From Actinomycetes bacterium (GTDB taxonomy: Bacteria > Actinomycetota > Acidimicrobiia > Acidimicrobiales > RAAP-2), in the NCBI GenBank assembly GCA_021778895.1, contig JAJYBR010000005.1, positions 1 through 64,000 on the forward strand: a stretch of DNA of 64,000 nt, read 5' to 3'. This document shows positions 1 through 64,000 of the stretch, piece after piece; the stretch's first letter is position 1, and each line of letters starts with the position of its first letter. Position numbers and translations under genes: made by a program. The notes beneath the pieces were generated by a model, which had not been told where the DNA came from, did no database searches, and worked only from the letters and a program-made list of their open reading frames with translations.

Positions 1-1
1 C

Positions 2-572
2 GGCCGCGGCGACCCGCCGGGCGCGCTGGCGCCAGGCGCGCACCGTCCACCGCAACGTCGTGATCGCCACCCCCCGGGACCTGCGCGCCCCGACCGCGGC
101 GGCCGCGCGCGCCCGCGGCTACGCGACGACCGTGGTCCCGGTGATGACCGGCGACGTCGAACGCGCCGCCCGCGACTGGGCCACGCGCCTGGAACGCCTG
201 TGCACTCGCGGTACGCCCCAGGCCCTCATCGGGATCGGCGAGCTCACGGTCAGCGTCAGCGGGACCGGCCGCGGGGGCCGGGCCCAGGAATTCGCCTGGA
301 CCCTGGCGCGCGACCTCGCGAACCTCGATCGCCCCGCGGTCGTCGTCGCGCGCGCCACCGACGGCCAGGACCACCTCCCCGGCGTCGCCGGCGCCTGGTC
401 CGACGAGGCGACGTGGGCCCGGGCGCGAGCGGCGGGCCTCGACCCGGGAGCCCTGGGCGCCGGCCACGACACCTACGTCGGCCACCAGGCACTCGGCCAG
501 CTGCTCGCCGGTGCGCCGACCGGGTGGAACCTCTGCGACGTCTATCTCGCGCTCCTGGGCGCCCCCGCCTGA
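2..572 (+). CDS. Glycerate 2-kinase, MOFRL family (C-terminal part; 5' end truncated by window)
   Basis: Frame of ORF 60..572 is open to the window edge; C-terminal motif GRGGRAQEFAW...ATDGQD resembles the MOFRL domain. Confidence 0.75.
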   Translation, partial: AAATRRARWRQARTVHRNVVIATPRDLRAPTAAAARARGYATTVVPVMTGDVERAARDWATRLERLCTRGTPQALIGIGELTVSVSGTGRGGRAQEFAWTLARDLANLDRPAVVVARATDGQDHLPGVAGAWSDEATWARARAAGLDPGALGAGHDTYVGHQALGQLLAGAPTGWNLCDVYLALLGAPA

Positions 573-586
573 CTACGCTGCGCTTC

Positions 587-1624
587 GTGTCCCGCCTCGA
601 CCCCTACGTCGCCGCACCCGCCCGCTACGACGGAGCCGCCTATCGCCGCTGCGGGCGCAGCGGCCTGGCCCTGCCGCAGATCTCGCTCGGCTTGTGGCAC
701 AACTTCGGCGACGGCTCGCCCCTGGAGGTCCAGCGGGCGATCGTGCGGCGCGCCTTCGACCGCGGCGTCACGTGCTTCGACCTGGCCAACAACTACGGCC
801 CGCCTTACGGGGCAGCCGAGGCCAACTTCGGACGGCTGCTGCGCGAGGACCTGGCACCCTACCGCGACGAGCTGGTGATCACCACCAAGGCGGGCTGGGA
901 CATGTGGCCCGGCCCCTACGGCGACCTGGGGTCGCGCAAGTACCTGGTGGCCAGCCTCGACCAGAGCCTGGCCCGCCTCGGGGTCGACTACGTCGACGTC
1001 TTCTACCACCACCACTACGACGACTCGACGCCCCTGGAAGAGACGCTCGGCGCCCTCGACCACGTCGTGCGCCAGGGCAAGGCCCTCTACGTGGGGATCT
1101 CCTCGTACTCCCCCGCGCGCACGCGCGAGGCGGTGGCCATCCTGCGCGACCTCGGCACCCCGCTTCTCGTGCACCAGCCGTCCTACTCGCTGCTCAACCG
1201 CTGGATCGAGGACGAGTTGCTCGACACGCTCGACGAGCTCGGCGTGGGCTGTGCCATCTTCTCGCCGCTCGCCCAGGGCCTGCTCACCGACAAGTATCTG
1301 GCCGGGGTGCCGGCCGACTCGCGGGCCGCCGCTGGGGACTCGTTCCCCGCGAGCGGCCTCTCGGAGGAGAACCTGGGGCGCGTGCGCGCCCTCGGCGACC
1401 TGGCCCGCGCGCGGGGCCAGAGCCTGGCCCAGATGGCGATCGCCTGGACGCTGCGCGACCCGCGCGTCACCTCGGCCATCATCGGGGCACGCACCGTCGC
1501 CCAGCTCGACGAGAGCCTCGACGCCGCGGGAGGCCCGCCCTTCGACCAAGACGAGCTCGCGGCGATCGACGCGGTCGCTGGTGAGGGCGGCATCGACCTG
1601 TGGCGTGACGTCGCGACGCGCTGA
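587..1624 (+). CDS. Aldo/keto reductase (YghZ / L-glyceraldehyde-3-phosphate reductase-like)
   Basis: GTG start inside ORF 200..1624; YRRCGRSGLALPQISLGLWHNFG, DLANNYGPPYGAAE, TTKAGWDMWPGPYG, YVDVFYHHHYD are AKR motifs. Confidence 0.9.
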   Translation: MSRLDPYVAAPARYDGAAYRRCGRSGLALPQISLGLWHNFGDGSPLEVQRAIVRRAFDRGVTCFDLANNYGPPYGAAEANFGRLLREDLAPYRDELVITTKAGWDMWPGPYGDLGSRKYLVASLDQSLARLGVDYVDVFYHHHYDDSTPLEETLGALDHVVRQGKALYVGISSYSPARTREAVAILRDLGTPLLVHQPSYSLLNRWIEDELLDTLDELGVGCAIFSPLAQGLLTDKYLAGVPADSRAAAGDSFPASGLSEENLGRVRALGDLARARGQSLAQMAIAWTLRDPRVTSAIIGARTVAQLDESLDAAGGPPFDQDELAAIDAVAGEGGIDLWRDVATR

Positions 1625-2848
1625 TCAGGCGACGCGCACCACGACGCCGACGGCAGTGACGAGCCCGACGATCGCCACCAGGGCGGTCAGGGCGTAGGTC
1701 ACGGCGCGGCGGGTTCCGCCCATCCGGTGCGCGGGCTCCAGGCGGCGCTCCAGGAGCACCAGGAACCCGAGGACGACGGGCAGCAGCACGGCGTTCATGA
1801 CCTCGACGTCGACCGAGAGGGCGACGAGGTTCACTGACGCCATGACGGCCAGGGCGCTGGCCACGATGCCGCCCACGGCGATCGCGTAGAAGCCCACGGC
1901 CGCGCGCGGCTCGTCGTTGAGGCTGTGACGCCAGCCCAGCACCTCGGAGATGCCCCAGGCGCCCGCGACCGAGACGACCAGGGCCGCGGTGACCGACGCG
2001 CCGACCATGCCCAGGCCGAAGAGGAGGATCGCGCCGCGATGTCCCAGGAAGGGTGTCAGGGCGGCCGCGATCTCTCCGATGGACCCCAGGCTGTGACCCG
2101 CGTCGCTCGATCCGATCGTCGCGCCCAAGGCCACCACGATCGCCACCATCACGACCTGGGTGGCCACGGCCCCGAGCGCGGTGTTGCGTCGCGCGCGGCG
2201 CACGCCGGCGGCGCCGACGCCGTATCCCTTGTCGATGACGGCCTCTTGCTGGTAGTAGATCATCCACGGCATCACGACGGCCCCGACGTTGGCCGCGAGC
2301 AGGGTGCCGTAGCCGTTGGCGAGCGACCAGTGCCCCCCGAGGCTCGCGAGCAGATCCGAGCCACGGGGGTGCACCGTGAGCGCGGCGATCACGAAGAGAA
2401 GTTCCAACGCACCGACCACGATGCCGATCGCCTCGACGCGCCGGTACCGGCCGAACAGCAAGACGGCGATCAGCCCGAGGGCCGCGGCGCCGACCGTCGG
2501 TGCCGTCGGCCATCCGACGAGCGAGCCCACGCCCGCGACCCCCGCCAGCTCGGTCACCATGGCGCCCGTGCAGGCGGCGAGCAGCGTCAGGGCGGCCACG
2601 GTCGCCCAGGCGCGTCCGTACTCGCGCCGGATCAGTGCACCGTGGCCCAGCTGGGTCGCCAGCCCGATGCGGACGGTCATCTCCTGGACGACGTACAGGA
2701 TCGGGATGAGGGCCAGTTCGGGCAGCACCATCGCGAGGCGGAACCGGGCGCCCGACTGGGCAGCGGTGACCACGCTGCCCGCGTCGGTGTCGGCCAGCAT
2801 GACCAGCAAGCCCGGGCCGACCACGGTCGTCGCGATCCAGGGCAGCAC
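1625..2848 (-). CDS. Nramp-family divalent metal transporter
   Basis: Multi-TM protein; GPGLLVMLADTDAGSVVTAAQSGA is an Nramp TM1-like motif. Confidence 0.8.
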   Translation of the reverse strand: MLPWIATTVVGPGLLVMLADTDAGSVVTAAQSGARFRLAMVLPELALIPILYVVQEMTVRIGLATQLGHGALIRREYGRAWATVAALTLLAACTGAMVTELAGVAGVGSLVGWPTAPTVGAAALGLIAVLLFGRYRRVEAIGIVVGALELLFVIAALTVHPRGSDLLASLGGHWSLANGYGTLLAANVGAVVMPWMIYYQQEAVIDKGYGVGAAGVRRARRNTALGAVATQVVMVAIVVALGATIGSSDAGHSLGSIGEIAAALTPFLGHRGAILLFGLGMVGASVTAALVVSVAGAWGISEVLGWRHSLNDEPRAAVGFYAIAVGGIVASALAVMASVNLVALSVDVEVMNAVLLPVVLGFLVLLERRLEPAHRMGGTRRAVTYALTALVAIVGLVTAVGVVVRVA

Positions 2849-2903
2849 GCGTCGCCAGCCAGGGACGACTGACGGGCGGACGCGCCCCGTCAGCGCTCCG
2901 CGA

Positions 2904-4442
2904 TCACCCCCCGAGGGTGCCTCGGTCCGATCCAGGATCCCATTGTGCCAGGTGCCCGACGAGGCGGCGCACGGTGGAAGGTCCGTCCGCCGGCACTCGC
3001 GACGAGGGGTCGCGGCCGGACCACGCCAGGCCGATCGCCCAGGGCACGAGGATCAGCTGCACCAGCCACACGGGCCAGAACATCACCCGCGTGTGCCACA
3101 GGTGCGGGCTGGCCACGAAGGCCAGGCCGTAGATGATCAGCGCCGTCAGCCACGCCGCGCGGTCGCGGCGCTGCCGCAGCGCCCGCAAAGCCCCGAAGGC
3201 CACGACGGCGGCCGCGACCATCTGACCGAGGTAGAGGGGCCATGACTCGAGGAGGAACGACGGCCGGTCGCTGCCAATCCACAGCCAGTCGTACAGCGCG
3301 AGCTGCACCAGGGACCAGGCGATCGTCCCGGCACGGATGCGCCCGCGGCGCCGGTCGAGGATGATGAGACCCAGCACCACGGGGATGTAGTAGTAGCCCC
3401 ACAGGTTGGCCTCGAAGACCAGGCGCAGGCTGAACCCGATGGTGACCAAGGCGACCATCGTCGCGGGCTCGATCGGGCCCGGATGCCGGCGGCGAAACCA
3501 CCACACCAGGGCCACGGCCGCGACGAGTGCCGCCCCCCGGCTCACGGCGTACTTCAGGAGCGTGGGCAGCCCCATCTCCCACACCACCGTTCCCCCCAGG
3601 GAGTTGTTGAAGCCCGAGCCGGCGAGGATCGCCGCCCACGAGTGGGGTCCCCCCGCCACCAGCAGGGGCAGGTACACCACGCCTACGGCGGCAGCGGCGG
3701 CGGCCACCAGGCGTCGGCGACCCCCGACCTCGATGGCCAGGACGACGACGATCGCGGCCAGGAGGGCCACCTGGTTGGACGCGACGGCCAGACCCAGGGC
3801 GACGCCCGCCGCCGTCCAGCGCTGCCGGATGGCCGCGGCCACGCCGAGCCAGGCCAGCGCGGCGGCGAGGACGTCTTGGGGGTGGGCGTACTGGCTGAAG
3901 GCGCTCAGGATCGGGAGGGACGTGAGGACCAGCAGAGCCGAGCCCATCTCGACGCGACGCGCGCGCGGCGCGGCCGCGACCGGGTGGGCGACGACCGCCA
4001 GGACCAGGGGCACCAGCGTGACCAGGCCCAGGCGCGCCGTCGTGACGGCGGCGTGCGTCGCCTGCGACCACCGGTAGATGGCGACGAGCGCCCCGGTGCA
4101 GTGCGGCCCCATCGCCGCCGCCGAGGGGAAGGTGACCGAGGACCCCACCCGGGCGATTCCCGCCAGCAAACCGCCGAGGAGGGGGTAGAGCGGCGCGATG
4201 TAGGTCATCGGCACGGCAAAAGCCGGTCCGACCTTGGGCGGGTAGGCGCACGACAGGTGACCGTGCGCGATGGCCCAGACACTGCTGGTGAAGAAGGCCG
4301 CGTCCCCGGTGGCGGGCATGGTCAGGACCAGGGCGATGGCACCCATCAGCACCACGACGAGTGACCACAGCGCCGTGCGCTCGAGGGACGGATGTCCCCG
4401 CCACGCGCGAGGTCCACGTCGCTCCACCCGGGGCCCGTCCAC
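2904..4442 (-). CDS. Polytopic membrane protein, GT-C / DUF2029-like glycosyltransferase candidate; paralogue of 19851..21392
   Basis: About 10 hydrophobic segments; shares WAIAHGHLxCAYPP, FPSxAAxGPHC, GGTVVWE, LRLVFExNLWGYYY with the second copy. Confidence 0.55.
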   Translation of the reverse strand: MDGPRVERRGPRAWRGHPSLERTALWSLVVVLMGAIALVLTMPATGDAAFFTSSVWAIAHGHLSCAYPPKVGPAFAVPMTYIAPLYPLLGGLLAGIARVGSSVTFPSAAAMGPHCTGALVAIYRWSQATHAAVTTARLGLVTLVPLVLAVVAHPVAAAPRARRVEMGSALLVLTSLPILSAFSQYAHPQDVLAAALAWLGVAAAIRQRWTAAGVALGLAVASNQVALLAAIVVVLAIEVGGRRRLVAAAAAAVGVVYLPLLVAGGPHSWAAILAGSGFNNSLGGTVVWEMGLPTLLKYAVSRGAALVAAVALVWWFRRRHPGPIEPATMVALVTIGFSLRLVFEANLWGYYYIPVVLGLIILDRRRGRIRAGTIAWSLVQLALYDWLWIGSDRPSFLLESWPLYLGQMVAAAVVAFGALRALRQRRDRAAWLTALIIYGLAFVASPHLWHTRVMFWPVWLVQLILVPWAIGLAWSGRDPSSRVPADGPSTVRRLVGHLAQWDPGSDRGTLGG

Positions 4443-4547
4443 GGCTCACATCCTGCACCGGCCGCCGCCGGACCGCGGTGATGGCATCACGCGCCCGTGT
4501 GCTGTGCGGACTACCGTGACACCCAGACACTGGGAAAGCGAGGTCCT

Positions 4548-6563
4548 ATGGCGACACTGCACCCGAAGGCTCGAACCGTCGCGCTCCTGGGGCGCAGCGG
4601 GGTCGGCAAGACGACCCTGCTCGACGCCCTCGCCGTCGCGGGCGGGACGTTGGAGCGGCCGGGCAGGGTCGAGGATGGGACGACCCTGGGGGCGACCGAC
4701 CCGGAGGAGCGCCGCCACCAGACGTCGCTCGGCCTGTCGATGGCCCCGGTGTGGATCGGCGACGACAAGCTCACGATCCTGGACACCCCGGGCCAGCCCG
4801 ACTTCCTCCTCGAGGTCGACCACGCCCTTGAGGTCGCCGACGTCGCCGTGCTGGTCGTGAGCGCCGCCGAGCCCGTCACCTCCGAGACGATGGTCCTGTG
4901 GCGCCGGGCCCGCGAGGCCGGCGTCCCCGTCGTCGTCTTCCTCAACGCCCTCGACGCCGAGCGCGCCGACTTCGACCACGCGCTCAGCGCGCTGGAGAGC
5001 ATGGTCGGCCCGGAGCTGGCCCCCCTCGAGCTGCCCTTGGGTGTTCGCGACGACTTCGTCGGCGTGGTCGACTTGCTGACCAACGAGGCCCTGCGCTACG
5101 GCGCGGGGCCCGCGCACCACGAGAAGGTGCCCGAGGACCTCGCCGAGCGGGAGCGCCGGGTGCGCGCGAGCCTGCTCGAGGCGATCGTGGTGGGCGACGA
5201 CAGCATGACCGAGCGCTACCTCGAGGGCGACGAGCCCGACCTCGACCAGCTCGAGTCGACGCTCGGCCACCTCATGGCCGCGGGGCGCATCGTCCCGGTG
5301 ATCCTCGGCTCGGCGACCCGCGCCATCGGCGTGGACCGGCTGATGACACTGCTCGACGAGATCGCCGAGAGTCGCCCCATCCCGGCGCTGGAGGCCGGTG
5401 AGCCCGTCGAGCTGGACCGCAGCCCCACGGGTGACCTGGTCCTGCGCGCCTTCAAGGTCATCGTCGACCCCTACGTGGGACGCATCGTCGTGTTCGAGGT
5501 GGTGTCGGGGACCCTCGAGGGCGACATCACCTTGACCAACACCCGCACCCAGGCCGAGGAGCGCCTGCACGGGATGGGCCACCTGGTGGGCACCAAGCTG
5601 GTGCCGATCGAGCGCGCCGTGACCGGCGACGTCGTCGCCATCGGCAAGGTCGCCCACGTGCAGGTCGGCGACTTCCTGGCCCGACGCGGCCGGAGCCTCC
5701 ACCCGGTCCCGGGGCCGGTCGCCGTCCCGGCGATGACCCTGGCGGTCTCGGGACCCGACGACGACAAGCTGGCCACGGCCCTCCAGCGACTGGCCGAGGA
5801 GGACGTGGCCCTCCACGTGCATCTCGACCCGATCGCCCGCCAGCTGGTGGCGACCTTCGCGGGCGAGATGCACCTGCAGGTCACCGTCGAGCGCGCCAAG
5901 CGCCGCTTCGGCGTGGAGATCACCACCGCCCCGCCACCGGTTCCTCTCTACGAGACCATCACCAAGTCCGCGACCGTCGAGGGCCGCCTGAAGAAGCAGA
6001 CCGGCGGGCACGGCCAGTTCGCGGTCGTCAACGTGCGCTTCGACCCCCTCGAGCCCACGTTGCCCTTCGAGTTCGTCGACGAGGTCGTCGGCGGCTCGGT
6101 GCCGCGCCAGTACATCGGCGCAGTGCGCTCGGGCATCGAGAAGGCCATGGCCCACGGCGGGCCCAACGGCTTCCCCGTGGTGGGCCTGCGCGCGACGCTC
6201 TTCGACGGCAAGGCCCACAGCGTGGACTCCTCCGAGGCGGCCTTCGAGACGGCCGGCTCGCTGGCCGTGCGCGGTGCGCTCGAGCAGGTCGGCACCGTCG
6301 TGCTCGAGCGCATCATGGCCGTCGTGGCCACGGTGCCCGCCGACGGGCTCGGCGACGTGCTCACGGACCTGTCGGGCCGGCGCGGTCGCGTGATCGGCAC
6401 GACGCAGTCCGACGACGGCGACGCGGTCATCGAGGCCCACGTGCCCGAGGCCGAACTCCAGCGCTACGGACTGGACCTGCGCCGACTGACGGGCGGGCGC
6501 GGCCGGGCCACGGTCGAACCGCACCACCTGACCGAGGCCCCGCGCTCCCTGAGCGCGAAGTAG
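4548..6563 (+). CDS. Elongation factor G-like GTPase (EF-G2 type)
   Basis: ATG at 4548 inside ORF 4497..6563; P-loop GRSGVGKTTL, DTPGQPDFLLEV, EF-G domains III-V (KKQTGGHGQFAVV, GRRGRVIGT). Confidence 0.88.
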   Translation: MATLHPKARTVALLGRSGVGKTTLLDALAVAGGTLERPGRVEDGTTLGATDPEERRHQTSLGLSMAPVWIGDDKLTILDTPGQPDFLLEVDHALEVADVAVLVVSAAEPVTSETMVLWRRAREAGVPVVVFLNALDAERADFDHALSALESMVGPELAPLELPLGVRDDFVGVVDLLTNEALRYGAGPAHHEKVPEDLAERERRVRASLLEAIVVGDDSMTERYLEGDEPDLDQLESTLGHLMAAGRIVPVILGSATRAIGVDRLMTLLDEIAESRPIPALEAGEPVELDRSPTGDLVLRAFKVIVDPYVGRIVVFEVVSGTLEGDITLTNTRTQAEERLHGMGHLVGTKLVPIERAVTGDVVAIGKVAHVQVGDFLARRGRSLHPVPGPVAVPAMTLAVSGPDDDKLATALQRLAEEDVALHVHLDPIARQLVATFAGEMHLQVTVERAKRRFGVEITTAPPPVPLYETITKSATVEGRLKKQTGGHGQFAVVNVRFDPLEPTLPFEFVDEVVGGSVPRQYIGAVRSGIEKAMAHGGPNGFPVVGLRATLFDGKAHSVDSSEAAFETAGSLAVRGALEQVGTVVLERIMAVVATVPADGLGDVLTDLSGRRGRVIGTTQSDDGDAVIEAHVPEAELQRYGLDLRRLTGGRGRATVEPHHLTEAPRSLSAK

Positions 6564-6569
6564 CCGCGG

Positions 6570-6998
6570 CTACGACGCCGCCGTGACCTCGAGGTCGCTC
6601 GCGCAGTAGCGACACTTGGTCGCCGCGACCGGCAGGTCGGCCGACAGGCACTGGGGACACGTCTTGACGGGCGGTGCCGGTGCGGGCGGGGTGAACACGC
6701 TGACGCCGGCGCGCTGCATATAGCGCCGGTAGGGCACGACCAGCGCGAAGTAGACGACCATCATGAAGATGATGAAGTAGACGATCGCTGAGATGAAGAC
6801 ACCGACCTGGACGACCTGACCGTGCACCGTCCAGCCGAGCCCCGTGGTCGAGTTGCCGGGCTCGGCGGCGTTCACCAGCGGCGTGATGATCGAGTCCGTG
6901 AAGGCCTTGATCAGCGTCGAGAACGCCAGGGCGACGACCAGGCCGACGGCAATCACGATCAGCTGGCCCTGCATCAAGAAGTTCTTGAATCCCTTCAC
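6570..6998 (-). CDS. mscL: Large-conductance mechanosensitive channel MscL with C-terminal zinc ribbon
   Basis: GTG start VKGFKNFLMQGQLIVIAVGLVVALAFSTLIKAFTDSIITPL; C-terminal CPQC...CRYC. Confidence 0.85.
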   Translation of the reverse strand: MKGFKNFLMQGQLIVIAVGLVVALAFSTLIKAFTDSIITPLVNAAEPGNSTTGLGWTVHGQVVQVGVFISAIVYFIIFMMVVYFALVVPYRRYMQRAGVSVFTPPAPAPPVKTCPQCLSADLPVAATKCRYCASDLEVTAAS

Positions 6999-7102
6999 AG
7001 TTCCTCCCTCGCTGGGCCACGATCCTGGGCCCTGGGCGAAGCGTATCCACATCGCCACCCGCGTGCCCCGACGCGGGCTACGCCCCGTGTCAGACTGGAG
7101 GG

Positions 7103-8236
7103 GTGCCGGTCGCCTCGACGCCTCGACTGCGCCGGGTGCTGACCACCAGCGCCGCGGTCGCGCTGAGCGCCCTCGTGCTCGCGGCCTGCGGCTCGACGGG
7201 CCACTCGGCGACGAGCGCGGTTCCACCGTCGTCGACGACGACGACCGCGCCACCGCCCCCGGCGCTGTGCCCGCTGACCCATACGCCCGCACCGGGCGGG
7301 GTCGTCCCCCAGCGTCCGGCGATCGCCATGAAGGTCGACAACTACTCCCTGGGCCCGCCGCCCGCCGAGGCCCGCCCCCAGAGCGGGCTGGGCGCGGCCG
7401 ACATCATCTACGAGGAGCAGGTCGAAGGGTCGATCACCCGCTACGCGGCCGTCTTCCAGTGCCGTAACGCGCCCACGCTCGTCGGACCAATCCGTTCGGC
7501 GCGCTGGACCGACGTCCAGATGCTGAGCGAGCTCGGGCACCCGCTCTTCGTGCACGTGGGGGGCATCTTGCCAGTGCTCGCAGTCGTCAACGCGTCCTCG
7601 CTCGTCAACGTGGACCTCGGGACCCACCCGAGCCTCGAGGTCAATCCGCCGGGACGCTACGCCCCCTACGACACCTATACGACGACCCAGGCCGTCTGGT
7701 CCGCGATCAGCGCACCCGCCAAGGCGCCCGCGCCGATCTTCACCTTCTCGCGGGTCGCTCCGCGCGGGGAGGCCGTCAGTCAGGTGCACCTGGACTGGTC
7801 GACCACCTCGAACATCTACTGGCGCTGGAACGCGGCGACGGGCACCTGGCTGCGCTTCTACAACGACGGCACGGCCACGTCGCCCGACATCGTGCCCGAC
7901 CTGCTGGCCAACGGCGTCCAGAACCAGGCCCAGAACGTGATCATCCAGGATGTCTCGATCACCTACGGGCCGTGGGTCGAGAACAGCCAGGGCGGTCTCG
8001 AGGCCGAGTCGCACATCCTCGACAGCAGCGGACACGTCACCATCTTGCGCAACGGTCGCCTCATCTCCGGCACGTGGACCAACGGGCCCGCCGGGACGCC
8101 GACGATCTTCCTCAACGCCGCGGGCCGGCGGATCCCCCTGGCGCCCGGGCGCACGTGGATCGAGATCTACCCGGCCGGCGCGCCGATGGTGGTCTCACCG
8201 GCCACGGCCGGCGCCGCAGCGACGCCGGCGGGCTAG
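7103..8236 (+). CDS. DUF3048-domain lipoprotein
   Basis: Lipobox-like signal ALSALVLAACGS; IAMKVDNYSLGPPPAEARPQSGLGAADIIYEEQVEGSITRYAAVFQ typical of DUF3048/YerB. Confidence 0.85.
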   Translation: MPVASTPRLRRVLTTSAAVALSALVLAACGSTGHSATSAVPPSSTTTTAPPPPALCPLTHTPAPGGVVPQRPAIAMKVDNYSLGPPPAEARPQSGLGAADIIYEEQVEGSITRYAAVFQCRNAPTLVGPIRSARWTDVQMLSELGHPLFVHVGGILPVLAVVNASSLVNVDLGTHPSLEVNPPGRYAPYDTYTTTQAVWSAISAPAKAPAPIFTFSRVAPRGEAVSQVHLDWSTTSNIYWRWNAATGTWLRFYNDGTATSPDIVPDLLANGVQNQAQNVIIQDVSITYGPWVENSQGGLEAESHILDSSGHVTILRNGRLISGTWTNGPAGTPTIFLNAAGRRIPLAPGRTWIEIYPAGAPMVVSPATAGAAATPAG

Positions 8237-10107
8237 CGCTCGGGCTCGGCCGCGGGCTCGGCCTCGCCCTCGTCGATGATGTCGAAGGCCCGCAGGGCCT
8301 GGATGCGATCGTGGCGCCGACTGCGCAGGCGGCGCGCGGAGAGCTCGCGCAGGTCGACGAAGGCCGCCAGCACCGCGCGGTGCACGTTCTCGGCCGTGAC
8401 GAAGGGGTTCGGGTCCTCGGGCACGACCTCGTCGATCAGCCCGAACTCGAGCTGATCCGCCGCAGTCGAGCGCATGGTGGCCAACGTCATCTTGACCTGG
8501 TCGCGCGTCGGGCTCGGGGTCTTGTAGAGGATCGAGGCGGCTGAGCGGGGCTCGGCCACGTAGGCCATGGCGCGCTCGAGCATCATGACGTGGTCGGCCA
8601 TTGGCGTCGTCGCCAGTCCGCCGCCGCTGCCCAGGGCGCCAGCCACCAGCGAGATCACGGGATTCGGGTAGTCGATGCCGCGCAGGATCGACCGCGCGAT
8701 GAGGCGGGACTGACCGCGCCGCTCGCTCTCCAGGGTCGGCTTGGCGCCCAGCGTGTCGGTCACGAAGAGCGCGGGCAGGCCGAGGCGCGCGCCCACCTCG
8801 AGGGACCGGTGCAGGTGGGCGAAGTCCTCGGGCCCGGGGTTGGCCGGGCGCTTGATCACCGCGTCGCCCACGCGCTGGTACGAGGGCTGGGTGCCCACGA
8901 CCAGGAACGGCTGGGGGCCGAGGCGCGCGAAGGCCGTCACGATGGCCGGATAGTGGCGCACGCCCGGTTCCTGGACGTGGTTGTAGAGCGCGACCGACTC
9001 GGTGAAGGCGTAGCGCACCAGGAACTCGAGGTCGACGCGGTTGGCGTCGACGATCAGGTCCTGGTACTGCTCGAGCAGCGCGTCGGCCCGCTCAGTGGGG
9101 ACCGGCGGGCGCCGCGCGGCCGGCACCAGGTCGGGCGCGCCGGTCACGTCGTCGAAGCGCGGGCCGTGGATGCCCGCCGTGCCGAAGGAGAAGACCCGGC
9201 GCTGGTCGACCGCCGTGACGTTGTGGATCAGCGTCTCGGTCTCCTTGGTGAGCTCGGGGCGCTTGTCGGCGGGCGCCGAGACGGCGTAGAGGCGCGCGAG
9301 GTAGTCGACCAGCTCGGCGACGTCGGAGAGGACCGCGTCGATGTTGCGGTCCATGAGGTTGGCCTCGGCGCTCTGGGACGCGGAGGGCACGGCAGTCCCC
9401 TCGAAGGCCTCGATCACGTTGGGACCCGCGAATCCGAAGTTCGTCCCCGAGGTCGCCACGATGATGTCGGCGTTGGGAACCGCGCTCGCCGAGACGCCGC
9501 CCCAGACGTTGCCCAGTAGGACCGCCACGTGGGGCAGGGCCACGCGCTCCTTGTAGAGGCGGATGGCCTCGACCATGCGCGTCATCTGGGTCAGGCCGGC
9601 GAAGTTCTCGTGCTGGCGCACGCCGCTGCTCGCGTAGACGGCGACCAGCGGCAGGTGCCGCGAGGTCGCTAGGTCGGCCGCCTGCTGGAACACCTCGCCC
9701 GAGATCACGCCGAGCGAGCCGGCGAAGAAGTCCCAGTTCATGGCGTACAGGACGACCGGTCGGCCCTCGAGCGTGGCCGTGCCGTAGGTCGAGGACTCGG
9801 ACTTGCCGTGGCGCGCCTCGCGGCGCAGCTTGTCGAAGTAGGACTCGTCCTTCTCGCCGGCGTGGCCCCGCCGCACCAAGCCCACCAGGTCCTTCGTTAT
9901 GCGCCAGCGGCTGTGGCTCGGCTTGAAGTGCACGAGCTCCTGGAGCAGCTGGAGCTGGGCGGGGATGTGCACGGTGCGCCGGTTGCGCAGGTGGGGCTCG
10001 ACGGCCACCTCGTGGACGGGCAGGCCGACCGGGTAGCCCTCGCCGAAGAGTGTCGCGTCGAGGTCCTCGATGGGTCGCTCGTCCCCGGTCCCCGCGCTGT
10101 CTGGCAT
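8233..10107 (-). CDS. Acyl-CoA carboxylase carboxyltransferase, fused beta/alpha-like
   Basis: PVVLYAMNWDFFAGSLGVISGEVFQQAADLA, SSGVRQHENFAGLTQM, GSGGGLATTPMADHVMMLERAMAYVAEPRSAA resemble AccD and AccA halves in one chain. Confidence 0.75.
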   Translation of the reverse strand: MPDSAGTGDERPIEDLDATLFGEGYPVGLPVHEVAVEPHLRNRRTVHIPAQLQLLQELVHFKPSHSRWRITKDLVGLVRRGHAGEKDESYFDKLRREARHGKSESSTYGTATLEGRPVVLYAMNWDFFAGSLGVISGEVFQQAADLATSRHLPLVAVYASSGVRQHENFAGLTQMTRMVEAIRLYKERVALPHVAVLLGNVWGGVSASAVPNADIIVATSGTNFGFAGPNVIEAFEGTAVPSASQSAEANLMDRNIDAVLSDVAELVDYLARLYAVSAPADKRPELTKETETLIHNVTAVDQRRVFSFGTAGIHGPRFDDVTGAPDLVPAARRPPVPTERADALLEQYQDLIVDANRVDLEFLVRYAFTESVALYNHVQEPGVRHYPAIVTAFARLGPQPFLVVGTQPSYQRVGDAVIKRPANPGPEDFAHLHRSLEVGARLGLPALFVTDTLGAKPTLESERRGQSRLIARSILRGIDYPNPVISLVAGALGSGGGLATTPMADHVMMLERAMAYVAEPRSAASILYKTPSPTRDQVKMTLATMRSTAADQLEFGLIDEVVPEDPNPFVTAENVHRAVLAAFVDLRELSARRLRSRRHDRIQALRAFDIIDEGEAEPAAEPER

Positions 10108-10143
10108 GGGCGCCCAGTCTAGGCGGCAGGTCGCAACGGGCGA

Positions 10144-10932
10144 CTAGCCGATGTTGAAGGGCAGCCCCCCGAAGCCCGTCTTGCCCGACTCGCCGGTCGC
10201 CAGGTACGGCGCGATCGCCTGGGCCAGGCCGGGCAGGGTCAGGCTCTGCAGGTGGACCTCGCCGGGCCCGGTCAGGCGGGCCAGGAACAGCGTCTCGGCC
10301 CCGAAGATGATGTTCTTGATGCCCTTGACCATCTGGATGTCCAGGCTCACCGAGGCGTCAAAGAGCCCGATGTGACCGGGGTGCACGAGCAGCGTCTCGC
10401 CTGCGGCCAGCTGGTACGTGATGAGCTCACCCGACAGCTCGATCCAGGCGGTCCCGTGGCCCGCGATGCGCTGGAGCAGGAAGCCGTTGCCCGAGAAGAT
10501 CCCCGCTCCCAGCCGCTGCTGGAAGCCGAGCGCCAGGGTGACGTCGGCAGTCGCAGCGAGGAAGCCATGGCGCGAGACCAGGTACTCGTGCTCGGGGTCC
10601 ACCGGGATGGGCCGAATGTGGCCGGGCATCTTGGCGGCGAAGGCGATTCGCCCGCTGCCCCCCGTCGCCTGGTAGCGGGTGAGGAAGACCGTCCCGCCGG
10701 CCGCCACGCGCTTGAGGACACCGAGCACGCCCGCGGCGCCCGCGCCGGCCGTCGCGGTGGTGAGTTGCACGTTCGGACTCATCCACGACAGCTCGCCTCC
10801 CTGGGAGACGACCGCCTGGCCGTCCTGGAGCTCGACCTCCAGGACCGGCATCGTCGTGCCGACGATGCGGTGGGCCACCCCGGTCGCGCCGCTGTCGGCG
10901 AAGGCCGGGACGTCACCGGTCGACTCGGGCAT
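10144..10932 (-). CDS. AIM24 / TIGR00266-family protein
   Basis: EVELQDGQAVVSQGGELSWMSPNVQLTT, FLTRYQATGGSGRIAFAAKMPGHIRPI, GNGFLLQRIAGHGTAWIELSG. Confidence 0.8.
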   Translation of the reverse strand: MPESTGDVPAFADSGATGVAHRIVGTTMPVLEVELQDGQAVVSQGGELSWMSPNVQLTTATAGAGAAGVLGVLKRVAAGGTVFLTRYQATGGSGRIAFAAKMPGHIRPIPVDPEHEYLVSRHGFLAATADVTLALGFQQRLGAGIFSGNGFLLQRIAGHGTAWIELSGELITYQLAAGETLLVHPGHIGLFDASVSLDIQMVKGIKNIIFGAETLFLARLTGPGEVHLQSLTLPGLAQAIAPYLATGESGKTGFGGLPFNIG

Positions 10933-10972
10933 GCTGTCCCCCTCTTTCCCGGGCCCGTCGGGCCCCACCGGA

Positions 10973-12670
10973 CTACGCGAAGTCCTCCTCGCGGTACTCG
11001 GCCGGCGCCCGGCCCTCCCGCGTCTCCTCGGCGTTGCGCAGGTCCACGCGCCGGATCTTGCCGCTGATGGTCTTGGGCAGCTCGGCGAACTCCAGGCGCC
11101 GCACTCGCTTGTAGGGCGCCAGGTGGTCGCGGGCGTAGGCCAGGATGTCCCGGGCCAGCTCGGGGCTCGGCTCGTAGCCGGCCACCAGCGACACGAAGGC
11201 CTTGGGCACCGCCAGGCGCATCGCGTCGGGTGCCGGGACGACGGCGGCCTCGGCGACCGCGGGGTGCTCGATCAGCACGCTCTCGAGCTCGAAGGGGCTG
11301 ATGCGGTAGTCGCTGGCCTTGAAGACGTCGTCGGATCGCCCGACGTAGGTGATGTAGCCGCTCTCGTCCCGGTGGGCGATGTCACCGGTGTGGTAGTGGC
11401 CGCCGGCGAAGGCCGCCTCGTTGCGCGCGTCATCGGCTCCCGTCGAGGTGCGATAGCCGGTCATCAGGCCAAGGGGGCGCTCCGTGGCCAGGGAGACGCA
11501 GATCTCCCCGTCGTCGCCCACCTCGCCGGTGATCGGGTCGACGAGCTCGATGGTGTACCCGGGGATGGGACGACCCATCGATCCGGCGATCACCGGCTGG
11601 CCCGGGGAGTTGCCGATCTGCACGGTGGTCTCGGTCTGACCGAAGCCGTCGCGGATGGTGAGGCCCCAGCCGCGCTGGACCGCCTCGATGACCTCGGGAT
11701 TGAGCGGCTCGCCGGCACTGGCCAGCTCGCGCAGGCTGGTCGTGTACTTCGCCAGGTCCTGCTGGATCAGCATGCGCCACACCGTCGGCGGCGCGCAGAA
11801 CGTCGTCACGTGCTGGTCGACGAGGACCTGGAGCATGGCCGCCGCGTCGAAGCGCGCGTAGTTGTAGACCGCGATCGTGGCCCCGGCGATCCAGGGCGCG
11901 AACATGGACGACCAGGCGTGCTTGGCCCAGCCCGGGCTCGAGACGTTGAGGTGCACGTCACCGGGACGGATCCCGATCCAGTACATCGTCGACAGGTGTC
12001 CCATGGGATAGCTGGCGTGCGTGTGCCCGACCATCTTGGGCAGCGCCGTCGTGCCCGACGTGAAGTAGATGAGGAAGGGGTCGTCGGCGGCCGTCGGCGC
12101 CTCGGGCACGAAGTCGGCGCTGGCCTGGCGCGCATCCTCGAAGTCGCGCCAACCCGCCGAGGCGCCGCCCACGGAGACCTTGATGTAGTTGCCCGACACG
12201 TTGGCGAAGCGCGCGGTCACGTCCGCGCGGGCGATCACCGCGCCGGCGCTCGCGCGGTCGATGCGGTCCTGCAAGTCGCTCGAGGTGAGCAGCGTCGTCG
12301 CCGGGATCATCACGGCGCCCAGCTGCAGGATCGCGAGCGTCGTCTCCCAGAGCTCGACCTGGTTGCCCAGCAGGACCAGGACGCGCATCCCCGGGGTGAC
12401 ACCCTGGTCGCGCAGCCACGACGCCAGCTGGCGCGACCTCGTCGACAGTTCCGCGAAGGTGTAGCTGACGGCCGATCCGTCCTCCTCGATCACCACCAGA
12501 CCCGGCTGATCGGGGGTTTCGGTCGCGAGAACTGCATCGAACCAGTCGCGGGCGAAGTTGAACATCGTCGGGCGGGGCCAGGCGAAGCGATCTCGGGCGG
12601 CGTCGTAGTCCTCGCGCAGGGCCAGCAATTGGTCGCGGGCCGCTCGGAACTCCTCGGTCGGGGTCGGCAT
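10973..12670 (-). CDS. AMP-dependent acyl-CoA synthetase/ligase
   Basis: YFTSGTTALPKMVGHTHASYPMGHL, RDGFGQTET, YHTGDIAHRDESGYITYVGRSDDVFKASDYRISPFELESVL, KTISGKIRR. Confidence 0.92.
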   Translation of the reverse strand: MPTPTEEFRAARDQLLALREDYDAARDRFAWPRPTMFNFARDWFDAVLATETPDQPGLVVIEEDGSAVSYTFAELSTRSRQLASWLRDQGVTPGMRVLVLLGNQVELWETTLAILQLGAVMIPATTLLTSSDLQDRIDRASAGAVIARADVTARFANVSGNYIKVSVGGASAGWRDFEDARQASADFVPEAPTAADDPFLIYFTSGTTALPKMVGHTHASYPMGHLSTMYWIGIRPGDVHLNVSSPGWAKHAWSSMFAPWIAGATIAVYNYARFDAAAMLQVLVDQHVTTFCAPPTVWRMLIQQDLAKYTTSLRELASAGEPLNPEVIEAVQRGWGLTIRDGFGQTETTVQIGNSPGQPVIAGSMGRPIPGYTIELVDPITGEVGDDGEICVSLATERPLGLMTGYRTSTGADDARNEAAFAGGHYHTGDIAHRDESGYITYVGRSDDVFKASDYRISPFELESVLIEHPAVAEAAVVPAPDAMRLAVPKAFVSLVAGYEPSPELARDILAYARDHLAPYKRVRRLEFAELPKTISGKIRRVDLRNAEETREGRAPAEYREEDFA

Positions 12671-12720
12671 GGGTCTCTCCCTTCTCTCGGGCTGATGGTA
12701 GGCCCGTTGTTGCGGTTGCG

Positions 12721-13257
12721 TCAGGTTCCGGTGACCCCGGGTGTCACCAGGCGGGTCGTCGTGCTCGACTGTCGGGTGCACACGGCATTCACCAGGCGGA
12801 CCCGACGCGGCGCGAGGAACGGGCGCAGCGAGATCACGACACCCCACGCGCGCGCCGCGTGACAGCGCGCGGGCGGGTAGTTGCCGACCTCACTGACGCC
12901 CCAGGCGACCGCCACCGAGGCACCCCGGCCCAAGACGTGGCGCGCGGGCATCTGGCCGATGCTGGCGTTGCGCGCCGGCGGGCCGACGGCGCGACCCGAC
13001 GGGCTGGCAATCGGCTGGATGGCTGGCACGCCCCAGAGCACGCACGTCCCCCGATGATTCGTGAGGATCAGGGGGTAGTAGATGGTCCCGGCCGTCCCGG
13101 AGGGACGGCCGACGTGCACCACTAGTTGGGCCGACGTGCAGGTCGGCACACCGGCCGCGCGGGCCGGCGACGAGCCAGTGAGGAGCGGCGCCACCGCGAG
13201 CAGCACCACGGCTGCGGCACTTCGCGCCGCCCATCCTCTCCTGGTCCGAGCGTCCAC
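12721..13257 (-). CDS. Secreted DUF4232-like protein
   Basis: N-terminal signal peptide; CTSAQLVVHVGRPSGTAGTIYYPLILTNHRGTCVLWGVPAIQPI. Confidence 0.65.
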   Translation of the reverse strand: MDARTRRGWAARSAAAVVLLAVAPLLTGSSPARAAGVPTCTSAQLVVHVGRPSGTAGTIYYPLILTNHRGTCVLWGVPAIQPIASPSGRAVGPPARNASIGQMPARHVLGRGASVAVAWGVSEVGNYPPARCHAARAWGVVISLRPFLAPRRVRLVNAVCTRQSSTTTRLVTPGVTGT

Positions 13258-13344
13258 GCACCACCCCTCGACCCCTTAGGTCTACACCGGATCCATGGCG
13301 CGCGCGAGGTCTCGTCCTGCGAGTCTGCGTGGCAGGATGAGGCT

Positions 13345-14520
13345 ATGGCGATCGGTGCGCGCGCGACCACGGGTTCCCCGCAGCCCGCGACGCTGCACGA
13401 GGCGGGCGACCTCATCTGGATTGCCCCCACGATCGCCCCGGGAGACAGCCTGGGCGCGGAGGTGGGGGCGGCGCTGGCTGCGGTCGGACGCTCGCTCGCG
13501 GCCGACGGAATCTCGTGGGGCGACATCGAGCTGGTGATCATGCACCTGGCCGACGTCGACGACGAGGCGATGGCCGAAGCCCACTACCGCGCGTTCTTCA
13601 CCGGGACCCCGCCCCGTCGCACCCTGGCCCCGACCGCTGCTCCGCACGGCGCCCGGGTGGCCTTCGAGGTCGTGGGACACCGCCAGCCCGGGCCGACCAC
13701 GGGGGACCTGTCGCGACGCACCGGCTTCGTCCACCACGACGGCGAGCGCCTCTACTTCGAGGTGGTCGGCGGCGCCAGTGCGCGACTGCCGCTGGTGCTG
13801 TGCCACGGGGCCGGCTCCAATCACGCCTCCTGGTTCCAGCAGGTCCACGCGTTGGCCCACGATCGCCCGGTCATCACGTGGGACCATCGCGGCTACGGCC
13901 GCTCGAGTGACCTTGACGAGCGATCCGGCCCCGAGGTCGCCTCCGGGGACCTGCTGGCGATCCTCGACGAGCTCGAGGTCGAGCGCGCGGACCTGGTCGG
14001 CCAGTCGATGGGGGGATGGACCGCCGTCGGCGCCGCGCTGGCCCGACCGCACCTGGCGCGCTCCCTGGTCCTCACCGACTCGATCGGCGGCATCGTCACC
14101 GACGAGATCATCACCCGGCTGGCGCGTGACGCCGCGCGCGACCCCCAGCACGACGTCCTGGGTGACCATCCCGCGCTCGGTGCCACCTTCCGCCACCGCG
14201 CGCCGGCGCTCGCTCACCTCTACCAGATGATCGGGAGCATGGGCTCGGTCGACCCCGAGTCGATGATCGACCGCCTGGCCCGCACGATCTATGGCGCCGA
14301 CGCGGCCACGCGACTCTCCCTCCCGGTGCTGTGCGTGGTCGGCGACCACGACCGGATCTTCCCGCCCTCCGTCATGCTCGCGGTCGCCGAAGCCCTCCCC
14401 GACGCCCGCGTCGTCGAGATCGCCGATGCGGGTCACTCGGCCTACTTCGAGGAGCCCGACTCGTGGAACCAAGCCGTGCGCGACTTCCTCGCGGCGCTCG
14501 ATCGCGCCGACGCCCGCTGA
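13345..14520 (+). CDS. Fusion protein: N-terminal RidA/YjgF-like domain + C-terminal alpha/beta hydrolase
   Basis: N-term HYRAFFTGTPPRRTLAPTAAPHGARVAFEVVGHR (RidA-like tail); C-term LCHGAGSNHASW, VGQSMGGW, VVGDHDRIFPP, ADAGHSAYFEEPD. Confidence 0.75.
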   Translation: MAIGARATTGSPQPATLHEAGDLIWIAPTIAPGDSLGAEVGAALAAVGRSLAADGISWGDIELVIMHLADVDDEAMAEAHYRAFFTGTPPRRTLAPTAAPHGARVAFEVVGHRQPGPTTGDLSRRTGFVHHDGERLYFEVVGGASARLPLVLCHGAGSNHASWFQQVHALAHDRPVITWDHRGYGRSSDLDERSGPEVASGDLLAILDELEVERADLVGQSMGGWTAVGAALARPHLARSLVLTDSIGGIVTDEIITRLARDAARDPQHDVLGDHPALGATFRHRAPALAHLYQMIGSMGSVDPESMIDRLARTIYGADAATRLSLPVLCVVGDHDRIFPPSVMLAVAEALPDARVVEIADAGHSAYFEEPDSWNQAVRDFLAALDRADAR

Positions 14521-14647
14521 TCCCCCCGAGGTCCCGACGTCGCCCAAGCCTCCCGACGACTTCGGCGCGTCCCCGACGTCCGCAGATCGCGCTGCTACTG
14601 TGGCTGGTTGCGCCCGGGGTGTGCCGGCTGCGCAAAGGTGGGCGAGC

Positions 14648-16780
14648 GTGAGCGAGTCGGACGGCTCAGCAGTCGGGTGGGCTCAGTTCCTATCCTCGAT
14701 CCCCGACGGCGCCCTATTGATCGACGCGACGGGCCACATCCATCTGGCCAACGAGACCTTCGCCGACTACAGCGGCTATAGCACCGCCGAGCTGGAGGGC
14801 CTGTCCGTCGAGTGCCTGGTGCCCGAGCGCGTGTCGGCCGCCCACGCCCTGACGCGCGAGCGCTTCGCCGACGGGGTGCAGCGCCGACCCTCGGGGCGCC
14901 ACTCGCACCTCTCGCTGGTCACCAAGGATGGGGCCGAACGAGACGCCGACATCGCACTGTCGCAACTCGACCTGGACGGGGAGCCGATGACCCTGGCGAT
15001 CGTGCGCGACCTCGACGACCTGCACCGCACCAGCCTGCACGGCGACTCCGAGCTGCGCTACCGGCTGGCCTTCGACATCTCGGTGGCCCCCATCGTCTTC
15101 ACCGACGATCGGGACCGGATCCTCGCGGCCAACGACGCGTTCTGCGACCTCCTGGGACGCACCCGCGACGAGCTGCTCGGCCAGGACTCGACCTCCTTCA
15201 CCTACCCCCTGGACCTCGGGCTGACCGAGGCATCACTCGAGCGGGTGCGCCGCCACGAGGTCGATGCGGAGCACTACGTCAAGCGCTACGTCCACCGCGA
15301 CGGCCGGGTGCTGGTGGTCGAGGTCGCCCGGCGCGCCGCCTATGACGCGAGCGGCCACCTGCTCTTCAACGTCATCAGCGAGCGGGACGTCACCGAGGAG
15401 CGGTCCCTGACCGCCCAGCTGGCCCACCAGGCGCTCCACGACCCGCTCACCGGGCTCGCCAACCGCGCGCTCCTCGAGGACCGGCTGGCGCGCGCCCGCG
15501 CCAAGGTCACGCGCCAGGGCGGCTTCGGCGCGATCCTGATGGTCGACCTCGACGACTTCAAGGACGTCAACGACTCGCACGGCCACCTCGTGGGTGACCA
15601 GGTGTTGATCGCGGTCGCCCGCCGCCTGGAGGAGGTGGCGCGCACCGCCGACACGCTGTGCCGCTTCGGGGGCGACGAGTTCGTCTACCTGGTCGAGGGC
15701 GTCCACCAGGCCGAGCAGGTCCGGCGTATCGCCGAGCGCCTGCTCGGATCGCTCGAGAAGCCGTTCGCCGTGATGGGTCTCAGCGTCGAGCAGCACGCCA
15801 GCATCGGCGTGGCGATCTGGGACATCGAGTCGCCCGACGACCTGGCCGTGCTGGAGCAGGCCGACCTCGCCCTCTACGAGGCCAAGCGGCTGGGCCGCAA
15901 CCGCTACACCGTCTTCTCCCCCAGCCTCGATCAGAGTCACTCGGGACGGGGCCACGACCTGCAGGCGCTGCGCGACGCCCTGTCCGACGGCTCTCTGTCG
16001 ATGCACTTCCAGCCCATCGTCTCGGCCCAGACCACGACCGCGGTCGGCTTCGAGGCCCTCATGCGCTGGCAGCACCACGAGCGCGGCTGGATCGCGCCCT
16101 CCGAGTTCTTGGGCCTGGCCGAGCCCACCGACCTGATCGGTGAGCTGGGCGCCTTCGCCCTGCGCGAGGCGACCCGGGCCGCCGCCAGCTGGTCGCCCGC
16201 CCTCGACGGGCCCTACGTCACGGTGAACCTGTCGGCTCGCCAGCTCTTCGACCCCGAGCTGACCGGCCACGTGCGGGCCGCCCTGGCCGCCAGCGGACTG
16301 GCCCACCACCGCCTGGTAGTCGAGATCCCCGAGCGTGTGGCCCTCGAGGACGCTGCGCGCACCTCTCTCGTCGTCACCGAGTTGCGCGACCTCGGCGTGG
16401 GCTGCGCCCTCGATGGCTTCGGCGACGGCCTGGCCTCCCTCGCCCAGCTGCTGCACCTCGACCTGCGCTTCGTGAAGATCGACCGCTCCCTGGTGCGCCC
16501 GCCCACCGACGCGAACCTGCACGACGCGCTGGTCGACGTCATCGTGACCCTCGGCCACCGCACCGGCATCGACGTCGTCGCCCAGGGCGTCGAGACTCCC
16601 GAGGACCTGGACCGCTTGCGCCAGGCCGGCTGCGACCTGTCCCAGGGCTTCCTGTTCTCTCAGGCCGTGCCGCTGTCGGAGGTCAACCCCCTGATGGGCA
16701 CGCCGCTCGGCCTCGCCAACGCGAAGGTGAACCCCTCGTCGATGAGCGCGATACAGGCGTCCACCACCTCGGCGTCGTAG
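14648..16780 (+). CDS. PAS-PAS-GGDEF-EAL protein (GGDEF with I-site; EAL degenerate)
   Basis: GTG at 14648; RTADTLCRFGGDEF; EAL-like FEALMRWQH...ALDGFGDGLASL...VVAQGVET. Confidence 0.88.
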   Translation: MSESDGSAVGWAQFLSSIPDGALLIDATGHIHLANETFADYSGYSTAELEGLSVECLVPERVSAAHALTRERFADGVQRRPSGRHSHLSLVTKDGAERDADIALSQLDLDGEPMTLAIVRDLDDLHRTSLHGDSELRYRLAFDISVAPIVFTDDRDRILAANDAFCDLLGRTRDELLGQDSTSFTYPLDLGLTEASLERVRRHEVDAEHYVKRYVHRDGRVLVVEVARRAAYDASGHLLFNVISERDVTEERSLTAQLAHQALHDPLTGLANRALLEDRLARARAKVTRQGGFGAILMVDLDDFKDVNDSHGHLVGDQVLIAVARRLEEVARTADTLCRFGGDEFVYLVEGVHQAEQVRRIAERLLGSLEKPFAVMGLSVEQHASIGVAIWDIESPDDLAVLEQADLALYEAKRLGRNRYTVFSPSLDQSHSGRGHDLQALRDALSDGSLSMHFQPIVSAQTTTAVGFEALMRWQHHERGWIAPSEFLGLAEPTDLIGELGAFALREATRAAASWSPALDGPYVTVNLSARQLFDPELTGHVRAALAASGLAHHRLVVEIPERVALEDAARTSLVVTELRDLGVGCALDGFGDGLASLAQLLHLDLRFVKIDRSLVRPPTDANLHDALVDVIVTLGHRTGIDVVAQGVETPEDLDRLRQAGCDLSQGFLFSQAVPLSEVNPLMGTPLGLANAKVNPSSMSAIQASTTSAS

Positions 16781-18195
16781 CGCACGCCGGCCCCGTGGCG
16801 CAGCTCCTCGCGCGCGTCACCCAGCGTCCACGCCGGCCGGTAGGGGCGGTGGTGCACCATGGCCTCGACCACGTCGGCGACCGCCACGAGCCGCGCGAAG
16901 GGGGAGATGGCCCCATCGACGAGGTGGTCGGGATAGCCCGAGCCATCCAGGCGCTCGTGGTGGTGCCGGGCGACGTCGACGAACACCGGGGAGAGTGACG
17001 CCTCCTCCACGATCTCGGCCCCCAGCTCGGCGTGGCGGGCCACAGCCTCGAACTCGAGCGCGCTGAGGGGACCGGGTCGGCCCAGGATCTCGGAGGGAAT
17101 GGCGATCTTGCCCACGTCGTGGAGGGCGGCGGCGCTGGCGACCGCGTCGATGTCCCCGGCGCACCAGTTCAGGCGTTCGGCGAGCCGGCGGCTGAGCGCG
17201 CTGACCCGAGCCTGGTGGCCCGCGGTGTAGGGATCGCGAATCTCGGTCAGGCGCACCATCGCGCTCACGGTCCCGCGCAAGGAGTGCTCCAGCTCGGCCC
17301 GCGTGCGCGTGTGCGCGACCAGGAGCTCGATCTCGGCCACCAGCGCCCGCAGCTCGTCCTCGATCGGGGGCGGGAAGGCGAACTTGTCGTGGGCCGCGAC
17401 CGTCAGCGTCGCGCGTCGCCGACCCAGGGCGAGCGGCAGGGCCAGGAACGACTCGATGCCGAAGTGCATCGCGCGGTCGCGCCACGGGGCGAAGTCGGGA
17501 TCGTGGAGGACCGAGTCGACACCGACCGGTCGCTCTTCGCGCAGGGCGCGCAGCGTCGGGCCCATCCAGATCGGGGCGTGAGCCGGCGCCTCGAAGGAGA
17601 GGCCGTCGAGGTAGTCGACGACGCCGGCGCGATGGGTGACGACGGCACCCTCCGGCGTGGCCCGCGACACCCAGGCCACGGGGAATTCGCCCACCGCGCA
17701 CAGGGTGTCGACGACGGACTGCAGGGCGGCGTCCTCGTCGGGCGCGACCGGCACGGTGCGGGTCACCTCGGCCAGCAGTCGCAGCATGCGCTCGTCGGTG
17801 CGCTGGGCCGTGACGTCGGTGAACGTGGCCACCACCCCGCGAACCCGGCCGTTCTCGACGACGGGATACGAGTCGACCGAGAGCCAGCGGCGGGGGTGCT
17901 CCGCGAAGACGAAGCCGACGACCACGTTGCGATACACGCGCGAGGTGTCGAACGTGCGGGCGACGGCGGGATCGTCGAAGGTGAAGGGCCCCGCACCGTC
18001 GGATCCCGCGAGCGCGCGCACGGCCAGTCCGAGGAGCTGGTCCGTCGTGGTGTGGAGGAGGTCAGCGATCGCCTCGTTGCAGTCACGCACCACCCCACGG
18101 GTGTCGAAGTACCCGAAGCCGACGTGAGTCGCGTCGAGGTACTCGGTGAGGTAGCGCGCCGAGCGCATCGGGCTAGTGTCGTTGTCCACGATCAT
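16660..18195 (-). CDS. PAS/GAF-HD-GYP cyclic-di-GMP phosphodiesterase
   Basis: ALHDVGKIAIP, HHHERLDGSGYP, RLVAVADVVEAMVHHRPYRPA. Confidence 0.88.
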   Translation of the reverse strand: MIVDNDTSPMRSARYLTEYLDATHVGFGYFDTRGVVRDCNEAIADLLHTTTDQLLGLAVRALAGSDGAGPFTFDDPAVARTFDTSRVYRNVVVGFVFAEHPRRWLSVDSYPVVENGRVRGVVATFTDVTAQRTDERMLRLLAEVTRTVPVAPDEDAALQSVVDTLCAVGEFPVAWVSRATPEGAVVTHRAGVVDYLDGLSFEAPAHAPIWMGPTLRALREERPVGVDSVLHDPDFAPWRDRAMHFGIESFLALPLALGRRRATLTVAAHDKFAFPPPIEDELRALVAEIELLVAHTRTRAELEHSLRGTVSAMVRLTEIRDPYTAGHQARVSALSRRLAERLNWCAGDIDAVASAAALHDVGKIAIPSEILGRPGPLSALEFEAVARHAELGAEIVEEASLSPVFVDVARHHHERLDGSGYPDHLVDGAISPFARLVAVADVVEAMVHHRPYRPAWTLGDAREELRHGAGVRYDAEVVDACIALIDEGFTFALARPSGVPIRGLTSDSGTA

Positions 18196-18281
18196 CCCTT
18201 CGCCCGAGCTGGGTGCCCGACGCGGCGCCCCAACCTAGCGGCCACGACTCCGTCCCGGCAACCCGACCCGCGCGTCCTCAT

Positions 18282-19811
18282 CTAGATCGAGACGATGCTC
18301 GGTGTCGTCGCCTCCGGGAAGCGGAAGCCGTCCATGAGAACGTCACGCGCCACGGCCACGACGTCGGTGTCAAAGAGGGTACCGGCATTCGCCTCGACGA
18401 ACGCCAGGGCCTCCTCCTTGCCCACGACCGGCCGGTAGGGGCGGTGGCTCGACATGGCCTCGATCACGTCGGCGACGGCCACGATCCGCGCCGGCAGCCC
18501 GATCTCGCTGGCGGCGAGTCCTCCCGGATAGCCCGAGCCGTCGAGCCGCTCGTGGTGCTGGAGGGCGACCTCGGGGATCGGCCAGGGCAGTGAGGCCTGG
18601 GCCAGGATCTCGTGTCCCACCGACGAGTGCCGCCGCACCATGCGCATCTCGAGGTCGCTGAGACGACCCGGCTTGATGAGGATCTCGGAGGCCAGAGCGA
18701 TCTTGCCGACGTCGTGGACGTCTCCGGCCTGCCCGATGAGCCGCACCAGGTCGGCGTCGATGTCGAGGCGCGTGCCCAGGGCCGTCGACAGCGCTCCCAC
18801 CCGCACCTGGTGTCCCGCGGTGTAGGGATCGCGCGCCTCGGTCACCTGGGACAGCGCGGCCAGGGTCCCCTCGAGGGCCGTGGACAGCCGTCGCACCGAC
18901 TCGCCGTGGGCGATCACCCGCTCGGCCTCGCGCACGATCCGCTCGAGACCGGCCACCGTGAGCTCGTCGAAAGCGTTGGGATGGCGGTCGTAGACGGCGA
19001 GCACCGCACGGCGCCCGCCCGGCCGGAAGGGCAGGACCACGGCCGAGCGCAGGTCGTAGCGCGCCAACTGGTCGCGCCACTGGTGCACCATGGGCGACAG
19101 GGCCATGTCGTTCACGACGACCGGGTGGCCGCCCCGCAGCGCGATGCCCGAGGGTCCCAGGCCGTTGGACCGGGTCGTCGACCACGACACCAGGTCGGGG
19201 GTGATGAACCCGGTGACGCCGACGGCCTCGACGACGTCGACCCGACGCTCGGGTCCCTCGCTGGCCACGCCGACCCACGCCAGGGCGAAGGGTCCCGCGT
19301 CGACGAGCGTGTGGCACAGGTGCTGGAAGGTCTCGGCCTCACCCGTCGGGTGAGCCGGACGCTCGGCCACCGCGAGCAGGAGGTCGACCAGCTGGCTGCG
19401 CCGCACGCGCTCCCCGGCGTCCAGGTACGCCAGCAGCACCGCCGTGCACTCGTCGCCCTCGACGATCGGGTAGGCGTTCACGGTGTACCACCGCCGCTCG
19501 CCGGTCGGCGTGAGCAGTCCCTGGACCTCGCCGTAGACCGGGTCCTGGGTCTGCACCGCGACGGCGAAGGGGAGCTCGTCACGCAAGAAGGGCGACCCGT
19601 CCTGGTGGACCGGGTCCCAGGTGAGCCGCGTGGCGTCGTCGCTCATCAGGTCCTCGCGCGAGCACCCGAAGACCCGCTCGGAGCGGTCGTTGACGTCCAG
19701 GACGTGTCCGGACGCGTCGCGCAGCATGAACGCTGTCGCGGTCGCCTCCAAGAACCCGCTCGCCCCGAGCGCGTCCGCGAGCGTCATGGGTACTGACCGG
19801 TCCACGCCCAC
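18282..19811 (-). CDS. PAS/GAF-HD-GYP cyclic-di-GMP phosphodiesterase
   Basis: VHDVGKIALASEIL, LQHHERLDGSGYPGGL, ARIVAVADVIEAMSSHRPYRP. Confidence 0.88.
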   Translation of the reverse strand: MGVDRSVPMTLADALGASGFLEATATAFMLRDASGHVLDVNDRSERVFGCSREDLMSDDATRLTWDPVHQDGSPFLRDELPFAVAVQTQDPVYGEVQGLLTPTGERRWYTVNAYPIVEGDECTAVLLAYLDAGERVRRSQLVDLLLAVAERPAHPTGEAETFQHLCHTLVDAGPFALAWVGVASEGPERRVDVVEAVGVTGFITPDLVSWSTTRSNGLGPSGIALRGGHPVVVNDMALSPMVHQWRDQLARYDLRSAVVLPFRPGGRRAVLAVYDRHPNAFDELTVAGLERIVREAERVIAHGESVRRLSTALEGTLAALSQVTEARDPYTAGHQVRVGALSTALGTRLDIDADLVRLIGQAGDVHDVGKIALASEILIKPGRLSDLEMRMVRRHSSVGHEILAQASLPWPIPEVALQHHERLDGSGYPGGLAASEIGLPARIVAVADVIEAMSSHRPYRPVVGKEEALAFVEANAGTLFDTDVVAVARDVLMDGFRFPEATTPSIVSI

Positions 19812-19850
19812 TAACCCCCTTGTCGCGGTCAGCCTAGTGAAGGTTCAACG

Positions 19851-21392
19851 TCACTTGTAAACGCTATTCAAGTGAACTTCGCTCTCGGGCTCTCTGCGTC
19901 TCTCCTGATCAAAACCTTGGCGCAACGCGGCAATCAACGGCGTCGCAACGAGCGCCAGACCCCACGGAACCAGGATGACCTGCCACAGCCAGGTCGGCCA
20001 GGCGTGGCGGGACAGGACGTCGACCACCGGCACGTGCACGAAGGCGAGCGCTGCTCCGATGCCCCAGAGCCACCACCACCAGCGCAGGCGGCGCGTCGCC
20101 GTGCCCACGGCCACCGCCAGCACCACGGCGATCGTCAGGTACGTCGGGCCCCATTCCCGCAAACGGATGTCGAGGATCGTGGAGTTCGTCTGAAAGCCTC
20201 CTGGTAGCGGGTCAAACGCCATCCAGAGGGTCAGCCACCAGAACACCACGGCGGGCCGCCAGCGCCCGCGCATCGCCTCGACGACGAGGACCAGAGTGGC
20301 GAGCGCCGCGAAGTAGTAGCCCCAGAGGTTGACTTCGAACACGAGCCGCAACCCGAGCAGCACGCCGGCCAGAGAGAGCAGTGTTGTTGGTTCGTAGACT
20401 TGTTCACCCAATCGCCGCCGCACGACGGCCACGAGTGCTACGCCGACCAGGATCGGCGCTACCCGCGACAACGCGAAGAGGGGCGCCCCGCTCTTGGTCA
20501 GCTCCCACACGACAGTCCCACCGAACGACCGGGTGAAGCCCGACCCGATCACAATCGCCCGCGTGGCCCGGCCCGCGGTGGCAACGAGGAACGGCAGGTC
20601 GACGGCGATCACCGCCCCAGCGAGTCCCCCCACGTAGCGCCACCACGCGGGCCGCGGCACCAGCACGAGGAAGGGGACCGCGACGAGTAACGCGAACTGA
20701 TGGGTCGTCACGGCGAGGCCGAGGGCCACTCCGGCCCACGCCCACCGGCTGCGCAGTGCCGCAGCGAGTCCCGCCAGGGTCAGTGCGAGAGCGAGGAGAT
20801 CCTGGGGGTGGTAGAACTCGAGCAGGCAGCCGATGACCGGCGCCGCGAGAGCCACGAGAACAAGGGTGCCGAGGTGGCGCACCCGCAAGGGACGCCCGCT
20901 CGCCCGCCACAGGAGGACCACGGCTCCCAGCGCGAGAGCGGCGCTGACGTATCCGACTTGGATGGTCGTCAAGGCGGAACTCGAGCGCACGGACCACGCG
21001 AAGATCGCGTGGTACGCGTTGGCGCAATGTGGGCCGAGGGCGGCGATGCTCGGGAAGGCCGTGGCGTGCCCGATGCGGAACAGCGCCACGAGCAGGCCCG
21101 AGACGACCGGGTAAAAGGGTGTGATGCTGGTGTAGGGCTGGGCGATACCGGGCAGGTGCAGGGAGCGGAATCCGGGCGGTGGGTAGGCACACGCCAGGTG
21201 CCCGTGGGCGATGGCCCAGGTCGAGTACAGAGAGACGGCCGAGTCACCCTCGGTGATCCCTCCGAGCAGCCGGATTACCGCGATGTACAGAGCAATCGCG
21301 CCCAACGTGCCGGTGAGCACCCACGCTGGTCGCAGGGCCGCCGCCCGTCCAGGCTGAAGTCGCGGTGGCGCGACCTCGTCGGGGGTCGTCAT
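19851..21392 (-). CDS. Polytopic membrane protein, GT-C / DUF2029-like candidate; paralogue of 2904..4442
   Basis: Shares long blocks with 2904..4442; located inside the c-di-GMP operon. Confidence 0.55.
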   Translation of the reverse strand: MTTPDEVAPPRLQPGRAAALRPAWVLTGTLGAIALYIAVIRLLGGITEGDSAVSLYSTWAIAHGHLACAYPPPGFRSLHLPGIAQPYTSITPFYPVVSGLLVALFRIGHATAFPSIAALGPHCANAYHAIFAWSVRSSSALTTIQVGYVSAALALGAVVLLWRASGRPLRVRHLGTLVLVALAAPVIGCLLEFYHPQDLLALALTLAGLAAALRSRWAWAGVALGLAVTTHQFALLVAVPFLVLVPRPAWWRYVGGLAGAVIAVDLPFLVATAGRATRAIVIGSGFTRSFGGTVVWELTKSGAPLFALSRVAPILVGVALVAVVRRRLGEQVYEPTTLLSLAGVLLGLRLVFEVNLWGYYFAALATLVLVVEAMRGRWRPAVVFWWLTLWMAFDPLPGGFQTNSTILDIRLREWGPTYLTIAVVLAVAVGTATRRLRWWWWLWGIGAALAFVHVPVVDVLSRHAWPTWLWQVILVPWGLALVATPLIAALRQGFDQERRREPESEVHLNSVYK

Positions 21393-21983
21393 CTACCCGT
21401 GGCGAAAGGTCATCGGGTACCGGTTGAGCGCATCGAGGGCGGCTCGGGCGGCCGCGACGACGTCGTCACCCGCGAGGGCCACGCCGAAGCGCTCCTGGCC
21501 GTCGGCCGTCGAGCACATGGTGACCAGGACGGGCCACGTGCGCAGGGCCGGGACCGTCGTGGCACCGGCCAGGCGGAAGGGCACGTCGTAGCCAAGGTCG
21601 CGCAGAGCGAGCAGGGTCGCCTCGGCGCCGCCGATCAGGGGCCCACTCGACGAGTGGCCCACACCGACCCGCCCGCGGTGTGACAGCTCCACCTCGCACG
21701 AGCCGGCCCCGACGTCGTAGTCCGCTCGCACCAGGATGACCCGCGCCTCACTGCCCATGACCACCGGTGACGTCTCGGCCGCCTGCTCGACGACGACGTC
21801 GATGTCCGGGTAGTAGAGACCAGCGACCTGGGTGGCCGCCTGGGCGGTCTTGTCGGGATGGGGGCCCACGACAAGCAGGGTGACACGCCCGCCCTCGGTG
21901 ACGTCGTGCTCGATCGCCACGTTGAGCACACCCGGCAGGCTCCGCAGCTCCAGCTCGAAGTCCTCATCGATGCGCGCCGTCAC
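21393..21983 (-). CDS. Conserved-looking hypothetical protein
   Basis: 196 aa ORF; 4-nt ATGA overlap with the upstream GGDEF gene and directly adjacent to the downstream membrane gene. Confidence 0.7.
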   Translation of the reverse strand: MTARIDEDFELELRSLPGVLNVAIEHDVTEGGRVTLLVVGPHPDKTAQAATQVAGLYYPDIDVVVEQAAETSPVVMGSEARVILVRADYDVGAGSCEVELSHRGRVGVGHSSSGPLIGGAEATLLALRDLGYDVPFRLAGATTVPALRTWPVLVTMCSTADGQERFGVALAGDDVVAAARAALDALNRYPMTFRHG

Positions 21984-22789
21984 GATCGCCCCTCCCCCTT
22001 CTTCTCGTAGAGCCGGTGGTCCGCGATGCGGTAGAGCTCCTCGGGATCCGCCGAGTCCTTGGGCGAGTTCGCCCAGCCCGCCGTGAAGTCCAGGTCGTCG
22101 GCGACAGCCTTGACCTGCGCCCGCAGGCGGTCGAGGAAGCCACTGGCCTCGGCCCCCTCGGCGCTGGCCAGGATCACGCCGAACTCGTCTCCCCCGAGGC
22201 GCGCCGCGGTGTCGCCGTTGCGGACGCTGCGCCGTAGGGCGAAGGCGAACTGCCGCAGGAGGTGGTCGCCGTAGGCGTGGCCCGCTCGGTCGTTGAGCGC
22301 CTTGAAGTCGTCGAGGTCGATCATGACCAGCGTGAAGGCCCAGCCGTAGCGCGCACTGCGCGCGGAGGCCACGTCAAGGGCGTGGTCGAAAGTGCGCCGG
22401 TTGTCCACACCCGTCAGAGCGTCGTGGCCGGCGTTGAAGCGTGCCAGGTGCAGGGACAGCGCGAGCTGGGACGCCGTGCGCACCGCGTCGCACTCGTGAT
22501 CCGGGACGACCGCGGGCTCACAGAGCACGCCGGGCGTCTCGGTGAGCTCGGCGACCATGGCGGGCCGCACCGGGCGCCCGCCGAGCCGGAAGCTCTGCGT
22601 GCCGAAGGACTCGTGGCGCAGGACCACGATGGCGTCCGTCAACTCGTAGCGCTTGGCCAGCCGGGCGAGCAGGCTGTAGATGAAGCCCAGGCCGAGCTCG
22701 CCGTCGACCAACTCGGCCAGCATCGTCTCGAAGAGCCATGGCCCTTCGGCCTCGTCGCGGGTCGAGGGAGCCGGACTATGCAGGCTCAC
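21980..22789 (-). CDS. GGDEF diguanylate cyclase with I-site
   Basis: HDALTGVDNRRTFDHAL, RNGDTAARLGGDEFGV; GTG start at 22789 overlaps the upstream TGA (GTGA). Confidence 0.88.
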   Translation of the reverse strand: MSLHSPAPSTRDEAEGPWLFETMLAELVDGELGLGFIYSLLARLAKRYELTDAIVVLRHESFGTQSFRLGGRPVRPAMVAELTETPGVLCEPAVVPDHECDAVRTASQLALSLHLARFNAGHDALTGVDNRRTFDHALDVASARSARYGWAFTLVMIDLDDFKALNDRAGHAYGDHLLRQFAFALRRSVRNGDTAARLGGDEFGVILASAEGAEASGFLDRLRAQVKAVADDLDFTAGWANSPKDSADPEELYRIADHRLYEKKGEGRS

Positions 22790-25074
22790 CACTCGAGCAC
22801 ATCCCGGCGAGCCGACAGGGCCGGCACAGCGATCCCGGAAGCTGCCCCCACGCTGAGCAGCTCCCGGAGATCGCCCGACGCAACGGGCATGGAGATGAGG
22901 AAGCCTTGGCCGCGGTGACATCCCAGCTCGAGCAGGCTCTCGACGATCACCGACGACTCGACGCCCTCGGCGATGATCTCCTTGCCGAGGGCCTTGCCCA
23001 AACGGATGATCGCGTCCACGATCGCCCGGTCGAAGGGGTCACGCGCGATTCCCCGCACGAAGCTCATGTCGAGCTTGAGCAGGTCGACGGGCAGGTTCTT
23101 GAGCTCGGACATCGAGGCGAAGCCCGTCCCGAAGTCGTCGAGCGCGATCTCCAGCCCCAACTCGCGGAATCCCCGCAGGATGCGCGCGGTCTGCTCGGGG
23201 TCGTCGACGACGGCGTACTCGGTCAACTCGATGCAGATGCGTGATCCGGGCACGCGGTAGCGGGCCAGCGAGCTCTCGACGAACGAGACGAGGTCGCCGA
23301 GGCGGAAGTCCGCCGGCGACATGTTGACGCGGACCTTGAAGTCGAGCTTCGGGTACTCGTGCTGCCAGACACTGAGCTGGCGGCACGCCTCGGCGAAGAC
23401 CCAGCGACCCAGGCTCGTGACGAGACCGGTCTCCTCGGCCACGGTGATGAACTCCGAGGCGGCGAGCAGGCCCTTGCTCGGGTGCTGCCAGCGCACGAGC
23501 GACTCCACCGCCAGCAGCCGACCCGTCGTCAGGTCGATCTCCGGCTGGAAGTGCAGGCGCAGGCCGTCGCCGTCAATCGCCTCGCGCAGCTGCAGCTCCA
23601 TCTCGGAGCGCTCGTCAACGCGCTCGCGCAACTCACGGTCAAAGACGACCGCCCGGTTCCGGCCCCGCGACTTGGCGTGGTACATGGCGATGTCGGCACG
23701 GCTGAGGAGCTCGGTGGGGGCCACGACGGGCTGGGCCATCGCGATCCCGATGCTCGCGGTGTGGTTCATCACCTGCCCGGCGATCTCGACGGGCTGGGCG
23801 ATGACCTCCAGCATCCGGTAGGCGCTGGCCATCGCCTCCATCTCGGTCCGTGCGCGGTCGACCAGGAACACGAACTCGTCCCCGCCGAGGCGCGCCACGA
23901 AGTCCCCGGTGCGCACCGAGGTGCGCAGGCGGTCGGCCATCACCACGAGCAGGCGGTCGCCGTTGGCGTGGCCGAGGAAGTCGTTCATCACCTTGAAGCG
24001 GTCCAGGTCGATGACCATCACCGCGGTGTCGCGCCGCGAGGCGATGCGGGCGCGCAGCTCCTCGAGCAGGGCCCGCCGGTTGGCCAGGCCCGTGAGCTCG
24101 TCGTGGTTGGCATTGAAGATGATGCGCTCTTCGGCATCGATCCGCGACTGCATCTGGACCAGCAGCGAGGCCACGGCCTGCAGCGCGTTGATCTCGGCCG
24201 GGATCCAGTTGTGCCGGTTGAAGTGAATGAAGCCCAGCACGCCCCACGTGGTCTCGCCGACCAGCAGCGGGACGGCTGCGCCGGCGGCGGGTGTGGCCCC
24301 CGTCGAGTCGTTGATGTGCTGCTTGTACTCGTCGTCGACGTCGTCCGCCTTGCCCGTCAGGTAGGGACCCTTCAGGTCACGGGTCGCCGCGAAGATGGGA
24401 TCGGCATCGAAGGGGACCTCACCGAGCGGGTCGGGGTCGGGGATGTTCTCGCGAACGGGCCACTCGGCCACCATGATGCTGAGTCCCCGCACCAGGTCGT
24501 TGCGGCGCATCAAGGCGACATCGCTGCCCAGGAACTCGCCGAGCTCGCGGATCGTCCACTGCAGGTCGGCCTGACGCGTCGACGAGGTGGCCGACATGAG
24601 CCGCTCGGCGACCCGCGCGACGAGCTCGTCGAGACGCTGCTGGCGCGTGAGCAGTGTCTCGCGCTGGGCCAACGTCGTGATGTGGCTGAGCAGTCCCGCG
24701 AACGCGCGCACCACGGAGCGTTCGCGCTTCGACCACGTCCGGCCCTGCCGAGCGACGAGCAGCATGCCCACGACGGTCTCGCGCTCGTCGCGAATCACCT
24801 CGACCAGCCCGCCCCACTCGATTCCCTGGACCGTCGCCGAGACGGACGCGACGGCGCGATCCACCTTGAGGGCCGCCTGGGCCTTGGTGGACAGAGCCGT
24901 GAAGGCACCGGCCGCCTCGGGCGTGACGTAGGGCTCCAGCTCGGGCGCCAGACCATCCAATGGCCCGACAACCGCGACGATCTGCGTCCCCGCCACGACG
25001 TGCACCAGCGAGTCGACAATCAGGCGCATCTCGTCGTGCGACTGCGCTGTGTGCGACACAGTGGTTTCGACCAT
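22786..25074 (-). CDS. GAF-GGDEF-EAL protein (both catalytic domains look intact)
   Basis: RTGDFVARLGGDEFVF; LAVESLVRWQHP, IALDDFGTGFASM, IIAEGVESS, GQGFLIS; ATG at 25074 preferred over the TTG at 25104. Confidence 0.88.
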   Translation of the reverse strand: MVETTVSHTAQSHDEMRLIVDSLVHVVAGTQIVAVVGPLDGLAPELEPYVTPEAAGAFTALSTKAQAALKVDRAVASVSATVQGIEWGGLVEVIRDERETVVGMLLVARQGRTWSKRERSVVRAFAGLLSHITTLAQRETLLTRQQRLDELVARVAERLMSATSSTRQADLQWTIRELGEFLGSDVALMRRNDLVRGLSIMVAEWPVRENIPDPDPLGEVPFDADPIFAATRDLKGPYLTGKADDVDDEYKQHINDSTGATPAAGAAVPLLVGETTWGVLGFIHFNRHNWIPAEINALQAVASLLVQMQSRIDAEERIIFNANHDELTGLANRRALLEELRARIASRRDTAVMVIDLDRFKVMNDFLGHANGDRLLVVMADRLRTSVRTGDFVARLGGDEFVFLVDRARTEMEAMASAYRMLEVIAQPVEIAGQVMNHTASIGIAMAQPVVAPTELLSRADIAMYHAKSRGRNRAVVFDRELRERVDERSEMELQLREAIDGDGLRLHFQPEIDLTTGRLLAVESLVRWQHPSKGLLAASEFITVAEETGLVTSLGRWVFAEACRQLSVWQHEYPKLDFKVRVNMSPADFRLGDLVSFVESSLARYRVPGSRICIELTEYAVVDDPEQTARILRGFRELGLEIALDDFGTGFASMSELKNLPVDLLKLDMSFVRGIARDPFDRAIVDAIIRLGKALGKEIIAEGVESSVIVESLLELGCHRGQGFLISMPVASGDLRELLSVGAASGIAVPALSARRDVLEW

Positions 25075-25121
25075 GGGGACAGGCCTTTCGCGGCGGCGAC
25101 TCAACGCCGTTCTGTCACGCC

Positions 25122-25151
25122 ATCGTAGGGCGAAACACGAAAATTGGGCAA
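25122..25151 (-). promoter_or_regulatory. Candidate sigma70-type promoter for the GAF-GGDEF-EAL gene
   Basis: On the minus strand TTGCCC-18 nt-TACGAT, in the 25105-25163 gap. Confidence 0.3.
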
Positions 25152-25163
25152 GATATCGTTTCG

Positions 25164-28046
25164 CTACATTTCGACAACGGAATCAGTGTTGTCCAGCTCT
25201 GTTGTGCGCACCCAGACGTCGTCGAGTCGCCGTCGGACGCTGTGTGCACTGGCGGGTGGTGCGACCGACACGCGCAAGACCATCGCGATGGTCTCGCCCG
25301 GGTCGAGATCGAACAACCCATTGAAGCGCGAGGCCAGATCGAACATCTCGTCGAGGTAGCGCTCACCTCCGAGCTCGCGGCGCTCGAAGTCGTTCGTCGC
25401 GTACAAGAAGACGGGCACCACCGGCTGGACCGCGAGGCCCGCCAACGTCGCGGTCAGCCAGAAGCGCTCGGTCGCCGCGCCCGCGCGCATGTACCACAAC
25501 GGCTCGACACGCGGGATCGTGATCGCCGCCAAGGCCGATGACGTCGTGACCATGAGCTGCGTGCGCAGGCCGAGCATCCGGCCCGCGCGCCACTCGGCCA
25601 GGTGGGCCATGACCTCGGGGCGCTCGAGCAGCCCGAGGGCGGCCACGCTGGTTGGGTCCATCTCGAGGGTGCGCACGTCGAGGCCCTCGTCGAGCGGGTC
25701 GCGCCCGGGCAGGCGGATCTCCCCCAGCATCTGGGCGTGGACGCGCGGGATGAGGAAGCGCAGTCGGTCGCAGCGACCGAGCACGTCGCCCGCCGCGCCC
25801 AACTCGGCGGGCGACAGCAGCAGGCGCAGACCCGCGCCTTCGGTGCTGACGGCACGCTGGAGGGACTCCACGTCGCCGTCGGTCAACGAGACGTCGGGGT
25901 CCCCGGCCTGTCGATTCGTGACGCGACGGGGCACGGCGGGATACAAAGCGGCGAGCTGGGCATCGGCGCCACGGCCCAGGTGGAGCGTGGCCACGTGTGA
26001 GCTGGCAACTCCGGTGGGGAAGAGCTGGACGTCACCAAGGCGCTCAGTGGCAGCAGCAGCCGTGCGCGCGTTCAGCACGGCGGCGCCGAGGGCCACGTAG
26101 CTGCCCCGGTGGGCAACGTCCATCGCGGCCGCGTGGTCCGAGACCAGGAAGAAGCGCACCTCGTCGTCGTCCGCCTCGAAGCGCCACGGCTGGACGTTGC
26201 CCCCCGAGGGAGCACGTCGCGCCGCATCCACGATCAAGGTGACGTCGTCGACGTCGACGGGCACGGGGTCCTCGGGCGGCGGGGCGTCGAGGTCGATGTC
26301 CGAGTCGATCTCGAGATCGACGGGCGCGATCCCGCCGAGGGCCTCGTCGAGGTCGATGCGGATCCGGCCCGAGGGCAGATCAGCCCCCAGGGCGAGGTGA
26401 CGCAGGGCCGTGGCCACCGACGCCGCCCCCAAGGTGACCTCACTGGCCAGCTGGGGCCACCCGGTGATGGTCGTGCCCAGCTCGAAGAACGTCACCGCCC
26501 CGCGCGCCGACACCTCGGCCGTGCCGAGCAGTCGCAGCAGATACGGCCCCTTCTCGAAGAGCGTCAAGCTGGCGAGGCGCTCGGCCGTCATGTCACCCAG
26601 CAGCCCGTGGAAGAGCGGCCGGTCGGGCTCGAGGTCGAAGCGCTCCACGTCGAGCACCCCGCGGTCGCTGGTCTCCATGAGAACCGGGATCCGCCGGGCG
26701 CGAGCCGCCTCGCGCACCAAGTACTTCATGTCGAGGGAGTCGCACTCCTCGATGACGACGTCGAGCCCGTCGAGGAACTGGTCGAGGTTCTCCAGCGTCA
26801 AGCCCTCGCTCAGCACCATCATCGACACGTACGGGTCGATCTCGCCGATGCGGCGAGCCGCGACGACGGCCTTGTTGATCCCGAGGTCCAGCACGCTGAC
26901 GGGCAGCCGGTTCAGGTTCGTCAGGGCCACCGTGTCGAAGTCGGCCAGGCGCAGCTCGCCGGCCAGGCCCTCCATCGCGATGACGTGAGCGACCGAGTGC
27001 CCGGCACTGGCCCCGACGACGCCCACGCGCAGGCCCCGGAGGCGATGCTGCTCCTCGGCGGTGAGCTTGGGCCGATTCCGATCGAGGCGGACCCGGCTGA
27101 ACGCCCGAGGACCGAGCAGGCGCACGACGGCGCGCCGCCAGGGGTAGTAGACCCAGCGCGCCGGCTCGTCGAGCTCCTTGGCCGAGGGAGTGGGCTTGAG
27201 CTGGGCGACCTGCTCTTGCTGCTCGGCCAGGCGGTCGATCGCCTGCAGGGCCGGGTCCTCGCGCAGGATGCGCAGGACCTCGCGGTCACTGCGCGTGGCG
27301 ACGTCGAGAACGAGCGGGCGAAACGACTGGGTCCGCGGGGACGCCGCATCGAGTGACGCCGGGCCGGTCTGGCGGGGACCCCGGGCCAGCTGCTCGGCCT
27401 CGCGCCGCAGGGCTCGGCGGTTCTCGTCGTCGGCCAAGTCGTAGGTGCGCCCGCGCTGCCAGGTGACGGCATAGGTGCGATAGCGCTCGTCGGGGAAGGG
27501 CACCCAGTTTCGACTCAGGACCTCGCCGCCAGCGACCTTGCCAACCGGGATGAGCTGATCGGAGACCGCGGCGATGGTGCGCTCGGCACCGAGCCACGTC
27601 GCGGCGTGGGTCATCATCCGCGAGATCGTCGCGACCATCCGGACCCCGAGCACGGAGGCGCCCTTGGCCCAGCCGCCCTTGGCCTCGATGACGCCCAGGC
27701 GTACCTCCCGGTCGATCAGGTCGCCGATCTCGTCGATCTCGGGCAGGGTGGCCAACTCCTCCATGAGGGCGGCTCCCCACCGGTTCTCGAGGGGACCGTG
27801 GAAGCGTAGGCCGGCGACCGGCTCGCCGTCGGGGGCGAAGCCCACGAAGAACAGGGGGACGCCGCGCCCTTCCTCGAGCTCCCGTCGACGCAGGGTGCTC
27901 TCGAAGCCGTAGCTGCGATACTTGCCCTCGGCGTCGTCGAGGTAGCGACGCCACAGGTCGGGTCGCTCGAGCGGGTGGTGCCCCTCAAAGCGCACCCCCG
28001 AGGCCTCGTCGATGAAGCTCGCTCCGTACCGATAGCGAAGCGCCAC
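25164..28046 (-). CDS. Rv1355c-like three-domain protein: N-acyl/acetyltransferase-like + ThiF/E1-like + nitroreductase-like
   Basis: 960 aa; ThiF-like LRGLRVGVVGASAG...LRLADFDTVALTNLNRL; nitroreductase-like DAARRAPSGGNVQPWRFE; N-terminal PVAGLRFHG...EVRLGVIEAKGGWAKG. Confidence 0.75.
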   Translation of the reverse strand: MALRYRYGASFIDEASGVRFEGHHPLERPDLWRRYLDDAEGKYRSYGFESTLRRRELEEGRGVPLFFVGFAPDGEPVAGLRFHGPLENRWGAALMEELATLPEIDEIGDLIDREVRLGVIEAKGGWAKGASVLGVRMVATISRMMTHAATWLGAERTIAAVSDQLIPVGKVAGGEVLSRNWVPFPDERYRTYAVTWQRGRTYDLADDENRRALRREAEQLARGPRQTGPASLDAASPRTQSFRPLVLDVATRSDREVLRILREDPALQAIDRLAEQQEQVAQLKPTPSAKELDEPARWVYYPWRRAVVRLLGPRAFSRVRLDRNRPKLTAEEQHRLRGLRVGVVGASAGHSVAHVIAMEGLAGELRLADFDTVALTNLNRLPVSVLDLGINKAVVAARRIGEIDPYVSMMVLSEGLTLENLDQFLDGLDVVIEECDSLDMKYLVREAARARRIPVLMETSDRGVLDVERFDLEPDRPLFHGLLGDMTAERLASLTLFEKGPYLLRLLGTAEVSARGAVTFFELGTTITGWPQLASEVTLGAASVATALRHLALGADLPSGRIRIDLDEALGGIAPVDLEIDSDIDLDAPPPEDPVPVDVDDVTLIVDAARRAPSGGNVQPWRFEADDDEVRFFLVSDHAAAMDVAHRGSYVALGAAVLNARTAAAATERLGDVQLFPTGVASSHVATLHLGRGADAQLAALYPAVPRRVTNRQAGDPDVSLTDGDVESLQRAVSTEGAGLRLLLSPAELGAAGDVLGRCDRLRFLIPRVHAQMLGEIRLPGRDPLDEGLDVRTLEMDPTSVAALGLLERPEVMAHLAEWRAGRMLGLRTQLMVTTSSALAAITIPRVEPLWYMRAGAATERFWLTATLAGLAVQPVVPVFLYATNDFERRELGGERYLDEMFDLASRFNGLFDLDPGETIAMVLRVSVAPPASAHSVRRRLDDVWVRTTELDNTDSVVEM

Positions 28047-28215
28047 TCATCTCCTCCTCGACCGCAGACGTCTTCGGTCGTGTTCGACCTTGCGCACCAC
28101 CTGGCGCCACTTTCAGGCTATCGACGGCACTGCGCGAATTGGTGCATCGTCGTGACGAAAGACGAACCGGATCCCCCATCGGGTAGCGATGCGACGTGCT
28201 CGGTAGTGTGCAGGC

Positions 28216-29004
28216 GTGACGGCGGCACTGGTGACCTGGAGCGCGATCGCCGGCCTGGTCGTCGGGTCCTTCCTGAACGTCGTCATCTATCGCGTCCCCC
28301 GCGGACTGTCGGTCGTCGCTCCGCGCTCGGCCTGTCCCACGTGCCACACGCCGATCGCCGCGCGCGACAACATCCCCGTCATCTCCTGGCTGGCCCTGCA
28401 CGCGCGGTGCCGGTCCTGCGGGGCGGCCATCTCGGTTCGGTATCCGCTCGTCGAGGCGGCGACTGCGCTCGCCTTCGCGCTGATCGCGTGGCGCATCGGG
28501 CCGCACCCCCAACTCGCCGCCTACCTCGTGTGCGGTGCCAGCCTCATCGCGCTCGCGCTCATCGACGTGGAGCATCTGCGCCTGCCGACCCGCGTCGTCT
28601 ACGTGTCCACAGCGCTCGTTGTCGCACTGCTTCTCGCGTCCTCGGCCTGGCTGGACGAGTGGCACCGCAGCGTGGTCGCCGTACTGAGCGCCGTGGTCTG
28701 GCTCGCGCTCTTCGGTGCGATCCACACGGTCAGCCCGCGGGCCCTCGGGCTAGGAGATGTGCGCCTGGCACCACTGCTCGGCTTCGCCCTGGGCTGGCTG
28801 AGTATCGGCGCGGTCATCGTTGGCTTCTTCCTGGCGAACTTGGTGGGGTCGGTCGTTGGCATCGCCCTCATTGCCATGCACCGACTCGAGCGACGTCAGC
28901 CCGTCCCCTACGGCGTCTTCCTGGCTGTCGGTGCTGGCATCGCCATCCTCTTCACCGTGCCCATGCTGAGCTATTGGCCAGCGCTGCGCCCCTTGCTCGG
29001 ATAG
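28216..29004 (+). CDS. pilD: Type IV prepilin peptidase / N-methyltransferase (A24)
   Basis: GSFLNVVIYRVPRG, CPTCHTPI...CRSCGAAISVRYPLVE, ALIDVEHLRLP, LGLGDVRLAPLLG. Confidence 0.92.
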   Translation: MTAALVTWSAIAGLVVGSFLNVVIYRVPRGLSVVAPRSACPTCHTPIAARDNIPVISWLALHARCRSCGAAISVRYPLVEAATALAFALIAWRIGPHPQLAAYLVCGASLIALALIDVEHLRLPTRVVYVSTALVVALLLASSAWLDEWHRSVVAVLSAVVWLALFGAIHTVSPRALGLGDVRLAPLLGFALGWLSIGAVIVGFFLANLVGSVVGIALIAMHRLERRQPVPYGVFLAVGAGIAILFTVPMLSYWPALRPLLG

Positions 29005-29005
29005 T

Positions 29006-29710
29006 TCAATATACGAACTCAGTACGCAGTCCCTCGCTGTCCCACTCCCCGTTCGCAGGTATGCGGGTTGCCGCGCGCCCGTTCACGCGGCGTGCCGTCC
29101 ACAACAGGGCGCCTGCGTCGTAGAGATGCTTTTCCGGAACTGCCAAGTCAGCGTCAATTACCGATGTGATTCCCGGTACACGGCGCATCAACAGTGCCCG
29201 GCGTTCTTCGCGCCCTTCCTCCCGACGCTTGGACCAGCGAAGCGGGACGTCTCCGTTCAACTGGTAGAAACTCAGTTCCGGGTGACCCGAATAGAGGGTT
29301 CTCTGACGAAACGGCGAGAGCTCGACGTACAGCTCGCGGTAGTGGTTGAGGCGAACGACCGTGACCGCGTCGAGACCATCTTCATGCCACTGCGAGGGGT
29401 TCAAGTGTTTCCGCGTGGGTGCCGACGTCAGCGTCAGCGCCCGATTCCCGAGCAACGCTCGAGCTTCGATGTCGCAGGTCCGGCGCGGTGCTTGAACATC
29501 TTCGCGGAATCCAATCGGGGCGTAGATCACGATTGTCGCGAACGACGGGCGCTCGTTCAGCACGTCGAGCACCGACTCGTAGACCTTGGGAGACTCGGGG
29601 GCGAAGGTCGCGGCGTGCATCTTGGCCGAGGCCACCAACCAGCCGCTCGACACCGGCACCACGCCCGCGACGAGGACGTACGGAAGGTCTGGGCCCCGGT
29701 GCAGCGTCAC
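29006..29710 (-). CDS. DUF429-like (RNase H-fold) protein in the pil operon
   Basis: APIGFRED...RRTCDIEARALLGNRALT, HPELSFYQLNGDVPLRWSKRREEGREERRALL, YDAGALLWTARR. Confidence 0.65.
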   Translation of the reverse strand: MTLHRGPDLPYVLVAGVVPVSSGWLVASAKMHAATFAPESPKVYESVLDVLNERPSFATIVIYAPIGFREDVQAPRRTCDIEARALLGNRALTLTSAPTRKHLNPSQWHEDGLDAVTVVRLNHYRELYVELSPFRQRTLYSGHPELSFYQLNGDVPLRWSKRREEGREERRALLMRRVPGITSVIDADLAVPEKHLYDAGALLWTARRVNGRAATRIPANGEWDSEGLRTEFVY

Positions 29711-29716
29711 GGGGTG

Positions 29717-30817
29717 TCAGTCCTTGGGGATCTTGAACCCCAGGAACTCCAGGGAGCGAGTGAGCTCCTTCTGGTGAGCGCTCGTCGCGACGGCACTCTC
29801 GTACGATATCGTCCCGTCCACCACCAGCTTGGCCAGGTCGGACTCCATGACCTGCATGCCCTCTTTGGCGTTCGTGAACATGACGTTGATCAGTTGATTG
29901 GATCGGCCTTCGCGAATCAGATTGCGTACCGAGCTGGTCGCGACCAGAACCTCGAAGGCCGCGACCATGCCGCCATCCTTCCTCGGCACCAGTCGCTGCG
30001 CGATGATCGCCGTCAAAGAGGCGGCCAACTGCACGCGCGTCTGCTCCTGGCGCCACGCCGGGAAGACGTCGATGATGCGGTCGATGGCCTGAGGCGCGTC
30101 GTTGGTGTGCAGCGTTGCGAAGACCAGGTGACCGGTCTCCGCCATGGTGAGCGCCATCTGGATCGAGTCAATGTCACGCATCTCACCAAGAAGCAGGATG
30201 TCGGGGTCCTCGCGCAGCGCCGATCGCAATGCCCGCTCGAAGGATGGGCTATCGAGACCGATCTCGCGCTGGCTGACCGCAGACACCTTGTGGTGGTGCA
30301 CATACTCGACCGGATCCTCGATCGTGAGGATGTGTGTAGCCCGCGTGTCGTTAATTCGATCAATGATCGAAGCCAGGGTCGTCGACTTTCCCGACCCCGT
30401 GGGCCCCGTCACCAGCACGAATCCGCGCGGCTGGATAGCGACCCACTCCGCCACCCAGGGAAGGCCCAACTGCTCAAAGCTCGGGATCTTCGTCGGGATG
30501 ATGCGCAACGACATCGCGGTCTGTCCGCGTTGGGTGAAGATGCTGCCACGGACGCGGGCGAGGTCGCGCCACGAGAACGCAAAGTCCACGTCCATCATCT
30601 CGTCAAATGTCTTTTGCTGCCCCTTCGTCAGGAGCGGGAACGCCAGATCGCTGACTTCGTCAGCCGCGAGGACCGGCGCACCCTCAACAGGAACCAGACG
30701 CCCATTGACGCGGATTCGAGGAGCCGAGCCACCAGCGACCAATAGGTCGGAGCCGCCGTGGTCCCACAAAATCTGGAGCCAGGGATCGATTCTGCTGACG
30801 TCTGCTTTGGATTGCAT
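29717..30817 (-). CDS. pilT: Type IV pilus retraction ATPase PilT
   Basis: TGPTGSGKSTTLASIIDRIN, TIEDPVEYVHHHK, SQREIGLDSPSFERALRSALREDPDILLLGEMRD, NLIREGRSNQL. Confidence 0.95.
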   Translation of the reverse strand: MQSKADVSRIDPWLQILWDHGGSDLLVAGGSAPRIRVNGRLVPVEGAPVLAADEVSDLAFPLLTKGQQKTFDEMMDVDFAFSWRDLARVRGSIFTQRGQTAMSLRIIPTKIPSFEQLGLPWVAEWVAIQPRGFVLVTGPTGSGKSTTLASIIDRINDTRATHILTIEDPVEYVHHHKVSAVSQREIGLDSPSFERALRSALREDPDILLLGEMRDIDSIQMALTMAETGHLVFATLHTNDAPQAIDRIIDVFPAWRQEQTRVQLAASLTAIIAQRLVPRKDGGMVAAFEVLVATSSVRNLIREGRSNQLINVMFTNAKEGMQVMESDLAKLVVDGTISYESAVATSAHQKELTRSLEFLGFKIPKD

Positions 30818-30841
30818 TTCTGCTCCGATATATGCAGTGCG

Positions 30842-30881
30842 TCGCTAGGACAGGTGACTTCAGTCACCTGTCCTAGCGACC
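30842..30881. repeat. Perfect 19-bp inverted repeat (2-nt centre) between pilA and pilT
   Basis: GTCGCTAGGACAGGTGACT-TC-AGTCACCTGTCCTAGCGAC read directly. Confidence 0.95.
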
Positions 30882-30964
30882 CGACTGTGTACTCACTCCA
30901 CGACTGCCGCTCGAAAGGTCAACGATCCGATCGATGACATTGAGCGACAGCATCGCAGTCAACG

Positions 30965-31552
30965 TCAGCCGTTGACCGCTGAGCCGCACGCCGACACCGG
31001 ATTCATGGTCGCGTCGTACCAGTTGTTAGTCGAGGGGCCACCGGCGGTGCTTGTTGTTAGGTTGCCATGCGCAACTAGAACGTCGCCGACTGCCGGTGTC
31101 GCGGTGGATGATGTGCTACCCGGCACGAAGACGTTCGGAAAGTCCGTTGCCGTCGTGAACACCGCAACAGTGTAAACACCATTTTGCGACGGCCAGGTCT
31201 GGACGAACGGGCCGCCAAAGACGGTTTGGGAGCCATCAACGATGTATCCCGTTCCGTTCTGTGTCGAAGCGGCCGGCGGAACTGACGTCATATCGGCCTC
31301 CCACGCCAGGCTTGAGAACGTCAGACCTGGGTTCTCCGCCTCGAGTGCTGCGACGCCGGTCCCCACCGTCCGAGCATCAGACTGGCAGGCTGCCGTGTTG
31401 CTCTTGCCCGTCACACCACCTAGAGCAAAGACCACGATGGCGGCCAGAATGCCCAGAATGACGATGACGATCAAGAGCTCGATGAGGGTGAATCCACCAT
31501 CGACTCCATCGTTCGCGCGACGCTCCCGCAATCGCTGGTACGTCTGAATCAT
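30965..31552 (-). CDS. pilA: Type IV major pilin-like protein
   Basis: Class III signal GG^FTLIELLIVIVILGILAAIVVFALGGV. Confidence 0.9.
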   Translation of the reverse strand: MIQTYQRLRERRANDGVDGGFTLIELLIVIVILGILAAIVVFALGGVTGKSNTAACQSDARTVGTGVAALEAENPGLTFSSLAWEADMTSVPPAASTQNGTGYIVDGSQTVFGGPFVQTWPSQNGVYTVAVFTTATDFPNVFVPGSTSSTATPAVGDVLVAHGNLTTSTAGGPSTNNWYDATMNPVSACGSAVNG

Positions 31553-31874
31553 TACAGTCTGCCTTTCTGTAGCCGGGACCGACATCCCGGGTGATTCGCC
31601 ACGCACGAACCCGTCGTGTTTCTACCATGCCGTCGCTAACTACACAAGATTCACAACACAACATTGTCCCAAGTCCTGAGCGCAATGCCAGGCGCGCAAA
31701 GCCGCGGAATGCGCTGGATCCCCATAACCCGAACGTGCATTGACGCTGACGACTATCGCGAAGTCTCGCCTCGCTTCCGTTCCACCAATTTTAGAACCAT
31801 GCCCTCTATCGACGAACTTCGACTCCGATCCGTCGCCTCGAACCTCGTCGATGCCCCCTTCTCTCGAACCTCTT

Positions 31875-32777
31875 CTACAGGCTCGCACCAAATGCGGTCG
31901 TGACGACGTACTCGGAAGATCCAGAGGGCGTCACAGAAAGAGGAACACAGATCTGGGCGGAGATCTGCGTTGCCGAAGCCGTTGTGATCGTCGCCTGATA
32001 CGTCTCCAGTGGGCTCACCACGAGAGTGACGGCATCACCACTCGCGATGGGCGAGAACGCACTGCCTGAAAGGGTCAGGCCATATTGCTCGCCCGGCGTC
32101 GTCTGACCTGACCCTGTCACCAGTGAGCAGGATGTCTGCGGACCCACGGTCGTTGCTGTAACGACCGGGGGAGCCGTGCCAAATGCCCACAGCCCATAAC
32201 TCGCGGTGATACCGCAACTCGAGTCCAGCGAGGAGGCGGACGCGCTGGTGATCGGCGAGCATGAGGAGTAGTTCGTGCTCAGGGTGTCGTTCAAGTCGAG
32301 GACCACCTCCAGGTACGGATGAGCGGCGCACGCTGCCGGCGAGGTGCCGGCTGGGCAAATGGAGGCATACACGACGCGCGTCGGGCCGGAACTCGCCAGG
32401 GGGAACCACTGCGTCGTGCACCACGCATCCATGCTCACCGAACTGGTGGTAATGGCAGTGGGCGACGAGGTCCCGCCGCAAGGTGCTGGGGGGTAGGCAT
32501 TCAACGTCGACTGATAGAACGTCGTGCGAGAGTCCTGGACGGCGACGCTGCCGGCATTGTTGGATGCGGTCACCGTGAATTGTGCATTCGAGAAACGCAC
32601 GGTGTCCGCGATCGCGTTCGTCGTGAGTGATGCCACCGCGAACACCGTCATGCTCACGATGAGCAAGAAGACGAGTGCCAAGATCAGGATCGCACCATGG
32701 TCGTCGTCAGGAGCGTGAGCGCGGTGGCCACACCACTGACGGCTCACTCGCACTGGTCGCGGTCCTCCGTGCGTCAT
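31875..32777 (-). CDS. PilX-like pilus assembly protein
   Basis: N-terminal DDDHGAILILALVFLLIVSMTVFAVASLTTNAIADTVRF; position in the pilin operon. Confidence 0.65.
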   Translation of the reverse strand: MTHGGPRPVRVSRQWCGHRAHAPDDDHGAILILALVFLLIVSMTVFAVASLTTNAIADTVRFSNAQFTVTASNNAGSVAVQDSRTTFYQSTLNAYPPAPCGGTSSPTAITTSSVSMDAWCTTQWFPLASSGPTRVVYASICPAGTSPAACAAHPYLEVVLDLNDTLSTNYSSCSPITSASASSLDSSCGITASYGLWAFGTAPPVVTATTVGPQTSCSLVTGSGQTTPGEQYGLTLSGSAFSPIASGDAVTLVVSPLETYQATITTASATQISAQICVPLSVTPSGSSEYVVTTAFGASL

Positions 32778-32783
32778 CGCAAC

Positions 32784-34343
32784 TCAATTTCCAGTTGTCA
32801 AGGCCACGACGAACGTCAGCGCTACTGACGACGGTGATCCTGGGAGTCCTGCGGGAGGCGGAAAGGTGAGTGTCACCGTGGCCCCGTTCTGCGGTGTTCC
32901 CTTCGTCTGGGAGATCGTCGCCGTCACCGACTCGTTGCCGGTTCCCGACGTGAACGACTGCGACGAGGGCGAGACCGTGAAGTTCGTGCCCGATGGACCC
33001 GACGCCGTCAGGCTGACTGTACCCGCTCCGACGCCGTAGAGGTTGAACGTGCAGGTGTTGGAGGGCATCGTCTTCTTCGATTGGCCGGTGAGCGCACTCG
33101 TCACTCCCGAGGGCGGTACGCACCCAGGGGACATGGAGTCGATATAGAGAGTGTTGGAACCCGAGGAGCCGTCGGGGTTGTACACCGCGACAGTGCCCGG
33201 TCCCGGTGCGGGACCCTGTGAGGTGTCATCGATGCTGACGGCCAGCGCCGTCGGGACGGGACCCTGTTGGCCGAGTGGTGTTGGAGAAGGATCCGCTTGG
33301 GACTGATACTGGCACCCGCTCGGCCACGGTGTCGTGACGCCAGGTGAGGAGACCGGAGTCACCGTCTCATTACTGTCCTGATCGGTGAAGATCACCGTCG
33401 CTCCGGGAAGCGTCACCGTCTGGTTCCCAATCGTCTTGGTCTGCCATGGCGTGTAGCCCCACCCGCAGAGCAGCTCGGCGTAGGACGCCTGCCCCGGGGA
33501 ATACCCCCCCTGCATGATCCAACTGGGCGGCACCACGACTGCGAAGACGCCAAACAACGGGGCAGACGACCCACTGGCCGCTCCACCCGGAACGGTCACC
33601 GGATACCACCCCGTCGGCGTTGTGGCCGGGATCGTGACGTTGACGATGAGCGTGCTGGAGTTCATCATGGTCACTGCGTTGGGTTTGATGCCCGAGTTAC
33701 CGAACGACACCGTCGAGGCCGAGGTGAATCCGGATCCGGTCACTGTCAGAGACTGGCTCGTCGCGCCCTGATTGAGCCACGAAGGACTCACGCCACTCAC
33801 CGAGGCGCCAGATCCGCCGCCGCCGCCCCCGCCCCCGCTGCCGCCGCCACCGGCGTTCACCGAACTCCCGTCAACAACCACCTGGGTAAGTCCGACAGTC
33901 CCGCCAAGGTGGAGAACCTTGATCGACACAAGCTGGGATCCTCGCGATCCCGCGGGACACGATGTCGTCCACTGCGAGCTGGTCGAGTCCCAGTACTCGA
34001 CTGGGTTGTAGGTCACGCCAGCGAGTGTGATCGACGTCACTTCGGCGCTGTAGTCAGGTGGAACCGAGAAGCTTGGAGAGTAGGTCGTTGCGCACGAAGC
34101 GTAGTTCCCATTTTCGATGCTGGCGAAGGCGGAGTCGGCTGCGTCGCGCACGGCCACCGTCGAGGTGGCCAGGGTCCGGTGCACCGCTGACCCGCCGATG
34201 CTCGAGGAGAATGCGGTGACCAAGGCGACCCCGGCAATGCTCACGACGAGCAGCGCGATCAAGATCTCGACGAGGGTGTCGCCCCGGTCCACCGGCATTG
34301 CACCACGCCGCGGTTCCCGGCATCCCCGTTCGGGAACTGTCAC
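32784..34343 (-). CDS. Prepilin-like protein with IPT/TIG-like domain (large minor pilin)
   Basis: RG^DTLVEILIALLVVSIAGVALVTAF; VSPSWLNQGATSQSLTVTGSGFTSASTVSFGNSGI is IPT/TIG-like; GTG start overlaps upstream TGA; an alternative ATG lies at 34298. Confidence 0.75.
   Translation of the reverse strand: MTVPERGCREPRRGAMPVDRGDTLVEILIALLVVSIAGVALVTAFSSSIGGSAVHRTLATSTVAVRDAADSAFASIENGNYASCATTYSPSFSVPPDYSAEVTSITLAGVTYNPVEYWDSTSSQWTTSCPAGSRGSQLVSIKVLHLGGTVGLTQVVVDGSSVNAGGGGSGGGGGGGGSGASVSGVSPSWLNQGATSQSLTVTGSGFTSASTVSFGNSGIKPNAVTMMNSSTLIVNVTIPATTPTGWYPVTVPGGAASGSSAPLFGVFAVVVPPSWIMQGGYSPGQASYAELLCGWGYTPWQTKTIGNQTVTLPGATVIFTDQDSNETVTPVSSPGVTTPWPSGCQYQSQADPSPTPLGQQGPVPTALAVSIDDTSQGPAPGPGTVAVYNPDGSSGSNTLYIDSMSPGCVPPSGVTSALTGQSKKTMPSNTCTFNLYGVGAGTVSLTASGPSGTNFTVSPSSQSFTSGTGNESVTATISQTKGTPQNGATVTLTFPPPAGLPGSPSSVALTFVVALTTGN
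33811..33860 (-). repeat. Gly/Ser-rich linker-coding low-complexity tract
   Basis: Encodes AGGGGSGGGGGGGGSG between the pilin stalk and the IPT-like domain. Confidence 0.85.
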
Positions 34344-35956
34344 GGCGCCACCGAGATAGTGGTGTTCTGCGACAACGTGGCGGCGCCCGCCACGATGAAG
34401 GACGTGCACACGGTCCCGTTGTTCTGCGTCGTCACGGTTCCCCAGGGCACGTAGATTCCCCCGAAGTCAGCACCGGCACACGAGCCATTGCTTCCGTAGT
34501 TCGAGTTGTTCCCCAGAGTGACCGTGGGCGATGGATAGCTGCTATCCGGTGCGCCACCAGCCGCCCAGATCGTGATGCCGCCGTAGTCCGCGTTGGGTGT
34601 GAGATCCACGTAGGAGTTGTTCCCGATGGTCATCGAACCCGTTGGCGCATACAGCAGCGCCCCGTTGCCAATGATGGTCGGGTGTCCGCCGCTGACGTCG
34701 AAGGCGTCACTCCCGTCCAGCCAGTAGGTGCCAGGTCCGAAGGACACCACCACTGGTTGGCCCTTCGAGTTGCTCGATGGCAGGAGAAAGCTCGAAAATC
34801 CGTACGCTCCACCGACGAAGCTGATCGAGTTCGTCTGCGTTGAGAGCGCTGCCCAAGGCATGGTGTCGTAATACCCGGGAAGGCAGACGTAGTCGTAGCC
34901 GTTCTGTGTGACCGACGAAGTACAAACACCCGTATTGGTGGGTTTCGCTGGCGGATTCAGCTTTAGGAACGGGTCAAGGAACTGCGAGGGGGGCATCACG
35001 TAGACCGGAGCGGACGTCCCCGACACCGTGGTCGGACTCTCCACCAGTACCGAGCCGACGTTGATCGTCGCGTTCTGCTGAGTCGAGACCAGAGATGAGC
35101 CCGAAGTGCTGCACGTTCCCGCCACTGCGAGTGCACCATTCCCGATCCCACCGTTGACGTTGATCGTGAGCGAACCGCCGTTGTCAACGGTCAGCGTGTT
35201 GCAGCCCTGATTAGGCAATCCGAAAAGCGAGACCGGCGCCCGTACGATCGATGCCGTCTTTCCCAGATCCACGAGCGCTGCGCTCCGCGGCGCAGCGATC
35301 AGCCAATACGACGGTGTCGTGCCGAAAGCCACGTAGAGCGGCAATCGAACGACCGCGACGTCCGTCGCGGACAGCCAGGTCGACGCGTCGCAGGGCACCG
35401 AGCCCACGCAGCTGACCAAGGCCGTCGGTTGGCTCGCATTGACGTCGTAAGCCACCACGCTCGTCGAAGTCGGCGTCGCCGAGAAGACGCACGCCACGCG
35501 CTCGAGTGAGTATCCCGTGGTCCCGAGGGCATTGTTGCCCGGTCCGGTGGGTCCGTTATTCATCGGCACGACCATGTACGACACCGCGGCATTGCCCGAT
35601 GCCCACTGGAGCCCAAGAACCTGCCTCTCACCCGAGGTCTGCGGATCGCAAGCGATCGACGACGTGCTCGCCGTGATGGAACTCGCACTCTGAACATCCC
35701 GCGTGAACACCGACAACACCGTCTGCATGCTCGCCGAGCCCGTCACGCGCCCAGTCACGCTGGACTGGAGCGACAGAACGGACACCAACCCCACAGAGAT
35801 CGCGCCCATCACCACCGGGAGGATCACGAAAGCGATCAGCAACTCGACCAGTGTGAAGCCCGACTGGTCGTACACGGGGGTCTTCGCCACGCCACGGGAC
35901 CCCCAGCGGTGACGTGGGGAACTGGTACTTTGACCGACTCCGCTGCGCATGCACAC
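34340..35956 (-). CDS. Prepilin-like protein (PilW-type N-terminus) with repetitive, possibly beta-helical C-terminal domain
   Basis: SG^FTLVELLIAFVILPVVMGAISVGL; C-terminal strand/turn-rich repeats (TIIGNGALLYAPTGSMTIGNNSYVDLTPNADYGGITIW...). Confidence 0.75.
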   Translation of the reverse strand: MCMRSGVGQSTSSPRHRWGSRGVAKTPVYDQSGFTLVELLIAFVILPVVMGAISVGLVSVLSLQSSVTGRVTGSASMQTVLSVFTRDVQSASSITASTSSIACDPQTSGERQVLGLQWASGNAAVSYMVVPMNNGPTGPGNNALGTTGYSLERVACVFSATPTSTSVVAYDVNASQPTALVSCVGSVPCDASTWLSATDVAVVRLPLYVAFGTTPSYWLIAAPRSAALVDLGKTASIVRAPVSLFGLPNQGCNTLTVDNGGSLTINVNGGIGNGALAVAGTCSTSGSSLVSTQQNATINVGSVLVESPTTVSGTSAPVYVMPPSQFLDPFLKLNPPAKPTNTGVCTSSVTQNGYDYVCLPGYYDTMPWAALSTQTNSISFVGGAYGFSSFLLPSSNSKGQPVVVSFGPGTYWLDGSDAFDVSGGHPTIIGNGALLYAPTGSMTIGNNSYVDLTPNADYGGITIWAAGGAPDSSYPSPTVTLGNNSNYGSNGSCAGADFGGIYVPWGTVTTQNNGTVCTSFIVAGAATLSQNTTISVAP

Positions 35957-35982
35957 CTCCCCTCGCTTGTATCGAGAAGATC

Positions 35983-37386
35983 TCAGCGGACCTGTACCTG
36001 GTTGTAGATACCGTACATAGCCGATATCAACGCAATCGCAACAAACCCAACGACAACGCCCATGGCGATGATGATGGCGGGCTCGAAGAGCGACGTCGCG
36101 TGGTCCACCTTGGTCTCCAGCTCGCGCCCGTAGTACGCAGCGGCGACTTCAAGCTGCTGGTCGAGTGTTCCGGTCTCCTCGCCCACGCGCAACATCTGGC
36201 GTGCCGCACCGGGAAAGAGCCCCGTGCGCGCGAGCGGTGTCGCCAGTCCCTGCCCCTCCATCATCTCGTCGCGGATGTGCTCGATGGCAGTCCGGTACAC
36301 GCTGTTGTTGGCTGACTCGGCCATGACCGCCATCGAGCGGGGCATGTCGACGCCGGCGTGGAGCATCGAGGCCAGGATCCGCATGGTGCGCTCCAGGATC
36401 GAGGTCTGGGTAATGTCGCCAATGACCGGGATCCGCAGGATCCACGAGTCGAGAATCGCGCGGCCATTGGACGTGCGGCGCATGGTGACGAAGGAGGCGA
36501 CGAGCAGGATGATCGCGCCCAGGACCAGGAACCACCACCGCGTCAGGTAGCCCGAGAAGTTGAGCAGCATCCGCGTCACCAGAGGCAGCTTCGCGTTCAG
36601 CGACTTGAAGAAGACGACGAAACGCGGCAGGACGAAGACCGTCAGCACGATCACCACGAACACCGAGAGGACCGCGACCACCGCGGGATAGATGAGAGCG
36701 GATGTGACCTTCGCCCGGGCCTTCAGGTCCCGGTCCATGTAGTCAGCCAGCTGATTAAGAACCTGATCCAGGTTCCCGGTGAGTTCGGCGGACTCCAGGA
36801 TCCCGACGTAGTAGTTGGGGAAGGCCTCGGGATGGAGGGCCGCTGCTGCGGCAAAGGTGTCGCCATTACGCAGGGAGTCGATCATGTCGGCGATGACGAT
36901 GCGCATCATCTTGCCGGTCGTCTCTTCCAATATCACCTCGAGTGACTCCATGATCGGGACACCGGCACGGATGAAGACCGAGAGCTGGCGCGAGAAGTTC
37001 ATCACCTCCTTGCGCGGAACCATCTTCTTCGTGATCTCGAACCGGAGGATGCTGCGCTTCTCGGTGACCTCGACGGGCTGCAGCCCCCGGCGCAGCAGGG
37101 CCATGTGGGCCGCGCCAGCCGAGATCGCCTTCTCGACTCCCTTGACAGACTGCCCCTGGTCGTCGAAGGCGACGAAGTTGAACTGCTTGACCGGCAAGTC
37201 CCGCTGCGTCTTCTGCTTGCCCCGGCCACGCCGAGGTTTGCGATCGATGTGCATGCGCCGGGCGACTGCGTGCTCGCGCTTGCGGGAGCGTGTGTCCTCG
37301 CGTTGCTTCTTCGTCGCGGCTTTGTGCTCCTCGCGCGAAGGCTTCTCGGCGCTGGTGCCGCCGGGTTCGTCGTCGTTTGTGCTCAT
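35983..37386 (-). CDS. pilC: Type IV pilus inner-membrane platform protein PilC
   Basis: FSRQLSVFIRAGVPIMESLEVI, NYYVGILESAELTGNLDQVLNQLADYMDRD, GLFPGAARQMLRVGEETGTLDQQLEVAAAYYGRELE; ATGA overlap with pilB. Confidence 0.93.
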   Translation of the reverse strand: MSTNDDEPGGTSAEKPSREEHKAATKKQREDTRSRKREHAVARRMHIDRKPRRGRGKQKTQRDLPVKQFNFVAFDDQGQSVKGVEKAISAGAAHMALLRRGLQPVEVTEKRSILRFEITKKMVPRKEVMNFSRQLSVFIRAGVPIMESLEVILEETTGKMMRIVIADMIDSLRNGDTFAAAAALHPEAFPNYYVGILESAELTGNLDQVLNQLADYMDRDLKARAKVTSALIYPAVVAVLSVFVVIVLTVFVLPRFVVFFKSLNAKLPLVTRMLLNFSGYLTRWWFLVLGAIILLVASFVTMRRTSNGRAILDSWILRIPVIGDITQTSILERTMRILASMLHAGVDMPRSMAVMAESANNSVYRTAIEHIRDEMMEGQGLATPLARTGLFPGAARQMLRVGEETGTLDQQLEVAAAYYGRELETKVDHATSLFEPAIIIAMGVVVGFVAIALISAMYGIYNQVQVR

Positions 37387-39245
37387 AGCGTGTACACGCT
37401 CCGAATCACCTCGTTGATCGTCGTGACGTCCTGGGCCACCAGGCTCAGGGCCTCCTGACGCAGGGTGCGCATCCCCTGCTTGACGGCGAGCGTCCGCAGC
37501 TCCTCCTGGGTCGCCCAGCCGACGATCAGCCGCCTTATCTCGGGCGTCATGGTGAGCAGCTCGTAGATGCCGATGCGATCCAGGTAGCCCGTGTGGCTGC
37601 AGTAGTTGCACCCGGCACCGTGGTAGAAGGTCCCCTTGGGCTCGCCACCGCTCTCCTCGTAGAAGAGGAGCTCCTCGTCGGTCGGCGTGTACTGCGTCTT
37701 GCACGAGGTGCAGATCCGGCGCAGCAGCCGCTGGCCGACGACGGCCAGCACCGACGAGGCGACGAGGAACGACTCGATGCCCATGTCGAGCAGACGGTGC
37801 AGGGCGGCGACCGAGTCGGTCGCGTGCATCGACGAGATGACGAAGTGCCCGGTCAGGGCGGACTGGACGGCCACGCGCGTCGTCTCGACGTCGCGCACCT
37901 CGCCGACCAGGATGACGTCGGGGTCCTGGCGCAGGATCGACTTCAAGCCGGTGGCGAACGTCAATCCCGCGGTGTCGTTGGTCTGGATCTGGTTGATCAT
38001 GGGGAACACGTACTCGACGGGGTCCTCGATGGTCATCACGTTCATCGCCTCGTTGCCGATCTCGGTCACCGTGGCGTACAGGGTGGTGGTCTTGCCGCTC
38101 CCGGTCGGCCCGGCGCACAGCACCATCCCGAACGGTGCGCGCACCAGCTTCGAGTAGGCGTAGTGGGTGTCGGTCGGCATCCCGAGGTCGGCGAGGCGCA
38201 GCAGGGAGCGCGTCTTGTCCAAGATGCGCATCACGCACTTCTCGCCCATGATCGTGGCCACGGTCGAGACCCGGACGTCGACCTCTTTGCCGTCGATGGT
38301 CACTGTTAGCTGCCCGTCTTGGGGACGGCGCCGCTCGACGATGTTCATCTCCGCCATGATCTTGATGCGGCTGACCAGCCCCGGTCCCATGGAGGCCGGC
38401 AGTTCAAGGATCTGGCTGAGCGCCCCGTCGATGCGGAAACGCACGCGCACCACGTCGTCGGACGGCTCGATGTGAACGTCCGAGGCGCGGTCGCGCATGG
38501 CCTGGGTGAGGATGCGGTCGACCACCTGGACGATCGGCGCATCGTCGGCGACGATCTCGGGCACGGCGACGTCGGGTCCCCGCCGCCGCGACTCCTCGAC
38601 CACCTTGAAGGCCTGGACCAGGGACCCCACGTCGCTGATGGCTCGGTAGTTGCTGTCGAGGGCCCAGCGCACGTCAGAGAGCGAGGCGACCTCCAGCCGC
38701 ACCGGCCGCCCGATGCGGCTGATCAGCTGCTCGGCGAGCTCGGGGCGCGGCTCGGCGCACGCCACGACGACCGTCCCCGCGTCGTCGCGCACCGGCACGA
38801 CCAGGTGCGCCCGAGCGAACTCCTCGTCGAGCATCTTGAGCACCGACACGTCGACGTCGACCTGGTGGAGGTTGACGACGGGCAGCGACAGCAGGATCGA
38901 CAGCGCGGTCGTCAGGCTGCGCTCGTCGATCGCGCCCGCGGCCACCAGGATCTCACCCAGGCGCCGGCCGTTGCGCTTCTGCTCGTGGAGGGCCCGCGCC
39001 AGCTGCTCGGTCGTGATGGCCCCGGACTTGACCAGGGTGTCGCCGAGACGACCGGGCTTAGGTGCGTTCTCCGCGCTGAAGCCCCCGAACTCGAACTCGG
39101 CGAATTCGTCCTCGGGCCGATCGACGACGTCGACGGCGGTGGCGCCGGACGCGCGGGCAGGCGCCTCATGCCCCTTGTGGGACCCGTCCTTCTTGTGGTC
39201 CTTCCGGGGAGCGTCCTTGTCTCGCCGCTTAAACGCCACCGACAC
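37383..39245 (-). CDS. pilB: Type IV pilus assembly ATPase PilB with N-terminal MshEN-type domain
   Basis: GPTGSGKTTTLYATV, TIEDPVEYVFPMINQIQTN, LRQDPDVILVGEVRD, CxxC...CxxC zinc motif; N-terminal tandem RLGxxLVxxGAI motifs. Confidence 0.93.
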   Translation of the reverse strand: MSVAFKRRDKDAPRKDHKKDGSHKGHEAPARASGATAVDVVDRPEDEFAEFEFGGFSAENAPKPGRLGDTLVKSGAITTEQLARALHEQKRNGRRLGEILVAAGAIDERSLTTALSILLSLPVVNLHQVDVDVSVLKMLDEEFARAHLVVPVRDDAGTVVVACAEPRPELAEQLISRIGRPVRLEVASLSDVRWALDSNYRAISDVGSLVQAFKVVEESRRRGPDVAVPEIVADDAPIVQVVDRILTQAMRDRASDVHIEPSDDVVRVRFRIDGALSQILELPASMGPGLVSRIKIMAEMNIVERRRPQDGQLTVTIDGKEVDVRVSTVATIMGEKCVMRILDKTRSLLRLADLGMPTDTHYAYSKLVRAPFGMVLCAGPTGSGKTTTLYATVTEIGNEAMNVMTIEDPVEYVFPMINQIQTNDTAGLTFATGLKSILRQDPDVILVGEVRDVETTRVAVQSALTGHFVISSMHATDSVAALHRLLDMGIESFLVASSVLAVVGQRLLRRICTSCKTQYTPTDEELLFYEESGGEPKGTFYHGAGCNYCSHTGYLDRIGIYELLTMTPEIRRLIVGWATQEELRTLAVKQGMRTLRQEALSLVAQDVTTINEVIRSVYTL

Positions 39246-39392
39246 TCCGTTCTGCGCGGTAGGTAGGAATCTCTCACACGGCGACTGCTGACGCAACATC
39301 GCCACGCATCGACGTCGCGCCCCTACTCGGACCAAGCGTAGTGAGCGCGCAACGCGACGTGCGGCATGTTTGTTCGTGCGTTGTTTTGCCGT

Positions 39393-39608
39393 TTACACGA
39401 AGCGCAGACGCGACTTGGGCGTGATCACGACCGCCTTGTCGCGCGCCAGGAACTCCGCGCTCTGGCGCAGCGCATCGACGAGGTCGCTGGGCAGCTCGAT
39501 GACCTCGTCGCCGAACGTCAAGGCAAGGGGCGCCCCCGAGGCGGCGACATCGGCGACACGGTCGTAGACCGACCAGTCGTCGGTGGGGATGATCGCTTCT
39601 GAGACCAC
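39393..39608 (-). CDS. Small (71 aa) protein resembling the N-terminal module of excisionase/antitoxin-like proteins, without HTH
   Basis: GTG start with GGAGAGG SD; VIELPSDLVDALRQSAEFLARDKAVVITP; stop before any HTH. Confidence 0.45.
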   Translation of the reverse strand: MVSEAIIPTDDWSVYDRVADVAASGAPLALTFGDEVIELPSDLVDALRQSAEFLARDKAVVITPKSRLRFV

Positions 39609-39811
39609 GGATACCTCTCCTTCAACGCTGAAGAACCTTACTGAGATTTAACTCAGTTTACGGGCGCGTAATCTCTTTCGTGCGGATGGTCGCGCCGAAC
39701 ATCACCAAAAGTGATGGAGGGCATCACGACATTGCCGTAGCGCGCGACGCCGGGCGGTGGTATGACGGGCGCACGGGGGGATGTCGACCCGGGGGGTAGA
39801 GAAAGGCTCCC

Positions 39812-40450
39812 ATGATCGAGCTGCAAGACCGACCCGCCGAGACTGCTCCGTCACCGCGCCCCGGAATCTATCCCGCGCACCTCACGCGCCGCGTGACGAC
39901 CGAGCACGGGATCACCTACGTGCTGCGGCCCATCCGCCCCGACGACGCGGACATCCTCCAGCGCTTCCACGGCTCGCTCTCCCCCGACTCGGTGTTCCGC
40001 CGCTACTTCTCCTTGCACCCTGAGCTGTCGGCGGCCGAGCTGAAGCACCTGACGACGGTCGACTACGTGGACCGCATGGCCTTCATCATCATCGAGCACG
40101 AGGACCTGGTGGCCGTCGGCCGCTACGACCGCATCGACACGTCGGATCGCGCCGAGGTGGCGTTCCTGGTCTCGGACCACTACCAGCACCAGGGCCTGGG
40201 CCTGCTCCTGCTCGACCACCTGGCCGACGCCGCGTGGGCGTGCGGCATCACCACCTTCATCGCGGAGACCCAAGCCGACAACCGTGCGATGATGGGGGTC
40301 TTCCGCAGCTCCGGGTTTCCCGTGACCGCTCGACTGGAGGACGAGATCATCTACGTGCGCTTCCCCATCGCCCCGACGCCTGAGAGCGAGGCGGCCCGCG
40401 AGGCGCGCCGGTTGCGCTGGGCCGCGGCGCGGGCGGCCGCCCTGCGCTGA
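39812..40450 (+). CDS. GNAT-family N-acetyltransferase
   Basis: YVLRPIRPDDADILQRFHGSLSPDSVFRRYF, VAFLVSDHYQHQGLGLLLLDHL, AETQADNRAMMGVFRSSGF. Confidence 0.88.
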   Translation: MIELQDRPAETAPSPRPGIYPAHLTRRVTTEHGITYVLRPIRPDDADILQRFHGSLSPDSVFRRYFSLHPELSAAELKHLTTVDYVDRMAFIIIEHEDLVAVGRYDRIDTSDRAEVAFLVSDHYQHQGLGLLLLDHLADAAWACGITTFIAETQADNRAMMGVFRSSGFPVTARLEDEIIYVRFPIAPTPESEAAREARRLRWAAARAAALR

Positions 40451-40451
40451 G

Positions 40452-41489
40452 ATGCTGATCACCCACGAGATCCTCGACTCCTCGGGTCACGAGGATCCCG
40501 GGCATCCCGAGCGGCCCGCGCGCCTCGACGCCGTGTGGGCGGGCGTCGCGGACCTCCACCTCGACGGCGACGTGGTGCGCGTGCCGGTGCGCAGCGCCGG
40601 GCGGGCCGAGCTGGCCCGCGTGCACGAGCCGGTGTACCTCGACCAGCTGGGCGCCTTCTGCTTCGAGGGCGGCGGCGAGCTCGACGCCGACACCTACGCC
40701 ACCTACGACTCGTGGCCGCTGGCCCAGCAGGCCGCCGGGACCGGGCTCGCCGTCCTCGACGAGCTGCACCGGCGCGGCGAGGGCGTCGGCTTCGTCGCGG
40801 TGCGACCGCCGGGCCACCACGCCCTGCGCGACCGCGCGATGGGCTTCTGCCTCATCAACAACGTGGCGGTCGCCGCGGCCGCCCTGCGCAGCGCGGGAGA
40901 ACGCGTCGCGATCATCGACTGGGACGTGCACCACGGCAACGGCACCCAGGCCATCTTCTGGAACGACCCCGACGTGCTCTACGTGTCGGCCCACGAGTGG
41001 CCGCTCTTCCCGGGCAGCGGCGTCGCCGCCGAGGTCGGCGGCCTGACGGCCGTCGACCGCACGGTGAACCTGCCCCTGCCCGCCGGGGCCACGGGCGACG
41101 TGGTCCTCCAGGCGCTCGAGGAGGTCGCCGGACCCGTCATCGACGACTTCGACCCCACCTGGACCCTGATCTCGGCCGGCTTCGACGGACACCGCGACGA
41201 CCCGATGGCCGACTTCGCGCTGACCAGTGGCGACTACGCGCGACTCGCGCGCTGGGTGCGCGGCTTCGCGCGCCCCGGCCGCCTGGCCGTCTACCTCGAG
41301 GGCGGCTACGACCTCGACGCCCTGCGTCACTCGGTCGCCGGGACGCTGGCCGAGCTGCTCGACGCTCCCACGACGCTGGAGGACCGCAGCCAGGGCGGCC
41401 CCGGCGTCGACCAGGTGGCCCGCATCCGCACGGAGCGCAAGGCGACGCTCCAGTTGGTGCGCGCCCAGGCGTTCGGGGAGGCACCATGA
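40452..41489 (+). CDS. HDAC-like (acetoin utilization/histone deacetylase family) deacetylase
   Basis: HPERPARL, RPPGHHALRDRAMGFCLINNVAVAA, IIDWDVHHGNGTQ, LEGGYDLDAL. Confidence 0.92.
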   Translation: MLITHEILDSSGHEDPGHPERPARLDAVWAGVADLHLDGDVVRVPVRSAGRAELARVHEPVYLDQLGAFCFEGGGELDADTYATYDSWPLAQQAAGTGLAVLDELHRRGEGVGFVAVRPPGHHALRDRAMGFCLINNVAVAAAALRSAGERVAIIDWDVHHGNGTQAIFWNDPDVLYVSAHEWPLFPGSGVAAEVGGLTAVDRTVNLPLPAGATGDVVLQALEEVAGPVIDDFDPTWTLISAGFDGHRDDPMADFALTSGDYARLARWVRGFARPGRLAVYLEGGYDLDALRHSVAGTLAELLDAPTTLEDRSQGGPGVDQVARIRTERKATLQLVRAQAFGEAP

Positions 41490-41911
41490 AGAGACCGTCC
41501 AGGATCGTCGTGGGCTACGACGGGTCGCCGCACGCCGACGGCGCGCTCGACTTCGCCTTGATGATGGCCGACTCGTGCGGCGCCGAGGTGCTGGTCCTCC
41601 ACGCCACCGGGCTGCTGGAGCGCTTCGAACACCGCGACGTGACGCACCTGCCCGACCAGGTGGCCGCCCGGGTCGCCGCGTCGCGCGTCCCTTCGGCCCG
41701 GGTGCACTTCGCCTTCGACGACGGGGACCCCTGCACAACGCTGCTGCGCGCGGCCGAACTCGACCCACCGGCCGACCTGCTGGTCGTGGGCACCCGGGGA
41801 CACGCCACCCACAGCGGTCGGCTGCTCGGCTCGACCAGCCTCGAGGTGGCCGAGCACGCGCCGGTGCCCGTCATCATCGTCCCCCTAGAGGAGGGGTCGA
41901 CCGCGGCGTAG
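41486..41911 (+). CDS. Universal stress protein (UspA family)
   Basis: RIVVGYDGSPHADGALDFALMMA, LLVVGTRGHATHSGRLLGSTSLEVAEHAPVPVIIVP; ATGA overlap with the deacetylase gene. Confidence 0.9.
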   Translation: MKRPSRIVVGYDGSPHADGALDFALMMADSCGAEVLVLHATGLLERFEHRDVTHLPDQVAARVAASRVPSARVHFAFDDGDPCTTLLRAAELDPPADLLVVGTRGHATHSGRLLGSTSLEVAEHAPVPVIIVPLEEGSTAA

Positions 41912-42727
41912 CCGGCGACGCAGGTCGGCGAGCACCCAGGAGAACGGCAGGGCCCGCACCAGCGGCGGCAGGTGCCGGTGCGCCCGCGCGACCCGGCGCA
42001 GGCACCGGCGCAGCCGTCGCTCACCGGCGGCACTGAGATGCAGGTCGAGGTCCTCGCGCAGGGCCGGGGGCAGGAACAACGCGGCGAGGGCCCGCGACAG
42101 CGGGGCGAACAGCCGCAGGGGCCACGGGAACGCCGCGAGGTCGAGCACCTCGCGCAGGTAGTCCCGCGTGACGGGGTCGAGGCGAGCCGCGTCCAGCCCC
42201 CCTCGCACGTAGCGCTCCAGGGCGGCCCGATCGGCCGGCCAAGCCGCGGCGGGGACCTGCAGGGTGGTGGCCAGGCGCGCGGAGTGGCGATAGAGCGCGT
42301 CGAGGTCGGCGTCGGGCACCGGGTCGGGGTACAGGACCGCCAGCACGTCGACCGCTCCTTGGTGCAAGCAGGCGGCGACCCACAGCTGGAGGTCGGCGTC
42401 GAGGGCGTCGTAGGGCACGGGGGCGTCGGGTCCCGAGCGCACGCGGCGGTGCTCGGCGGTGATCGCGCGCCCGAGGGCCCGGCACTCCGCGTCGGTGCCG
42501 ACCAGGCACACCGCGAGGTACGCCAGGGTCGTGCGCGTGCGGCGCCCGGGGTGGCGGCGCAGTGAGCCCTCGGGCACGGACTCGGCGGCCACGGCGTGAC
42601 CGACCGCGGGACGGCTCAACTGCCACACGACGTTGGCCCCCGCGCCCACCAGGACCAGCCCGCTCAGGAGGTCCCCGACGAGCGCCGGGGGCAGGCTGGA
42701 GCCCGACTGGTCGCGCAGAGCCCTCAC
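41885..42727 (-). CDS. Oxygenase MpaB family protein (DUF2236)
   Basis: GAGANVVWQLSRPAVGHAV, RRHPGRRTRTTLAYLAVCLVGT, DADLQLWVAACL. Confidence 0.8.
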   Translation of the reverse strand: MRALRDQSGSSLPPALVGDLLSGLVLVGAGANVVWQLSRPAVGHAVAAESVPEGSLRRHPGRRTRTTLAYLAVCLVGTDAECRALGRAITAEHRRVRSGPDAPVPYDALDADLQLWVAACLHQGAVDVLAVLYPDPVPDADLDALYRHSARLATTLQVPAAAWPADRAALERYVRGGLDAARLDPVTRDYLREVLDLAAFPWPLRLFAPLSRALAALFLPPALREDLDLHLSAAGERRLRRCLRRVARAHRHLPPLVRALPFSWVLADLRRRLRRGRPLL

Positions 42728-42742
42728 GCGCTGCCCGGTCCG

Positions 42743-42775
42743 GTCACGCCAACTGTCACGCCCGTTACGCTAACG
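42743..42775. promoter_or_regulatory. Candidate operator: repeated GTCACGCC/GTTACGCT octamers and CGTTA-CGC-TAACG inverted repeat
   Basis: In the 51-nt divergent MpaB/MarR intergenic gap. Confidence 0.35.
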
Positions 42776-42778
42776 CCC

Positions 42779-43234
42779 ATGTCCCCGTCCCCGACGCGCG
42801 CCCCCCGGGTCACCGACAGTGTCGGCTTCCGCCTGAGCCGCGTGGCCCGCGCGCTGCGCGCGCAGTGGCGCGACCAGCTGGCCGACCTCGGCGTCGAGCC
42901 CCCCGAGGCGGCCACCCTGCGCATCGTGGCCGCCCAGCCCGGCTCCGCCCTGCGCCAATTGGCCCGAATCCTCGGGTCGGACCCGATGTCGACCAAGCGC
43001 TGCGTCGACTCCCTGGAGGCGCGCGGCCTGCTCGCGAGCACCGGGCGCGGTGAGGGTCGCTCGCGCGCGCTGTGCGTGACCCCGGCCGGCGAGGCCCTGG
43101 TGGCCGAGATCGAGCGCCGCGCGGTGGACCGCGAAGGCCTGGTCGCCGCCGCCCTCGGCCCCGCGGCGACCGCCCAGCTGCGCGCCGCCCTCGACCAGCT
43201 CGAGGCGAGCCTGACCCCCGAGCCGAAAGGCTGA
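42779..43234 (+). CDS. MarR-family transcriptional regulator
   Basis: LRIVAAQPGSALRQLARILGSDPMSTKRCVDSLEARGLLASTGRGEGRSRALCVTPAGEAL winged-helix pattern. Confidence 0.82.
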   Translation: MSPSPTRAPRVTDSVGFRLSRVARALRAQWRDQLADLGVEPPEAATLRIVAAQPGSALRQLARILGSDPMSTKRCVDSLEARGLLASTGRGEGRSRALCVTPAGEALVAEIERRAVDREGLVAAALGPAATAQLRAALDQLEASLTPEPKG

Positions 43235-43236
43235 CC

Positions 43237-43863
43237 ATGGACCAGCACCACGACCACGACTCCTCTTCCGCCGGCAGCGGGCCGGCCATGTGGGACCAGC
43301 GCTACGCGACGACCGGCTGGTCGAGCGTGCCCGACGCCGAGCTGGTCGAACTGGCCGCCACCCTCGAGGTGGGCAAAGCACTCGACCTCGGCTGCGGGAC
43401 CGGGCGCAACACCGCCCACCTGGTGAGTGGCGGCTGGTCGGTGACCGGCGTCGACTCCTCGGCCGTGGGCCTCGAGCAGGCACGCGCCGCAGCGGCCGGC
43501 CTGCCGGGACACCTCACGACCGTCTTGGCGGATCTGACCGACTACGAGCCGACCACGACCTATGACCTGGTCGTCGTGGCCAACATCCACCTGGCCCCCG
43601 CCGAGCGGCCCCGCCTGTTCGCCATGGCCCGGCGCGCGCTGGCCCCGGGGGGCCACCTCTACCTCATCGGGCACCACCGCGACGCCCTCGGCCTGGCCGG
43701 CCCGCCCATGGTCGAGCGCCTCTACCAGGAGGACGAGCTGGCGGCCGCCTTCGCCGACCTCCACGTCGAGCGCCTCGAGCGCATCGAGCGCGCCCTGGAG
43801 GACGGGAGCGACCGTCCGGTGGTCGACGTGCTGGTGTGGGCCTCGCGTCCGGTCGCCCCGTGA
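43237..43863 (+). CDS. Class I SAM-dependent methyltransferase
   Basis: GKALDLGCGTGRNTAHLVSGGWSVTGVDSS, YDLVVVANIHL, GGHLYLIGH. Confidence 0.85.
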   Translation: MDQHHDHDSSSAGSGPAMWDQRYATTGWSSVPDAELVELAATLEVGKALDLGCGTGRNTAHLVSGGWSVTGVDSSAVGLEQARAAAAGLPGHLTTVLADLTDYEPTTTYDLVVVANIHLAPAERPRLFAMARRALAPGGHLYLIGHHRDALGLAGPPMVERLYQEDELAAAFADLHVERLERIERALEDGSDRPVVDVLVWASRPVAP

Positions 43864-45296
43864 GCCCGCGCCCCCATCACCGCCTGGCCCTGGTGGTCAT
43901 CGCGGCGGCCCAGCTGATGGTCATGCTGGACCTGACGATCGTCAACGTGGCCCTGCCGGCCATCCAGCACGAGCTGGGGTTCTCGACGACCAACCTCAGT
44001 TGGGTGATCGACGCCTACGTGCTGGTCTTCGGCGGCCTGCTGCTGCTCGGCGGGCGCGTCGGGGACATCTTCGGACGCCGGCGCATGTTCATCGCCGGCG
44101 TCGCGCTGTTCGCGCTCGCCTCCCTGCTCGGGGGCCTGGCCACCAGCCAGGCCTGGCTCATCGCCGCGCGCGCCCTGCAGGGCATCGGCGCCGCGACGGC
44201 CTCGCCGACCGCGCTGGCCCTCGTCGCCACGACCTTCGACGAGGGGCCCGAGCGCCACCGCGCCATGGCCGTCTACGCGGCCATGACCGGCGCCGGCGGA
44301 GCGCTCGGTCTGGTCCTCGGCGGACTGCTGGTCGACGTCGCCTCGTGGCGTTGGGTCCTCTTCGTCAACGTCCCGATCGGGCTCGCCGTGCTGCTGGCGG
44401 CACCGGCCGTCCTGCCCACGGTCGACGGCCACGGCGGGCGCCTCGACATCCCCGGGGCCCTCACGGCCTCGGTCGGCATCGCCGGCATCGTCTACGGGCT
44501 CATCCACGCCCCCGACGCCGGCTGGACCAACGGCGCGACACTCGGCGCCTTCGCGCTGGGCGTCGTCGTGCTGGGCGCCTTCGTCCTCATCGAGGCGCGC
44601 GGACGGGCCGCGCTCGTGCCCCTCGGGTTCCTGCGCCACCGCAACCGGGCCGGCGGCTTCGCGGTGATCCTGCTGCTCGGGGGCGCGCTGCTCTCCATGC
44701 TCTACTTCCTCACCCAGTTCCTCCAAGAGCAGCTCCACTACTCCTCGCTGGTCGCGGGCATCGCCTACCTGCCCATCCCGGTCATGGTGGCCACCTCGAG
44801 CCTGCTCGTCCAGCGCTGGATCCGCCACATCGGCGTGCGCCCCTTCCTGATGGTGGGTCCGCTGCTGGCCAGCGTCGGGATCTTCGGTGCCTCCCTCCTC
44901 CAGCCAACCGACTCCTACTGGCACGTCTTCGTGCCCCTGGTGCTGGCCGGCCTCGGCATGGGACTGACCTTCGTGCCCCTCACGGTGAACGCGCTGGCCG
45001 GCGTCGCGCCCCACGAGCAGGGCCTGGCCTCTTCCCTGCTCAACACCAGCCAGCAGGTCGGCGGCTCCCTCGGCCTGGCCGTCCTCGTCACGGTGGCGGC
45101 CACCTCGGCCCACCACGTCCTGGCCAGTGGCGCGGCCTCGGCAGCCCTCCAGCAGGCCGCTGCCGTCCACGGCTACCAGATGGCGGTGCGCGGCGCGGCG
45201 CTCGGCGCCTTCGGTGCCTTCGTCGGGGCCCTACTGCTGCTGCGACCGGTGGGTGCGCCCGTCCCCCGCGAGACGGTCGCCGCCGTCGAGGACTAG
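43860..45296 (+). CDS. MFS transporter, DHA2/EmrB-QacA type
   Basis: LDLTIVNVALPAIQHELGFSTTNLSWVIDAYVLVFGGLLLLGGRVGDIFGRRR; GTGA overlap with the methyltransferase gene. Confidence 0.92.
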   Translation: MSPRPHHRLALVVIAAAQLMVMLDLTIVNVALPAIQHELGFSTTNLSWVIDAYVLVFGGLLLLGGRVGDIFGRRRMFIAGVALFALASLLGGLATSQAWLIAARALQGIGAATASPTALALVATTFDEGPERHRAMAVYAAMTGAGGALGLVLGGLLVDVASWRWVLFVNVPIGLAVLLAAPAVLPTVDGHGGRLDIPGALTASVGIAGIVYGLIHAPDAGWTNGATLGAFALGVVVLGAFVLIEARGRAALVPLGFLRHRNRAGGFAVILLLGGALLSMLYFLTQFLQEQLHYSSLVAGIAYLPIPVMVATSSLLVQRWIRHIGVRPFLMVGPLLASVGIFGASLLQPTDSYWHVFVPLVLAGLGMGLTFVPLTVNALAGVAPHEQGLASSLLNTSQQVGGSLGLAVLVTVAATSAHHVLASGAASAALQQAAAVHGYQMAVRGAALGAFGAFVGALLLLRPVGAPVPRETVAAVED

Positions 45297-46816
45297 CGGG
45301 GCGGCCAGCCCGGGATCTCGCCGCGACCCGAGGGGAAGCGGACGTTCTTCGCCCGCACGAACTCGTGCATCGTCTCGGGCGCGTACTCGCGCCCGTAGCC
45401 CGAGGCCTTGACCCCACCGAAGGGCGAGCCGATGAAGGTGCGCCGGGTGTAGTTGTTGACGAACACCATCCCGACCTCCAGGCGCGCGGCCATCGCGGCC
45501 GCGGTGACCTCGTCGCGCGTGCAGATGGCGGCCGTCAGGCCGTAGAGCGAGTCGTTGGCCAGGGCCACGGCCTCGTCGTCGTCACGAAAGCGCGTCAGCG
45601 CGGCCACGGGTCCGAAGACCTCCTCGCGAAAGATCGTCATCTGGGGGTGCACGTCACCGAAGACGATCGGGGCGACGTAGTACCCGTCGCCCTCGCGGAC
45701 CTCGTCTGGCAGGTTCGCCTCGAACAGGACGGTCGCGCCCTCGGTGCGCGCGGTCGCGATGTAGCCCTCCACTCGCTCGCGCTGGCGCGCGTCGACCATC
45801 GGGCCGATGTCGGTCCCTTCGGCCAGCGGGTCCCCGATGACCAGGCGGCGGGCCGCGGCGACGAAGGCGGCCGCGAACTCGTCGTAGCGCTCGTCGGCCA
45901 CCAGGATGCGCGACGTCGAGGTGCAGGCCTCGCCCTGGTTGTAGAACATGCCCTCGATGGCGATGTCGACGGCCGAATCCAGATCAGCGTCGGCGCGCAC
46001 GATGAGGGCGTTCTTGCCGCCGAGCTCCAAGGTGACGTAAGTCAGGTTGGCCGCGGCGGCCGCCAGCACGCGGCGTCCCGTCGCGCTCGACCCGGTGAAG
46101 GTGACCCGCTCGACGCGCGGGTGGGCGACGAGGTGGGCGCCGGCCGCGAGGCCGCTCACCGCGTTGATGACCCCGGGGGGCAGGACCTCGTTGGCGATCT
46201 CGACCAGGCGCAGCACGGTGAGGGGCGCCTGGTCCCCGGGCTTCATCACCACGGTGTTGCCCACGGCCAGGGCCGGGGCCGCCTTCTTGGAGAAGTGGAT
46301 CGGGGGCCAGTTGAAGGGGAGGATCGCCGCCACCACGCCGTAGGGCTCGTAGACGACGCGGGCCTCGATGGGCCCCTGGTCGAGGATCTGGCCGCTCACG
46401 CTCTCGGCGATCCCGCCGTAGTAGTCGAAGGACGTGTGGCTCGAGACGACGTCGACGCGCAGGGCGTCGCGGCGGGGCTTGCCCATCTCGCGCGCCACCA
46501 GCTCGCCGAGCTCGTCGGCGTGGCGACGGATGTGCGCGGCCACCTCGCGCATCAGCCGGCCCCGCTCGCGCGGCGACATCGGGCGCCAGACCTCCTCGTA
46601 GGCGCGGCGCGCGTCGGCGACGGCCTCGTCCACCCGGGCCGCGGAGGCCGCCTCGACGTGGGCCAGCACCTTGCCCGTCGCCGCCTCGGTGACGGGGAAG
46701 GTCTCCGCGGACCCCACGTCGCAGAAGGCGCCGCCGATGAAGGCACCCCACAGCGGGCGGGCGGCCAGCAGCGCGTCGGTCGTGGCCGAGGCGGCCGGGT
46801 CACTGGTCACGGTCAT
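45293..46816 (-). CDS. Aldehyde dehydrogenase family protein
   Basis: ILPFNWPPIHFSKKAAPALAVGNTVVMKPG, TFTGSSATGRRV, LELGGKNALIV, YNQGEACTSTSRI. Confidence 0.93.
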   Translation of the reverse strand: MTVTSDPAASATTDALLAARPLWGAFIGGAFCDVGSAETFPVTEAATGKVLAHVEAASAARVDEAVADARRAYEEVWRPMSPRERGRLMREVAAHIRRHADELGELVAREMGKPRRDALRVDVVSSHTSFDYYGGIAESVSGQILDQGPIEARVVYEPYGVVAAILPFNWPPIHFSKKAAPALAVGNTVVMKPGDQAPLTVLRLVEIANEVLPPGVINAVSGLAAGAHLVAHPRVERVTFTGSSATGRRVLAAAAANLTYVTLELGGKNALIVRADADLDSAVDIAIEGMFYNQGEACTSTSRILVADERYDEFAAAFVAAARRLVIGDPLAEGTDIGPMVDARQRERVEGYIATARTEGATVLFEANLPDEVREGDGYYVAPIVFGDVHPQMTIFREEVFGPVAALTRFRDDDEAVALANDSLYGLTAAICTRDEVTAAAMAARLEVGMVFVNNYTRRTFIGSPFGGVKASGYGREYAPETMHEFVRAKNVRFPSGRGEIPGWPPR

Positions 46817-46829
46817 GGTTCCTCCGCTC

Positions 46830-47732
46830 TCATCTCGCGCGCCCCAGCACGACCTCGCCCACGCGCTCTTCCAGCCCGGCGAGCTCGGGATCGGGCAGGT
46901 AGCGCCGCCGCAGGTCGATCAGGGTGTGCAGGGCCGCCGGGTCGACGCGGCCGTCGAGGACGTAGCCGTGTCCCGGGTCGCACAGCACGCGGTAGTGGGC
47001 GTGGGCCTCCTCGGCGCTCAGCCCGAGCAGGTCCTCGGCCACGTCGATGACGTCGCGCTCGCGCGCCCCCGCGCGGATCTCGGCTGCGGTGGCGATCAGC
47101 GCGTCGGCCAGGCGCTCGCGTGCCGCGCGCTCGTCCGCGCTGCCTCCCGCCTGCGCAGCGAGCACGCCGCCGAGGTAGGGCCCGAGCTCGGCGACGGTCG
47201 CCACCAGGTGGGCCCCGGCGGTCGTCACGCGCTGGTCGTTGCCCGCGTTCACGATGGTCGCGGCACAGCGGCCGGCGAGCAGGGCGGCGGCGCGAGCCGG
47301 TGTCGAGCCGAGGGCCACCACCTCGTAGTCACCCGGGGCCGCGCCCCGCCGCTCGAGCAGCGCGTAGGCGACGAAGGCGAAGCCGGAGGTGGCCACGTCG
47401 ACACCGAGCGGCCCCTCCGCCAGGACCGACACGTCGCGCGCTCCGGGCGCTACCGCCAGAGCCAGCCCCAGCCCGCCGTCGAGGGCCGCGACGATCTCCA
47501 GGGATTGGCGCTGCCCGAGAGGATTGCGCGACAAGAAGTGGTAGGCGAGGACGTTGTCCGGGCTGGTGAAGACGGCCTCGTAGGCACCTGCGGCCAGCGA
47601 GGCGAACTGCTGGGGCGACGAGGTGACGGCGACCTCGGTGACGTCGAGTCCCGCGCGGGCCAGGCGCCCGTCGCGGCGCGCCACCTCGAGCAGCACCGAC
47701 GGCGTGAACGTCCCCAGTCGAAAGCCCCCCAT
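46830..47732 (-). CDS. NMT1/THI5-like substrate-binding-fold protein without obvious signal peptide
   Basis: FRLGTFTPSVLLEVARRDGRLARAGLDVTEVAVTSSPQQFASLAAGAYEAVFTSPDNVLAY; N-terminus MGGFRLGTF. Confidence 0.65.
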   Translation of the reverse strand: MGGFRLGTFTPSVLLEVARRDGRLARAGLDVTEVAVTSSPQQFASLAAGAYEAVFTSPDNVLAYHFLSRNPLGQRQSLEIVAALDGGLGLALAVAPGARDVSVLAEGPLGVDVATSGFAFVAYALLERRGAAPGDYEVVALGSTPARAAALLAGRCAATIVNAGNDQRVTTAGAHLVATVAELGPYLGGVLAAQAGGSADERAARERLADALIATAAEIRAGARERDVIDVAEDLLGLSAEEAHAHYRVLCDPGHGYVLDGRVDPAALHTLIDLRRRYLPDPELAGLEERVGEVVLGRAR

Positions 47733-47817
47733 CGGGTCATCCTGGCACGGCCGTCCCGCGCCGTCGACGCGCCCGGCTCTGGAAAGTTTTCAAGGGGGCC
47801 GCGGGTAGCGTGACGGC

Positions 47818-49926
47818 GTGACCGGCCCCGCCCTCGCTCGACCGCGGTGGTCCTGGCGCGCGGCCGCCCGCGAGGTGCTGCGCGTCGAGCGCCAGCAGAT
47901 CTCGCCGGTCACCGGCGCCATCACCGCCATCCCGGTCGCGGGGATCCTGGCCATCGGCCTAGCGACCGCGCCGGTCGGGCTGGCCATCGCGGCGGCCGTG
48001 GGCGCCGAGCTGATCGGCATCGTCTCGTTGACCGCCTCGCCCCGGCTCTCGGTGCCCCTGGCCCTGGCCGACGCGGCCGCGCTCGCCCTGAGCGCCTTCG
48101 TCGGCACCCTGAGCGTGGGCACCCCGTGGCTCCACGTCGCGCTGCTCGTGCCCCTCTGCTACGCCGCCGGCCTGCTGGTGGCGCTCGGCCAGACGCCCGC
48201 GGCCATCGGCACCCAGTCGATCATCGCCTTCCTCCTGCTCGGCCAGTTCGCCGGGTCGTGGGTGGCGGCGGCCCAGGTGGGCGCGGCGGTCGTCGTGGGC
48301 GCCGTCGGCCAGGTGCTGGCCCTGCTGGTCCTGCGCCTGCCCCCCTCCCTGCGCTACCAGCGCCTCCGCCTGGTGAACGCCGTGACCGCGGTCGCCACCT
48401 TGGCCCGGGGACCGGCGAGCGGCTCGGCGATCCCGGCGCTGCGGGTCCTCGATGAGGCCGAGGACGCGCTGAGCTCGCCCGCCCTCTTCGGGCGCAGCGA
48501 CGTGCGCGACCTGCGCGCGACGCTCGAACAGCTCAAGCGCGTGCGCCTCGAGCTCACCGCGCTGGCCGGGCTCCGCCTGCGCCTGCCCGGGTCCCCGGCC
48601 GCACACCCCGAGCTGGCCGCCGCCCGCGCGGCCGTCGCCGACGAGCTCGACGGGATCGCGGCCACGCTGCGCTCCGGGCGCGTGGCGCCCGCAGCGAGCG
48701 ACCCCGTCGCCGCCGCGCTGGCGCACCTCGGGACGGCCGAGACGCCCTTCGACGACGTCGTGGTCGCCCAGTACGTCGCGCACCTGCGCGCCCTGGCCGG
48801 CCAGCTGCGGGCCCTGCGCCTCGGGGCGGCCGAGGCCGTGAGCGAGGAGCGTCGGGCCTGGCACGTGTCACCGACCTGGCGGCGAGCCGAGCCGAGCGAC
48901 GCCCGCACGGCCGTCGCGGTCCTGCACGACGGTCTCTCCCTAAACACCAGTTCCGGTCGCCACGCGCTGCGCCTGGCGGTCGCCGTGCCGCTGGCGACCG
49001 CCATCGCGCTCGCCTTCCACCTGGCGCGCGGCTACTGGGTACCCTTCGCCGTGGCCGTCGTGCTACGCGCCGACTACGCCACCTTGTTGCGGCGTGGCTC
49101 GGGCCGCGTGGCCGGCACCGCGCTGGGTGCGGCCGGGGCGGCGCTGCTGATCGGTGTGCTGCGGCCCGACCTCGGCACCGATGTCCTCCTGGTCGCCCTG
49201 CTCGCCTGGGCGGCCTTCACCACCTGGACCGCGAGCTTCCCCCTCGGGGTGACCTTCATCACCGCGCTCGTCCTGGTGCTCCTGTCGACCTCACTGCCCG
49301 ATCCCTCGCGCACGGCGCTCGACCGCCTGGTCGACGTGGCTCTCGGGGGAGCGATCGCCGTCGCCAGCTACCTGGTGTGGCCGACCTCGGCCGAGGCCGG
49401 CGTGCGCGCGAGCCTCAGCGGCCTCTTCGCCGCCCTGCGGGCCTACCTGGCGGGCAGCATGCGTTTGGTCGCGGGTACCGGGGGGACACCCGAGAGCCTG
49501 TCGAGCGCCTCGCGCGCCGCCCGCGTCGCCTGGGGCCGCGCCGAGGCCGCCGTCGGCCGCTCGGTCGAGGAGCCCTCGTCCAGCCGCTTCGCCCCGGCGA
49601 GCGGGCGGGCCCTGCTGGCGGTCACCTTGCGGATCCTGCGCGCCACCCACGGGATGCGCCTCGGGGCCGAGCGCGGCGAGACGGCGCCGGACTGCCCCGG
49701 GCTCGACGCACTGGCCGCCGGGCTCGATGCGGCCCTCTCCCGCCTGGCGGCCCGCGTCGCCGGCCAGTCCGTGGCGCCGCCCCCGGCCAACCTGCGCCCG
49801 CTCTACGACCAGGCGGCCGTCACCCTCGAAGCGCGCGGGGGGACCGCGGGCCTGGTGAGCCACCTCGACGAGCTGGTCGACGCGCTCAACGCGGCCACCC
49901 GCATCGCCGACGAGGCCGTCGCCTAG
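47818..49926 (+). CDS. FUSC-family integral membrane protein (aromatic acid exporter-like)
   Basis: Two repeats of about 6 TM segments; RLAVAVPLATAIALAFHLARGYWVPFAVAVVLRADYATLLRRGSGRVAGTALGA. Confidence 0.8.
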   Translation: MTGPALARPRWSWRAAAREVLRVERQQISPVTGAITAIPVAGILAIGLATAPVGLAIAAAVGAELIGIVSLTASPRLSVPLALADAAALALSAFVGTLSVGTPWLHVALLVPLCYAAGLLVALGQTPAAIGTQSIIAFLLLGQFAGSWVAAAQVGAAVVVGAVGQVLALLVLRLPPSLRYQRLRLVNAVTAVATLARGPASGSAIPALRVLDEAEDALSSPALFGRSDVRDLRATLEQLKRVRLELTALAGLRLRLPGSPAAHPELAAARAAVADELDGIAATLRSGRVAPAASDPVAAALAHLGTAETPFDDVVVAQYVAHLRALAGQLRALRLGAAEAVSEERRAWHVSPTWRRAEPSDARTAVAVLHDGLSLNTSSGRHALRLAVAVPLATAIALAFHLARGYWVPFAVAVVLRADYATLLRRGSGRVAGTALGAAGAALLIGVLRPDLGTDVLLVALLAWAAFTTWTASFPLGVTFITALVLVLLSTSLPDPSRTALDRLVDVALGGAIAVASYLVWPTSAEAGVRASLSGLFAALRAYLAGSMRLVAGTGGTPESLSSASRAARVAWGRAEAAVGRSVEEPSSSRFAPASGRALLAVTLRILRATHGMRLGAERGETAPDCPGLDALAAGLDAALSRLAARVAGQSVAPPPANLRPLYDQAAVTLEARGGTAGLVSHLDELVDALNAATRIADEAVA

Positions 49927-51587
49927 CTGCCCGGACGCCCGGCCTCGGCGAGCACCGCGTCGACGCGGTCGGCCAGTCCCGCGTCGGTGCCCACGTCGTA
50001 GCCCGCACCCAGCGGGGCGAGCAGCCACTGGGCGGTGGCGACCCGTCCGGCGCGCGCCAGCAGCGCGGCCTCGGCGCACACCCCGAGCCGGTCGAGGTGG
50101 TCGCGCCCGTGCCAGGCGGCGTGCTCGGCGTCGCTGCGGCACCGCGCGAGGCCGGCGAGTGCCGGGGCCATCTGCTCGTCGATGGCCGCGGCGAGCGGCG
50201 TGCCGGCCGCCGCCTGACGCACCAGGTCGGCCGCGGGCTCGAGCAGCTCGAGGCGCTTCAGGTCGTTCATCACCTGGGCGGCCAGCACGTTGTGGGTGCC
50301 CTCCCAGGACTCGTAGACGATGGCGTCGCGGTAGAGGCGCGGCAGGATGCTGAACTCCTCGATCGTCCCGTTGCCCCCCAGGACCTCGATGGCGTCGCGC
50401 ACCGCAGACGTCGCCTGGCGCGACGCCAGGTACTTGGCGACGTTGACCCAGAAGCGGTGCGCAGCGACCGTCGCCGGGTCGGTCGCGCCCGCGTCCAGGC
50501 GGTCCTCGAGGTCGGTCAACGCCATCACCAGGGCGAGGGACCCGTCGGCCTGCGCGCAGATCGCGGCCAGCAGGCGGCGCAGCGACCCGAACTCCTCGAT
50601 GCGCTGGCCGAAGGCCTCGCGGTGGTGGGCGTAGGCGACGGCCTCGCGCCGGGCCCGCCGGGCCAGGCCGGCCGAGCCCACGGCCGTCATCCAGCGCGAG
50701 GTGTTGAGCACGATGCCGACCGCCGTGCGGATCCCGTCGGACAGCGCCCCGATGGGCCAGGCCACCGCTTCGGTGAAGTCGATCTCGCCCGAGGCCAGCC
50801 CGCGGGTGCCCAGCTTGTCCTTCAGGCGCCGTAGCCGGAAGCCGTTGGGCCGCCCGTCGATCTCGCGGGGCACCACGAAGCTGCCCAGTCCCGCTGTCCC
50901 TGCGGCGCCGCCGGCCACGCGCGCGGTGACGAAGAACTGGTCGGCGTCGGCGACCGAGCAGAACCACTTCTCCCCGCTGATGCGGAAGAGGTCGCCGTCG
51001 GGCGTGGCGACGCAGGCGTTGGCCCCCACGTCGGACCCCCCCTGGACCTCGGTCAGGAACTGCGCACCGCGCGCCGCGCGCGCGTAGTCGGGATCGAGCA
51101 GCGCGGGCAAGAAGCGCTCGCGCACGTCGTCGCTCGCCCGGCGGCGCAGCGCGCGGGCCAGGCCGATCGTGCAGGTCGCCGGGCAGGCGTGGCCGGCCTC
51201 CCCCTCGAGCGACAGCAGGAGCAGGAGGGTCGCCTGCTCGAAGGCCCGGCCCGCCTCGCCGCTGTGGGCGACGACCCGGCTGGCCCACACCGCGGCGCCC
51301 GCCTCGTGATAGCCGGGGTCGAACTCGACCGCGTCGATGCGCTCGCCCAACCCGTCGTAGGGGACGTGCTCGGGGTCGTGGCGCCGGTCGTAGCGCGCGG
51401 CGCGCGGGGCGATCACCGCGGTGACGTCGCGGGCGAAGGCCGCGGCCGTCGCGTCCAGGGCGGCGCGCCGGTCGCCGTCGACGTAGAGGTCCAGCAGATC
51501 GGCGAGGAGCCGGTCGTCGCTGTAGGGGTCCGCGGGCAGCTCGTCGCGCCAGGCGCGCAGGGCCTGGCGAGCCGTGTCGTAGGTCAT
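49923..51587 (-). CDS. Acyl-CoA dehydrogenase family protein
   Basis: QFLTEVQGGSDVGAN, FRISGEKWFCSVADADQFFVTARV, KDKLGTRGLASGEIDF, EVLGGNGTIEEFSILPRLYRDAIVYESWEGTHNVL. Confidence 0.92.
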   Translation of the reverse strand: MTYDTARQALRAWRDELPADPYSDDRLLADLLDLYVDGDRRAALDATAAAFARDVTAVIAPRAARYDRRHDPEHVPYDGLGERIDAVEFDPGYHEAGAAVWASRVVAHSGEAGRAFEQATLLLLLSLEGEAGHACPATCTIGLARALRRRASDDVRERFLPALLDPDYARAARGAQFLTEVQGGSDVGANACVATPDGDLFRISGEKWFCSVADADQFFVTARVAGGAAGTAGLGSFVVPREIDGRPNGFRLRRLKDKLGTRGLASGEIDFTEAVAWPIGALSDGIRTAVGIVLNTSRWMTAVGSAGLARRARREAVAYAHHREAFGQRIEEFGSLRRLLAAICAQADGSLALVMALTDLEDRLDAGATDPATVAAHRFWVNVAKYLASRQATSAVRDAIEVLGGNGTIEEFSILPRLYRDAIVYESWEGTHNVLAAQVMNDLKRLELLEPAADLVRQAAAGTPLAAAIDEQMAPALAGLARCRSDAEHAAWHGRDHLDRLGVCAEAALLARAGRVATAQWLLAPLGAGYDVGTDAGLADRVDAVLAEAGRPGS

Positions 51588-51712
51588 GGGGGCAGTATCG
51601 TCGCCGCCGGCGCGACGCGCCATTCGCGGGCGTCTGAGAGTTCCTCAGCCACGCGAGAGAACCTTGCGGCAGTTCTTCCCTGGCTCTTAGGCAGCCTCGA
51701 TACCGTTCCTGC

Positions 51713-53104
51713 GTGACTGCGGCCCCGACGACCCACGAGACCCGTCCCGTGTGGGCACGGCCCGCCTCGTCACGCCCCCGGCGCACCCCCCAGCCGCGAC
51801 CGGCCGTGGTGCGCGGCCTGGTCGCCGTGGCCCTGGTCGGTCTGGTCGCGGTCATCGCGCTGGCCCTGTCGGGCGAGAACGCGGCCAGCCTGGCCGCGCC
51901 GGGGGGCTGGTTCCTGGCGGTCGCGCGCCTGTGCGGGCTGATCGGCAGCTACCTCCTCGTCTTCCAGGTCGTCCTGATGGCGCGCGTCCCGGCCCTCGAG
52001 CGCGCCGTCGGCCAGGACCGGCTGTCGCGCTGGCACCGCCGGCTCGGACCCTGGCCCGTGTCGCTCATCTCGCTCCACGTGGTCTCGGTCGTCTTCGGCT
52101 ACGCGGCCATGGACCACACCAGCCCGCTGCACCAGGTGATGGCCTTCGTGCTGCACTACCCGGACATCCTGGCCTCGATGGTCGGCTTCGCCCTCCTGGT
52201 GATGGCGGCCGTCTCCTCGCACCACCTGGCCCGCCAGCGCCTGCGCTACGAGACCTGGTGGGCGGTCCACGTGTACGTGTACCTGGCCCTGGTCCTGGCC
52301 TTCTTCCACCAGATCCGCGTCGGCATCCCCTTGATCACCCACGCCCTGGCCCGCGACGCCTGGATCGGGCTGTGGGCCCTCCTCGCCGTCACGGTGATCG
52401 CCGGGCGCGTGGTACTGCCGGCGTGGCGCAACGCGCGCCACCAGCTGCGCCTGGCCGAGGTGTCCGAGGTCGCCCCCGGGGTGACCAGCCTCACGCTGCG
52501 CGGGCGGCACCTCGAGGACCTGGCGGTCGCGGGCGGCCAGTTCTTCCAGTGGCGCTTCCTCGCCCCGGGCCTGTGGTGGCACAGCCACCCCTACTCGCTC
52601 TCGGCCCTGCCCCAGCCGCCCTACCTGCGCGTGACCGTCAAGACCCTGGGCGACCAGTCCCAAGCCCTCACCCACCTGCGCCCCGGCACCCGGGTGCTGG
52701 CCGAGGGTCCCTACGGCGCCTTCACGCACCACCACCTGGTCACCCGGCGCGCCGTCCTGGTGGGCGCGGGCGTCGGGGTCACCCCGGTGCGGGCCCTCCT
52801 CGAGGACCTCCCCCGCGACGTCACCGTCACCGTGATCCAGCGCGCCTCGCGCGAAGAGGAGCTGGTCCACGGCGAGGAGATCGCCGCGCTGGTGGGAGCC
52901 CGCGGCGGCCAGTACCACGAGCTCGTGGGCCCGCGCACCAAGGTGCGCCTCGACGCGCGGACCCTGCGCCGCCTGGTGCCCGACATCGCCCAGCGCGACC
53001 TCTACGTGTGCGGTCCGGCCGGATTCACCAACGCGGTCATCGAGGCCGCGGGACGCGCCGGGGTGGCTCCCGAGCGCGTCCACCTCGAGGCCTTCGCGTT
53101 CTAG
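51713..53104 (+). CDS. Ferric reductase-like transmembrane / FAD-NAD(P) oxidoreductase
   Basis: TM domain with paired His; FAD motif HPYSLSALPQPPYLRVTVK, GVGVTPVRALLEDL, YVCGPAGFTNAVIEAA. Confidence 0.88.
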   Translation: MTAAPTTHETRPVWARPASSRPRRTPQPRPAVVRGLVAVALVGLVAVIALALSGENAASLAAPGGWFLAVARLCGLIGSYLLVFQVVLMARVPALERAVGQDRLSRWHRRLGPWPVSLISLHVVSVVFGYAAMDHTSPLHQVMAFVLHYPDILASMVGFALLVMAAVSSHHLARQRLRYETWWAVHVYVYLALVLAFFHQIRVGIPLITHALARDAWIGLWALLAVTVIAGRVVLPAWRNARHQLRLAEVSEVAPGVTSLTLRGRHLEDLAVAGGQFFQWRFLAPGLWWHSHPYSLSALPQPPYLRVTVKTLGDQSQALTHLRPGTRVLAEGPYGAFTHHHLVTRRAVLVGAGVGVTPVRALLEDLPRDVTVTVIQRASREEELVHGEEIAALVGARGGQYHELVGPRTKVRLDARTLRRLVPDIAQRDLYVCGPAGFTNAVIEAAGRAGVAPERVHLEAFAF

Positions 53105-53114
53105 GAGGTTGGGC

Positions 53115-53600
53115 ATGCGACGCGCTCCCTGGGTCCTGGCCGGCACCGTGGCCGGACTGGTCGGCATCCTCTCGTTCCGCTCGAGCCCCCAGAAGGTGAC
53201 CCTCTCGACCCTGCCGACGACCGCGTCCCCCGCTGCGGCCACAAGCACGTCGGGTGGCAACGCGACGGGGGGGACTGCCGGGCCGTCGGCCCCCGCGACG
53301 ACCGCCAGCAGTGGTGGCGTCGTCAGCGCGACCGGGCCGCAGGTCAACTACTTCTACGGCGTGCTCTCGGTGCGCGTGACGGCCGCGGGCGGCCACATCA
53401 CCAAGATCGCCATCGCCTCGCTGAGCGACGGCGCCTACGCCTACTCCCACTACGTCGACAGCGTCTCGCTGCCCATGCTGATCAAGCAGGCCATGGCCGC
53501 CCAGAACGCCAAGATCCAGGGCGTCTCGGGGGCTAGCTACACCAGCGCGGGCTTCGCCCAGTCGCTCCAGGGAGCTCTGAGCTCCCTCAAGCTGTCGTGA
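53115..53600 (+). CDS. Exported FMN-binding domain protein
   Basis: AGGAGG SD; N-terminal signal/anchor; Thr-rich linker; FMN-attachment motif SGASYT. Confidence 0.85.
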   Translation: MRRAPWVLAGTVAGLVGILSFRSSPQKVTLSTLPTTASPAAATSTSGGNATGGTAGPSAPATTASSGGVVSATGPQVNYFYGVLSVRVTAAGGHITKIAIASLSDGAYAYSHYVDSVSLPMLIKQAMAAQNAKIQGVSGASYTSAGFAQSLQGALSSLKLS

Positions 53601-54373
53601 GCGGCACCTGGCACCGCCGCGTCGAGGCGATGGGGACGACTGTGACCCTCGACCTGTTCGGCGAGGGACTCGACGACGTGGTCGACGGCCTGGCGGCACG
53701 CGCGGCTGCGACGCTGCGCGAGATCGACCGGGTCTTCTCCACCTACCGCGACCAGAGCCCCCTGAGCCGCCTGCGCCGGGGCGAGGCGACCTTGGCCGAG
53801 ATGCCCCCCGAGGTGCCGAACGTCCTGGACGCCTGCCGCGAAGCCCATCGCCTCTCGGGCGGCTGGTTCGATCCCTGGCACCTCCCCGGGGGTGTCGACC
53901 CGACCGGCTACGTCAAGGGGTGGGCCGCCGGACGCGCCCTCGCGAACCTGCGCCACCCGCGGGTCACGGGGGCCCTGGTCAACGCCGCGGGCGACCTGGC
54001 GTCCTTCGGGGACCTGGACGGGGAGCCCTTCCGCATCGGCATCGCCGCCCCGCGCGACCCCGGAGCGCTCTTCGGCGTGGTGAGGCTGACCGGCGCCCTC
54101 GCCACCTCGGGGACCGCCCAGCAGACCGGGCACCTGATCGACCCCTTCACCGGTGTCCCGGGCGCCCGGGTCCCCTCGGCCAGCGTCGCCGGACCCGATC
54201 CGGGGATCTGCGACGCCCTGGCGACGGCCCTGGCGATCGGGGGCGACGACGTGCTCGCGCGCCTCGAGCGACTCACCGACTACGAGGGCCTCCTCATCGA
54301 CGACGCCGGCCACTGGCGGGCGACGTCGCGCTTCCCCTGGGTCGAGGCGCCCCGCACCCGCCTCAGTCGCTGA
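53597..54373 (+). CDS. apbE: FAD:protein FMN transferase ApbE
   Basis: MGTTVTLDLFGEG, STYRDQSPLSRL, GYVKGWAAGRAL, NAAGDLASFG, TSGTAQQTGHLIDPFTG. Confidence 0.92.
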   Translation: MSGTWHRRVEAMGTTVTLDLFGEGLDDVVDGLAARAAATLREIDRVFSTYRDQSPLSRLRRGEATLAEMPPEVPNVLDACREAHRLSGGWFDPWHLPGGVDPTGYVKGWAAGRALANLRHPRVTGALVNAAGDLASFGDLDGEPFRIGIAAPRDPGALFGVVRLTGALATSGTAQQTGHLIDPFTGVPGARVPSASVAGPDPGICDALATALAIGGDDVLARLERLTDYEGLLIDDAGHWRATSRFPWVEAPRTRLSR

Positions 54374-55340
54374 GCGCCTTGGCGATGGTGGTGGCGATCC
54401 GCTCGACCGAGGGGATCGCCAGGTCCTCGAGGGCGTCGGCCGCCGGCAGGGGGATGTGCGGCGTGGTGATGCGCACGATCGGGCCGTCGAGGTCGTAGAA
54501 GATCTCCTCGGTGACGACGGCGGCGATCTCGGCGCCCCAGCCGAGCACCCGCGGGTTCTCCTCCACCGTGAACAGGCGCCCGGTGCGGGCGACCTCGCGC
54601 AAGATGGTGGCCGTGTCGAGCGGGATGAGCGAGCGCACGTCGATCACGGTCACCGAGATCCCCTCGCCAGCCAGGCGCTCGGCGGCCGCCAGGGTCCGCG
54701 GGACCATCGAGCCCAGGGCCAGCACCGTCGCGTCGTCGCCGCTGCGCAGCACGCGCGCCGTGCCCAGGGCGTCGACGATCTCGCCGTCGGGCACGTCCAT
54801 CTTGGTCGGGTAGAGGGCCTTGGCCTCGAGGAACACCACGGGGTCCGGGTCACGCACGGCCGCGGCCATCAGGCCGATGACGTCGCGGGCACTCGAGGGG
54901 ACGACCACCTTGAGACCGGGGATCATCATCGCCCAGTTCTCGACGCTCTGGGAGTGCTGGGCCCCGAAGCGCAGGCCGCCGCCGTTGCCCGAGCGGATGA
55001 CCAAGGGGAACGACACCTGGCCGTCGGTCATGTAGCGGCTCTTCGCGATCTCGTTGACCACGATGTCCCAGCACACCGCGAAGAAGTCCGAGAACATGAT
55101 CTCGGCGATGGGCCGCAGGCCCGTCATCGCCGCGCCCATCGCGGCCCCGAGGATGGCCTGCTCGCTGATGGGCGTGTCGCGCACGCGCTGGGGGCCGAAC
55201 TCGTCGAGCAGGCCGACGGTCCCCTTGAAGACGCCACCGGCCGCGGCCACGTCCTCACCCAGCATCACGACCGCCGGGTCGCGGCGCATCTCTTGGGCGA
55301 TGCCTCGCGCGATGGCCTCTCGAAACGTCAGTTGCGCCAT
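54363..55340 (-). CDS. 2-oxoacid (pyruvate/acetoin-type) dehydrogenase E1 beta
   Basis: LTFREAIARGIAQEMRRDPAVVMLGEDVAAAGGVFKGT, DTPISEQAILGAAMGAAMTGLRPIAEIMF, HSQSVENWAMMIPGLKVVVPS. Confidence 0.92.
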   Translation of the reverse strand: MAQLTFREAIARGIAQEMRRDPAVVMLGEDVAAAGGVFKGTVGLLDEFGPQRVRDTPISEQAILGAAMGAAMTGLRPIAEIMFSDFFAVCWDIVVNEIAKSRYMTDGQVSFPLVIRSGNGGGLRFGAQHSQSVENWAMMIPGLKVVVPSSARDVIGLMAAAVRDPDPVVFLEAKALYPTKMDVPDGEIVDALGTARVLRSGDDATVLALGSMVPRTLAAAERLAGEGISVTVIDVRSLIPLDTATILREVARTGRLFTVEENPRVLGWGAEIAAVVTEEIFYDLDGPIVRITTPHIPLPAADALEDLAIPSVERIATTIAKALSD

Positions 55341-56332
55341 GCCGATCCTCCATCAGCCCACACGTCGGCGAGCAGCAGGTCCTCGCCCGGCTGCTCGCCG
55401 GCGCGGGCCTCGCGCGTCGCCTCCTCGACCTCGTCGGCGACCTCGGCCTCGAGGGCCGCCAGCTCGTCCTCGCCCACCCCGCTCGCCGCGAGGCGCGCCC
55501 GGTACATCGGGAGCGGGTCGCGCGCCAGCCACGCCTCGACCTCGTCGTCGGGGCGGTAGGTCCCCGGATCGGCCCGGCTGTGGCCGCCGTGGCGGTAGGT
55601 CTCGGCCTCGATGAGGCTCGGCCCCTCGCCGGCCCGTGCCCGCGCGATCGCGGTGCGCGCCACCTCGTAGACGGCGTCGGCGTCGTTGCCGTCCACCAGG
55701 ATCGGCTCGAGCCCGTAGGCGCTGGCCCGGTCGGCGGCCGGGTGGGCGACGGCGGTCACCTCGCTGGTGCGGGTGTACTCCATCCAGAGGTTGTTCTCGC
55801 ACACGAAGACGACGGGGAGGCGCCAGATGGCCGCGAAGTTCAGCGCCTCGTGGAAGGCGCCGATGTTGGTCGTGCCGTCGCCGAAGAAGCAGACCGCCAC
55901 CTGGTCGGTCCCCCGGTACTGGGCCGACCACGCCGCCCCGCAGGCGATGGGCAGGTGCGAGCCGATGACGGCGTAGGAGCCCATGACGCCGTGGGAGACG
56001 CTGGTGAGGTGCATCGAGCCGCCCTTGCCGCGCATCAGGCCGTTGCGGCGCCCGAGCAGCTCGGCCAGGACCGGGGTCATGGGCACGCCGCGGGCCAGCG
56101 TGTGCGCGTGGCCCCGGTAGGTGGCGAAGGTCCAGTCGTCGGGCGCCATGGCGGCCGCCACGCCGGCGGCGATCGCCTCTTGGCCCAGCGACAGGTGGCT
56201 CGTCCCCTTGACCAGGTTCTCCAAGAACAGGTCGTAGGCCCGCGTCTCGAAGGCGCGCAGGGCGACCTGCGCGCGGTACATCGCGACCTGGCGGGCCAGG
56301 TCGGTGGAGCCGGCGGTCTGGGTCGACGTCAT
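55328..56332 (-). CDS. 2-oxoacid (pyruvate/acetoin-type) dehydrogenase E1 alpha
   Basis: YRGHAHTLARGVPM, GKGGSMHLTSVSHGVMGSYAVIGSHLPIACGAA, CFFGDGTTNIGAFHEALNFAAIWRLPVVFVCENN. Confidence 0.93.
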   Translation of the reverse strand: MTSTQTAGSTDLARQVAMYRAQVALRAFETRAYDLFLENLVKGTSHLSLGQEAIAAGVAAAMAPDDWTFATYRGHAHTLARGVPMTPVLAELLGRRNGLMRGKGGSMHLTSVSHGVMGSYAVIGSHLPIACGAAWSAQYRGTDQVAVCFFGDGTTNIGAFHEALNFAAIWRLPVVFVCENNLWMEYTRTSEVTAVAHPAADRASAYGLEPILVDGNDADAVYEVARTAIARARAGEGPSLIEAETYRHGGHSRADPGTYRPDDEVEAWLARDPLPMYRARLAASGVGEDELAALEAEVADEVEEATREARAGEQPGEDLLLADVWADGGSAWRN

Positions 56333-56339
56333 GTGCCTC

Positions 56340-57590
56340 CTAGTACTCGTGGGCGATCAGCAGGTCCTGGGCCGGGAAGTGGGTCAGGATGGCCGGCCCG
56401 TCCGCGGTCACCACGACCTCCTCCTCGATGCGCGCCGCCGAGACGCCGTCGCTGGCCGGGCAGTAGGTCTCCAGGGCGAAGACCATGCCCTCGCGCAGCT
56501 CGATCGGATCGGTGAGGCTGTTCAGACGGCTGATGATGGGTCGCTCGTGCAGGCCCAATCCCAGGCCGTGCCCGAACTGGAGGCCGAAGGCCGCCATCTC
56601 GTCGGCGAAGCCGAAGTCGGTCGCGGCGGGCCAGGCCCGGGCGATCTCGTCGGTCCCCACGCCGGGCTTGACGAGGTCGATGGCCGCGTCCATCCAGACG
56701 CGAGCCTGGGTGTAGGCGTCGCGCTGGGGCGCCGTGGCCGAGCCCACCGACAGCGTGCGGTAGTAGCACGTGCGGTACCCGTTGTACGAGTGGATGATGT
56801 CGAAGAACGCCTGGTCCCCCGGGCGGATGATGCGGTCGGTGAAGTTGTGCGGGTGCGGGTTGCAGCGCTCGCCCGACACCGAGTTGACCGCCTCGACCTG
56901 GTCGGACCCCATCTCGTAGAGGCGCTGGTTGACCAGGGCCACGATCTGGTTCTCGCGCACCCCGGGCTTCAGGGCCTCGAAGACGTCGTGGTAGACGCCG
57001 TCGACCATGGCCGCAGCCTGGGAGAGCAGCATGATCTCGTCGGGGCTCTTGATCACGCGCGCGTCGAGCATGGTCTGTTGCGCGTCGCGGACCTCGATGC
57101 CCGCGCCCTGGAGCTCGAACAGGAAGGGCAGCTCGACGATGTCGAGGCCGACGGGCTGGTCGGCCACGCCGGCGTCGCGCAGGAGCCCGACGATCTCTTC
57201 GACCGCCGAGGTGAAGAGGCCGGCTCGCGGAGCGATCGCCCCGCGCAGCCCGAGCATCCCGGCCCGGCAGTTGTCGGGCTCGAGCCAGGGCGCGAACAGC
57301 TTGTGGTGGCGCGCGGCCGACCCGAAGTCCCACACCATCGGCTCGCCGCCGCGGGTGAGCAGGCAGTAGCGCGTCATCTTGTCGCCGAGCGCCCCGCCGA
57401 CCCAGGTCCCCGACACGTAGCGGATGTTGTAGAAGTCGAACAGGAGCAGCGAGCCGAACTCGCTCGCCTCCAGGGCCGCGCGGGCGCGCGCCAGGCGGTA
57501 GTCGCGCAGGCGCGCGAAGTCCACGCGGGTCTCGAAGTCCACCCCCATGTGGCCGGGAGTCGAGATGGTGGGGCCGAATCCCTCTCTCAT
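56340..57590 (-). CDS. M24-fold (creatinase/Xaa-Pro peptidase-like) protein with altered metal-site residues
   Basis: FGHGLGLGLHERP, LREGMVFALETYCP, ARIEEEVVVT; DIIHSYNGYRTCYYRT replaces the D...GYxxD segment. Confidence 0.8.
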   Translation of the reverse strand: MREGFGPTISTPGHMGVDFETRVDFARLRDYRLARARAALEASEFGSLLLFDFYNIRYVSGTWVGGALGDKMTRYCLLTRGGEPMVWDFGSAARHHKLFAPWLEPDNCRAGMLGLRGAIAPRAGLFTSAVEEIVGLLRDAGVADQPVGLDIVELPFLFELQGAGIEVRDAQQTMLDARVIKSPDEIMLLSQAAAMVDGVYHDVFEALKPGVRENQIVALVNQRLYEMGSDQVEAVNSVSGERCNPHPHNFTDRIIRPGDQAFFDIIHSYNGYRTCYYRTLSVGSATAPQRDAYTQARVWMDAAIDLVKPGVGTDEIARAWPAATDFGFADEMAAFGLQFGHGLGLGLHERPIISRLNSLTDPIELREGMVFALETYCPASDGVSAARIEEEVVVTADGPAILTHFPAQDLLIAHEY

Positions 57591-58519
57591 GGGGCCTCCA
57601 ATCCGTCGTCGACCGCCACGTCCTCGGGCACGAGCTCGAGGCCCGAGCGCCGCGCCTGCTCGAGCAGCAGGGCGGCGAAGTCACGCTCGGCCAGCCCCGC
57701 GCCCATGGCGCTGGCCACCAGCTCGCTCGAGAGCGCCGCCACCGGCATCGCGACGCCGAGGTCGTGGGCGGCCGCCATCGCCAGGTCGAAGTCCTTGCGC
57801 AGCAGCCGCGTGGTGAAGGTCGGGGTGAAGTCCAGGTGCACCAGGGCCGGCGACTTGTAGGTCGAGAACATCGAGCCCATGACCGAGTGGTTCATGAAGT
57901 CCAAGAAGGCGGCGCGCGAGACCCCGCCGCGCTCGGCCAGGACGGTGATCTCGCTCAGCGCCTGGGTCACGACGCCGAGCAGCACGTTGTGGCAGATCTT
58001 GACCAGGCGGGCCACCTCGCCGTCGCCCACGTAGGTCACGCCGCGCCCGAGGAGCTCGAGGTAGGGCCGCGCGTGCGCGAAGGCCTCGGGCGAGCCCGAG
58101 GCGGCCAGGGTGAGCTTGCCGGCCGCCACGACCTTGGGGTTGCCGCTGACCGGGCTGGCGAGGAACGCGACGCCGCGCGCGGCGCAGGCCGCGCGCACCC
58201 GGGCCGAGACCTCGGTCGCCACGGTCGAGCAGTCGACGACGATCGCGGGAGCGTGGCGCGGGTCGCTCAGCACGCCGGCGGGACCCTCGACCACCTCGAC
58301 CAGGTCATCGTTGCCCGAGACCATCACGAAGACGACCTCGCAGTCGGCCAGGTCGCGGGGGGCGTCGACCACCACCGCGCCGGCGTCGGCCAGCGCCTCG
58401 GCCTTGGCCCGCGTGCGGTTGGTGACGCGCACTGTGTGGCCACCGGCCAGGAGGCGGCGCGCCATCGCCGCGCCCATGCGCCCGCACCCGATCCAGCCCA
58501 GGGAACCGCTCTCAGCCAT
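57587..58519 (-). CDS. 3-hydroxyisobutyrate dehydrogenase-like NAD(P) oxidoreductase
   Basis: LGWIGCGRMGAAMARRLLAGGHTVRVTNRT, FLASPVSGNPKVVAAGKL, ARLVKICHNVLL; ATGA overlap with the downstream M24 gene. Confidence 0.9.
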   Translation of the reverse strand: MAESGSLGWIGCGRMGAAMARRLLAGGHTVRVTNRTRAKAEALADAGAVVVDAPRDLADCEVVFVMVSGNDDLVEVVEGPAGVLSDPRHAPAIVVDCSTVATEVSARVRAACAARGVAFLASPVSGNPKVVAAGKLTLAASGSPEAFAHARPYLELLGRGVTYVGDGEVARLVKICHNVLLGVVTQALSEITVLAERGGVSRAAFLDFMNHSVMGSMFSTYKSPALVHLDFTPTFTTRLLRKDFDLAMAAAHDLGVAMPVAALSSELVASAMGAGLAERDFAALLLEQARRSGLELVPEDVAVDDGLEAP

Positions 58520-59267
58520 GCTGACCTCCCGTCGCCGCCTCCTCGAGCGACCCGCCCAGGTAGAGCGCGCCGATCTCGGGGTTGTGCAGGACCTCGGCCC
58601 CCGAGCCCGCCAGGCGGACGCGACCATTCTCCAGCACCACGCCGGTGCTGGCGAGCTTGAGGCCCTGGCGGGCGTTCTGCTCGACGAGCACGATCGTACG
58701 GCCCGCCTCGTTCATCTGGCGCACCGTCGCGAACATCAGCCGCAGGGTCTTGGGATCCAGGCCCATCGAGGGCTCGTCGAGCACCACGACCTGGGGGTCA
58801 AGCATCAGGCAGCGCGCGAACTCGACCAGGCGCTGCTGGCCCCCTGAGAGGGACCCGGCCTTGTCGTCGGCCCGCTCGGCCACGATCGGGAAGAGCGCCC
58901 GGATGCGCTCCAGGCGCTCGGCGATCACGCCGCGGTCGCGCTCGAGGAACGCGCCGAGCTCGACGTTCTGCTGCACGGTCATCTCGCGGAAGAGGGAGTG
59001 GTTCTGGGGGACCTGGACGATGCCCAGGCGCAGGATCTCGCGCGGGCTGCGCCCCACCAAGTTCACGCCCTTGAAGTGGATGGCGCCCTGGCGGGGCTTG
59101 ACCAGACCGCTCAGGGCCTTGAGCAAGGTCGACTTGCCCGAGCCGTTCGGTCCCACGATGCAGGTGATGCCCCCGGCGGAGACCTCGAGGTCGACGCCCT
59201 TGAGCACGTCGCCGCCGCCGTAGCCGGCGATGACGCCCTCGAAGGTCAAGAAGGGGATGTCAGGCAC
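58512..59267 (-). CDS. livF: Branched-chain-type ABC transporter ATP-binding protein
   Basis: GPNGSGKSTLLKALSGL, LSGGQQRLVEFARCLMLDPQVVVLDEPSMGLDP. Confidence 0.92.
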   Translation of the reverse strand: MPDIPFLTFEGVIAGYGGGDVLKGVDLEVSAGGITCIVGPNGSGKSTLLKALSGLVKPRQGAIHFKGVNLVGRSPREILRLGIVQVPQNHSLFREMTVQQNVELGAFLERDRGVIAERLERIRALFPIVAERADDKAGSLSGGQQRLVEFARCLMLDPQVVVLDEPSMGLDPKTLRLMFATVRQMNEAGRTIVLVEQNARQGLKLASTGVVLENGRVRLAGSGAEVLHNPEIGALYLGGSLEEAATGGQHG

Positions 59268-60042
59268 CGGCCACCGCCTCGTGGAGCTCGTCCTCGTCCT
59301 CGTCGCCCCCGCCCAGGTACGCGTCGAGCACGCGCGGATCGGCCCGGATCTCAGCCGGGGTGCCGGTCACCAGGTCACAGCCCTGGTGCATCACGGTGAC
59401 CCGGTCGCACAGCGACATCACGAACTCCATGTTGTGCTCGACGATGAGGAACGTGGTCCCCGTCGCGTTGAGGGCGCGGATCTTCTCGGCGATCGTGTTG
59501 ATCAGTGTGAGGTTGACGCCACCGGCGGGCTCGTCGAGCAAGATGACGTCGGGGTTGGCCACGAGTACGTAGGCGAGCTCGAGGAGCTTGCGCTGCCCGT
59601 AGGAGAGGGCGCCCGCCTGCAGGTGGGCCAGCCCCCCGATCCCGACGAAGCCCAACAGCTCCATGGCGGTGTCCACCTCGCTGGCCGAGGACTTCGAGCG
59701 CAGCAGGCCGCGCCACCAGCTCTCGTCGTGCTGGGTGGCGATCAGCATGTTCTCCAGCACCGTCATGCGCGCGAAGATCCGCGTCAGCTGGAAGGTCCGG
59801 CCGACCCCGAGGGCGAAGACCCGGTCAGGGCGGGCCCCGGTGATGTCGGTGCCGTCGAAGGTGACCGTCCCGGCGTCGGGGCGCACGTAGCCGGTCATCA
59901 CGTTGAAGAGGGTGGTCTTGCCCGATCCGTTAGGACCGATCAGCCCGGCGATGGATCCCTTCTCCACTGCGAGCGAGCAGGTCCGCAGAGCCTGCAGGCC
60001 CCCGAAGGACTTGGAGATCCCGGTGGCGGTGAGCAGTGCCAT
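59260..60042 (-). CDS. livG: Branched-chain-type ABC transporter ATP-binding protein
   Basis: GPNGSGKTTLFNVMTGYVRPDAGTVTFDG, LSYGQRKLLELAYVLVANPDVILLDEPAGGVN; TGATG overlap with livM. Confidence 0.92.
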   Translation of the reverse strand: MALLTATGISKSFGGLQALRTCSLAVEKGSIAGLIGPNGSGKTTLFNVMTGYVRPDAGTVTFDGTDITGARPDRVFALGVGRTFQLTRIFARMTVLENMLIATQHDESWWRGLLRSKSSASEVDTAMELLGFVGIGGLAHLQAGALSYGQRKLLELAYVLVANPDVILLDEPAGGVNLTLINTIAEKIRALNATGTTFLIVEHNMEFVMSLCDRVTVMHQGCDLVTGTPAEIRADPRVLDAYLGGGDEDEDELHEAVAGA

Positions 60043-61106
60043 CAGGCCACCCCTCCGACCGCGACGTCGTGGGCGACGCCGGCCGGGGCCGGCGGGTCGC
60101 CGGCCGGCGGCGGCGCGTCGCCGGCCGCCGCGTCGTTCGCGCTCACCGCGGCGCGCTCGCGCTCGGCGCGCCGGGTGACGCGGTCGCGGATGTAGACGAC
60201 GACGCCCTGGGGCATGAACATGATCACCAGCAAGAAGAGCGCCCCGAACAAGATCAGGTACAGCGACCCGTTGGAGAACTGGATCGTCAGGTACTGCTGG
60301 CCGGCCTCGAGCACCAGCCCACCGAGCAGCGGCCCGGTGAGCGTCCCCAGCCCCCCGAGGAAGGTCATGAGGGCGATCGAGATGTCGAACATCGGGTCGT
60401 AGACGAACTGCGGGTAGATCTGGCCGACGAACATGGCGTAGAGGGCGCCGGCCGCCCCCACGGTGAAGGCCGACAGGGCGAAGCCGGTGACCTTGACGGC
60501 GTGGGTGCGCACGCCGAGCCCGAGGGCCCGGTCCTCGTCGTCGCGGATGGCCAGCAGCTGCATGCCGAAGCGCGAGCGGCGCACCAGGGCCGACAGCGCC
60601 GTCGCGAAGATGACCAAGCCCAGGCCCACGTAGTAGAAGGGCACGTTGTAGTACTGGTAGCCCCACGTGATGAAGGGCAGGTTCAGGCCCGAGGTCCCGC
60701 CGGTGAAGCCGAAGTTGATCGCCGAGAGCTGGAAGACGAAGAAGATGGCGATGGTGATCACCACGAAGGTGTGGCGCCGCACGCGCAGGGCGATCCACCC
60801 GATGGGGACGGCCAGGACCGTGGCCACCAGCCCGCCGAGCGGCACCAGCCAGAACATCGCGGCCCCGGGGGCCATGTGCAGGTGGATCGACAGCAGGGCC
60901 ATCGTGTAGGCGCCCGAGCCGTAGAAGGCGGCCGAGCCCAGGGCGATGTACCCCGAGTAGCCCGAGAACATGTTCCACGACGAGGCGCACGCCATGAAGA
61001 TGACGGAGAAGACCGCGATCGTCGTGTAGGTCGGGTTGGTGACGACCAGGGGGAAGACCCCGAAGGCGGCCAGGGCGACCAGCCACCACAGGTTGCGCGC
61101 GCGCAT
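60042..61106 (-). CDS. livM: Branched-chain-type ABC transporter permease
   Basis: SGYSGYIALGSAAFYGSGAYTMALL; multi-TM; TGATG overlap with livH. Confidence 0.9.
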   Translation of the reverse strand: MRARNLWWLVALAAFGVFPLVVTNPTYTTIAVFSVIFMACASSWNMFSGYSGYIALGSAAFYGSGAYTMALLSIHLHMAPGAAMFWLVPLGGLVATVLAVPIGWIALRVRRHTFVVITIAIFFVFQLSAINFGFTGGTSGLNLPFITWGYQYYNVPFYYVGLGLVIFATALSALVRRSRFGMQLLAIRDDEDRALGLGVRTHAVKVTGFALSAFTVGAAGALYAMFVGQIYPQFVYDPMFDISIALMTFLGGLGTLTGPLLGGLVLEAGQQYLTIQFSNGSLYLILFGALFLLVIMFMPQGVVVYIRDRVTRRAERERAAVSANDAAAGDAPPPAGDPPAPAGVAHDVAVGGVA

Positions 61107-61990
61107 CAGGCCACCCGGGCGGAGGCCCGGCCGAAGAGTCCCTGGGGTCGCCACAGCAGGACCAGGATCAAGACGACGAAGTAGGCCATGGTCGACCAGA
61201 CCGGTGACCAGACCACGCCGACCACGTCACCGATGAAGACCATGGCGATGCCCGCCACCATCGCTCCGCCGAGCGAGCCCATCCCGCCCAGGACGATGAT
61301 CGTCAGCAAGCGCGAGATCAGGTCGTAGGACGAGGACGCGTTGAAGGAGTTCGTGGCGCCGTAGATCATGCCGCCGGCCGCCGTCACCGCGACCCCGATG
61401 CCGAAGGTGATCGTCGAGACCCGGCGCACGTCGATGCCGACGAGGGCCGCCGAGGCCTGGTCGGCGAGCGACGCCCGCACGCTCATGCCGAAGCGCGTTC
61501 GATAGAGCATGACGTAGAGCGCTCCGAGGAGCACCGCCGCCAGGATGAACCCGGCGACGTAGATGAAGCCGAAGTGGACCTGGCCGATGGCGAAGGACTT
61601 GGACACGTAGGACGCCTGGAGCTGGACGTCGTTGACCGAGAAGATCATGTTCAAGCCGCCCTCGATCAGCAGGGACACCGCGTAGGTGACCAGGATCGAC
61701 ATGGCCGTTTTCTCGGGCCCCTTGAGTCGCCCGATGAAGGCCCGCTCGATCACGACCCCGACGATGAACATCGTCGGGGTCGTGATCAGCAGACCGACGA
61801 ACAGGTCGATGTGCCAGTGCAACTGCAGGGCGTAGCTGAGGTAGGCGCCCAGGATCACGAGGATCCCCTGGGCGATGTTGATGATGTCCATCACACCGAA
61901 CACCAGGGTCAGGCCGGTCGCCATGAGGGCGTAGACCGACCCGGTCAGGATGCCGTCCTTCGCGGCGCTCAGCAGGGCAACGGAGTTCAC
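61106..61990 (-). CDS. livH: Branched-chain-type ABC transporter permease
   Basis: GSVYALMATGLTLVFGVMDIINIAQGILVILGAYLSY; multi-TM. Confidence 0.92.
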   Translation of the reverse strand: MNSVALLSAAKDGILTGSVYALMATGLTLVFGVMDIINIAQGILVILGAYLSYALQLHWHIDLFVGLLITTPTMFIVGVVIERAFIGRLKGPEKTAMSILVTYAVSLLIEGGLNMIFSVNDVQLQASYVSKSFAIGQVHFGFIYVAGFILAAVLLGALYVMLYRTRFGMSVRASLADQASAALVGIDVRRVSTITFGIGVAVTAAGGMIYGATNSFNASSSYDLISRLLTIIVLGGMGSLGGAMVAGIAMVFIGDVVGVVWSPVWSTMAYFVVLILVLLWRPQGLFGRASARVA

Positions 61991-61993
61991 GGG

Positions 61994-63241
61994 TTATTTG
62001 CCCCAGGCCGGCTTCGGGTAGAGCACCCTGACCGAGTTGCGGTCGTTCACCGGGTTGACCTGGACGAACTTCGCACCCTGCCACTGGAACGTGAAGGCCG
62101 TCGGCACGGTGTTCTCCCCCAACCCGTTGAAGCGCACCGGGCCCTGGACCGACTGCAGCGTCACGCCGGAGTGCAGGTACTTGATGATCTTCTGGTTGTT
62201 GAAGCCGCCCGTCGCCTTGACCGCCTGGGCCACGACCTCACCGACCGAGTAGGCCTCGGCCACGTCGCTGCTCACCTGGGAGGCCGTGCCGCCATACTTC
62301 TTGACGTACTGGGCCACCATCACGCGGCTCAGCGGGTTGGCCGATCCGCCGTACCAGGCGTTGGGCACCATCATGCCGTTGGCGTTCTTCAGGCCGACCG
62401 ACTTGATGAAGGTGCTGCCCTGGTCGGGGCCGCCGGTCGCGATGAACACCTTGGGCGAGAAGCCCGACTGCTCGAAGGCCTGCATGAAGGCCGACACCGT
62501 GGGCACGTCGACCGAGCCCAGCACCACCGCCTGGGGCTTGGAGGCCGCGACGGCGTCCGCGATGGACGTGTAGTCGGTGACCTCGGCCGGGAAGACGTGG
62601 TTGTAGACGGTCTTGATGTGCGCCTTGCGCAGCAACGGCTCGATCGTCGTGACCTGGGGCTCGGTGAACGGGTCGTTGGACGTGACGAAGGCCACCGTCT
62701 TGGGCCGCTTGGCTGCGGGCAGACTGGTCACCCACTTGGCGAAGGGCATCAGGTCATCGGCCACCGGGAGCGACACGTCGAAGACGTTGTGCAGCCCGGC
62801 CTGGAAGACGCTGGGCGCCCCACCGGCACCCTCGACGAGGGCGTAGCCGTAGCGCGACACGGCCTTGGCGGCCGGCAGTGACAGCAGCGACGAGAAGGGA
62901 CCGAACGTCAGGGCCACGTGATCGTTCGAGATCAGGGCCTGGTAGTTGGTCACGACCTGCGTCGGGCTCGAGGCGTCCGACTTGATGTCGAGAACGACCT
63001 TGTGGCCGAGCAGCCCACCCGCGCGGTTGATGTCCGCCGCCCAGAGCTTGTAGCCCTGTTGGAAGGCCTGACCGTCGGCCGAGAAGTCGCCCGACAGCGA
63101 GAGCGAGATCCCGATCTTGACGGGCGATGAGGCGTGGCTGCGCGCCGACGCCCCGCTCGCGCCGACCATCGTCACCAGGGATGCCCCCGCCAACGACGTT
63201 GCGCTCAGGACCCGCAGATATCTGCGGTTGCCGTGTTTCAT
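61994..63241 (-). CDS. livK: Branched-chain-type ABC transporter substrate-binding protein
   Basis: Signal peptide then VKIGISLSLSGDFSADGQAFQQGYKLWAADINRAGGLLGHKVVLDIKSDASSPTQVVTNYQALI. Confidence 0.92.
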   Translation of the reverse strand: MKHGNRRYLRVLSATSLAGASLVTMVGASGASARSHASSPVKIGISLSLSGDFSADGQAFQQGYKLWAADINRAGGLLGHKVVLDIKSDASSPTQVVTNYQALISNDHVALTFGPFSSLLSLPAAKAVSRYGYALVEGAGGAPSVFQAGLHNVFDVSLPVADDLMPFAKWVTSLPAAKRPKTVAFVTSNDPFTEPQVTTIEPLLRKAHIKTVYNHVFPAEVTDYTSIADAVAASKPQAVVLGSVDVPTVSAFMQAFEQSGFSPKVFIATGGPDQGSTFIKSVGLKNANGMMVPNAWYGGSANPLSRVMVAQYVKKYGGTASQVSSDVAEAYSVGEVVAQAVKATGGFNNQKIIKYLHSGVTLQSVQGPVRFNGLGENTVPTAFTFQWQGAKFVQVNPVNDRNSVRVLYPKPAWGK

Positions 63242-63459
63242 GTTCCCCCCTACTTTGTCGGCAGGACGAATCCCCCTCGCCACGCCGCTCGCTCGTCGAG
63301 CGATTGCGGCACTCTAACGAGGGGTGGGAGGGGGGTCAACGTCACTTCCCGTGAAATTTCTTCGATAGCGACTTAAAACAATTCACGCCGCCACCGGACC
63401 TGCGCCGACCTTCGCTCGCTACCATCAGCGGCCAACGACATCGACGCCAAGGGGGGGAC

Positions 63460-64000
63460 GTGGCCGATCCGCTGGTCGAGACGGCCATCGCCAACTGGGA
63501 GCCACGTTTCGTGGCCAACGGGGTGGACGGGGCCGACTTCGCCCGCATCACCGCCGCCGTGGCCAGCTGGGACGACTGGTGCGGCGCCTGGAGCGCGGCG
63601 GCGGACGGGTACGCCGAGCTGGCAGCGAAGAGCCGGGCCGCCGGCCACGCCCGCAGCGCCGGCGAGTTCGACGCGCGCGCCGCCCTCTACTACCACTTCG
63701 GCCGGTTCCTCTTCGTCCACGACCGCGACCAGGAGCGCGCCACCCACGAGCGAGCCGTCGCCGCCCTGACGCGCGCGCTGGTCGAGCTCGCCCCCCCGGC
63801 ACGGCGCGAGCTCGTCGCCTTCGAGGGCGGTCACCTGGTCGCGCTGGTGCGCACGCCGGCGGGCCCGGGGCCCCACCCCGTCGTCATCCTGATCCCCGGG
63901 CTCGACTCCACCAAGGAGGAGTTCCGCGAGGTGGAGCGCGCATTCCTGGACCGGGGCCTGGCGACGGCCTCCCTCGACGGACCCGGCCAAGGCGAGGCGG
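63460..64000 (+). CDS. Alpha/beta hydrolase, FrsA / 2,6-dihydropseudooxynicotine hydrolase-like (3' truncated by window; absent from the ORF track)
   Basis: GTG at 63460, frame open to the edge: VADPLVETAIANWEPRFVANGVDGADFARITAAVASWDDWC...PHPVVILIPGLDSTKEEFREVERAFLDRGLATASLDGPGQGEA. Confidence 0.75.
   Translation, partial: MADPLVETAIANWEPRFVANGVDGADFARITAAVASWDDWCGAWSAAADGYAELAAKSRAAGHARSAGEFDARAALYYHFGRFLFVHDRDQERATHERAVAALTRALVELAPPARRELVAFEGGHLVALVRTPAGPGPHPVVILIPGLDSTKEEFREVERAFLDRGLATASLDGPGQGEA

Follow-up and report, generated by a model that had tools for sequence, protein, structure and literature searches.

The window, the whole 64,000-nucleotide stretch analysed here, encodes on its minus strand a PilB protein that is likely to be a type IV pilus extension ATPase whose MshEN domain binds c-di-GMP and so promotes pilus extension, with a nearby cluster of c-di-GMP enzymes setting the level. 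That this PilB is a direct c-di-GMP receptor had been proposed in an earlier, sequence-only reading of the region, and the proposal is well supported by homology, by the predicted fold and by decay of the motif in relatives devoid of GGDEF proteins. The protein is unexceptional for a known family of receptors, in which its membership is well supported, and it is a new example of a known switch in an actinobacterium of acid habitats. The gene and its domains are laid out as follows.

37383..39335, minus strand: pilB, type IV pilus extension ATPase with an N-terminal MshEN domain (650-residue longest ORF)
38979..39050, minus strand: MshEN motif I, RLGDTLVKSGAITTEQLARALHEQ, with one departure, Ala at position 11
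38964..38978, minus strand: five-residue spacer KRNGR
38892..38963, minus strand: MshEN motif II, RLGEILVAAGAIDERSLTTALSIL, with two departures, Ala at position 11 and Leu replacing Gln at position 24
38643..38891, minus strand: MshEN C-terminal subdomain, the portion covered by Pfam PF05157
37401..38549, minus strand: T2SSE ATPase domain of PilB (Pfam T2SSE, 406 bits)

The ORF starts at TTG 39335, an uncertain start codon, and the alternatives GTG 39245 or 39239 lie nearer the onset of homology. The catalytic set is complete, with Walker A (GPTGSGKT), Asp box (TIEDPVE), Walker B, His box and two CxxC motifs. The NCBIfam equivalog for type IV-A PilB, TIGR02538, matches with 526.8 bits, below its cut-off of 675.65, and TIGR02533 (GspE) with 528 bits, likewise below its cut-off of 630. 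We use the name PilB on the basis of the gene context (pilC, pilT, pilD and pilins) and of the best solved relatives, and not as that of a certified IV-A equivalog.

The tandem motif at 38892-39050 is real, comprises PilB residues 96-148 and has the exact 24-5-24 spacing in its 53 residues. The minus strand reproduces exactly the peptide that had been quoted for this interval; the plus strand was discarded, its peptide being unrelated. A search with the MshEN HMM, which had been suggested as a check, gave 60 bits for Pfam MshEN (PF05157; cut-off 23.1), and the NCBIfam model of precisely the 53-residue c-di-GMP motif (NF053729, 'c-di-GMP_motif'; cut-off 38) gave 65.7 bits with the whole ORF and 68.6 bits with the N-domain alone. 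The N-domain also matches MshE (5htl) by phmmer with an E-value of 3.9e-16, and with such sequence scores a motif match by chance is no serious option. Both motifs begin with RLG, and the leucines of the platforms (L2, L17 and L21) are present in each. Motif I has every ligand-contact residue and motif II has the Arg, the Leu, the Gly and two further Leu, its Gln being replaced by Leu; 11 of the 12 c-di-GMP contact positions are retained. The description of motif I as a full match, and of motif II as departing only at the final Gln, needs correction, as both carry Ala at position 11, where the published consensus is L/V/I. Position 11 belongs to the core of the helix bundle and makes no ligand contact (PMC5013675).

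An AlphaFold model of the N-domain, built from 48 homologues (pLDDT 85, pTM 0.74), predicts four helices and, after them, an alpha/beta subdomain. The best PDB match by E-value in Foldseek is MshE with c-di-GMP (5htl_B; E 3.8e-12, TM 0.73/0.76), and the next are c-di-GMP complexes of the GSPII-B domain of Thermus PilF, including that of the Q218E mutant (9glg). The highest TM-score belongs to a non-binder, PilF GSPII-A (TMq 0.81). Since GSPII-A also matches, we did not retain the fold alone as proof of binding: the structure prediction confirms an MshEN domain and leaves the matter of binding to other evidence.

Gln closes motif I, and Leu closes motif II. Position 24 of motif II is occupied in the 64 sequences of the genus by Phe (42), Leu (7), Tyr (5), Met (5), Val (3) or Ser (2) and never by Gln, while position 24 of motif I is Gln in 62 of the 64; beyond the genus, Gln is common at the end of motif II. 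As motif II never ends in Gln across the genus, the window PilB is typical of its clade and is no decaying copy. The missing second Gln is a real difference from the consensus and the sole unusual feature of the protein, and the loss is clade-wide.

What this loss may cost can be judged from characterised proteins. In MshE, each Gln is hydrogen-bonded twice to the ribose-phosphate backbone (PMC5013675). In GSPII-B of Thermus PilF, the Q218E substitution, which affects the second Gln alone, lowers affinity 77-fold and leaves binding at 460 nM, like that of MshE, while mutation of both Gln abolishes binding (PMC11731258); a structure of Q218E with its ligand bound is in the PDB (9glg). The second Gln is thus not essential for binding, and its absence counts against the strict consensus and not against membership of the family. 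The wild-type GSPII-B has an exceptional affinity of 6 nM, and for a domain with weaker initial binding an equal loss could therefore be costlier. With Leu in place of the Gln expected to hold the second phosphate and ribose, the window PilB probably binds less tightly than it would with both Gln, yet sufficiently. Our literature search found no tested MshEN binder naturally without the second Gln. We suggest only tentatively that the genus has an MshEN variant of its own, in which the second Gln has given way to a bulky hydrophobic residue, Phe in the majority of species and Leu here, and binding is kept in a pocket that is asymmetric and differs in affinity or in the pose of the ligand, PilB being the main protein receptor of c-di-GMP there. 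Whether an MshEN pocket can work with one Gln is a question of testable biochemistry.

Relatives in the genus allow conservation to be examined; those found by name are metagenome-assembled genomes labelled Actinomycetes or Acidimicrobiales. The 12 contact positions are less variable than the remaining N-domain (mean entropy 0.43 versus 1.72 bits, 190 columns, p 4.5e-5), and G3, L17 and Q24 of motif I are invariant in this set, from which the degenerate sequences G020, G055, G076 and G085 had been left out beforehand. As degenerate sequences were left out and some of the contact positions serve the structure as well, this conservation points to constraint and falls short, by itself, of proving ligand binding.

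A second line of evidence comes from the co-occurrence of MshEN and GGDEF domains. Among 91 genomes of the genus, some of them incomplete, 59 have both, 3 have MshEN only, 13 GGDEF only and 16 neither (Fisher p 1.5e-7); in genomes at least 90% complete the same categories hold 37, 2, 4 and 11 (p 9e-7). The few changes of state on the PilB tree mean that these p-values overstate independence. On the tree of the PilB ATPase domain there are about 2 changes of GGDEF state and about 3 of motif state, corresponding to about two independent losses, and a tree-based test of independent pairs had only 1-2 usable pairs, too few to reach significance; the p-values were for this reason dropped as independent evidence. 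The three MshEN-only genomes (G055, G076 and G085) have broken motifs scoring 35.2, 37.8 and 27.9 bits with NF053729, under the cut-off of 38. Five freshwater-type uncultured actinobacteria or Acidimicrobiaceae also have broken motifs (12-26 bits), were classed as degenerate ahead of any count of their GGDEF proteins, and have a GGDEF count of zero in five out of five. In these five the pilus locus persists without any GGDEF protein, and the c-di-GMP contacts are gone from the N-domain of PilB. Over the combined set, every one of the 62 PilBs with an intact motif belongs to a GGDEF-bearing genome, and the 15 degenerate motifs include those of all eight GGDEF-less genomes (12-38 bits, all under the cut-off). 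Motif II is partly decayed in two GGDEF-bearing members of the genus, G037 (two GGDEF) and G067 (one GGDEF), and degenerate motifs occur also in more distant PilBs of GGDEF-rich genomes. Broad counts of GGDEF proteins across phyla were dropped as support on account of such degenerate motifs, and only a one-way rule survives them, that a genome without GGDEF has no canonical motif. Close relatives in which motif integrity tracks the presence of GGDEF amount to a natural experiment, and the decay of the motif where GGDEF is absent supports ligand binding.

Divergent MshEN matches (E about 1e-11) were also seen in G020, in a third copy of G035 and in G057. They look like another paralogue, a second type of ATPase, and are unaligned with pilB; the G035 third copy and G057 have no N-domain match and so enter no motif count.

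Downstream of pilB follow pilC, prepilin-like genes, pilT, a DUF429 gene, pilD, a gene for a ThiF-nitroreductase protein and the c-di-GMP enzymes.

35983..37386, minus strand: pilC, GspF/T2SSF platform protein, its start codon overlapping the pilB stop
34340..35956, minus strand: prepilin-like protein with an N-methylation signal
32784..34409, minus strand: large prepilin-like protein with a match to the NCBIfam choice-of-anchor Z repeat
30965..31606, minus strand: pilin-like protein with the N-methylation signal GFTLIELLIVIVILGIL
29717..30817, minus strand: pilT retraction ATPase (TIGR01420, 435 bits; cut-off 319)
28216..29004, plus strand: pilD prepilin peptidase
25164..28046, minus strand: ThiF and nitroreductase protein of 960 residues, between pilD and the GGDEF-EAL gene
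22786..25104, minus strand: GAF-GGDEF-EAL protein, GGDEF site and EAL residues (ESLVR, DDFGTG, EGVE) intact
21980..22921, minus strand: GGDEF protein, GGDEF signature intact
21393..21983, minus strand: 196-residue protein without a Pfam match, adjoining the GGDEF gene
18282..19811, minus strand: PAS-GAF-HD protein (HD_5, HD-GYP type)
16660..18195, minus strand: PAS-GAF-HD protein (HD_5, HD-GYP type)
14291..16780, plus strand: PAS-GGDEF-EAL protein with a degenerate EAL domain (LDGFG for DDFG, QGVE for EGVE; ExLxR kept as EALMR)

The large prepilin-like protein at 32784-34409 is, from its sequence, a possible pilus-tip adhesin. Receptor EAL domains such as that of FimX keep ExLxR and lose the DDFG and EGVE residues. 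The protein at 14291-16780 is probably an inactive phosphodiesterase and possibly a c-di-GMP receptor, as far as its EAL residues indicate. The order of pilus genes, ThiF-nitroreductase, GGDEF-EAL and GGDEF is kept in five relatives (G026, G030, G041, G066 and G078), the DNA stretch of other relatives often being too short to show the order. The ThiF-nitroreductase gene has the same position in several relatives, and the 196-residue protein is syntenic in at least G026, G041 and G078.

The source genome measures 1.8 Mb at 94% completeness. Of its six GGDEF domains, three belong to the cluster and three lie elsewhere; the cluster also contains both HD_5 proteins of the genome, which has one MshEN protein and two T2SSE ATPases, PilB and PilT. 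No PilZ match was found in it at E<=1, under which control genomes gave matches; a search for the c-di-GMP-I riboswitch gave no match in this genome, nor in the control genomes, and so carries no weight. Our search for published work joining MshEN and Acidimicrobiia found none in a coverage which leaves out most subscription journals. Since the pilus motor carries a known c-di-GMP-binding domain, c-di-GMP made by the adjacent enzymes probably controls the pili. From linkage and co-occurrence, PilB as an effector of the nearby cluster is a plausible and reasonable hypothesis. Its earlier designation as the missing effector is plausible in so far as there is one MshEN protein, no PilZ match and a linkage of cluster and pilus locus; the definite article overclaims, in view of the degenerate EAL domain, of the 13 genomes with GGDEF and without MshEN, and of possible receptors of other types.

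These same observations bear on a reading in which PilB does bind c-di-GMP while the cluster enzymes act mainly via another receptor, be it the EAL protein at 14291-16780, an RNA or some other regulator. The FimX-like residue pattern of that protein, the 13 MshEN-less genomes and the three further GGDEF proteins elsewhere in the genome speak for it; however, several of those 13 genomes are less than 90% complete, the genome yields no PilZ and a single MshEN, and cluster and pilus locus are linked in several species, so that we regard it as rather unlikely. Less probable again is an MshEN fold without c-di-GMP binding and of purely structural role, as in Xanthomonas XpsE (PMC5013675) or PilF GSPII-A (PMC11731258). 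Both have the fold without binding, GSPII-A gives our top TM-score, and the second Gln is lost here. However, the non-binders have lost many contacts, XpsE having eight listed changes (PMC5013675) and motif II of GSPII-A being just 45% like the consensus (PMC11731258), whereas the window PilB keeps all contacts except one, Q24 of motif I is invariant in the GGDEF-bearing set, it is in genomes without GGDEF that motifs have decayed, and the equivalent PilF mutant still binds. A domain reading mainly another dinucleotide such as cGAMP seems extremely improbable: MshEN does bind cGAMP weakly, at 0.33 mM, but MshE binds c-di-GMP hundreds of times tighter (PMC5013675), the c-di-GMP contacts are kept here, and the nearby cyclases bear GGDEF signatures.

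In the preferred reading, PilB as a c-di-GMP-binding extension ATPase, c-di-GMP made by GGDEF proteins would bind the N-domain, in which two 24-residue helix pairs would make up two platforms of leucines; one c-di-GMP molecule would bind with a guanine on each platform. By analogy with MshE, Myxococcus xanthus PilB and Thermus PilF, binding would favour pilus extension and surface attachment, and gene order suggests that the cluster, about 13 kb from pilB, sets the c-di-GMP level that PilB reads. c-di-GMP has been shown to favour extension in the case of MshE, and there is support for the same in M. xanthus PilB (PMC11656802). Binding-site mutants of PilF have effects of about 40% on twitching and adhesion (PMC11731258), and the ATPase rate of Clostridium perfringens PilB2 does not respond to c-di-GMP (PMC11656802); given such results elsewhere, the size and route of the effect in the window PilB are not predictable. 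The proposal would connect type IV pili with c-di-GMP in a lineage of actinobacteria that has been little studied and in which other recognisable receptors for this signal are few.

Among known systems, Vibrio cholerae MshE (5htl; Wang et al. 2016, PMC5013675) shares with the window PilB the 24-5-24 arrangement, both RLG starts, the four Leu contacts of LxxxLxxQ and the first Gln; the window PilB differs in the Leu for the second Gln, in the Ala at position 11 of both motifs, and in having Glu and not Asp near a dispensable contact of the C-terminal subdomain (AEP, placed by sequence and not by superposition). Thermus thermophilus PilF (8pdk; Neissner et al. 2024, PMC11731258) has in GSPII-B another MshEN-type domain of a pilus extension ATPase, and its Q218E mutant mimics the loss of the second Gln; PilF has three MshEN-type domains with K/L at the motif starts, whereas the window PilB has one domain with R/R. 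C. perfringens PilB2 (Hendrick et al. 2017, cited in PMC11656802) is likewise a c-di-GMP-binding PilB of a Gram-positive, but of a different phylum and with a motif which that citing text describes as nearly identical to that of MshE. Of the solved chains that include an N-domain, the nearest in overall PilB type is M. xanthus PilB, for which c-di-GMP binding is reported by Dye et al. 2023, as cited in PMC11656802: it shares the single N-terminal MshEN domain and, in the alignment, the Ala at position 11 of motif II, but its motif II ends in Gln and its motif I is without G10 and L21.
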